Part shown: piece after piece, positions 1 through 35,979 of the stretch | Position numbering within the stretch: position 1 is the stretch's first letter | Layout: each line of letters opens with the position of its first letter | From: Peptococcaceae bacterium | GTDB taxonomy: Bacteria; Bacillota; Peptococcia; DRI-13; UBA5745 | DNA: 35,979 bases | Direction: 5' to 3' | Assembly: GCA_031265035.1 (NCBI GenBank) | Contig: JAISDE010000190.1 | Location: 1-35,979, forward strand | Notes under the pieces: model-generated | Database searches by the model: none | What the model was told of the DNA's origin: nothing | What the model saw: the letters and a program-made list of their open reading frames with translations, nothing else | Position numbers and translations under genes: made by a program

Positions 1-942
1 ACGGCGGTAGGCGCCCCGAAAATCCTGGAGGGCGGCCGCCATCCCGGCGAAGGAAAGCCCGCAGGCCAGGCCGGCGGCCATGGCGCCCAGAGCGTTTAGC
101 AGGTTGTGGTCGCCATAAATCCCCAGGCGCAGCGTGCCCAGAAAATCCTGCCGCCAAAAGACCTCCGCCAGCATCGCGCCTTGCTCGCAGCGCAGGTTTT
201 CTCCCCGCAAATCAGCTTCCCGGCAGGTACCGTAGGTCAGCAGCCGATCATGCCCGAGTCGGGGCAGCAGCCGCCGGATGCCGGGATCGTCCAGGCACAG
301 CACCGCTTTGCCCTCCGGGGGCACATGATCCATAAAAGTTATAAAGGCCTGGTCGATCCGTTCCTGACTGCCATAATAATCCAAGTGGTCGTTTTCCACA
401 TTGGTCACCAGGGCCAGTAGCGGGTTTAATTCCAGAAAGGAGCCGTCGGACTCGTCCGCCTCCGCCACCAGATAAGGGCCTTGGCCCCATTTGGCGTTGG
501 TGGCCAGATTGCCCACGTAGGCGCCTACAAAGAAAGCGGGATCCAGGCCGCCCCGCTCCAAGATCAGGGCCAGCATGGCGGTGGTGGTGGTTTTTCCGTG
601 GGCGCCGGCTACCGCGATGCCTTTTTTCTCGTCCATCAGCCGGGCCAGGCAGCTACCCCGGTGGATGACGGCGATACCTTTTTCCTTGGCCGCGCGGTAT
701 TCCGGATTGTCCGGCCGGATGGCGCTGGACACCACCACGGCCTCCAGATCCTCGCCGATCAGCGCCGGGTCATGGTCGCCGATATGGATGCTCGCGCCCA
801 TATCCGTCAGTTGCCCGGTCAGGAGGGAGGCGGCTATGTCCGAGCCGCTGACCGGCTTGCCCATCTCCAGGCAAGCCTTGGCGATCCCGCTCATCCCCAC
901 GCCGCCGATCCCGATAAAATGCCATTTCTTTTTCTCTGTCAT
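1..942 (-). CDS. murC: UDP-N-acetylmuramate--L-alanine ligase MurC, N-terminal part (C-terminus beyond left edge)
   Basis: Manual reverse translation from ATG at 942: MTEKKKWHFIGIGGVGMSGIAKACLEMG...AVAGAHGKTTTTAMLALILERGGLD; GIGGxGMSG and AHGKTTTT Mur ligase motifs; frame stays open through the parts translated. Not in the ORF track because it has no stop inside the window. Confidence 0.95.
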   Translation of the reverse strand, partial: MTEKKKWHFIGIGGVGMSGIAKACLEMGKPVSGSDIAASLLTGQLTDMGASIHIGDHDPALIGEDLEAVVVSSAIRPDNPEYRAAKEKGIAVIHRGSCLARLMDEKKGIAVAGAHGKTTTTAMLALILERGGLDPAFFVGAYVGNLATNAKWGQGPYLVAEADESDGSFLELNPLLALVTNVENDHLDYYGSQERIDQAFITFMDHVPPEGKAVLCLDDPGIRRLLPRLGHDRLLTYGTCREADLRGENLRCEQGAMLAEVFWRQDFLGTLRLGIYGDHNLLNALGAMAAGLACGLSFAGMAAALQDFRGAYRR

Positions 943-999
943 TACCGCGCCTTTCCCGCCCTTCACCTCGCCGGCCGCTGCCCTTGGGAAGCCTTATCT

Positions 1000-2121
1000 T
1001 TAGGCCATAACCGGCGCCAAAATAGCTAAAATATCCGCCAATGCCTGGGGCTTGGCCGCCGCCGCGCTGTTGGCCGCCATCCGGCGGCGCTTTTCCCCGT
1101 CGGACAGCAGCCCCGCCAGCGTCCGCGTCAGCGCCGGCCCTGTCAGGCCGGTTTCCGGCAGCAAAATCGCCGCTTCTTTGTCCGCCAGGCTTTGGGCGTT
1201 GCGGGTCTGATGATCGCCCGCCGCATAGGGATAGGGTATCAGAATCCCGGGCAATCCGCAAGACGCGATTTCAGCCAGTGTGGAGGCGCCGCTCCGGCCC
1301 ACGAAAATATCCCCGGCGGCGTAAGCCAAATCCATCCGATCTATGTAAGGCTCTACCCGGATATTTTCCTGGCCGCCCCAGGTTATGCCGGCCTCCCCCA
1401 GGGTATTGGTCAGCCATTCGTAATCCCGGCTGCCCGCCGCCAGCAGGATTCGCGTCTCTTTTTGACGGTAGAATTGTTTGATCACATCCAGCATCGCCTG
1501 ATTCAGGCTTTTCGCTCCCTGGGAGCCGCCCGCCGCCAGGATGGTCAAACCGGTGGGATCCCAGCCAAAGAAGGCCAGGGCCGCCTCCCGGCTGGCCCGC
1601 CCGATCTCCGGCCGCACCGGCAGACCGGTGACGGTGATCCGCTGCCTGGCCCGCCGAGGAAAATAGGCCGCCGCTTCCGGGAAGGTCAGCAGCAGACTCG
1701 CCGCCCAGCGGGCGATCAGGCGGCTGGCCAGGCCGGGAAAGGCGTTTTGCTCATGGAGGTAAACCGGTATCCTCGCTTGCCAGGCCGCCGCCGCTGTGGG
1801 CAGGCAGGCATAGCCGCCGGTGCAGATCACCGCCTCGGGCCGAAAGCGCCGGAGGATCTCGCCGGCCTCGGCCCGGCCTTGCCAGGTGATAGCCAGCGCC
1901 CGGGCCAGATTGGCCGGTGTCCGTCCCTGCCAGCCCGCCGCCGGGATGCCGGCGAACTCAAACCCGCTGGCCGGCGCCAGGCGGCTTTCCAGACCCCGGC
2001 TGCCACCCACGTACAGCAATTCGCTTGCCGGCCAGCGGGACAGGATGCCCGTCCCAATGGCCAGGGCCGGATAAATATGGCCGCCGGTACCGCCGCCGGC
2101 TAAAATCAGTCGCTTGCCCAT
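1000..2121 (-). CDS. murG: UDP-N-acetylglucosamine--N-acetylmuramyl-(pentapeptide) pyrophosphoryl-undecaprenol GlcNAc transferase MurG
   Basis: MGKRLILAGGGTGGHIYPALAIGTGIL...; GGTGGHIYPA motif. The track ORF (to 2679) is an upstream read-through overlapping ftsW; ATG at 2121 is the likely start. Confidence 0.95.
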   Translation of the reverse strand: MGKRLILAGGGTGGHIYPALAIGTGILSRWPASELLYVGGSRGLESRLAPASGFEFAGIPAAGWQGRTPANLARALAITWQGRAEAGEILRRFRPEAVICTGGYACLPTAAAAWQARIPVYLHEQNAFPGLASRLIARWAASLLLTFPEAAAYFPRRARQRITVTGLPVRPEIGRASREAALAFFGWDPTGLTILAAGGSQGAKSLNQAMLDVIKQFYRQKETRILLAAGSRDYEWLTNTLGEAGITWGGQENIRVEPYIDRMDLAYAAGDIFVGRSGASTLAEIASCGLPGILIPYPYAAGDHQTRNAQSLADKEAAILLPETGLTGPALTRTLAGLLSDGEKRRRMAANSAAAAKPQALADILAILAPVMA

Positions 2122-3446
2122 GCTTTTCCTCCGGTTTTCCCCTGAGGCGGTTTGGCCGCCGCCCCATGAGACGGTTTGTCCGCCGCCGGTCGGTAACGGG
2201 AGATACTGAGCAGCGCCCCCACAGATACCACGGACATCAGCAGGGACGAGCCGCCATAGCTGATAAAGGGCAGCGTGATCCCTGTCGTCGGCATAGACTG
2301 GGTCACCACGGCTATATTGACCGCGGCCTGTAAAGAAATACTGGTGGTGAGGCCCACCGCCAGCAGGCGGCCAAACTTGTCCGGGCAGCGCAGGGCGATG
2401 AGATAGCCCCGCCAGGTAAAAATCAAAAATAAAATGACGACAAAACCGGCGCCGATAAAACCTAATTCCTCCCCGATGACGGAGAAGATAAAATCGGTGT
2501 TTTGCGCCGGCAGGATCAGCTTTTGGCTGCTGTTGGAGATACCGGCGCCCAAAAGCCCGCCCGTGCCCAGGGCGTAAAGGGAATGGATGATCTGAAAGCC
2601 GTTGCCTACAGGATCCTGCCAGGGATCCAAAAAGCCCAGTACCCGATCCAGCCGATAAGGGGATCTCAGTATGAGACAAACACCGGCGATCACCCCCGCC
2701 CCGCCGGCCAGGAACAAATAAACCCAGCGCAGGCCGGCGGCCAGCAAGACGGCGATGGCGGCGGCGGCCAGGACAAAGGCTGTGCCGGTATCCGGCTCAA
2801 ACGCGATCATGCCGGCGGCGACGCCGACGACGAGCAAGGCTTTGCCCAAATCGCCACTAAGGGTATTGATCCCGGAGCGCCGGCGGCTGAACAGGCTGGC
2901 CAGGTAAAAGACCACCGTAAATTTCGCTACCTCCGAGGGCTGCAAGTTAAACCCAAAGGCAAGGGGGATCCAGCGGTGGGCGTCAGACTTTTCCGGCAGA
3001 GCGAATACCGCCGCCAGCAAAACGCCCGTGACGAGCAAAATTTGCTTGTCGATACTGCGGAAGCGGCGCAACCAGCTATAAGGGATATTTATTCCCCCGA
3101 TCAGGATCGCCAGCGCCAGGCCGGTCAGGATCGCCTGCCGCTGCAAGTAATAGTAAATATTCTCGGACACCGTGTCGTAGTAGCTGGCGCTGAACACCAT
3201 GATAAAGCCGATACCCAGCAAACAAATGGTAGTCAGGAGCAGACCCATGTCCGCCTTGACCTTTCTGTCCCTGAGAGGGGCGGCGGGGGGCTGCCGGAGC
3301 GAGGCCATAGGGATAATTTTCGCCCGCCGCCGAGCCGCCGGCCGGGGGATTGCCCGCCTCGTCCTCCTGTATGCGTTTTGGGGCGGCGCGTTTGACTCGC
3401 GCCTGTTGCTGTTTACCGACACGCCGCTAATCACGCCTCCCAACAT
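2106..3446 (-). CDS. ftsW: FtsW/SpoVE family SEDS glycosyltransferase
   Basis: Multi-TM SEDS protein: LLTTICLLGIGFIMVFSAS..., FIFSVIGEELGFIGAG, MPTTGITLPFISYGGSSLL. Confidence 0.93.
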   Translation of the reverse strand: MLGGVISGVSVNSNRRESNAPPQNAYRRTRRAIPRPAARRRAKIIPMASLRQPPAAPLRDRKVKADMGLLLTTICLLGIGFIMVFSASYYDTVSENIYYYLQRQAILTGLALAILIGGINIPYSWLRRFRSIDKQILLVTGVLLAAVFALPEKSDAHRWIPLAFGFNLQPSEVAKFTVVFYLASLFSRRRSGINTLSGDLGKALLVVGVAAGMIAFEPDTGTAFVLAAAAIAVLLAAGLRWVYLFLAGGAGVIAGVCLILRSPYRLDRVLGFLDPWQDPVGNGFQIIHSLYALGTGGLLGAGISNSSQKLILPAQNTDFIFSVIGEELGFIGAGFVVILFLIFTWRGYLIALRCPDKFGRLLAVGLTTSISLQAAVNIAVVTQSMPTTGITLPFISYGGSSLLMSVVSVGALLSISRYRPAADKPSHGAAAKPPQGKTGGKAWASD

Positions 3447-4887
3447 TTGATCTCGCCGCCAGGATTTCTTTTACCCTGGCCTTGAACACCTCGCCCCGCT
3501 GCTCATAATTCCGAAACATATCGAGGCTGGAGCAGGCGGGGGATAAAAGCACCGCGTCGCCGGCCACCGCCTGCTCCCGACAAATATCTATCGCTTCCTC
3601 CAGGCTAGACGCCTGGCGAAACCGCTCGAACCCGGCCTCCCGTAGCGCCGCCGCCAGTCGGCCGCCGTCCTTGCCAATCAAGACCGCCAGCTTGGTTCTC
3701 GCCGCTATTTTGGCCGCCAGCTCCTGAAAGGACGCCCCTTTGCCGTCGCCGCCGGCGATCAGCAGGAGGGGCCGGGTAAAGGCGTCCAGCGCCTTGAGGG
3801 CGGCGTCGGGGTTGGTGGCCTTGGAATCGTTGACGTATAAAACCCCAGCCGCCTCGCCCACCGGCTCCAGGCGATGCTCCACCGCCTGAAAGGTGGCGGC
3901 CGCCCGCCGGATATCCGCCGGCGCCAGGCCCAGGATCAGGCCGCAGGCCGCCGCCGCCAGCAGGTTTTCCCGGTTGTGGGCGCCGGGGAGGGCGAATTCC
4001 GCCGCCGGCAGGAGGCGCTGCCGCTGGACGGCGCCGTCCGCCGTCGGCAGCGTCAGGTTCAGCCAGCCTTCCTCGTCCAGCCAGAGGCCGTTGGCGATGG
4101 GGCCGGCGGCGCTGAAAAACATGATTCGCGGCCCGCCGCCAGCGGCGGTGGCGAGCCGGCGCTCGCCCTCCCGGCGCAGCAACGGGTCGTCGCCATTCAG
4201 GATCAGCCAGTCCGCCGGCCCCTGAAATTCGGCGATCCGCCACTTGGCCGCCTGATAAGCGGCGTAGGTTTTGTGCCGGTTCAGGTGATCCGGCGACAGA
4301 TTCAAAAATACCGCCACCTTGGGCCGCAGGGAAAGTATCCCCTCCAGCTGGAAGCTGGAAAGCTCCAGCACCGCCAAATCATTTGCCGTCAGCCGAGGCG
4401 CCGCCTGAAGATAAGGCACGCCGATATTGCCGCCCACAAAGGGTTCCCGGCCGGCCAGCCGGAGCATATGGCCAATCAGGCTGGTCACGGTCGTTTTGCC
4501 GTTGCTGCCGGTGACGCCGACGACGGCGGCCCGCCCGGCCCGCCAGCCCAGCTCGATCTCGTTGGTGATCACGGCGCCCGCCGCCCCGGCCGCCCGGATA
4601 GCCGGCTCGTCCAGGGGCACACCGGGAGAGGGCACTACCAACTCAGCCCCGAAAGCCAGGGGGTCGCAGGGCTGCCCCAGCTCCAGCAGCAAGCCTTGGG
4701 CCTCCAGGGCCGCCAGGGCGGCCCGGCTCTCCGGCGCCAAATCCGCCAGCGCCCGGGACTCATTGAGGCAGACCGTCGCGCCCTGACCCAAAAGCCAGCC
4801 GGCGGCGGCCAAACCGCTTTTGCCGGTGCCGATTACGTAGGCCCGACGATCCCGCCATTCATTTCCCGGCTGTACTTGGCACATCAA
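3427..4887 (-). CDS. murD: UDP-N-acetylmuramoylalanine--D-glutamate ligase MurD
   Basis: GVTGSNGKTTVTSLIGHML, NLSPDHLNRH, YVNDSKATNPDAALKAL, LLIAGGDGKG. Confidence 0.95.
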   Translation of the reverse strand: MMCQVQPGNEWRDRRAYVIGTGKSGLAAAGWLLGQGATVCLNESRALADLAPESRAALAALEAQGLLLELGQPCDPLAFGAELVVPSPGVPLDEPAIRAAGAAGAVITNEIELGWRAGRAAVVGVTGSNGKTTVTSLIGHMLRLAGREPFVGGNIGVPYLQAAPRLTANDLAVLELSSFQLEGILSLRPKVAVFLNLSPDHLNRHKTYAAYQAAKWRIAEFQGPADWLILNGDDPLLRREGERRLATAAGGGPRIMFFSAAGPIANGLWLDEEGWLNLTLPTADGAVQRQRLLPAAEFALPGAHNRENLLAAAACGLILGLAPADIRRAAATFQAVEHRLEPVGEAAGVLYVNDSKATNPDAALKALDAFTRPLLLIAGGDGKGASFQELAAKIAARTKLAVLIGKDGGRLAAALREAGFERFRQASSLEEAIDICREQAVAGDAVLLSPACSSLDMFRNYEQRGEVFKARVKEILAARSNVGRRD

Positions 4888-4941
4888 TTCTGTCTTCCCT
4901 TCCTGATTTTTGACTACGGAATGTTTGGGTTTGGGGATCCT

Positions 4942-5892
4942 TTAAAGAGTCAGGCGCAGGAATAGCAGCCCGCAGATCAGGGTAATCAGCCAAAAAAGCA
5001 AGGACACCCGATTCTCGCTCCAGCCCAGCAACTCGAAATGATGGTGCAGCGGCGACATACGAAACAGGCGGCGGCCGCCGGTCCAGCGAAAGTAGCCTAC
5101 CTGCAGGATCACCGACAGCACCTCAAGCACATACACCAGGCCCAGCAGCGGCAGCAGCAATTCCGTGCCGCTGAGAAGGGCCAGGGCCGCCACGCCGCCG
5201 CCCAGGGCCAGGGCGCCGGTGTCGCCCATAAATACCCTGGCGGGATGCAGATTAAAAAACAAAAAGCCCAGACAGCTACCGGCCAGGCCGCCGGCCAGCC
5301 AGGACAGCTGGGGCAGCCGCCAACTCTCGCACAGCAGCAGGTAGGTCAGGGCCACCAAAAAGGTCACGCCGGCGCAGAGGCCATCCAGCCCGTCGGTGAA
5401 ATTGACGCCGTTGGCGGCGCCCATAACCACCAAGACCGCCAGGGGAAAATAAAGCCAGCCCGGTTCCCAATAACGCTGGGCGAAGGGGAGCCAGATCTGC
5501 CCGCCCCGCAGCCGCCAGGCCAAAAGCGCGAAAAGCAGCGCCAGAATGATCTGCCCGAGAAATTTTTGCCTGACGGTCAGCCCCTCGGACTGCCGTTTTT
5601 TGATTTTCAGATAATCATCGGCGCAACCCAAGAGGCCCAGTCCGAGTAGCAAGCCGGCCGCCAAAAGCCCTTGGGCGGTGATCTGACCGCCGGCGACCAG
5701 GGCCGCCGGGATGGTCAAAAAGAACATCGCGCCCCCCATGGTGGGGGTGCCGGCTTTGGCCAGATGCTCCTTTGGCCCTTCCTGCCGGATATATTGACCG
5801 AATTTCAACCGCCGCAGGGCCGGGATCAACACCGGCCCGCTGAGCAGCGCCACAACCAGGGCCGCCAGCCCGGCTTTCAGGTAAGTCTGCAT
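4942..5892 (-). CDS. mraY: Phospho-N-acetylmuramoyl-pentapeptide-transferase MraY
   Basis: GTPTMGGAMF, DDYLKIKKRQSEGLTVRQKFLGQ, NGVNFTDGLDGL, MSPLHHHFELLGWSENRV. Confidence 0.96.
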   Translation of the reverse strand: MQTYLKAGLAALVVALLSGPVLIPALRRLKFGQYIRQEGPKEHLAKAGTPTMGGAMFFLTIPAALVAGGQITAQGLLAAGLLLGLGLLGCADDYLKIKKRQSEGLTVRQKFLGQIILALLFALLAWRLRGGQIWLPFAQRYWEPGWLYFPLAVLVVMGAANGVNFTDGLDGLCAGVTFLVALTYLLLCESWRLPQLSWLAGGLAGSCLGFLFFNLHPARVFMGDTGALALGGGVAALALLSGTELLLPLLGLVYVLEVLSVILQVGYFRWTGGRRLFRMSPLHHHFELLGWSENRVSLLFWLITLICGLLFLRLTL

Positions 5893-5924
5893 ATACCCGA
5901 GTCGTCCTCTCTTTAGAATGGATC

Positions 5925-5978
5925 AGGATTAAGGTCAGGACTAGGATTAAGGTCAGGATCAGGATTAAGGTCAGGATC
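5925..5978. repeat. Three tandem copies of an 18-bp unit (AGGATTAAGGTCAGGAYY) at the murE/mraY junction
   Basis: Copies at 5925-5942 (ending ACT), 5943-5960 and 5961-5978 (both ending ATC); read directly. Confidence 0.95.
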
Positions 5979-7485
5979 AGGAGCAAGCCCGCTCCCGCTC
6001 CCGGATCGCCGCCAGGGCTTCGGTGTAATCATCAAAGGGCAGCTTTTCCTCGCCCACGATCTGGTAGTTCTCATGACCTTTGCCACAGATCAAAACCACG
6101 TCGCCTTCCCTGGCCAAAGCGATACCCAGGCCAATGGCCTCGCGCCGATCCGGCTCTGTCAATATTTTCGCCCGCCCCGTCGGCCCGCCCATGCCGGCCT
6201 GAACGTCCCTGATGATGGACAGCGGTTCCTCGTCCCGGGGATTATCCGAGGTGATGATACAGATATCGGCCAGCCGGGCGGCCGCCTCGCCCATCAGCGG
6301 GCGCTTGCCCCGATCCCGGTGCCCGCCGGCCCCAAAAATGGCGATAACCCGGCCCTGGCACAGTTCCCGCCCGGTCGCGAGACAGTTTTCCAGGCTGTCC
6401 GGCGTATGGGAATAATCCACAAAAACCGCGAAGGGCAGAGGGCGCTCGCTCTCCACCCGCTGAAAACGCCCCGGTACCGGCGGCATAGCGGCCAGCGCCG
6501 CCTGAATGACGGGCATGGGCACGCCCTCCACCAAGGCGGCGGCGATGGCCGCCAAGGAATTATAAACATTGAAGCGGCCTTGCAGCCGGGAATGAATGGG
6601 AAAACGCTGGCCGTTGAAAACCAGGGAAAAATCCAGGCCAGCCGGGGACAGGCTCACGCCCTCCGCCCGAACGTGGCTCAAAGGACTCAGTCCATAGGTG
6701 ATCACCGGCACCTGACAGTAATCCGCCAGATAATCGCTGGCCGGATCATCTAAATTGAGGATCGCCGCCTTTTTGCGGTTTTTCTCCCCCTGCCCTCGCA
6801 GCTCCGCGAAAAGCTTGGCCTTTTCGCTCAGGTATTCTTCCATGGTATGATGAAAATCCAGGTGATCCTGGCTCAAGTTGGTAAAAACAGCCAAATCAAA
6901 GACGATCCCGGCTACCCGGCTTTGGGCCAGGGCGTGGGAACTGACCTCCATGACGGCGTAATCCATATTCTCCGCCACCATACGCTGAAAGAGCGCCGCC
7001 AATTCCGGGCTGTCCGCCGTCGTCAGCCCGGCGCCCGATTCCCGGTCGCCGATGCGGTTGTGGATAGTGCCCAGCAGGCCGACTTTTTGCCGCGCCGCCG
7101 CCAAAATAGCGGCGATCATATGCGTTACCGTGGTTTTGCCGTTGGTGCCGGTGACGCCGATCACATTCAGCCCCAGAGAGGGGCGGCCGGCCAGGACGTG
7201 CATGATCTGGCCCAAAGCCCGCCGGCTGTTTTTCACCAGGATCCAGGGTACCGCCGGCCGGCAATGGCTCTCGTCCTCCAAAATTACCGCTTTGGCGCCC
7301 AGGGTCAGCGCCTGCTCAATATAATGGTGCCCGTCATGCTTTTCTCCCCGCGCGGCGATAAAGACATCGTCGGCCCCCACCTGCCGGGAATCGGCGGTGA
7401 CGCGGCCAATCTCGGCCTCCCAGGCCAAATTTTTCCGCCAGCGGATCACCCCGTCAACTGAGTTGACCGCCTCCTTTAGTTTCAC
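5977..7485 (-). CDS. murE: UDP-N-acetylmuramoyl-L-alanyl-D-glutamate--2,6-diaminopimelate ligase MurE
   Basis: GVTGTNGKTTVTHMIAAIL, MEVSSHALAQSRV, FTNLSQDHLDFH, SDNPRDEEP (DNPR motif of the meso-DAP-adding type). Confidence 0.95.
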   Translation of the reverse strand: MKLKEAVNSVDGVIRWRKNLAWEAEIGRVTADSRQVGADDVFIAARGEKHDGHHYIEQALTLGAKAVILEDESHCRPAVPWILVKNSRRALGQIMHVLAGRPSLGLNVIGVTGTNGKTTVTHMIAAILAAARQKVGLLGTIHNRIGDRESGAGLTTADSPELAALFQRMVAENMDYAVMEVSSHALAQSRVAGIVFDLAVFTNLSQDHLDFHHTMEEYLSEKAKLFAELRGQGEKNRKKAAILNLDDPASDYLADYCQVPVITYGLSPLSHVRAEGVSLSPAGLDFSLVFNGQRFPIHSRLQGRFNVYNSLAAIAAALVEGVPMPVIQAALAAMPPVPGRFQRVESERPLPFAVFVDYSHTPDSLENCLATGRELCQGRVIAIFGAGGHRDRGKRPLMGEAAARLADICIITSDNPRDEEPLSIIRDVQAGMGGPTGRAKILTEPDRREAIGLGIALAREGDVVLICGKGHENYQIVGEEKLPFDDYTEALAAIRERERACS

Positions 7486-7497
7486 GGTCTTCCCTCC

Positions 7498-9666
7498 TTA
7501 TGGCCCCGCTAAATCCTCCAGGACGCCAGCCTCCAGCGGCTTTTCCAAGCCGACAAATACCCGGCTGCCGGCGTCCGCCATACTGCCCGGCGAGGGCTGC
7601 TGATACATGACCACGCCCTGCCCGGCCAAATCAAAATGCAGATCATAAGCCGCGGCGATTTTTGCCACCTCCGCGGCGGTCTTGCCGGTCAGCTCCGGCA
7701 CGGCGATTTGGGGCGCCGCCGGAACCTTGGGCAGCCTGGTGTGCAAGACCACGGTGCCGCCCCGCAGCATTTGGTCGCCGGCCAGGGGCAGCTGCGCGTA
7801 GATTTCCTCCCCGTCGCCCACCAGTGTTATCTCGATGCCCTGGGCCGCCGCCTGGCTGTTTGCCGCCGCCGTCGTCAGGCCGACATAATCCAGCAGCGTA
7901 ACTTCCTCCAGCGAGGTGGCTTTTACCAGCGCCGGCGCTACCTGAGCCGGTATTTCCAGATAACTCATCACGTCCTTGGCCACCGCCTGAAAAACCGGGC
8001 CGCAGATGGCGCTGCCGCCGTGGGTATCGCCTTTGGGATAGTCCACCACGATCAGGCAGACGATTTGAGGGTCGTTTACCGGGGCGACGCCCATGAAGGA
8101 GGCGACAAATTCCTGTTCCGAATAACCTACGCCCGGCACGACCTTTTGCGCCGTCCCGGTCTTGCCGCCGACCCGGTAGCCCTCAACGAAGGCGGTTTTG
8201 CCGATGCCCTGGCTGACCACGGTCTCCAGCGCTCGCAAGACCAGATCGGAGGTGGTCTGGGAGATCACCTGGCGGGTCATTTCCGGCTCGACGGTCTCCA
8301 GCAGGTTGCCTTGGGCGTCCCAGATCTCTTTTATCACCTGGGGTTTCATCAGCCTGCCGCCGTTGCAGATGGCGCCGAAAGCGGTCAGCAGCTGAATCGG
8401 CGTCACCGCGGTGGTCTGTCCGATGCTCATGGTCGCCAGATCCAAATCCTGGCATTTATTTTGCGGCAACACCAGGCCGTCAGCCTCCCCGGCCAGGTCG
8501 ATCCCGGTTTTTTGCCCAAACCCGAAGCCGTGGAGATATTTGTAAAAAAGCTCTTTGCCCATTTCCTGCCCGACGGCGATAAAGACGGGGTTGCAGGAGT
8601 TCTGGATCCCCTCCATAAAGGTTTGCCTCCCGTGGGGCACCGCCCGCCAACAGCGCACCATCATCCCGCCGGGAAAACGCACGGGGCCGTCGCAGCCGTA
8701 CTCTTGATTCAGCGAGGTCACGCCTTCCTCCAGCGCGCCGGCCATGACCACCGTCTTGAAGGTGGAGCCTGGCTCGTACACGTCGGAAATCAGGAAATTG
8801 CGCCGGTTTTGCTCGTCGTATTGGCCAAAATTGTTGGGATCAAAGGTAGGGTATTCCGCCATGCCCAGCACCCGGCCGGTTTGCGGCTCCATAATCAGGA
8901 TGCCGGCCTTCTCCGGCGAGTATAATTCTGTCACTTTGCCTAATTCCCGCTCACAGATGTACTGGATCACCTCGTCAATGGTCAGGATCAGATCGACCCC
9001 GTCCACCGGCGCGGTGGTGGTTCTTTGGGCGACGCCGGCGCTTCGCTGGCCGTTTTTATCCTGCTCCGCCAGCACCGCGACGGTTTGGCCTGCCAGGAGA
9101 CTGTTGAAGGACGACTCCAGCCCGCCGAGGCCGGTATTGTCCAGACCCACAAAGCCCAGGGAATTGGCCAGCAAGGTGCCTTTGGGATAGACCCGCTCCG
9201 ATTCTTCCTCCCAATGGATGCCTTTCAGCCCCAGGCTCTTGACGGCTGCGGCCGGCCCGTCGGGCACCTGTCGTTTTATGTACACAAAGCCCCTCTTGGT
9301 ATCGGTGATCCGTTCCAGCAAAGTCTCCGAATCCAACTCCAGGGCCGCCGCCACTTGGTCGGCGATCTCTTTGGCCTGGCCGGAGTCCACTACCTCCCTG
9401 GGTGTGGCGAAAAAGCTGGCGGTGGTGACGCTGATGGCCAAGGGCTGGCCTTGGGCGTCATAAATCCCGCCCCGCCGGGGAGCGACGGGCCGGGGGACGT
9501 AGCGGCTTTGCTCAGCCAGCGTCCGGTAGGTCTCCCCGTTGATCAGTTGAATCCAGGCCAACCGGAAGAAAAGGGCGGCGAAGACGACGCTGGCCACCAG
9601 GAGGATAAACATGATACGCCGGGATACTGTGTTTTCAGCGATGTTTTCTCTTGTCCACTCAGCCAC
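7498..9666 (-). CDS. Penicillin-binding transpeptidase of the SpoVD/FtsI type with C-terminal PASTA-like region
   Basis: N-terminal TM, YEPGSTFKTVVMAGAL (SxxK), GKTGTAQK (KTG), C-terminal VPELTGKTAAEVAKIAAAYDL PASTA-like sequence. Confidence 0.93.
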   Translation of the reverse strand: MAEWTRENIAENTVSRRIMFILLVASVVFAALFFRLAWIQLINGETYRTLAEQSRYVPRPVAPRRGGIYDAQGQPLAISVTTASFFATPREVVDSGQAKEIADQVAAALELDSETLLERITDTKRGFVYIKRQVPDGPAAAVKSLGLKGIHWEEESERVYPKGTLLANSLGFVGLDNTGLGGLESSFNSLLAGQTVAVLAEQDKNGQRSAGVAQRTTTAPVDGVDLILTIDEVIQYICERELGKVTELYSPEKAGILIMEPQTGRVLGMAEYPTFDPNNFGQYDEQNRRNFLISDVYEPGSTFKTVVMAGALEEGVTSLNQEYGCDGPVRFPGGMMVRCWRAVPHGRQTFMEGIQNSCNPVFIAVGQEMGKELFYKYLHGFGFGQKTGIDLAGEADGLVLPQNKCQDLDLATMSIGQTTAVTPIQLLTAFGAICNGGRLMKPQVIKEIWDAQGNLLETVEPEMTRQVISQTTSDLVLRALETVVSQGIGKTAFVEGYRVGGKTGTAQKVVPGVGYSEQEFVASFMGVAPVNDPQIVCLIVVDYPKGDTHGGSAICGPVFQAVAKDVMSYLEIPAQVAPALVKATSLEEVTLLDYVGLTTAAANSQAAAQGIEITLVGDGEEIYAQLPLAGDQMLRGGTVVLHTRLPKVPAAPQIAVPELTGKTAAEVAKIAAAYDLHFDLAGQGVVMYQQPSPGSMADAGSRVFVGLEKPLEAGVLEDLAGP

Positions 9667-9681
9667 CTTTTGCAGCGCTCC

Positions 9682-10437
9682 TTACTTTTTTTGCCAGAAT
9701 TTAAGTAAATCCAGAATCGCCGCCAGCGACAAGGGTCGGTTGGGCTTGGTCGGCTCTTGCTTTGGCGCCGCCGGCTCGGCCGGCGTACCGGCCGGCGCCT
9801 CGGTTGTCCCGGTTGTCCCGGTTGTCCCGGTTGTCCCAGACGTCCCGGTTGCCCCAGACGTCCCGGTTGTCCCGGCTGTCCCGGACGCGCCGACCGGCGC
9901 CACGGCCGTCCCGGCTGCCCCGGTCTGCGCCCCGCCTGCCCCAGACGCTCCGGCCGCCCCTGAGCCGCCGAGCGCGTCGAATGTCCCGGCCGCCGGCTCG
10001 GCGGCCTCCGCCCGTATTTTGCCCGCCACCTCCACAGTGGCGGACAATACCATATATTCTGTCGTCTGATTTTTAATCAGTCCCAGATTCTCGATCGCCA
10101 GAAGCTCAATGCGCTCCAGGGAACGCATCTCGGCGATGTCGCCCCGCAATTTATCGTTTTCCTCGGCCAGCAGCTTGTTTTCCCGCTCCACGGCGCTGAT
10201 CTGATGGCTCAACTGAGTGACCTTGGCTTTCATCACAATGCGGGAAAAGCCGATAGAAAACAGCACGATCCCAATGCCGGCGAGGGTCACAAAGACGAAA
10301 CGGCGAGTGGAAGCGTTGGACTTGAACTGCCGCCGCACCAGCCGTTTGCCGGCGCCGGTCGGCGCCGGCTGGCGCCGCTGGCGTTCCCACCGCTGAAATT
10401 CCTCGCCGACTACCGCTTTGCGCAATGGCTCCGCCAT
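9682..10437 (-). CDS. ftsL: FtsL-like septum formation protein with long Gly/Thr/Ala-rich C-terminal tail
   Basis: Position between rsmH and the PBP gene; basic N-terminus, one TM (FVFVTLAGIGIVLFSIGF), coiled coil (SHQISAVERENKLLAEENDKLRGDIAEM), then low-complexity GTT/GAS repeats. FtsL identity rests largely on position and topology. Confidence 0.75.
   Translation of the reverse strand: MAEPLRKAVVGEEFQRWERQRRQPAPTGAGKRLVRRQFKSNASTRRFVFVTLAGIGIVLFSIGFSRIVMKAKVTQLSHQISAVERENKLLAEENDKLRGDIAEMRSLERIELLAIENLGLIKNQTTEYMVLSATVEVAGKIRAEAAEPAAGTFDALGGSGAAGASGAGGAQTGAAGTAVAPVGASGTAGTTGTSGATGTSGTTGTTGTTGTTEAPAGTPAEPAAPKQEPTKPNRPLSLAAILDLLKFWQKK
9801..9900. repeat. 9-bp tandem repeat (GGTTGTCCC and variants) encoding the Gly-Thr/Ser-rich tail of the FtsL-like protein
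   Basis: ggttgtccc repeated with variants (cagacgtcccggttgcccc...); protein GTSGATGTSGTTGTTGTTGTTEAP. Confidence 0.9.
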
Positions 10438-10465
10438 TTTCCGCCTCGCCTCCTTTTTACCGCCC

Positions 10466-10559
10466 GCTCCACCGCTTGCTCTACTGCCAGCTTTATCGCT
10501 TGCTTTACCGCTTGCTCTACCGCCCGTCCTGCTTTATCGCCTGCTTTATCGCCCGTCCT
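10466..10559. repeat. Degenerate 12-bp tandem repeat (GCTYTAYCGCYY), seven copies with two 5-bp GTCCT interruptions
   Basis: GCTCCACCGCTT, GCTCTACTGCCA, GCTTTATCGCTT, GCTTTACCGCTT, GCTCTACCGCCC, GTCCT, GCTTTATCGCCT, GCTTTATCGCCC, GTCCT read directly. Confidence 0.9.
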
Positions 10560-11514
10560 GATTTTCCCCGGCGGTCTTGCGAAACCCCCGCAGCTTACCG
10601 CTGCGGGAACGGGGATTGGCCCGGGTTTCCGCCTCGTCCGGCACAATCGGCTTGGGGGTCAATATCCTGCCCACCGGCCGCCGACCGCAAACGCAGGCCG
10701 GCAAATCCTTGGGGCAAATACAGCCTGTCGCCAGAGACTGAAAGGTTTTTTTAACTATCCGGTCTTCCAGGGAGTGAAAGGTGATCACCGCCAGCCGCCC
10801 GTCCACCGCCAGAGCCGCCGCGGCGTCCCGGAGGGCCTGCTCCAAAAGCTCCACTTCCCCGTTGACGGCGATACGCAGCGCCTGAAAAACCCGTTTGGCC
10901 GGATGGTGGCCGGTCGCCCTGGCGCCGGCGGGGATGGCCTTTTTGATCACTGTCGTCAGCTGAGAGGTCGTCTCAATAGGCGCCTTTTTTCGTTCCGCCC
11001 CGATAAACTGGGCGATCCGCTCGCTCCAACGTTCTTCCCCATAGCGCCAAAATATGCCGGCCAAATCCCGCTCTGTCCCCTGATTGACCAAAGCCGCCGC
11101 CGTGATCTCCTGCCGCCCCGGATCCATTCGCATATCCAGCGGGCCTTCCTGCTGATAGCTGAAGCCCCGCCCGCCCTCGGTCAGCTGATAGGCGGACACC
11201 CCCAGATCCAGCAAAATCGCCTGAGGGGGAGGGCAGTCGTTTTCCCGCAGGATCGCCCGCAGTCGGGCAAAATTGCTGTATACCAGCCGATAATGGCCGG
11301 CGCCGACGGGTCGCAACGCGTCCTCCGCCGCCGCCAAGGCCCGCTGATCCTGATCGATGCCGATCAGCCGGCCGCCCGGTAAAATCGCTTCCAGTATCCG
11401 GCGGGCGTGGCCGCCGCCGCCGACGGTGCAATCCACCGCCGTCATGCCCGGCGCCAAAGCCAGCAGGGCCAGCGTAGGCTCAAGCAGCACCGGCGCGTGG
11501 CTGAACGCCGTCAC
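10546..11514 (-). CDS. rsmH: 16S rRNA (cytosine1402-N4)-methyltransferase RsmH (MraW)
   Basis: HAPVLLEPTLALLALAPGMTAVDCTVGGGGHARRIL, LLDLGVSAYQL, GFSYQQEGPLDMRMD, ITFHSLEDRIVKKTF. Confidence 0.96.
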   Translation of the reverse strand: MTAFSHAPVLLEPTLALLALAPGMTAVDCTVGGGGHARRILEAILPGGRLIGIDQDQRALAAAEDALRPVGAGHYRLVYSNFARLRAILRENDCPPPQAILLDLGVSAYQLTEGGRGFSYQQEGPLDMRMDPGRQEITAAALVNQGTERDLAGIFWRYGEERWSERIAQFIGAERKKAPIETTSQLTTVIKKAIPAGARATGHHPAKRVFQALRIAVNGEVELLEQALRDAAAALAVDGRLAVITFHSLEDRIVKKTFQSLATGCICPKDLPACVCGRRPVGRILTPKPIVPDEAETRANPRSRSGKLRGFRKTAGENQDGR

Positions 11515-11960
11515 TGAAATAATTCCTCGGCCAGGGCCTCATAATTGGCGTCCAACTCCGCCCGATAAACTTCCCAGGCGGTTTTGTCCCAAATCTCCGC
11601 GTGGTCGCCGGCGCCCACCACATAAACGTCCTTGCGCAAGCCGGCGAAATTGCGCAGTTCCTGATTGATCATGGTTCTGCCTTGCCGGTCGGTCTCCCCG
11701 GCGCAGGCGCCGGAAAAAAAGCGCCGTTTGACATTTCGGGCCTTGGGGTTGAAAATAGGCAGGGCGTTCAGTTTTTCCGCCAGCTTGTCCCACTCCGCCT
11801 GGGGGTAAACGAAAAGGCAGGTTTCCATGCCCTTGGAAATCATATAACGCTCGCCCAGCGCTTCCCGATATTTGACCGGCAGGGTCAGCCGGCCTTTATC
11901 GTCGATGGTGTGCGGATACTCCCGATCAAAGGTGTACGCGCCCTCGCGATCAAGATCCAT
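11511..11960 (-). CDS. mraZ: Transcriptional regulator MraZ
   Basis: YPHTIDDKGRLTLPVKYREALGERYMISKGMETCLFVYP; second SpoVT/AbrB-like repeat ETDRQGRTMINQELRNFAGL. Likely ATG 11960 preceded by AAAGGGGG; the track ORF begins upstream at 12014. Confidence 0.92.
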   Translation of the reverse strand: MDLDREGAYTFDREYPHTIDDKGRLTLPVKYREALGERYMISKGMETCLFVYPQAEWDKLAEKLNALPIFNPKARNVKRRFFSGACAGETDRQGRTMINQELRNFAGLRKDVYVVGAGDHAEIWDKTAWEVYRAELDANYEALAEELFQ

Positions 11961-12058
11961 GGATATCGCCCCCTTTCCGCCGCTCACCGGGAGTTGGGTA
12001 TCCGGATACGTCAAAATTCAGCCGACAGTAAACATTTTGGGCAATTTTGAACAACTTC

Positions 12059-12114
12059 TCCCACTTCACTGGTCGGTTAAACCATAGTATACCACTTTGA
12101 GCCACTCTGTACCA
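12059..12114 (-). promoter_or_regulatory. Candidate MraZ-binding direct repeats upstream of mraZ
   Basis: Minus strand TGGTA (12110-12114), TGGCT (12100-12104), TGGTA (12090-12094), TGGTT (12080-12084) at exact 10-bp spacing, plus TGGGA (12059-12063). Confidence 0.65.
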
Positions 12115-12187
12115 CTGCGAATTTAAAATTCTCGCGAAAAAAATTCATAAAAATTTAACACACTTTTTGGGTCATAAGCTGGAAAAA

Positions 12188-12242
12188 CATAAACCGCCGA
12201 ATTTACCAGGGGGATGAGGCCCAGGCAAACCGGCGGTTTATG
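12188..12242. repeat. 12-bp perfect inverted repeat CATAAACCGCCG...CGGCGGTTTATG
   Basis: Arms 12188-12199 and 12231-12242. Confidence 0.95.
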
Positions 12243-12244
12243 CT

Positions 12245-12294
12245 GCGAAAATCAGGCACGGTCCCAGATTTTCGCGCCCGAAGCCTTTCGGGCG
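12245..12294. repeat. Two consecutive hairpins: GCGAAAATC/GATTTTCGC (9 bp) and CGCCCGAA/TTCGGGCG (8 bp, 4-nt loop)
   Basis: Arms 12245-12253/12267-12275 and 12275-12282/12287-12294. Confidence 0.93.
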
Positions 12295-12523
12295 GAAGCA
12301 GGTGGAATGGGTGGAAAACTGAATCTATTGGTTCCGGTATTCAGACGGTTGATAGCTACGTAAATCAGGGATCGCCTTGTGTCAGCGCCCGGCGGATTCA
12401 AGCGGGAGCCGGGGAGAGCCAATGATGTCGCCCGACTAGGGAGGGGTCGCCCGTTCCCGGGTGATGACGGGAACAAACAACAGCAGGTAATATCAAAGGC
12501 TCTCCACAACTCCGGTATGCAAA

Positions 12524-12544
12524 CAAATCGTCAGGGACGATTTG
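12524..12544. repeat. Tight hairpin CAAATCGTC-AGG-GACGATTTG (9-bp stem, 3-nt loop)
   Basis: Perfect inverted repeat read directly. Confidence 0.95.
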
Positions 12545-12567
12545 ATATATTCCCGGGAGCGGCGCCG

Positions 12568-12694
12568 TTTACAGAAAGGGAATTGCCGGGAAATATGAAC
12601 CCATTTTGAGGAGGGGCTGCCCGCTTCCGGGGGATAACAGAATACGGGCAACATTTGATAGTGTCATTCCTCCCGGCAATTCACTTTCTGTAAA
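12568..12694. repeat. 24-bp near-perfect long inverted repeat enclosing 79 bp
   Basis: TTTACAGAAAGGGAATTGCCGGGA (12568-12591) vs reverse complement of 12671-12694 (TTTACAGAAAGTGAATTGCCGGGA): 23/24 identical. Confidence 0.95.
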
Positions 12695-12934
12695 AGACTA
12701 CTTTCCCCGGCCAGCCCGAACCCGCTGTATTGGCGGGGAACGGGGTTGATTCGACCGGCTGGCGTATACTAAGAATAACCCAGGAAAAAATCGCCGACTA
12801 TACCCAAAAGGGTGATATTAAAAATTTTTCGGAAAATTTTTCGACAAGACGGCAACCATTCAGGTCGGTACCCGAGGCGGTACCTGTGGTAGGGGCCGGT
12901 GGGTTTGCCGCGAGTTTTCCGGCCGGTTCAAAAC

Positions 12935-12965
12935 CCTTGAGTTTTCAAGGATTTAGCGTTACAAT
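12935..12965 (+). promoter_or_regulatory. Candidate sigma70-type promoter for the HipA-like gene with an overlapping palindrome
   Basis: TTGAGT (12937-12942), 17-nt spacer, TACAAT (12960-12965); palindrome CCTTGA-GTTT-TCAAGG (12935-12950) overlaps the -35. Confidence 0.55.
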
Positions 12966-12999
12966 AACAGGCAGAGTCGCGGAAAGGAACTGCTTGAAT

Positions 13000-14145
13000 A
13001 TGGAATATACCTTGATGCACAAAAACGTCGCCGTCGCTCAATTGGAGATATTTGAGGATACCGGCGCCATATTGAAGACGCTTGAGCTTACCCGCCCGGA
13101 GCATTTGCCCCTGGGGATCAGGCTTACGCCGCAAGGCAAGCCCGAGACAAAATCTATCAACGATTGGTGGGTTGGCCGCGCCATCCCAGCGTCGCGGAGC
13201 GGGTTGCGGGACGCGCTGGAAGCGTTGCGCGTATCCTCGCCGGTTTTGCTGCTGACAAAATGCTTTGGCCTGTCGCTGTCGGATCAGTATTGGGCGCGCC
13301 CGTCGAACAAGCCCCTTGAGTGGAAGGACGTCAATTTCTTCGAGAACGAGTTTTCGGAGGATGTGGGCAACGCGCTGTTCGAGCGCGCCGGGGAAGGCGA
13401 GCTGGATTTGATGTCGCCGGATAATACCACGGGCGGATGGCTGAAAAAGAAGTGGGTGGTCGCGGATGGGAAACGGATGCTTTTGAAATGCGGCAACGGT
13501 CCCGCGCATCAAGAGCCGCTGAATGAGGTGATCGCCAGCGCTATTATGCGGCGGTTGGGCATCGCCCACGCGGCGTATACGCTGACGTGGGACGACGACC
13601 GGCCGCTGTCCGCATGCGAGGACTTTATCACGCCGCGGACAGATCTTGTGAGCGCGTGGCATATCCGGGAAACGGGCAAGAAACCCGGGCACGTCTCCGA
13701 GTATCAGCACTTTTTGGAGCGCTGCGACGCGCTGGGCATACCCGGCGCGCGGGACAGCCTTGACCGTATGCTCGCGGTGGATTACCTGATTGTCAACGCC
13801 GACAGGCACTACAACAACTTCGGGGCGGTCAGGGACGCGGAGACGCTGGAATGGCTTGGCCTGGCGCCTGTCTTCGACTGCGGCACGTCTATGTGGTATG
13901 ACTCTGTCGTCAGCGGGATCCGCCCGCTGGCCGAGCAAAAGAGCAAGCCCTTTCGGGGTAAGCACAGCGAGCAAATCGAGCTGGTAACGGACTTGAGCTG
14001 GCTTGACTTCACCGCCTTGCGGGGCGTGGAGGAGGAATATGCCGAGCTTTCGCGCCAAAGCCCGTACATTGAGGACAACCGGCGGGACGCGCTTTGCTAT
14101 GCCCTGCGGGAGCGGGTCGCGATGCTTGAGCGGGCGGCAAAGTAA
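13000..14145 (+). CDS. HipA-fold serine/threonine kinase-like protein (orphan, no HipB partner seen)
   Basis: LIVNADRHYNNFGAVRD catalytic-loop-like motif, PVFDCGTSMW (DxG-like), HQEPLNEVIASAIMRRLGI. Start revised from 12730 to ATG 13000 (or TTG 12994), with AAAGGA nearby. Confidence 0.75.
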   Translation: MEYTLMHKNVAVAQLEIFEDTGAILKTLELTRPEHLPLGIRLTPQGKPETKSINDWWVGRAIPASRSGLRDALEALRVSSPVLLLTKCFGLSLSDQYWARPSNKPLEWKDVNFFENEFSEDVGNALFERAGEGELDLMSPDNTTGGWLKKKWVVADGKRMLLKCGNGPAHQEPLNEVIASAIMRRLGIAHAAYTLTWDDDRPLSACEDFITPRTDLVSAWHIRETGKKPGHVSEYQHFLERCDALGIPGARDSLDRMLAVDYLIVNADRHYNNFGAVRDAETLEWLGLAPVFDCGTSMWYDSVVSGIRPLAEQKSKPFRGKHSEQIELVTDLSWLDFTALRGVEEEYAELSRQSPYIEDNRRDALCYALRERVAMLERAAK

Positions 14146-14188
14146 GCCAAATAGACTTACATATATTAGTTGTTACGGGGGCCGGGAT

Positions 14189-15007
14189 TTGATCGAGATC
14201 AGGGATTTACATTATTGTTATGAAAATGGGACGGAAGCGATCAAGGGCGCGGATTTGACCGTGCCGGACGGCGAGTTTCTGGCGATTTTGGGGCATAACG
14301 GCTCCGGCAAGTCCACTTTGGCCAGGCATCTGAACGGGCTTTTGCTGCCCGCGTCGGGGGAGGTACTGGTGGATGGGCTGTCCGGGCGGCGGCCGGAGGA
14401 CGCTTGGCGATTGCGCCAGCGGGTGGGGATGGTTTTTCAAAACCCGGACAACCAGTTGATTGCCGCCTCGGTGGAGGAAGACACCGCCTTTGGCCCGGAA
14501 AACCTGGGCCTGGCGCCGGAGCTGATTCGGCGGCGGGTGGATGAGGCCCTGGCCGGGGTGGGGATGGCGGAATTTAAGGATAAAGCGGTGCATCTGCTTT
14601 CCGGCGGCCAAAAGCAGCGGGTGGCCATAGCCGGCGTGATGGCTATGCGCCCCAAGGTATTGGTGCTGGATGAGCCTACGGCGATGCTGGATCCCAGGGG
14701 CCGCCGGGAAGTAATGGCGGCGGCGCTGCGGCTGAACCGGGACGAGGGCATTACCGTGGTGCATATTACCCATATCATGGAGGAGGCGGCGCTGGCGGAT
14801 CGGGTGGCGGTGATGGCGGCGGGCCGTCTCGCGATGGTGGGGCCGCCCAGGGAGATTTTCCATCAAATAAAAGCCTTGCGGGATTTGCGGCTGGATGTGC
14901 CGCTGGCGGCGGAGATGGCCTGGCGCTTGCGGGAGCGGGGCGTCCCATTGCCGGAAGGCATCCTGACCTCGGCGGAATTGGCGGTGGCGTTATGCCCATT
15001 GTATTAG
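14189..15007 (+). CDS. ecfA1: ECF transporter energy-coupling ATPase A1
   Basis: LGHNGSGKSTLARHLNGLLLP (Walker A), LSGGQKQRVAIAGVMAMRPKVLVLDEPTAMLDPRGRREV; likely TTG start at 14189; the track ORF starts upstream at 14003, overlapping the hipA-like gene. Confidence 0.9.
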   Translation: MIEIRDLHYCYENGTEAIKGADLTVPDGEFLAILGHNGSGKSTLARHLNGLLLPASGEVLVDGLSGRRPEDAWRLRQRVGMVFQNPDNQLIAASVEEDTAFGPENLGLAPELIRRRVDEALAGVGMAEFKDKAVHLLSGGQKQRVAIAGVMAMRPKVLVLDEPTAMLDPRGRREVMAAALRLNRDEGITVVHITHIMEEAALADRVAVMAAGRLAMVGPPREIFHQIKALRDLRLDVPLAAEMAWRLRERGVPLPEGILTSAELAVALCPLY

Positions 15008-15840
15008 AAAATGTTTCCTATACCTATCAGCCGGGCACGCCTTTCGCGGCGGCGGCGCTGCGGGAAGTGAGCCTGACGGTCAAAAGCGGGGAGTTGGTGG
15101 GCCTGATCGGTCATACCGGCAGCGGCAAGTCCACGCTGATCCAGCATTGCAATGGGCTACTGTTTCCCCAGGCGGGCCGGGTGACGGTGGACGGGCTGCC
15201 GGTGGCGCCCAAAAGCAAGGATCTGAGGGAGATCCGCCGCAAGGTTGGGCTGGTGTTTCAGTATCCGGAGCAGCAGCTATTTGAGGAAACCGTGGAGCTG
15301 GATATCGCTTTTGGACCCAAGAGCCTGGGCCTGGGCGAGGCTGAGACTCGCCGCCGAACCCGCTGGGCTATGGGCATGGTGGAATTGGACGAAAAATTGG
15401 CTGGCGCCTCCCCTTTCAGCCTTTCCGGCGGGGAAAAACGCCGGGTGGCGATCGCCGGGGTGCTGGCCTCCCGGCCTAAATATTTGATTTTGGATGAGCC
15501 TTGCGCCGGGCTAGATCCCCAGGGCCGGGAGGAAATGCTTCGGCAGCTGCGGCGCCTGAACGAAAAGGGCCTGGCGATCCTGCTGGTCAGTCACAGTATG
15601 GACGATGTGGCCCGCCTGGTTCGGCGGCTGGTGGTGATCCACCAGGGGCGGATTTTGTATGATGATCCGGTGAGGCAGGTGTTCGCCAGGGCGGCGGAGA
15701 TGGCCGAGCTGGGCCTGGATGTGCCGGAGGTAATGAAATTGATGCTGCTTTTGCGGGAAAAGGGCCTGCCGGCCCGGCAGGATATCCTGACGGCGGAGGA
15801 AGGGCAGGAGGAAATTTTGCGGGTGCTGTCCCATGCTTAA
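14992..15840 (+). CDS. ecfA2: ECF transporter energy-coupling ATPase A2
   Basis: IGHTGSGKSTLIQHCNGLL, QYPEQQLFEETVELDIAFGP, LSGGEKRRVAIAGVLASRPKYLILDEPCAGLDPQGR. Confidence 0.92.
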   Translation: MPIVLENVSYTYQPGTPFAAAALREVSLTVKSGELVGLIGHTGSGKSTLIQHCNGLLFPQAGRVTVDGLPVAPKSKDLREIRRKVGLVFQYPEQQLFEETVELDIAFGPKSLGLGEAETRRRTRWAMGMVELDEKLAGASPFSLSGGEKRRVAIAGVLASRPKYLILDEPCAGLDPQGREEMLRQLRRLNEKGLAILLVSHSMDDVARLVRRLVVIHQGRILYDDPVRQVFARAAEMAELGLDVPEVMKLMLLLREKGLPARQDILTAEEGQEEILRVLSHA

Positions 15841-16642
15841 AGATATTACCGTGGGGCAGTATTATCCTGGTCAGTCATTTTTGCATCGGCTGGATCCCCG
15901 GGCCAAGATCATTGGCCTGGCTCTCTATATGACCGCCTTGTTTTTGGTGAGGCGGCTGGCGGGATTTGGTTATGTGGCTGTCTTTACCGTCTTGCTCATC
16001 GCTTCTTCCGGTGTGCCGCCCAAGGTAGCGCTAAAAGGGATCAAGCCGATTTGGCCGCTGCTGGCGTTTACGCTGGTCCTGAATTTTTTTCTGACGCCGG
16101 CGGGGGAGGTTTTGTGGCGGTGGGGGGCGCTCAAGGTCACCGACGCTGGGATAACCAGGGGGATATTTATGACGCTCAGGCTGGTGCTGCTGCTCAACGC
16201 CACGGCCCTGCTCACCCTGACCACCACGCCGATCCGGCTCACCGACGGGCTGGAGCGGGTCATGGGGCGGTTGCGCGTTCCTATGGCCCATGAGCTGGCC
16301 ATGATGATGACTATCGCTTTGCGTTTTATCCCTACGCTGATCGAGGAGACGGAAAGGCTCATGAAAGCGCAGACCGCCAGGGGGGCGGATTTTGAGCGGG
16401 GCGGGCTGATCGCCAGGGCCAAGAGCCTGATACCGCTGCTGGTGCCGCTGTTTGTCGGCGCCCTCCGCCGGGCGGATGATTTGGCGACGGCGATGGAGGC
16501 CCGCTGCTATCGGGGCGGTGAGGGCCGCACCCGGCTGCGGCCGCTGCGCTATCAGGCCAGGGACGGGGCGGCGCTCTTGCTGGCCGGCGGCCTTTTGGCC
16601 CTCACCGTCGCCGACCGGTATTGGCTGCGCTGGCTCAATTAG
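15833..16642 (+). CDS. ecfT: ECF transporter transmembrane component EcfT
   Basis: LHRLDPRAKIIGLALYMTALF; AQTARGADFERGG and AMEARCYRGGEGRTR (Ala-Arg-Gly-type coupling motifs). Confidence 0.92.
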   Translation: MLKDITVGQYYPGQSFLHRLDPRAKIIGLALYMTALFLVRRLAGFGYVAVFTVLLIASSGVPPKVALKGIKPIWPLLAFTLVLNFFLTPAGEVLWRWGALKVTDAGITRGIFMTLRLVLLLNATALLTLTTTPIRLTDGLERVMGRLRVPMAHELAMMMTIALRFIPTLIEETERLMKAQTARGADFERGGLIARAKSLIPLLVPLFVGALRRADDLATAMEARCYRGGEGRTRLRPLRYQARDGAALLLAGGLLALTVADRYWLRWLN

Positions 16643-16696
16643 CCAGGGCAGCAGGACGATGAGGGTGAGGCAGGGAGATGGAGTGGGGAGGCTGAG

Positions 16697-17605
16697 ATGG
16701 CGGAGCGGCGCAATATTATGCTGACCGTGGCCTATGACGGCACGGATTTTTACGGTTTCCAAAGCCAGGCGGGGACGGGCCTGCCCACGGTGCAGGAAAG
16801 CCTGGAGGCGGCCATTTTTCGTCTGACGGGCCAAAAGACGGCGGTGGAAGGCTCCGGCCGCACGGATACCGGCGTTCACGCCTGGGGGCAGGTCGTCCAT
16901 TTTTTCGCGGACAGCGCCATCCCGCCGGAACGCTGGAAGCTGGCGCTGGCGGCCCATTTGCCGGCCAGTATCACCGTCCGGGACAGCCGGCCGGCGCCGC
17001 CCGGGTTTCACGCCCGCTTTGCCGCCAAGGAAAAGACCTATGTGTACCAATTTTATCTGGGGCCGCTGCCCAGCCCTTTTTACCGACGCTATGCCTGTCA
17101 TGTGCCTTATGCCCTGGATCTGCCGGCGATGCGGGAGGCCGCCGCTTATTTTGAGGGCAGCCGGGATTTTCGGGCTTTTTGCGCCGCCGGCGCCAAGGTA
17201 AAGAGCTTTGTCCGGCGGATTTTTTCCTGCCGCCTGCTGGTCGCGGGTGAAGAAACGGCCAAGCTGGGCGGCGGCATGGGATTGGCCGCCGCCGCGGCCG
17301 TCGGAGCGGGTACCGCCGGCGCTGGAGCGAGCGCGGCGGCCGTTGGAGCCGGCGTTGCCGCCCCAGCCGGGGAGGAAACCGCTTTCGCCTGCTTTGCCGG
17401 CGACGGTTCCTTGCTGCGGCTGTGGATAAGGGGCGACGGCTTTCTCTGGAATATGGTGCGGATTATCGCCGGCACCTTGCTGGAGGTAGGCGCCGGCAAG
17501 CGGCAGGCCGGGGATATCCCCGGCCTGCTGGAGTCGGGCGACCGCCGCCTCACAGGCATAACGCTGCCGCCCCAAGGGCTGTTTTTGTATAAGGTGGATT
17601 ATTGA
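16697..17605 (+). CDS. truA: tRNA pseudouridine(38-40) synthase TruA with Ala/Gly-rich insertion
   Basis: YDGTDFYGFQSQ, VEGSGRTDTGVHAWGQVVHF, FLWNMVRIIAGTLLEVG. Confidence 0.94.
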   Translation: MAERRNIMLTVAYDGTDFYGFQSQAGTGLPTVQESLEAAIFRLTGQKTAVEGSGRTDTGVHAWGQVVHFFADSAIPPERWKLALAAHLPASITVRDSRPAPPGFHARFAAKEKTYVYQFYLGPLPSPFYRRYACHVPYALDLPAMREAAAYFEGSRDFRAFCAAGAKVKSFVRRIFSCRLLVAGEETAKLGGGMGLAAAAAVGAGTAGAGASAAAVGAGVAAPAGEETAFACFAGDGSLLRLWIRGDGFLWNMVRIIAGTLLEVGAGKRQAGDIPGLLESGDRRLTGITLPPQGLFLYKVDY

Positions 17606-17631
17606 GGCGAGCCCTTGAGCCTTTACCTACT

Positions 17632-19044
17632 TTACTGAGCCAGCGCGATGCCCAGTTTTTCCGCTATTTCCTCGGCTCTCGCCAGGGAGGGGGAGGCGTC
17701 CCTCAGCACTAGGCGCCCGCCGCCCCGGTTTAGGGTATCCACCATACAGGTCATCTCGTCGGTCTCAATACTGATGATTTGGACGCCGTATTCTTTATTT
17801 TCCTTAATCTCTACGGCGATGCCCATCTCTTTGACCTTATCCGCGGCTTTGCCATACATCTCGTAATCGCCGGTATTGGCGCCAAAAACGGCGCCCATCA
17901 GGATGCCGGGGATATTGATGGCCCGACGGGCAAAGAGCTCGGGATAAAGCTCAACGGTAACTTTTTTGATGTTGCCTTTGGCCAGCTCATGGGCGATCCT
18001 GGCGGCATTGGTGGGAGAGCCTACCGCCTGGCTGGAACCGCCCACCACGGCGTCGCCGTAAGTCTGAAGTATGGGCTTGGTGCCGTTGGCCAGCTTTTTG
18101 GCGATCTCCTTGGCCTTACGTAAGGTCTCTTTGATCTGCTTGTTTTCCGCCGTCTTGACATCTTCGCTGATCAGGGATTCCACATTGGCTTTGCGTTTAA
18201 AGAAGGGCTCCATAAATTCCACCACCGCGGGCACCACGGCTTTGGCGGAAATCTTATGAACCTCGGCGGCCATAGCGATCATCACGTCTATAGGCACATT
18301 GACGGTCATATCCACCAGCATACAAAGGCGGGCGGCGTACATACCGATGAGAACGGCGCCGCCCACATGGGTGACGCAAAGAGCCGGCACCAGCACCCTG
18401 GGGGTGCAGGGATTGGCGATAGTGGGGGAAATAGCCAAAACCATAGCTTTTTCCATCTGCTCGGGGGTAGCGCCTCCCAGGGCCGCGGTAGCGGCGGCGA
18501 TACAGGCGGCGCCGGCGCCAAAGCCTTCCATATTGCAGCCAGTGCTGACCTTGCCTACCCTGAAGATGCCGCCGATTTTCAGGATCAGGGCGGCTATCTC
18601 GGCAATGACGACCTCGTCTATGCCCTCTGTCTGCATGGCTTTGACGAAGCCGGCGTAAGGGCAGGAGTCGCCGGTGCCGGCGCAGGGCCGCAGGCCGATG
18701 CAGTGATTGCCTACCTGAGCCGCCAGCGTATAGAGCAGGGCGTTGTCCAGGAAGGTGTCTTTAAAGCATTTGGCGCCTTTAATCTGATTTAATTGGGAGG
18801 CCACGGTGCCCAAAAGAATGCTCTCACCGTCTTTAAGGCCGATGTCCAGGGCTTTCAGGTTGTGGGCATATTCCTCCATGACTCTCGCGAGTATCTCCTC
18901 CCGGGGCAAATTGAGACGGAGCTCGCTTTCGATCAGAACTACGTCCACTGCCCGGGCATTATGATCGCTGGCCAAAGCCAGCGTCTCCCCAACGGTTAGG
19001 GGCATTTTTTCCTTGATTGCCTCTCTTAATGTCATTGACGCCAT
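17632..19044 (-). CDS. hmd: [4Fe-4S] serine dehydratase-like enzyme, predicted 2-(hydroxymethyl)glutarate dehydratase
   Basis: Serine dehydratase alpha-type motifs RPCAGTGDSCPYAG, STGCNMEGFGAGAACIAAA, NPCTPRVLVPA; position in the nicotinate cluster. Confidence 0.8.
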   Translation of the reverse strand: MASMTLREAIKEKMPLTVGETLALASDHNARAVDVVLIESELRLNLPREEILARVMEEYAHNLKALDIGLKDGESILLGTVASQLNQIKGAKCFKDTFLDNALLYTLAAQVGNHCIGLRPCAGTGDSCPYAGFVKAMQTEGIDEVVIAEIAALILKIGGIFRVGKVSTGCNMEGFGAGAACIAAATAALGGATPEQMEKAMVLAISPTIANPCTPRVLVPALCVTHVGGAVLIGMYAARLCMLVDMTVNVPIDVMIAMAAEVHKISAKAVVPAVVEFMEPFFKRKANVESLISEDVKTAENKQIKETLRKAKEIAKKLANGTKPILQTYGDAVVGGSSQAVGSPTNAARIAHELAKGNIKKVTVELYPELFARRAINIPGILMGAVFGANTGDYEMYGKAADKVKEMGIAVEIKENKEYGVQIISIETDEMTCMVDTLNRGGGRLVLRDASPSLARAEEIAEKLGIALAQ

Positions 19045-19097
19045 ATGATCATCCCTTTCCTCAGGCCGGGGCCCGCGCGTGTTTTGCCGCTGTCGCC

Positions 19098-19967
19098 TTA
19101 CGCCCTGTTGGCGTATTTAGTCTCGATTTCCCGAATCCGGGGCAAGCCGATCAGGTCGTTGAATTGAGGGAAGGGAATCATCCGGTCTATCATGGAGGCG
19201 GTGGTGCCGTCCCTCTTGAGGCCCTCCATCAGATCAATCATGGCTTTAGTGGTGACATAAGTGGAAGCTGTGGGATAGATGACCAGATCATAGCCCAAAG
19301 CCGCTAATTTATGATTGGGCAGGAGGGGCGTGCGGCCGCCCTCCACCATGTTGGCCAAGGTATAAACGGTGATAACCTCATTGATTTTTTTCATTTCTTC
19401 CTCGGATTCGGGCGACTCGATGAAAATAATATCGGCGCCGGCTTCCTGGTAAGCCGCGCCTCGCTCCAGGGCTTCCTCGATGCCATGGACGGTTCGGGCG
19501 TCGGTTCGGGCCATGATCATGAAATCAGGGTCGATTCTGGTATCCGCGGCGGCCTTGATTTTGCCGACCATCTCTTCCTTGGTTATTACCTGGCGGCCTG
19601 TCATATGGCCGCATTTTTTGGGCATCACTTGATCCTCCAATTGGATGACGGCGACGCCGGCCTTCTCGTATTCCCGCACGGCGCGGATGACATTGACAGC
19701 GTTGCCAAAGCCGGTGTCGGCGTCGGCCACGACGGGTACGCCGGAGGCCTCCACAAAAGCGTTGGCCCGGGCCACCATTTCGGACATCGTCATCAAGCCG
19801 ACGTCGGGATCGCCTAGGTGGCTGGCGGATTGACCGTAACCTGTCATATAAACGGCGTCAAAGCCTGTCTTGCCGATGATTTTGGCTGTAAGGGCGTCAT
19901 GAGCGCCGGGAGCGACGATGAGCTTGCCAGATTGAAATAGGTGTTTTAGTTTTTTTCTGCTGTTCAT
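19098..19967 (-). CDS. dml: 2,3-dimethylmalate lyase (isocitrate lyase/PEP mutase superfamily)
   Basis: PGAHDALTAKIIGKTGFDAVYMTGYGQSASHLGDPD, VVADADTGFGN, QLEDQVMPKKCGHM; ATG 19967 with AGAGGA upstream. Confidence 0.88.
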   Translation of the reverse strand: MNSRKKLKHLFQSGKLIVAPGAHDALTAKIIGKTGFDAVYMTGYGQSASHLGDPDVGLMTMSEMVARANAFVEASGVPVVADADTGFGNAVNVIRAVREYEKAGVAVIQLEDQVMPKKCGHMTGRQVITKEEMVGKIKAAADTRIDPDFMIMARTDARTVHGIEEALERGAAYQEAGADIIFIESPESEEEMKKINEVITVYTLANMVEGGRTPLLPNHKLAALGYDLVIYPTASTYVTTKAMIDLMEGLKRDGTTASMIDRMIPFPQFNDLIGLPRIREIETKYANRA

Positions 19968-20005
19968 GTTCCGGAATCCTCTCTTCAGTTTATTATCCAA
20001 CAGAT

Positions 20006-20045
20006 CCTTATGTAATTTTTCAGGTTCTTATGTAATTTTTCAAGA
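20006..20045. repeat. 20-bp tandem duplication (YCTTATGTAATTTTTCARGW) at the 3' end of the MutL-like gene
   Basis: ccttatgtaatttttca (20006-20022) and tcttatgtaatttttca (20026-20042). Confidence 0.9.
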
Positions 20046-21489
20046 AGGAAAGCGCTGAATCGGGAAAATGGCGGGATAAAACTCCCAGGGCGTATAGCAA
20101 ATAATGATCGTCGAAGTGAAAACGGGGATTGACTGGCAATAATGAAATGCCCGGATCCGCCAAAGCTCTCGTCATGATTTCCTGTTTTTCCGCGGTTTTT
20201 GTATGGTAGAAAATGCCGCCCACAGCGAGAACATGCTTTACTGAACGGAGATCCCGGCCTACGGGAGTGCCGGCCGCCAGACCCAAAACGGGGTCGGCCT
20301 CTTTGGCGAAATGGCCGGCGTGGCGGCGCAGAGCCACGGCGACGGCGGAAAGGGCCAGGGCTTTGTCCATAGCCCATTCCCGCTGGTTGGCCGGGATAGA
20401 GGAAGGCTCTTTTTCCATTCTGCGGGTATAGTCCACAACTTCTTCCGGTGTCGCCGGCGGTTCCCGGAGACCCATATCCCTGATTATGGACAAAGGGCCT
20501 ACCGCCTCCGGGATGCCGGTGGCGCTGACTCTGAGGCCCAGGTTGCCTTCCACGGTTCGGTAGGAAAACTGCTTCTCGTTGTTGATCACCAAGCCCCGTT
20601 CTTCCGGCTTCAAATTCTCCAGCTCCGGCAGGGCGGAATGGATATCCGTGGTGGCGCCGCCAATGTCCGCGAGAATCAGGCCGCCGATGCCTTCCTGCTC
20701 ATAAGTGCCTTTGGCTAGCAGCTCGCTGGCTAAAAGAACGGCCCCCGGCGTAGGCATTACGGTTTTGTCCGCCAGCATGGCTTGCAGCCGATCCAGGCCC
20801 TTTGCCTTCGTAATCTGTTTAATGAATTGAGTATGAATGGCTTCTCTGGCCGGCTTGATGTTCAGCTCATGGATGGTAGGCATGATGTTTGGCACCCTGA
20901 CATAGGGGATGCCCGCCGCGTCAAAACGGGCGGCTACCCGGGCTTGGGCGTCTTTGTTGCAGGCTACCACTACCATAGCCTTGCTTTTGATCCGGATAAT
21001 GATCTCGGCATTTTCCAGAACCGATTCCCGGTCGCCGCCGTCGGTGCCGCCGGCCAGCAAAATGATATCCGGCCGGATTTCCCGTAGCGCCTCCTCCCGG
21101 TATGCTAAAGGCTCATCGTAGGAAATTACCTCCATTACCCGGGCGCCGGCGGTCATGGCCACTTCCTTGGCGGCTTTGGCGGTAACCCGGGGCATATAGC
21201 CTAAGGCTACCATCCTGAGGCCCCCCGCGGCGCTGCAAGTGGCGTAGCGCCGTAGATCGGCGCCTAAGCCGACTCCCTGACCGGCTATAGACTGCCGGGC
21301 ATTTTCCGCCCCTAGAAGCACATCCTCCAAGGTGGTAGGGGATTGGCCCCGGGCTAGAAAAAGCAGGCTGCCCGACTCCTCCAGGCGAAAAGCCGTCGCC
21401 TTGGTATAGGTGCTGCCAACATCATAAACAAGCAGATTAGCTTCCTTTACGGTCGGGGCTTTGGGCGCGCTCACGGAATCAAGCTCCAT
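20020..21489 (-). CDS. MutL/GlmL-family protein, putative reactivase of a B12-dependent mutase
   Basis: LLVYDVGSTYTKATAF, LLAGGTDGG, ILADIGGATTDIHSA (ASKHA-fold ATPase motifs); adjacent to mii and mgm. Confidence 0.82.
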   Translation of the reverse strand: MELDSVSAPKAPTVKEANLLVYDVGSTYTKATAFRLEESGSLLFLARGQSPTTLEDVLLGAENARQSIAGQGVGLGADLRRYATCSAAGGLRMVALGYMPRVTAKAAKEVAMTAGARVMEVISYDEPLAYREEALREIRPDIILLAGGTDGGDRESVLENAEIIIRIKSKAMVVVACNKDAQARVAARFDAAGIPYVRVPNIMPTIHELNIKPAREAIHTQFIKQITKAKGLDRLQAMLADKTVMPTPGAVLLASELLAKGTYEQEGIGGLILADIGGATTDIHSALPELENLKPEERGLVINNEKQFSYRTVEGNLGLRVSATGIPEAVGPLSIIRDMGLREPPATPEEVVDYTRRMEKEPSSIPANQREWAMDKALALSAVAVALRRHAGHFAKEADPVLGLAAGTPVGRDLRSVKHVLAVGGIFYHTKTAEKQEIMTRALADPGISLLPVNPRFHFDDHYLLYALGVLSRHFPDSALSFLKNYIRT

Positions 21490-22630
21490 AAATCTTGCCG
21501 GTCTCGACAAAGGCATAGCCTTCCATCAAGCGGCGGGCGGTACGTTCGATGCTGGCCTTCAACACTTCGCCGTCTTTGACGGCGGCGCTTACAGGAATGA
21601 CGCCGGCGGGATGACCGATGCGCACCGTCTCGATGCTGTCGATATGGGGTATACACTGGTTGACGATGGTGCCGGGGATTTTGGCGGCGGCGCCGGTACA
21701 AGCGGTACCGGTACCAGGGTAAGTTTTGTGGAGTACCTGCATAAACATCATGCGGGAGACGAAATCCACTTGGCTTTTCTTGATCGCGCTGCCGGTGGTA
21801 AAGTCCACATAGTCGGCAGCTTCCGCAACAAAAGCGATCATGGGGAAAGCGGGGGAGAGCTTGGTGGCTTCTTCCGGGGTCTTGGCTTTGCCGATAATGA
21901 CGGCGCATTTTGCCCGGATTTCCTCCAGATAGGCCAGAAGATCTTTATTGCCGTTGATCTCCGTAGGATTTTCCGTACCCTTCATGCCGACGTCTTTCGC
22001 CCGGACAAATAGGCACGGGTTGGAGAGATCCACTATGGATACCTCGATGGGCCCCCTGCCGGTTTCCACGATATCTATCGGACTGCCGGTAGGAAGCAGC
22101 TTGCCGGTGGAAGAACCGGCGGTGGCGGCGAAATTCATCAGAATGGGAGCGGCAGTACCGGGAACACCGTCGATTTTGCAATCGCCTTTGACCGCGGATT
22201 TGCCGTCTTTTACCTGAACCTCGGCCACCAGGATCTTGCCGGTATTGGTATTGTGAACGCGGACGGTGGTTACAGGCTCCGCGGCCCGGACGATGGATTC
22301 GTCGATAGCGAAGGGGCCTACGGCGGAAGAAATATTGCCGCAGTTGCCGCTGTAATCGATGACGGTATCGTTGATGCTGACTTGGCCAAAGGTGTAGTCC
22401 ACGTCGGCGTCGGGACGGCTGGGCGGGCCGATAATGGCCAGTTTGCTGGTCAGGGGGTCGGCGCCGGCTAAGCCGTCGATTTGACGGACGTCGGGACTGC
22501 CGAAAATAGCCAGAATGATTTTGTCCCGTATGGATTTGTCGGCGGGCAGATCATTCTCTTTCAGGAAAACAGCTTTGCTGGTGCCGCCTCGCATGAGGAC
22601 GCAAGGAACGCGGAAAATGTCGGATCGCAT
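21479..22630 (-). CDS. mii: 3-methylitaconate Delta-isomerase (PrpF family)
   Basis: FRVPCVLMRGGTSKAVFLKENDLP, DYSGNCGNISSAVGPFAID; ATG 22630 preceded by AAGGAG; directly downstream of mgm. Confidence 0.88.
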   Translation of the reverse strand: MRSDIFRVPCVLMRGGTSKAVFLKENDLPADKSIRDKIILAIFGSPDVRQIDGLAGADPLTSKLAIIGPPSRPDADVDYTFGQVSINDTVIDYSGNCGNISSAVGPFAIDESIVRAAEPVTTVRVHNTNTGKILVAEVQVKDGKSAVKGDCKIDGVPGTAAPILMNFAATAGSSTGKLLPTGSPIDIVETGRGPIEVSIVDLSNPCLFVRAKDVGMKGTENPTEINGNKDLLAYLEEIRAKCAVIIGKAKTPEEATKLSPAFPMIAFVAEAADYVDFTTGSAIKKSQVDFVSRMMFMQVLHKTYPGTGTACTGAAAKIPGTIVNQCIPHIDSIETVRIGHPAGVIPVSAAVKDGEVLKASIERTARRLMEGYAFVETGKIYGA

Positions 22631-22662
22631 ATGGATCAACTCCTTAATCTTATCTTGCTTTC

Positions 22663-24510
22663 TTATCTAGCTTTTTGAGCCAGCAATAGGGCTTCCGTTT
22701 CCCGAATGATCTGATCGGTGTCAGTGCCGGGGCCGTAGAAGGCGTCCACACCCAAAAAGCCGATGCCCTCTTTGGCGATTTTCTCCTCATACATAGCGTG
22801 TTCCTCCTCTTTTTCGGCGATCCGGCCGCCGGCTATGATCAAGGTCTTATCCCGACGCCCCAACTCTTTCAGACGCTGGCCTACCCGGGGAAAGAGGGTT
22901 TGCGCCATGCCCAGCAGGTTGTTGATCCCCACGATCTCGGCGTTGGCCTCGGCCGCTACTTCCGCCACAGTTTCCGGCAGGTTCATGCCCCGCAGGTAAA
23001 TAATGTTGAAGCCGGCCCTCTGGTAAGCTTCCCTTACCAGGTTGATGCCCTGGACGTGAGCGTCGGCGCCCACGGTGCCCAGGACAATAGTCTCCGGCCT
23101 GCTGGCCTTGGCTTCCGGCTCCGCGGTGATATTGTCGATGGAAACCGCTACTCGCGCCGGATCGACGCCCAAGGGGGTGAAGCCTCCAATATAGCGGGTA
23201 ATGCCGTCATGGTCCCGGTGAACCTTGACGTGGCGTTTTAAGTCCCAGCCGCCTGCCCGCTGGCAGTCGAAGACGCCGCTTTTGCCGGCTTCCACGGCTT
23301 TGTCGATCAGATCCTCATCGTTCCATTGCCGCCAAAATTCCGGGGTGATCAGGTCGGGAGTCAGGTTTTTTACACCTAAAGCGGCTTCCAGCACCGCCAT
23401 AGCCTCGCCGAGGATCTCTTTTTTCCTGGCGTCGACGACAGGGGACTCGATGGGCTGGGTATAAATGCCGTCAAAGACATCGCGGGTGGCCCAGATGGAT
23501 TGGCCCATGGAGTCGCCGGTGGGGATGCCCACAGATTCCGCCGCTTTGGGCCGGTAGAAGTGCGCGCCGCCCAGCTTGGCGTTGACGGCCATACGGGCGA
23601 AATGGGCGGATTCGGCGATCAGGTTGGGGGGCGGATTCTGGAAGGTTTCCGGCACGACGATCAGGGATTTGCTCCACATGTTTTCTTTGAAAGCCCGCAT
23701 GACAGCCAAGTCGGCATAGATATTGACGCCGGCGATGTTCATTTGGATGGCGGAAAGCTCCGCCGGCAAGCCGGCGTGAATGGCCAGGCCCTCGGCCATC
23801 AGGCACATGGCCAGGGCCATGCCGTCGGTGCCGCCGATGTTATTTAAATGCTTGTGGGAGTCAAGCTGGACGAAGATATTATTATCGGCGCAGACCTGCA
23901 GAGCCTTATAGCCGTTGACCACCTTGGTTTTGTAGTCGTGAATGCCCCGGCCGCCGAAATGGACGTGGATCACGGGGCCGATATCGGTGCCGTCAAAACC
24001 GGCGATCAAAGCGTTGATGATGGAAAGGTGGGGGGTATCGCCGGTGGCGTTAATCCGCACAGGATGCTTGGCGCCGCCGCCCATTTGGATATAATCCCGC
24101 TCCCCCTTGGGGGTGATGCCGCCTTTGCCCCGGGATTGCTCGATGAGCTCCCGGCCTTTCAAAGGGTCGATATGGCGGGTGGCCTCGGAGTGAACAAAAT
24201 GGAACAGGGTCTCGTCAAATTTTTCGGCGTAAGCGTACATGTTCTGGGACTCTTTCCAGGTCTCCTCACCGGTGTTGCGGCCTAAAATGGGATTTTGCGC
24301 GGGCCAGCCCCGTTTTTCCGCCAATTGGGCCAACTCGTAAATACGGTAGCCGCTACGGGCTACCCCCGCTACCTCCCGGGGATAAGGGGCCGGCAGGCCT
24401 ATGACCTCACCCTTTTCGTCCAGATCCGGCATTTCCACATGGAAAGTGTCGGCATAGGCCCGGACGACCTCAATATCCTCTTTGATGATACGTTTGGTTT
24501 TTTCTTGCAT
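22663..24510 (-). CDS. mgm: 2-methyleneglutarate mutase (coenzyme B12-dependent)
   Basis: 615 aa; C-terminal B12-binding signature [12 protein letters not shown]...GINNLLG; N-terminal mutase barrel; neighbours mii, dmdAB, dml. Confidence 0.9.
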
Positions 24511-24525
24511 GGCCTGTCTCCTTAA

Positions 24526-25017
24526 TCAAGAAATCCCTAATTCTGCCCGCACCCGGGGAATTAAGCCGCCGTAATCCAAGGTTTTTAAAATATTCTCCGA
24601 TAAGGGCTTGAACGCTAGCTGTCCTTGGGGATAACGGATCAGGCCCTTTACCATATCAACCTCAATTATATCACCGTCCCTCAGCGCGCCGGCGATATCG
24701 GCGGCGTACACCGGCAAGCCGATATTGATGGCGTTACGGCGGAAGATCCTGGCAAAGCCGGCGGCGGTCACCAGGCTAATACCGGCCATCTTTAAGGCGA
24801 TGGGCGCTTGCTCCCGGGAAGAACCGCAGCCGAAATTGCGGCCTGCCACAATGATATCTCCCGGCGTTACCCGATTGAGGAAGTCCAGGCCGGGCGCCCC
24901 TGCCATGGCATATTTTCCCAACTGGTCAAAAGGCTCGGCCATCGCGTAACCTGGCAGTATCTGATCCGTATCCACGTCGTCCCCCAGAACAAAGACCCGT
25001 CCTTTTATTACTTCCAT
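24526..25017 (-). CDS. dmdB: 2,3-dimethylmalate dehydratase small subunit (aconitase/LeuD-like)
   Basis: KGRVFVLGDDVDTDQILPGYAM, IIVAGRNFGCGSSREQAPIALK. Confidence 0.88.
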   Translation of the reverse strand: MEVIKGRVFVLGDDVDTDQILPGYAMAEPFDQLGKYAMAGAPGLDFLNRVTPGDIIVAGRNFGCGSSREQAPIALKMAGISLVTAAGFARIFRRNAINIGLPVYAADIAGALRDGDIIEVDMVKGLIRYPQGQLAFKPLSENILKTLDYGGLIPRVRAELGIS

Positions 25018-25070
25018 TCGCTTGTCTCTCCTCATCGCGTCGGCGCGCGGCTTTTCTTTATTTGCATAAT

Positions 25071-26267
25071 TTACAGAGTACCCGGCGCCGTGATCTTGCC
25101 GGTAATCGCGCTGGCGGCGGCTGTGGCCGGTGAGGCCAAGTAGATCCGGCCTTTATTGGCCCCCATGCGCCCGGGAAAATTACGGTTGGTGGTAGCTACC
25201 ACCACGTCCCGGTCGCTGATGATGCCTTCGTGAGCGCCAAAGCAGGGGCCGCAGCCGGGATTCAGCACCGTGGCGCCAGCGTCCCGGATGATTTTGCACC
25301 AGCCTTTTTCCTCCATGGTGTTTAGCGTCTCCCGGGAGGCGGGCACCACCAACGTATTGACGTCCGGGTGAACCTGACGGCCTTTGAGAGTTAAGGCCGC
25401 CTGCTCCATATCATTGACCCGGCCGTTGGTGCAGCTGCCTATTACCACTTGAGTGATGGGCAGGCCGGCCACTGCCTCCACATCGCAGACGTTAGCGGGG
25501 GAAAAGGGCCGGGCGATTTTGGGATTGATGGAGGATAAGTCGATTTCCCGGGTCTCTTCCACTTCCGTCTCTCTATCCGCCGCGCCAAATAAAGTGATCA
25601 TGCCGCCCAACTCCGTGCCCATGTTGCAGACCGTCATCCGCTCCGCTACGGAAAAGCATTGAATACCGGGCCCGGTAATCAGAAGGCCTTTATCCGTTAA
25701 GTAATCGGTGCCAAAAATTTCACCAAGGTAAAGAATGAAATCTTTGCCGAATACGTTTTCTTTCAATTTTCCGGTAAGATAAATTTGCGTCACCGCCGGT
25801 ACTTCCAGATCCAAACGGCCCGTGGCCATGGCGGCGGCCGCCTCGGTGGAGCCTACGCCGACGCCTATAGCGCCGTAACCGCCGCAGGTGCAGGTATGAG
25901 AATCGGCGATGACCACCAGCTCCCCGGGCGCTGCCCGGTGCTTTTCATACATCAACTGGTGGATGACACCCTCGCCTCTCTTGTAAATGGTAATACCGAA
26001 TTCCCGGGCAAAGTCGTCCATGATCCAAAGGCTGTCCCGGGCTTTCTCGGTGGCGGCGGGGTAGATATGATCGACAAACAAAAGAACGCGCTCAGGATCG
26101 AATACCCGATCAACGCCTATTTCCCTAAATTGTTTGATGGCGATAGGAGCGGTCACATCATGGGCCGCCACATAGCTAACCTTGCAGCTGACGTCCATTC
26201 CGGCGCTTACCCTATCCAATCCCGCGGCTTTGGCCAAGTGGGTCTCGATCAGGTTCATGGTTGACAC
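25071..26267 (-). CDS. dmdA: 2,3-dimethylmalate dehydratase large subunit (aconitase/LeuC-like)
   Basis: DSHTCTCGGYGAIGVGVGSTE, GSCTNGRVNDMEQA, NPGCGPCFGAHEG, TTNRNFPGRMG. Confidence 0.88.
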   Translation of the reverse strand: MSTMNLIETHLAKAAGLDRVSAGMDVSCKVSYVAAHDVTAPIAIKQFREIGVDRVFDPERVLLFVDHIYPAATEKARDSLWIMDDFAREFGITIYKRGEGVIHQLMYEKHRAAPGELVVIADSHTCTCGGYGAIGVGVGSTEAAAAMATGRLDLEVPAVTQIYLTGKLKENVFGKDFILYLGEIFGTDYLTDKGLLITGPGIQCFSVAERMTVCNMGTELGGMITLFGAADRETEVEETREIDLSSINPKIARPFSPANVCDVEAVAGLPITQVVIGSCTNGRVNDMEQAALTLKGRQVHPDVNTLVVPASRETLNTMEEKGWCKIIRDAGATVLNPGCGPCFGAHEGIISDRDVVVATTNRNFPGRMGANKGRIYLASPATAAASAITGKITAPGTL

Positions 26268-26301
26268 CTTTCTGATTGTAAATTTTATAAATTAAGAAAA
26301 G

Positions 26302-26347
26302 AGAGGCCCGGCCCCGGCGGGCGCCAGGCGCCAGGCGCCGGGCCTCT
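26302..26347 (-). terminator. Terminator-like GC-rich hairpin followed by a T-rich tract, between the EIIC-like gene and dmdA
   Basis: AGAGGCCCGGC/GCCGGGCCTCT arms (26302-26312/26337-26347); minus strand continues CTTTTCTTAATTT. Confidence 0.6.
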
Positions 26348-26367
26348 TTGATACAGATCGTTATTGG

Positions 26368-26395
26368 CGCGGGGTTAATAACGCGGGGTTAATAA
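26368..26395. repeat. Two perfect tandem copies of CGCGGGGTTAATAA
   Basis: 26368-26381 and 26382-26395. Confidence 0.93.
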
Positions 26396-26413
26396 TGTAG
26401 AAGGCGGATTCTT

Positions 26414-27499
26414 TTAGCAGTCAATTTTGTAATCGCCCGGTTTGATAATACCTTGCTTGCGCATGAATTCGGAGGTCAGCCAGGCCACTACCGCCGGAAT
26501 CACGATGGCTATGAGGAGAAGGCCCAGCCAATCGAAAGCGGTGGCCGCTATCGCCATCTCGCCGGCGCTGAGGGCGGCTTCCGAGGGAGTGACCCAACCG
26601 GTGATGACACCTATAGGGCCTACCATACCGGAGGTGCCCATGCCGGTGGAAATGGGAGGGCCATTCTGCCTCAGCTTGAAAATCACGGTGGCGACAGGCC
26701 CATTGACGACCGAGGCGACCACAGCCGGTATCCAGAGTACAGGCTTGCTCATCAGGTTGGGCACCTGCAGCATAGAGGTGCCAAGGCCCTGGGCCATCAA
26801 ACCGCCGATCTTGTTTTCCCTATAGGAAGCCACAGCGAAGCCTACCATATGAGCGCAGCAGCCGGCTACGCCGGCGCCGCCGGCCAGGCCTACCAGGCCT
26901 AAGGAAGCCGCTACAGCGGCGGAGCTGATGGGCAGGGTAAGCACGATACCTAAAATAGCGGAAACCAGAATGCCCATCACAAAGGGTTGCATCTCCGTCG
27001 CCCACATAATGGCGTAACCGGTGGCCGCGGCCACTTTGCCGATCGGCGGCGCCAATATCACGGACGCGATAACGCCAACGCAGATGGTAACAAAGGGTGT
27101 GGCGATCAGGTCTATGGGCGTGGTTTTAGAAATTAGCTTGCCGGCGAAGACGGCGATCAGAGCGATAAAGAATACGGCTAAAGGCCCGCCGGCGCCGCCT
27201 AAGGAGTTGGCGGCTTGGCCTACGGCCACCAGGGAATAAAGCACGAAGGGCGGCGCCTTCAAGGCGTAGCCGATGGATACGGCCATAGCCGCTCCGGTGC
27301 CGGCGGTGGCATAGCCGCCGATCTGATTCAGGAAAGGACTGTTGAGGGTATTACCCAGGGTATTAATGATAGTACCAATCAATAAGGACGCGAAAAGCCC
27401 ATGAGCCATAGCGCCAAGGGCGCCGATACCTATTCTGTTCCAGGTGATCTCAATCCCTTGCTTTTTCATGAAAGCGGAAAAGGATTTAGGTTCTGACAT
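26414..27499 (-). CDS. PTS EIIC-like (PTS_EIIC_2 type) multi-spanning membrane protein, putative transporter
   Basis: Polytopic, Gly-rich: MSEPKSFSAFMKKQGIEITWNRIGIGALGAMAHGLFASLLIGTIINTLG...; ATG 27499 preceded by GAGGAGG; no EIIA/EIIB seen. Confidence 0.7.
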   Translation of the reverse strand: MSEPKSFSAFMKKQGIEITWNRIGIGALGAMAHGLFASLLIGTIINTLGNTLNSPFLNQIGGYATAGTGAAMAVSIGYALKAPPFVLYSLVAVGQAANSLGGAGGPLAVFFIALIAVFAGKLISKTTPIDLIATPFVTICVGVIASVILAPPIGKVAAATGYAIMWATEMQPFVMGILVSAILGIVLTLPISSAAVAASLGLVGLAGGAGVAGCCAHMVGFAVASYRENKIGGLMAQGLGTSMLQVPNLMSKPVLWIPAVVASVVNGPVATVIFKLRQNGPPISTGMGTSGMVGPIGVITGWVTPSEAALSAGEMAIAATAFDWLGLLLIAIVIPAVVAWLTSEFMRKQGIIKPGDYKIDC

Positions 27500-27658
27500 A
27501 GGGGATCCTCCTCTCAGTGATCTATTAAAATTAATATGCTCTATGGGTATGAAGGAACCGCGCGACCCCCCTTCTGTTTTTATTGCTCCTGAGGGCTCTA
27601 TCACCGGGTTTCCTGGCCATAGGCGACACGATCCCGCGATCAGGCGGGCGCGACCGTA

Positions 27659-29902
27659 TCAGCTGAGGATTTTTTTCATTACCTCCGCGGGCGTCAGCGG
27701 CAACTCAAAGAACCGCCGGCCCAAAGCGTTTTCCACAGCGTTGGTGATGGCCGGGATACCCGGTATCAAAGCAGGCTCGCCGACGCCTTTGGCGCCGAAG
27801 GGACCGGCCTCTCCAGGACATTCCACGATAATGGGATAAATTTCCGGTACATCCATGGTGGTAGGAATAAGGTATTTGGAGAAGACAGGGTTTTTGATTT
27901 TACCCTTCTCATGCTCGATCTTCTCAAAGATAACGAAGCCTTGAGCCATAACCATGCCGCCCTCGATCTGGCCTTCCACCATAACCCTGTCTATCGCCTG
28001 GCCTACATCGTGGGCGGAAACCAGCTTCAGAGTGTCCACCTCACCGGTGGAGGTATCCACTTCCACTAAAGCTATGGTCACCCCGTAGGAGTAGACCTCA
28101 TAAGGGATACCGGCCATAGTTTTGGCGTCCAGATAGGTGGTTTTGGGGTTGTAAGCGCCGGCGCCTACCGCCAGCTGGCCCCATTTTTTCATTTCCGCCA
28201 TCAACTCGGCATAAGTCATTTTGATGGCTGGATCTTTGGCGCTATAGATCATCCTGCCCCGGAAGATCAAGTATTCCTTGGGAACTTTGAGGAAATTGGC
28301 GGCCGTCTGAGCTAAAGTCTCCTTGGCCTGCCGGCAGGCGATCCTGGTGGCGTTGCCGGAAATAAAGGTCTGGCGGCTGGCGGAGGACGCCCCGCCCTCC
28401 GGCGTCACCATAGTGTCGGCGGCGGTGACGTGAATATCGTCATAGGAAAGTCCCAGTTCTTCGGCGGCGATCAGGGCCATGACGGTAGATGAGCCCTGAC
28501 CGATATCGGCGCAGCCTACCATCAGGTTGACGGAAGCGTCGGGCAATACCTCCACAAAGGCGGCGGCTGGATTGGGCAGGCCGGTGTTGCCCACGCCGTA
28601 CCACATGCAGCCTACACCGACACCTTGATTTTCCTTGACGGTGGTTATAACCTCCGCCGCTTTTTCCTTAGCCGCTCTCAAAGCCCCTATGAAGCCTACG
28701 GACTCATCCAGCGTCTGGCCGGTGGCCAGTACCGTGCCGGGCTTTTGGGCATTGAGAATACGCAAGTCGATGGGATCCATATTGAGGGCTTTAGCCAAAG
28801 CGTTCATCTGGCCTTCATGACATACGGAGACTTGGGGTACGCCAAAGCCGCGGAAAGCGCCGGCCATGGGGTTGTTGGTATAAACGAAATCCGAGTCTAC
28901 CCGGACGTTGGGCACGTCGTAAGGACCCATGCAGTGGACGACGGCTCTGGTGATCACCGCCGGCCCGTAGGAGGCGTAAGCGCCGGTATCGCCGATGATG
29001 AAGACTTCTACCGCTAAAAGCTTGCCATCCTTGGTGGCGCCGGTTTTCGCTCTCATGATCATGGGATGGCGCTTGGCGGAAACGTCGGTGGACTCTTGGC
29101 GGCTTCGGACAATTTTTACCGGTCGGCCCGTGGCGTTGGCCAAAAGGGCCAGATGACACTGAACGGAAATATCCAGCTTGCCGCCGAAGCCGCCGCCTGT
29201 GGCCATCTGCGTTACCCGAACTTTATTGTTGGGCAGGCCCATGGTCCTGGCTACTTCCCCCCGGTCAAAATGGGCGTTTTGGGTAGAGGCGTAAACGGTG
29301 ATGATCCCATCCTCAACCCGGGCCACGCCGGCGTCCGGCTCGATAAACATATGGGTAAGCATATTGGTGGTATAGGTGCCCTCAATGATAACGTCACATC
29401 GCGCGAAAGCCGCGTCCACATCGCCGCGTTCCAAATGCTTGCGAGCGTGGAGGTTGCTGTCGCCGTGGATTTTTGGGCTGCCTTCCCGCATAGCGTCCTC
29501 ATAAGTGAAAACGGGCTCAAGCAGATCGTACTCCACTTCCATCAATTCCAGGGCTTCCTCCGCCAATTCCGGCGTCTCGGCGGCCACCAGCGCTATAGCG
29601 TCGCCTACCCGCCGGACTTTATCATCCACTAGCACAGGCTCATCCTTCATGATGATTCCGATGCGGTTGCCGCCGGGTATATCCTTGGATGTCAGTACGC
29701 GAGCCACGCCGGGCAGGGCCAGGGCCTTGGAGGCGTCGAAGCGCTTGATGACGGCGTGAGGTACCGAGCTACGGAAAACACCGCCGTACAGCATATGATC
29801 AAATTTCAAGTCGGCGGCAAATTTTGTCTCGCCGATAACTTTATTATAGGCGTCCTTTTTGATATTGCTTTTACCAAGGATCGCCAGATCTCGTAATGCC
29901 AT
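27659..29902 (-). CDS. Nicotinate dehydrogenase molybdopterin subunit, one-piece (NdhL + NdhM equivalent)
   Basis: 747 aa xanthine dehydrogenase-family Mo subunit: [51 protein letters not shown] (conserved Glu). Confidence 0.9.
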
Positions 29903-29926
29903 ATAGTTTTCGCCCTCCTTCGCTCC

Positions 29927-30391
29927 TTAATTTCCCGCGGCCATATCCACGGCCCTGAATATTTTAGTGTAGCCGGTGCAGCGGCAGAGATTGCCGGAAA
30001 GAGCCCGCCTGATCTCCTCGCGAGTGGGATGGGGATTTCGCAGCAACAGGGCTTTAGCCGACAAGATCATGCCCGGCGTACAATAACCGCATTGCACGGC
30101 GCCGGCTTCCAGGAAGGCGGCCTGCAATTTATCCAGCTCGCCATCCTTGGCTAAGCCCTCCAGTGTCAGGATACTGTCGCCCTCAATCTGGCCCGCCAGC
30201 ATCAGGCAAGAAGTAACGGGAATATCGTTCACCAAAATAGTGCAGGCGCCGCATTCCCCCTCGCCGCAGCCTTCCTTGACGCTGGTGCACTCGCAATCCT
30301 CCCGCAAAAGGTCTACTACCCGTTTGTTGGGATAAGTTTCCGCCGTTACCGGCGCCCCGTTTAGCGTAAAGTTAATTTTTATTTTATCCAT
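29927..30391 (-). CDS. ndhS: Nicotinate dehydrogenase small subunit (2 x [2Fe-2S])
   Basis: CTSVKEGCGEGECGACTILVND, QCGYCTPGMILSAKALL, GNLCRCTGY. Confidence 0.92.
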   Translation of the reverse strand: MDKIKINFTLNGAPVTAETYPNKRVVDLLREDCECTSVKEGCGEGECGACTILVNDIPVTSCLMLAGQIEGDSILTLEGLAKDGELDKLQAAFLEAGAVQCGYCTPGMILSAKALLLRNPHPTREEIRRALSGNLCRCTGYTKIFRAVDMAAGN

Positions 30392-30393
30392 AG

Positions 30394-31275
30394 TTAGCAT
30401 CCGCCTTCCCCCAGGCCAAAATCCACCAGAATCCGGCCGAAGGTTTTGTCGGAAACGCCTTTAACCCCTTCTCTTTTGTAGGGCATGGAAGCTCTGGTGG
30501 GAATCATGCTTCCAACGATATCCGACAACATGCCGGCGCAAGGCGCGAAAGTATTTTTGCTTACGGGCTTGCCGATCAGGTACTCCTCAACTTTTGGCAA
30601 ACGGGCAGGCTTGGGCGATACGCCGCCGACAACCACCTGAGCCCTGGTAATGCTGTCGGAGTCGTCTTTCTCAACCAATATAGACAAACCGACGACGACG
30701 ATAACCAGAGCCTTTCTTTTGCCCAGCTTCATGGTGGCCGTGGCCACGCCTTTGGCGGGGGCGTCGAAATAGATTTCCGTCAACAACTCGTCGCCGGCAA
30801 TCCGGGTTTTTTTGCGGTCGGCGTAAAAGTCCGTCAACTTCATTTCCCGTTTGCCGGCTTTGCTTCGCAGCACCACGGAAGCGTCCAGGGCCATGAGGGT
30901 AGTTGGGCTGTCGCCGGCTACGGAGCAATTGACCACATTGCCGCCGATGGTGCCCAGATTGCGGATCTGAGGCGAGCCTACATGGGCGCAGCAGGAATGT
31001 AGGCCTTTGACCTTGTCTTTGATGTAAGGATTATTTTCCAAATCGCTGAAGGTGGTCAAGGCGCCGATCCTTACTTGGCCTGCCGCCACTTCGCAGTAAC
31101 GAAGCTCTTTGATTTTATTGATGCTGATTACGCAGTCCGTATTCCTGCGCCGCTCTTTTAGCTCAATGACTATATCGGTTCCGCCGGCGGCCACTGTGGC
31201 GCTCCCCTTATACTGAGCCAGCAACTCCAGCGCCTCCGCGAGGGTTTTGGGTGTATAAAAATTAAATGCTCTCAT
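30394..31275 (-). CDS. ndhF: Nicotinate dehydrogenase FAD subunit
   Basis: FNFYTPKTLAEALELLAQYKGSATVAAGGTDIVIELK, HVGSPQIRNLGTIGGNVVN. Confidence 0.92.
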   Translation of the reverse strand: MRAFNFYTPKTLAEALELLAQYKGSATVAAGGTDIVIELKERRRNTDCVISINKIKELRYCEVAAGQVRIGALTTFSDLENNPYIKDKVKGLHSCCAHVGSPQIRNLGTIGGNVVNCSVAGDSPTTLMALDASVVLRSKAGKREMKLTDFYADRKKTRIAGDELLTEIYFDAPAKGVATATMKLGKRKALVIVVVGLSILVEKDDSDSITRAQVVVGGVSPKPARLPKVEEYLIGKPVSKNTFAPCAGMLSDIVGSMIPTRASMPYKREGVKGVSDKTFGRILVDFGLGEGGC

Positions 31276-31358
31276 AAAAGAACGAACCCCTTTCGTCTTT
31301 TAACAACGCGACAAAACCGGATAATACTTTTGCTAAAGAGAGAAGAACGCCTATAAGC

Positions 31359-32249
31359 TTAGCTATTCTTGATCTTTATGCCGGCTAGGTCTTCCCAAAC
31401 TTTGACTACAGCCGAAATATCCTGTCGGTTGAATCCTTTGGCCCGGGCCATCTCAAAAACCTGTGCCGCCGCGGCGGTCAAAGGCAGAGGCGCGGCCACA
31501 TCTTTGGCGGCGTCAAGCGCTAAACCAAGATCCTTGCGCTGCAGATCCACGGCAAAGCCCTTATCAAAGGCGTCGGCCATGATGAATTGGTCGAATTTAG
31601 CCTCCAGAGCGTAAGAGCGGCCGGAACTGACGCCGATCACTTCTTTCATGGTCTCCGCCCTCAGCCCCAGCCTGACGCCCAGGACAAGGGCTTCCGCCAA
31701 CGCCGCCATGCTGACGCCCAAAAGCAAATTGTTGACGATCTTAATGGCGTCGCCGGCGCCGGCTTCCCCAACATGATAAATATTTTTGCCTAATACCCTG
31801 AGAACATCCGAGACTTTTTCGTAAGTCGCCTCATCGCAGCCCACCATGATGGTAAGAGTTCCCGCCGCGGCGCCGGCCACGCCGCCGCTGACAGGCGCGT
31901 CCATATAGACGACGCCGTATCTCTCGGCGGCCTTGGCCATGGCCTTTGTGGAGGCGGGGGCCACGCTGCTCATGTCCATGATGATAGCGCCCGGCTGGCA
32001 GCTTTCCAGGACGCCGCCTTGGCCGGTCATTACCGTCTCGACAATTTTGGCGTTGGGCAATGAGGTGATGATCAAGTCGGCTTTAGCGGCCAACTCCCCG
32101 CCGCCGGCGCAGACTTTGGCGCCCAAGCTTCCCAGCTCTTTGACATTCGCCTCGGACAAATCGTGAACGTAAACCTCGTAGCCGGCGGATAAAAGATTTT
32201 TTGCCATAGGCTTCCCCATGGCGCCTACACCGATAAAACCGATTTTCAT
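31359..32249 (-). CDS. hgd: 2-(hydroxymethyl)glutarate dehydrogenase (3-hydroxyisobutyrate dehydrogenase-like)
   Basis: MKIGFIGVGAMGKPMAKNLLSAGYEVYVHD, DAPVSGGVAGAAAGTLTIMVG, KIVNNLLLG; cluster context. Confidence 0.88.
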   Translation of the reverse strand: MKIGFIGVGAMGKPMAKNLLSAGYEVYVHDLSEANVKELGSLGAKVCAGGGELAAKADLIITSLPNAKIVETVMTGQGGVLESCQPGAIIMDMSSVAPASTKAMAKAAERYGVVYMDAPVSGGVAGAAAGTLTIMVGCDEATYEKVSDVLRVLGKNIYHVGEAGAGDAIKIVNNLLLGVSMAALAEALVLGVRLGLRAETMKEVIGVSSGRSYALEAKFDQFIMADAFDKGFAVDLQRKDLGLALDAAKDVAAPLPLTAAAAQVFEMARAKGFNRQDISAVVKVWEDLAGIKIKNS

Positions 32250-32271
32250 AAGTACCAATCCTTTTTAGTTA

Positions 32272-32343
32272 GTTTATGGAGCAGTTTACGGAGCAGTGTA
32301 TGGAGCAGTGTATGGAGTATTGTATGGAGTGTTGTATGGAAAG
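32272..32343. repeat. Six tandem copies of a 12-bp unit (GTGTATGGAGCA-like)
   Basis: gtttatggagca gtttacggagca gtgtatggagca gtgtatggagta ttgtatggagtg ttgtatggaaag. Confidence 0.93.
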
Positions 32344-32358
32344 GGGCAAGGAAAGAGG

Positions 32359-32940
32359 TCAGCGTAAGCCGTCCTCGCCTTTGACCTCGCCGATTTGCAA
32401 GCCGCCGATTCTGGGATGGGGGCGGCCGCCGTCGGTGAAGGCCAGAGCCACTACGATCTCGTCGCATTTGGGAGCGTCGGCGACCCTGACTTCCATAGCG
32501 TCATAGTGCGTGCGGACAAAAGCGGCGTCTTTATAGTGCAAGGGTATGTCCAAGGCCGTACCGGCGGCGCCGGCTTTCTTGGCGGAGGGGATAATGGATT
32601 TGCCGCCGCCGATGGCGTCTCGCATGGGCTTGCCCAGCTTGGGATGCAAGATGGCGGCGCAATGCTCCAATTCTCCGCCCAAGCCGGTGATGGCGCCTTT
32701 GCCGTAGCTGTGTACCTTGCCCGCGCCCAGAATCTTTACGGCTTCTTTGGAGAGATAATCCCCCAGCCATTCGCCGATCTCGGTGAGCTCGGACAGATCC
32801 TCCCGATATTTGCCGGCGCAGGGATTTTTGATAACGGCGGCCACAGAGACCCGGCGCAGGGGTTTTTCCAGATCGGCAAAGCCCTCGTAACGGATTTCCT
32901 CAACACAGGCGACAATTTTTCTGATTTTAGGTTCCAACAT
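32359..32940 (-). CDS. Amino acid synthesis (AA_synth/DUF1185) family protein, function unknown
   Basis: IRKIVACVEEIRYEGFADLEKPLRRVSVAAVIKNPCAGKY, GKGAITGLGGELEHCAAILHPKLGKPMRDAIGGGKSIIPSAKKAG. Confidence 0.75.
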   Translation of the reverse strand: MLEPKIRKIVACVEEIRYEGFADLEKPLRRVSVAAVIKNPCAGKYREDLSELTEIGEWLGDYLSKEAVKILGAGKVHSYGKGAITGLGGELEHCAAILHPKLGKPMRDAIGGGKSIIPSAKKAGAAGTALDIPLHYKDAAFVRTHYDAMEVRVADAPKCDEIVVALAFTDGGRPHPRIGGLQIGEVKGEDGLR

Positions 32941-32967
32941 GAGCGATCTCTCCTTTATTTAGTTTAT

Positions 32968-33849
32968 TTATTTGGCGGCAGGCATATTGACTTGAATAGT
33001 TTGATCCTGAACCCTGGCGATCATGGCCAGCAAATTGCCTTTACGCATTTGCCTGTATGCCTCTTGCTTTACCTGGGCCAAAGCCTGCCGCTCCTCCCGG
33101 CGGGTAAGCCGATCCACCGCCGCCACTATCTCTAAATCCCGGATATCGCTTTGGGGATCGAGAGCGCCGGCTTTGGCGGTCAGCACCCGGGGTGAGGGAA
33201 CATAGGTAGTATTGGCCAGATGAGTGGCCAGAGCGTCGGCTAAGACGCAGCGGGAAGAAAAAACGCTGACTCCCTGGGCGATGCCCCGGGTAAAGCTTCT
33301 GCCCCCCAAACCGCTGGTGGCCACACCGCCGACGCCGTCCTCGGCTTTGATGGCGACCACCAGATCCACCTGACCGGAAGCGAGGCTGGACAAGACCCCC
33401 AGGTTCAGCTTTTGGCCGGGCGCCAGCCGCAGGGCCACATCGCCGCCGTTGTTGACGGAAACCCGGTCAGCGCCCCGGGCAAAGAGCCAATCGGCCACCA
33501 GATCCGACATAGCGCCGGCGACGGCGGCCATGGGAGTCAGGGTAGGTTCCTCCGCGGCTAAAACAGCTTCCAGCATTTTGGCCGGCAAGCCCGTCAGAAA
33601 CCGCGAAGGAATCCGGCCGGGGTACAGCCGCAATAAATCAAGGGAGGCGGTGATCTCTCTCAGGCCCTCATCGACTATGTCAAAGGCTTGACAGCAAAGA
33701 TCCGTCAAGGGGCTGCCATCTTTATCGGCCATGATAACCATGGAGACGGGCCCATAGTCTATGTAAACCTTGCCGTCCTCCAACACCCGGCCGGGCGGCG
33801 GGGCCTGATCGGCGGGAAGCCGGTCGCGATTTATAATTTGACGCCGCAT
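32968..33849 (-). CDS. UPF0280 family protein (ApbE superfamily)
   Basis: AGAMSDLVADWLFARGADRVSVNNGGDVALRL and VFSSRCVLADALATHLA, resembling the ApbE NxGGD and ADALAT segments. Confidence 0.8.
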   Translation of the reverse strand: MRRQIINRDRLPADQAPPPGRVLEDGKVYIDYGPVSMVIMADKDGSPLTDLCCQAFDIVDEGLREITASLDLLRLYPGRIPSRFLTGLPAKMLEAVLAAEEPTLTPMAAVAGAMSDLVADWLFARGADRVSVNNGGDVALRLAPGQKLNLGVLSSLASGQVDLVVAIKAEDGVGGVATSGLGGRSFTRGIAQGVSVFSSRCVLADALATHLANTTYVPSPRVLTAKAGALDPQSDIRDLEIVAAVDRLTRREERQALAQVKQEAYRQMRKGNLLAMIARVQDQTIQVNMPAAK

Positions 33850-33879
33850 AATAAGCCTCCGCGAACCGATAAGCGATGG

Positions 33880-35376
33880 TCAAAGATCGCCTTTTAGGGT
33901 TTTAGCGTCCTTGACTTGATCCATATGGCCGCCGATATTCTCGTAATCCGATAGCCTCATGGTATACTCCACTGGCGCCACGGTAGCGGGGGTGGGTACC
34001 CAGCTGAAGCCGTTGGCCACTACCTGCTCGGTATCGATGATAAAGTTGATGCCGCCGCCAGGCAGAATAAAGGTGGGGGCGCCGCCGATGGTCAGCACGG
34101 CTTTGCCGGCGTGGACGGCTTGGGAGAGGGCCAGGGGTTTTTTGCAGACGCCGCCCCGGGCGCTGCCGCCGGTACCGCCGGTATACATCACCGAGCAGCG
34201 GGATTCCTCGCAGGCTTCATTGATGGCCTTGGGTACCCTCAGGGCCTTTTCCGTCATGGGAATAGATTTGACCTCACCGTCAGCGCCCAGCTCAAAGAGC
34301 TCATAAATCTCGCCGGTGGTGTTGAGTACCAGTATTTGTATGCCGGGCTTGGCCACAGACATATCCACACTTTTGATGGCGTCCCGGCAGCTCATCAGCG
34401 TAGTGCCGCCGATGCCGTCGCCATGCTCGCCAAAATAACGGCCGCGGGAACTCTTGACGGCGTTGGGCGTCACGCCGCTCCAGGAAAGCCCGATGGCGGC
34501 GCCGGCCAGATGCTCGGTGCATAAGCCGATGACATGATGGTCAATAACCAGGCATTCGTCTACGCATTCTTTCATCAGGTTGGCGAAAAGACCGACGGTG
34601 GCGCTGCCGCAGCCCAGCCGCATTTTCTTTTCCTGAACGCCGTTGATCACGGGGGCTTTCCCAGCCCGCATACGAATTTTATACTTTTTATCCACGGAAA
34701 CTTCCACTTCCTGGCCATTGGCCAACTCCACGATCGTCCGGGCTGTCATGAAGCCGCCGTCGCCGGTGAGCCGGTTGGCGCCGCCGATGGCGATCATTTT
34801 GGAGCCGTACTCCTCCGTATTGACCATGCCAATGACCTTGCCGTCCCGGTAGACTTTAGCGCCTTCCTCACCGATATAGCTGTTGGTGTCCAGCTTAACG
34901 ATAAGGCCGCTATAGCTCAAAGGCGCCTCCGTTACTACCGTGACCACGTCAGCGCCCCCTCGGCTTTCCCTGACGATATGGGGAGCGGGCAGGGAGCAGG
35001 GGTAGTTGGCGCCGCCGCCCACGGCGGTGATGATGGGCCGGCGAATATTTTCATCGGGGAATACCAAAGCCTTGGGTTCCAGGACATGCTCCCGGGTTCT
35101 TTCCAGTCTGCCGTTTTTATTGGCGTAACGCTTGCAGGCGCCGGTAGCGCCTTCCGGTACCCGGCATTGAATAGGGCAGTTGCCGCATATCGCGGCGGCA
35201 GCCGGTAATTCGTCGGTTTTAGCTAAAGCTTTGAAAGGGCAAGCCCGCAGACAAATACCGCATTGCGCGCAGCTGTCTTTGATTTTTAGGGTTTTGCCAT
35301 CTAAAGACAAAGCGTCCGTAGGGCAGTTTTTTACGCAAATACCGCAGCTTTTACAGTTTTCATTGACAATGATCAC
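33880..35376 (-). CDS. hnr: 6-hydroxynicotinate reductase
   Basis: N-terminal 2x[4Fe-4S] ferredoxin domain CKSCGICVKNCPTDAL/CAQCGICLRACPFKAL plus extra Cys cluster CGNCPIQC; 498 aa; next to ena and ndh genes. Confidence 0.88.
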   Translation of the reverse strand: MIIVNENCKSCGICVKNCPTDALSLDGKTLKIKDSCAQCGICLRACPFKALAKTDELPAAAAICGNCPIQCRVPEGATGACKRYANKNGRLERTREHVLEPKALVFPDENIRRPIITAVGGGANYPCSLPAPHIVRESRGGADVVTVVTEAPLSYSGLIVKLDTNSYIGEEGAKVYRDGKVIGMVNTEEYGSKMIAIGGANRLTGDGGFMTARTIVELANGQEVEVSVDKKYKIRMRAGKAPVINGVQEKKMRLGCGSATVGLFANLMKECVDECLVIDHHVIGLCTEHLAGAAIGLSWSGVTPNAVKSSRGRYFGEHGDGIGGTTLMSCRDAIKSVDMSVAKPGIQILVLNTTGEIYELFELGADGEVKSIPMTEKALRVPKAINEACEESRCSVMYTGGTGGSARGGVCKKPLALSQAVHAGKAVLTIGGAPTFILPGGGINFIIDTEQVVANGFSWVPTPATVAPVEYTMRLSDYENIGGHMDQVKDAKTLKGDL

Positions 35377-35446
35377 AAGACGCCAACCTCCTAACCCTTC
35401 TCACCGTATTGAACCTTTTTGACCCCCCCACATTTTAACCCCAATA

Positions 35447-35979
35447 TTATAAAATTTTGGCCTGGCGGGTGGCGGGCGGCGTATTGCGGCTCTTGTTGAC
35501 CTTCACCGCGCCGTCGATGACGACGACGCTGACGCCGGGAATATCGCCGGCGGCGATGGCGCCCAAAGCGTCCCCGGCGACGGAGCCCAGGGGAGCGTCC
35601 ATGATCACCAGATCGGCCTCTTTACCCGGGGCGATAATACCGGTGTTCAGCCCATAGACCTTGGCGGTATTGCCGGTGGCCATGCAGATCGCCTGCTCGG
35701 GAGCGACGCCGGATATGGAAGCGATTTGGCAGATGTTTCGCAGAATGCCCAAAGGAATCAGGCCGGTGCCGGAAGGGGCGTCGTTGCCGAAAATGATCCG
35801 GGGGAGCATACCCTTTGCCTGAGCCCGGCGGGCTACATAATCCGCTACCTTGGGATTGCCGCACTGCACGATTTCCAGGGCGAATTCCGTCTCGTCCATG
35901 ATCCGGTCAACTTCCCGCTGGGAGATAGCGGTGGGCCCGCCGTTGATATGAGAGACCACATCGGGTTTTGTGGCGATGA
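35447..35979 (-). CDS. ena: Enamidase (amidohydrolase family), C-terminal part; N-terminus beyond right edge
   Basis: IATKPDVVSHINGGPTAISQREVDRIMDETEFALEIVQCGNPKVADYVARR...FGNDAPSGTGLIPLG...TGNTAKVYGLNTGIIAPGKEADLVIMDAP; frame open to the window end. Confidence 0.85.
   Translation of the reverse strand, partial: IATKPDVVSHINGGPTAISQREVDRIMDETEFALEIVQCGNPKVADYVARRAQAKGMLPRIIFGNDAPSGTGLIPLGILRNICQIASISGVAPEQAICMATGNTAKVYGLNTGIIAPGKEADLVIMDAPLGSVAGDALGAIAAGDIPGVSVVVIDGAVKVNKSRNTPPATRQAKIL

Follow-up and report, generated by a model that had tools for sequence, protein, structure and literature searches.

The locus raises two linked questions: whether the molybdopterin (Mo) subunit of a nicotinate dehydrogenase, which in E. 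barkeri consists of the two chains NdhL and NdhM, is encoded here as one chain, and whether such a chain represents an ancestral unsplit form or a re-fusion. In the xanthine oxidase family the Mo subunit is normally a single chain, and the split Mo subunit has been described as a peculiarity of the E. barkeri nicotinate dehydrogenase. In the part of the literature searched, we found no description of a fused NdhLM of the E. barkeri class. The gene in question, ndhLM, lies in a window (the whole stretch of DNA that was analysed) of 35,979 nucleotides.

The gene occupies 27659..29902 on the minus strand, a strand left unstated when the initial annotation reported a single uninterrupted ORF of 747 aa. 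Read from 29902 to 27659, the frame runs from ATG to stop over 747 codons with zero internal stops. In a phmmer comparison with the PDB, the best match was 3hrd_A (NdhL, 425 aa; residues 4-419 of ndhLM, 618 bits), followed by 3hrd_B (NdhM, 330 aa; residues 425-743, 432 bits), and the chain lengths given in the initial annotation, about 425 and 330 aa, are right by these two entries. Chains A and B of 3HRD, with which an alignment had been suggested, are both covered end to end and collinearly. The protein contains the Pfam domains Ald_Xan_dh_C, MoCoBD_1 and MoCoBD_2, and the motifs GGGFGG, AFRGFG and GVGEPAL start at residues 236, 349 and 706, respectively, the last being the C-terminal motif already pointed out in the initial annotation.

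The NdhL-equivalent part (residues 1-419; 28646..29902, minus strand), defined by its alignment to 3hrd_A, reaches as far as EV[IL]/EVM, which is also where split NdhL chains terminate. The NdhM-equivalent part (residues 427-747; 27662..28624, minus strand), as aligned to 3hrd_B, includes Y435 (Tyr13M) and E709. The fusion junction, TTVKENQ (residues 420-426; 28645-28625, i.e., 28625..28645 on the minus strand), was found where a bridge between the two halves had been expected, near residue ~420 and nucleotide ~28640. In the AlphaFold2 model (mean pLDDT 85, pTM 0.84), the junction lies in a loop between helix 404-418 and strand 426-436; residues 419-425 form a short loop, with a block mean confidence of 91-93. 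The model matches unsplit relatives over its full length (TM 0.92 to 1rm6) and 3hrd_A with a TMt of 0.95.

A search of 84,980 genomes for relatives yielded 20 loci. Four of them have the fused form: L009 and L010 (88-89% identical to ndhLM), L011 (72%) and L012 (79%, the contig ending at residue 631). The fused form occurs in the window's family, a Family XIII bacterium and a Treponema. In the two cases most distant from ndhLM, 6-hydroxynicotinate reductase (Hnr) is likewise encoded, elsewhere in the genome. Split relatives come from E. barkeri, E. aggregans, Acetobacterium, Hespellia, Oscillospiraceae and a Negativicutes MAG, the E. barkeri locus (L019) being 66% identical over the NdhL half and 63% over the NdhM half. 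The split form also occurs within the window's own family, in two genomes (L032, L033) whose genes are about 75% and 72% identical over the two halves. The split lies at one and the same point in all 18 other enzymes found of the ndhLM clade. L025 and L028, 36-38% identical, served as outgroups. No further close orthologues were found in the orders and classes around G086, G067, G093 and G227, and a plasmid search returned relatives of ndhLM at 39% identity or less only.

Compared with the E. barkeri enzyme, a seven-residue junction replaces the NdhL tail, the stop and the NdhM start, and KKRG is missing in the window's chain. Most split NdhL chains terminate on EVM/EVL or no more than about twelve residues away from it, and split NdhM mostly starts with MKKRG.GVG or MKRRG.GVG. 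At the junction, the fused chains have EV[IL][12 protein letters not shown], DTCKENQ, DPCKENQ, HPGKKNQ or RATKPTQ. Between two fixed anchors, all five fused proteins have 53 residues, as opposed to 58-69 in other unsplit relatives, apart from one badly aligned unsplit paralogue (L005) with 50; the linker between the halves is therefore longer in the unsplit relatives measured than in ndhLM. Furthermore, KKRG has been lost in the fused five, whereas most other unsplit relatives have a basic motif of this kind before the conserved glycine. The motif is not strict, since the split Hespellia gene (L026) has IRQG there. Because of the shorter anchor distance and the loss of KKRG, the fused junction is derived: it looks as if the end of NdhL had been attached to the beginning of NdhM, and does not resemble the old linker.

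The initial annotation had left the choice between an ancestral unsplit form and a re-fusion open. The trees and the junction favour the second and disfavour the first: the fused clade is nested, its junction is derived, and secondary re-fusion is clearly the preferred reading. In the tree of the Mo subunit (LM tree), built with unsplit hydroxylases as had been proposed, the five fused proteins fall into a single clade (100/99), which is embedded among split enzymes of nicotinate clusters. The fused five and 14 split genes group together, followed by Hespellia (split) and then by L034, L027 and L031 with L035; the former three are split and lie within nicotinate clusters, and L035 is unsplit and has neither Hnr nor enamidase (Ena) nearby. 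In the independent NdhS+NdhF tree, the fused clade adjoins the split genes that belong to the window's family (93/98), and in the concatenated LM+S+F tree, from which the junction columns had been removed, it is sister to them (93/96). The LM and the S+F trees disagree on the sister group of the fused clade, and the NdhL half alone gives no resolution here; with the concatenated data, the AU test did not reject the other placement of the split own-family genes (p 0.09). A chimeric origin of the two halves was also considered and rejected, as the fused proteins fall into one and the same crown group in the separate N- and C-half trees, the N half giving no resolution within it.

The alternative that survives best is that the fused clade retains the ancestral unsplit form and that independent splits took place in Hespellia, in the Eubacteriaceae/Oscillospiraceae/own-family lineages and in the L027/L031/L034 lineage. 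Unweighted parsimony on the nicotinate clade of the LM tree gives a tie, three changes either way, because the unsplit L035 falls inside this clade on a long branch, and the state of the wider family is unsplit. Moreover, the split of the distant L038-L041 falls at this very position, which may therefore be prone to fission; as the wider family has gone back and forth between the split and unsplit states several times, it is conceivable that a weak point was broken more than once. Nevertheless, the concatenated tree requires six changes if re-fusion is forbidden and four if it is allowed. A model allowing re-fusion is better than a fission-only model by 2.8 log units on the LM tree and by 4.7 on the concatenated tree (lnL -10.2 vs -15.0). 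The probability of a split state at the node that unites fused with split genes is 0.92-0.93 on the LM tree under symmetric rates, and that of a split ancestor is 0.96-0.99 on the concatenated tree. A topology with the fused genes basal is weakly rejected (AU p 0.023 for LM, 0.048 for concatenated data), these being modest p-values among several tests run. As the fused junction is also unlike that of the other unsplit relatives, we regard the ancestral form as improbable, though still a serious competitor.

According to the preferred reading, re-fusion, L and M would already have been separate genes in the common ancestor of the close nicotinate-cluster enzymes. The ancestor of the fused clade would then have lost, in one event, the stop codon of L and the start codon of M, so that a short loop connected the chains again. 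We consider it likely that a fission was thereby reversed at its original breakpoint through a new, shorter linker, with the fused form now present in three lineages and at least four to six state changes at this one point.

Several lines of evidence bear on what the fused protein does. The predicted catalytic features are all kept: Tyr13M (Y435), for which binding of the nicotinate ring nitrogen has been proposed (PMC5746545), the AFRGFG loop (349-354, numbered identically in NdhL; PMC8305194) and the catalytic Glu (E709), the counterpart of NdhM residue 289 in the alignment. Nicotinate-cluster enzymes retain Tyr13M, which is missing from those paralogues in the window's genome that were checked. 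The genome also has yqeB, yqeC and selD, for selenium-hydroxylase maturation and the selenium cofactor, with scores above cut-off, and from these genes the enzyme is probably selenium-dependent. With its re-fusion history included, we hold with good confidence that ndhLM would be the substrate-binding molybdopterin subunit of an E. barkeri-class nicotinate dehydrogenase, with NdhL and NdhM as one chain. The likely reaction is the hydroxylation of nicotinate to 6-hydroxynicotinate, with which nicotinate fermentation begins, because the cluster is E. barkeri-like, the active-site residues are conserved and the selenium-hydroxylase maturation genes are in the genome. The joining of NdhL and NdhM was probably without change of function.

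The gene lies within an almost complete nicotinate-fermentation cluster, a minus-strand run whose content matches that of the E. barkeri cluster; all coordinates that follow are on this strand. Next to ndhLM are ndhS, for the 2[2Fe-2S] subunit (29927..30400; best PDB match 3hrd_D, 208 bits), and ndhF, for the FAD subunit (30394..31275; best match 3hrd_C, 233 bits, next 103). NdhLM, NdhS and NdhF should form a three-subunit enzyme; like the nicotinate dehydrogenase identity, this prediction of the initial annotation has gained support from sequence, synteny, active-site residues and the tree. Of the three, NdhF is far less conserved, with 44% identity to E. barkeri compared with 66% for NdhS and about 65% for NdhLM.

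Further upstream in the run lie hgd, for 2-(hydroxymethyl)glutarate dehydrogenase (31359..32258; best match 3cky, 381 bits, next 216), a PF06684 (AA_synth) protein of 193 aa (32359..32940) and a UPF0280-like protein (PRK04334; 32968..33849). The latter two recur in nearly all nicotinate clusters examined, beyond the assignable pathway steps. They are followed by what we take, from knowledge of the pathway, to be hnr, for 6-hydroxynicotinate reductase (33880..35376; 65% to the gene in the E. barkeri ndh locus, with an N-terminal 4Fe-4S domain), and by ena, for enamidase, of which the C-terminal 176 aa are present before it runs off the window (35447..35977; only PDB match 2vun enamidase, residues 211-386, 304 bits).

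On the other side, a membrane protein of the PTS_EIIC_2 family (PF13303; 26414..27604) adjoins the ndh genes; being recurrent beside them in many clusters, it is a candidate nicotinate transporter. Beyond it are the presumed large and small subunit genes of (R)-2,3-dimethylmalate dehydratase, named from pathway knowledge as dmdA-like (25071..26267; homologues downstream of ndh in L009, L010, L017 and L063) and dmdB-like (24526..25035; by cluster comparison). Then come putative mgm, for B12-dependent 2-methyleneglutarate mutase (22663..24510; B12-binding C-terminal domain, 73% to the E. barkeri gene), mii, for 3-methylitaconate isomerase (21479..22639; best match 3g7k, 594 bits, next 244), and a MutL-family protein linked to the mutase (PF13941 and cluster comparison; 20020..21516). 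The run continues with putative dml, for 2,3-dimethylmalate lyase (19098..20000; PEP_mutase/ICL family, 80% to a partial E. barkeri gene), and a serine-dehydratase-like gene, probably for 2-(hydroxymethyl)glutarate dehydratase (17632..19044; present in the clusters of L013-L017, L022, L023, L027 and L062). Homologues of Hnr, Mgm, MutL and Dml are all found in the E. barkeri locus.

It is very improbable that ndhLM is a different hydroxylase, for purine, xanthine or aldehyde, with a superficial likeness to nicotinate dehydrogenase. The best NCBIfam models for it are indeed those of xanthine dehydrogenase, and its own genome encodes seven further molybdenum-hydroxylase paralogues. However, every NCBIfam score is far below the curated cut-off, and identity is 61-67% to E. 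barkeri-type enzymes compared with 33-40% to these paralogues. Greater similarity to another hydroxylase, named in the initial annotation as grounds for doubt, was not what we found: the best match in the PDB other than nicotinate dehydrogenase was 4-hydroxybenzoyl-CoA reductase, with 315 bits against the 618 and 432 of NdhL and NdhM. Hnr and Ena are encoded in the same gene run, and Tyr13M follows the nicotinate-cluster enzymes and not the paralogues. A purine or xanthine hydroxylase was thus rejected on identity, tree, synteny and Tyr13M, and the fused gene should not be annotated as xanthine dehydrogenase, as profile libraries would suggest.

The fusion itself recurs. In all five fused genes, the junction is crossed in frame with an equal number of codons, and the junction codons have diverged but never shifted. 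The same frame in L009, L010, L011 and L012 is therefore neither chance nor assembly error. That an assembly or polishing artefact removed a stop and start at the junction is scarcely credible and was rejected: the source is a fragmented draft genome (247 contigs, 85% complete), but four further independent assemblies have the same in-frame junction with equal length and diverged codons, and at the point where NdhM begins in split genes, the window's gene is without an in-frame start codon. A residual separate NdhM start was likewise discarded, as the nearest in-frame ATG, at residue 433, would remove the start of the M part.

With respect to known systems, the window's enzyme agrees with E. 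barkeri NdhFSLM (3HRD) in its collinearity over both Mo chains, the adjacent NdhS and NdhF partners, the active-site residues, the pathway cluster (Hnr, Ena, Hgd, Mgm, Mii) and the selenium-maturation genes of its genome. It differs in having NdhL and NdhM as one chain instead of two, E. barkeri having a four-subunit enzyme. The one-chain Mo subunit is a structural variant of the E. barkeri class, and the two-chain state does not define the reaction. The nicotinate dehydrogenase purified from Bacillus niacini also has three subunits, of 20, 34 and 85 kDa (PMC10331938). Compared by description, it shares with the window's enzyme one Mo chain plus FeS and FAD chains and the same reaction, but it has been assigned to a separate class of nicotinate hydroxylase (PMC5746545). 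Unsplit Mo subunits of the xanthine oxidase family, including 4-hydroxybenzoyl-CoA reductase and xanthine dehydrogenase, share the single chain and the full-length fold; however, they are about 25-31% identical and act on other substrates.

The initial annotation was right that E. barkeri has a split Mo subunit, but the rarity it implied has to be qualified: the wider family is mostly unsplit, the B. niacini enzyme has three subunits, and the split also occurs outside nicotinate clusters. Specifically, the Mo subunits of L038, L039, L040 and L041, 43-45% identical, are split at the NdhL/NdhM position with no Hnr or Ena homologue nearby; therefore, the split is not specific to nicotinate dehydrogenase. 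Among nicotinate-fermenting anaerobes it occurs widely and at one fixed point; other enzymes have it too, and one clade has probably reversed it. Fused and split enzymes, about 63-75% identical, form a natural pair with which the role of the split in cofactor insertion, selenium loading and stability could be tested.

The Treponema MAG (G460) has, besides its fused gene (L012, 4142 bp; 79%), an 80% identical Hnr on another contig, which points either to transfer of the pathway to a spirochaete or to mis-binned contigs. In the Hespellia assembly (L026, G461), Hnr is in two pieces on two contigs (residues 2-306 and 305-496); this could reflect either an interrupted gene or simply contig ends that fall within it. 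The unsplit NDH-like Mo subunits at L025:8001-11677 and L028:5068-8684 (36-38%), from SAR324 and Rhodospirillaceae MAGs, adjoin Hnr-like (39-40%) and UPF0280-like genes, suggesting a possible related N-heterocycle pathway outside Bacillota.

Follow-up and report, generated by a model that had tools for sequence, protein, structure and literature searches.

UPF0280, a protein of the ApbE superfamily, is an obligate partner of 6-hydroxynicotinate reductase and a candidate for attaching its flavin

Background

The status of UPF0280 (COG2122) as an obligate partner of 6-hydroxynicotinate reductase (Hnr) is strongly supported by the present analysis of a 35,979 bp stretch of DNA (the window, by which we mean the whole stretch analyzed) and of related loci in other genomes and on plasmids. 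Because one small protein is tied to two enzymes that share no detectable homology, Hnr and DUF39, the simplest reading is that UPF0280 is an obligate maturation factor of Hnr, and we consider this highly probable. The best single mechanism for such a factor would be the installation of the covalent flavin on Hnr, to which we give an even chance.

The family is widespread, and its published context is confined to sulfur assimilation: COG2122 has been tied genetically to homocysteine synthesis together with DUF39 and a NIL/ferredoxin protein (PMC5764234). A preliminary description of the window had called UPF0280 an uncharacterized branch of its superfamily, which is only partly right, as it overlooks these genetic data. 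UPF0280 is mentioned in none of the literature that we searched, where a link between COG2122 and Hnr was likewise found nowhere, and a review of ApbE (PMC12052999) mentions neither UPF0280 nor hydroxynicotinate. A second, independent obligate partner with a reported covalent flavin narrows the possible functions of the family, and Hnr with and without UPF0280 makes a simple test system for them. Flavin attachment by UPF0280, if true, would give the ApbE superfamily a class whose active site differs, and homocysteine synthesis through DUF39 may then likewise depend on a flavoenzyme.

The hnr locus

All genes described here lie on the minus strand of the window, apart from one membrane protein whose position only is given. 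The hnr gene (33880-35376; 498 aa, GTG start) is followed by the UPF0280/COG2122 gene (32968-33849; 293 aa, ATG start), which belongs to the ApbE superfamily and to an Hnr-linked clade; the preliminary description had correctly placed both open reading frames and their order. A gap of 30 bp separates the hnr stop from the UPF0280 start, and GGAGG can be read in the sequence about 8 nt 5' of the UPF0280 ATG. AA_synth (PF06684, formerly DUF1185; 32359-32940, Pfam E 2.3e-70) comes next and is the third gene of a conserved hnr - UPF0280 - AA_synth triad. Upstream of hnr, the 3' part of an amidohydrolase gene, an enamidase candidate, is truncated by the window end (35447-35977).

On the other side of the triad, matches to domain and family models designate an hgd candidate of the 3-hydroxyisobutyrate / 2-hydroxymethylglutarate dehydrogenase type (31359-32258). 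It adjoins xanthine-dehydrogenase-type genes for nicotinate dehydrogenase (27659-31275), namely a molybdopterin subunit (27659-29902), a [2Fe-2S] subunit (29927-30400) and an FAD subunit (30394-31275), the last two assigned from sequence without a domain scan. The remaining genes of nicotinate-fermentation type (17632-26267) encode a serine-dehydratase-like protein (17632-19044; recognized by eye, with no Pfam match), a PEP_mutase/ICL-type lyase (19098-20000), a MutL-type protein (20020-21516), a PrpF-type isomerase (21479-22639), a B12-binding mutase (22663-24510) and an aconitase-type pair (24526-26267). Together these genes correspond to the nicotinate fermentation set of Eubacterium barkeri, a context that gives the Hnr assignment good support. 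Moreover, the window Hnr, which sits in this nicotinate catabolic cluster, is about 40% identical to 6-hydroxynicotinate reductases annotated in RefSeq. The cluster also holds a PTS_EIIC_2 (PF13303) membrane protein at 26414-27604, a candidate nicotinate transporter.

Co-occurrence and phylogeny of Hnr and UPF0280

The survey covered 398 genomes of the window's own phylum, among which Hnr was found in 15, UPF0280 in 147 and DUF39/HcyBio in 132. UPF0280 was present in every Hnr genome (15/15), in every DUF39 genome (132/132) and in 5 of the 256 genomes with neither. Among the 266 genomes that lack DUF39, it occurred in 10/10 with Hnr versus 5/256 without (Fisher p 7e-15). The window's own genome (85% complete) has no PF01837 (DUF39/HcyBio), and the partner of UPF0280 there is Hnr. 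By its coordinates, each of the 15 Hnr genomes has a UPF0280 immediately 3' of hnr and in the same orientation. UPF0280 is present twice where a genome encodes both Hnr and DUF39. Two copies are likewise found in genome G111, which has two hnr loci, the second pair being split by a dehydrogenase gene.

The association extends beyond this phylum. UPF0280 accompanies Hnr on 26 of 26 plasmid records, all Proteobacterial (25 detected by tblastn; the 26th by annotation, directly after hnr). In a Treponema bin UPF0280 instead precedes hnr, and an enamidase-type gene stands between the two; a spirochaete survey found Hnr solely in this bin. Viral contigs yielded neither Hnr nor DUF39, and one weak UPF0280 relative.

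The plasmid of Hydrogenophaga sp. BPS33, the sole UPF0280 plasmid without a full Hnr, retains a C-terminal stub of Hnr (residues 468-488) just 5' of an intact UPF0280 gene, beside IS1071, and its hnr looks to have been cut off by IS1071. In genome G108 (C141, 16000-30000), where hnr is absent, a decayed Hnr-type UPF0280 (about 8008-8326 of locus L104) lies beside an intact AA_synth. Both hnr losses found have thus left relics, a stub before UPF0280 in the former and a decayed UPF0280 in the latter. Of the other orphans (G346, G074, G093 and G362) we inspected the first two: the UPF0280 of G346 is a lone copy of the DUF39 type, and that of G074, a genome 72% complete, lies near a methionine-synthase-like gene. 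As a separate observation, the BPS33 segment (L062) has IS1071 transposases on either side and recurs along the plasmid, with stubs at 1044-1106 and 11853-11915.

In a tree of the family, a branch with 100/100 support separates 28 Hnr-linked UPF0280 proteins from 15 DUF39-linked ones. Because the Hnr-linked rows, which come from three phyla (the window's phylum, the spirochaete bin and the Proteobacterial plasmids), form one fully supported clade, the association of Hnr with UPF0280 is probably old and has been kept across phyla. The co-occurrence survey suggested in the preliminary description, once run on genomes, plasmids and tree, therefore reveals an association far beyond chance; its view of UPF0280 as dedicated to Hnr is right for the Hnr-linked clade, while the wider family serves DUF39.

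Relation of UPF0280 to ApbE

The window protein matches the NCBIfam UPF0280 model NF003322 with an E-value of 7.8e-57, under the strict equivalog cut-off of 290 bits, and scores 21.5 bits against the Pfam ApbE model PF02424, under the curated cut-off of 25.6, which two Hnr-linked relatives exceed. A 21-row profile of the UPF0280 family matched PDB 2o34 (DVU1097, the solved DUF375/UPF0280 structure) at E 1.6e-33. The UPF0280 profile also matched canonical ApbE from Hnr genomes over residues 109-211 (probability 95.6%, E 1.3e-8), and control profile comparisons of Hnr with ApbE and of DUF39 with ApbE gave no match. The earlier placement of UPF0280 in the ApbE superfamily thus reflects real homology. 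A weak AlphaFold2 model (4-row alignment, mean pLDDT 47), used solely as a weak fold check, had 2o34 and then ApbE as its Foldseek neighbors. We do not claim membership in ApbE proper, since neither the catalytic His nor the target motif was found. It has been reported that the homology of COG2122 to ApbE stops short of the ApbE flavin-binding region (PMC5764234).

The motifs NxGGD, TSG and ADALAT occur in UPF0280 in the order they have in ApbE. The window protein contains SVNNGGD at 131-137 (with N134-G-G-D137), T178-S179-G180 and ADALAT at 204-209 (A204-D205-A-L-A-T209). Across 41 UPF0280 sequences of both clades, G135, G136, D137, D205 and T209 are invariant, N134 is kept in 39 and S179 in 40. 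In every UPF0280 examined, a deletion of about 18 residues takes out the HHIxDP segment that bears the ApbE catalytic His, and the AKG of ApbE is VAG (Lys to Ala). The preliminary reading of these motifs, an NxGGD-like SVNNGGD and an ADALAT-like segment without HIIDP, was accurate and holds for all 41 sequences. The catalytic triad of V. cholerae ApbE consists of Ser241, His257 and Asp285 (PMC12052999); judged by alignment and residue spacing, S241 corresponds to S179, D285 to D205, and H257 to a deleted position. UPF0280 accordingly keeps two of the three triad residues and the Asp/Thr of the Mg site, the general base being gone. No conserved Cys was found in the Hnr-linked clade, and C177 is the only one in the bacterial DUF39-linked clade.

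The Hnr protein

The Hnr of the window comprises an N-terminal 2x[4Fe-4S] ferredoxin part (residues about 1-55), a CxxCPxxCx9C motif (C64, C67, C71 and C81) and, after this cluster motif, a core of about 400 residues that no Pfam domain covers. The enzyme of E. barkeri, the one species concerned, reportedly carries a covalent flavin, a finding attributed to Alhapel et al. 2006. The canonical flavinylation motif D-x-x-[S/T]-G-A-[S/T] has no match in 25 Hnr sequences. The nearest stretch, [DE]Gx[ST]GAC, is present in 10 of the 25 and ends in a conserved cluster cysteine; we considered the corresponding GATGAC stretch (Hnr 75-81) as a disguised ApbE motif and rejected it, as two of its positions, the first and the fourth, are variable and C81 is part of CxxCPxxCx9C. 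Invariant nucleophiles in the 25 sequences include T149, S154, T164, T354, C256, C389, Y125 and Y190. Proteobacterial Hnr proteins are without the N-terminal ferredoxin domain, keep CxxCPxxCx9C and the core, and are still accompanied by UPF0280, which therefore would serve the core or CxxCPxxCx9C and not the ferredoxin part.

A resemblance of the Hnr core to DUF39 seen by eye (PxxYxGxxxxxDxxxIG and TIG..GGGI) was discarded, the profile comparison being no better than with shuffled columns; an AlphaFold2 model of Hnr from a 4-row alignment (mean pLDDT 30) was discarded as well. Most DUF39 proteins (L052-L061, L106-L125) carry D-A-Y-[IL]-G-A-T, which deviates at one position from the ApbE flavinylation motif. 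As a flavinylation site this candidate was also rejected: among 29 readable sequences from genomes retaining UPF0280, 4 have N, A or G in place of the Thr.

ApbE, AA_synth and the origin of the flavin

Canonical ApbE is present in 10 of the 15 Hnr genomes, among them that of the window, and absent from the other five (G237, G279, G317, G371 and G390; four 99% and one 95% complete), in which the ApbE model picks up nothing but the hnr-linked UPF0280 genes. Provided that Hnr carries the flavin in every case, ApbE is thus dispensable for it and so is not its general flavinylating enzyme. The linked candidates that are left are UPF0280 and AA_synth, besides self-flavinylation. AA_synth was detected in 17 of the 398 genomes, namely the 15 Hnr genomes, G108 and G386, and its linkage to Hnr is as tight as that of UPF0280; of the two, only UPF0280 is homologous to a flavin transferase. 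AA_synth is absent from nearly all DUF39 genomes, and we know of no flavin link for it. Several Proteobacterial plasmids carry two AA_synth copies in tandem, and in genome G052 (L100) a transposase-like gene at 8289-9569 stands between UPF0280 and AA_synth, breaking the spacing of the triad and leaving its order intact.

Proposed function and alternatives

We propose that UPF0280 is a shortened ApbE-superfamily protein, located in the cytosol and dedicated to Hnr. It most likely would bind FAD and Mg2+, FAD being the presumed donor; the covalent flavin would go onto the Hnr core domain, and another residue would substitute for the catalytic His of ApbE. Flavin attachment, as already put forward in the preliminary description, is favored because of the co-occurrence, the ApbE homology, the retained Mg site and Ser (two of the three triad residues being kept), the reported covalent flavin and the lack of ApbE in a third of the Hnr genomes. 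Our confidence in it is held down because the segment with the catalytic His is deleted, Hnr lacks the canonical target motif, AA_synth is equally linked, and we know of no report of a flavin on DUF39. We also advance, as a tentative and somewhat doubtful generalization, that UPF0280/COG2122 is a second class of cofactor-attaching ApbE-superfamily enzyme without the HIIDP His, serving both Hnr and the DUF39 homocysteine synthase; DUF39 would then also be a covalent flavoprotein, and this reading would replace that of sulfur trafficking.

The family may instead act in maturation by some route other than attaching a flavin, as the wider family serves DUF39, for which sulfur trafficking has been proposed. 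UPF0280 could mature or assemble Hnr and DUF39 by, for example, Fe-S insertion or folding, its ApbE fold being a binding module without transferase activity. The loss of the catalytic His agrees with this, as do the obligate pairing with two enzyme families lacking detectable mutual homology and the use of iron-sulfur electron donors by both Hnr (ferredoxin, CxxCPxxC) and DUF39 (NIL/ferredoxin, PMC5764234). However, the near-perfect conservation in both clades of the Mg-site Asp/Thr, the Ser and NGGD points to retained nucleotide chemistry, and UPF0280 persists beside Proteobacterial Hnr without the ferredoxin domain; we hold this alternative to be rather unlikely. A role in sulfur or persulfide trafficking is very improbable, since no Cys is conserved in the Hnr-linked clade, C177 is the only such residue in the bacterial DUF39-linked clade, and no sulfur is inserted in nicotinate ring reduction. 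Such a role would suit the published genetics of the DUF39 partner (PMC5764234), the Methanosarcina protein MA1715, to which PMC12068725 refers as a sulfur trafficking protein, and the C-terminal Cys cluster of a methanogen COG2122 member (PMC9431491).

The flavin itself might reach Hnr without UPF0280, which would then be a catalytic or regulatory protein of the pathway, stably linked to it. Covalent flavins can indeed attach autocatalytically, as is common for 8-alpha linkages (PMC12052999), and AA_synth (in 15/15 Hnr genomes) or canonical ApbE (in 10/15) might do the work. The five Hnr genomes without ApbE count against the latter, and the rarity of AA_synth in DUF39 genomes, together with its want of a known flavin link, against the former. 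A mere pathway protein is also at odds with the fact that UPF0280 tracks Hnr or DUF39 and not one pathway, and, to our knowledge, all nine enzymes of the E. barkeri pathway were assigned without UPF0280. We judge this explanation unlikely.

Comparison with known systems

UPF0280 and ApbE (PF02424) share the homology over 109-211, the three motifs and a gene position next to that of a flavoprotein; apbE adjoins the nqr genes. Unlike ApbE, UPF0280 has lost the Lys of AKG and the segment of about 18 residues that holds HHIxDP with the catalytic His, and its target Hnr is without D-x-x-[S/T]-G-A-[S/T]. Most ApbEs are exported lipoproteins, whereas the UPF0280 protein of the window has no obvious export signal. 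The cytosolic ApbE of Klebsiella pneumoniae, which flavinylates a soluble fumarate reductase, shows that a flavin transferase can work in the cytosol and be dedicated to a soluble reductase (PMC12052999); that enzyme, however, is a canonical ApbE with a canonical target motif.

With the UPF0280/COG2122 proteins MA1715, DvMF_0044 and DVU1097 (2o34), the window protein shares the invariant residues, the profile match to 2o34 and the obligate partnership with an anaerobic reductive enzyme. For these three, the partners are DUF39 and NIL/ferredoxin and the pathway is homocysteine synthesis, whereas the window protein pairs with Hnr, falls in a separate, fully supported clade, has N- and C-terminal parts of its own and lacks a conserved Cys.

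Further Hnr-like genes

At several Proteobacterial plasmid loci (L063-L073), a ferredoxin-NADP reductase gene lies close to the hnr homologue, which suggests a different electron donor for these homologues and possibly a different substrate. A second, divergent Hnr-like gene, with 38% identity to the window Hnr over the core, lies at 7639-9420 in genome G368 (L102, contig C22). It adjoins two amidohydrolase-type genes and a permease gene and is without a UPF0280 of its own; the sole UPF0280 of this genome is at the main hnr locus.
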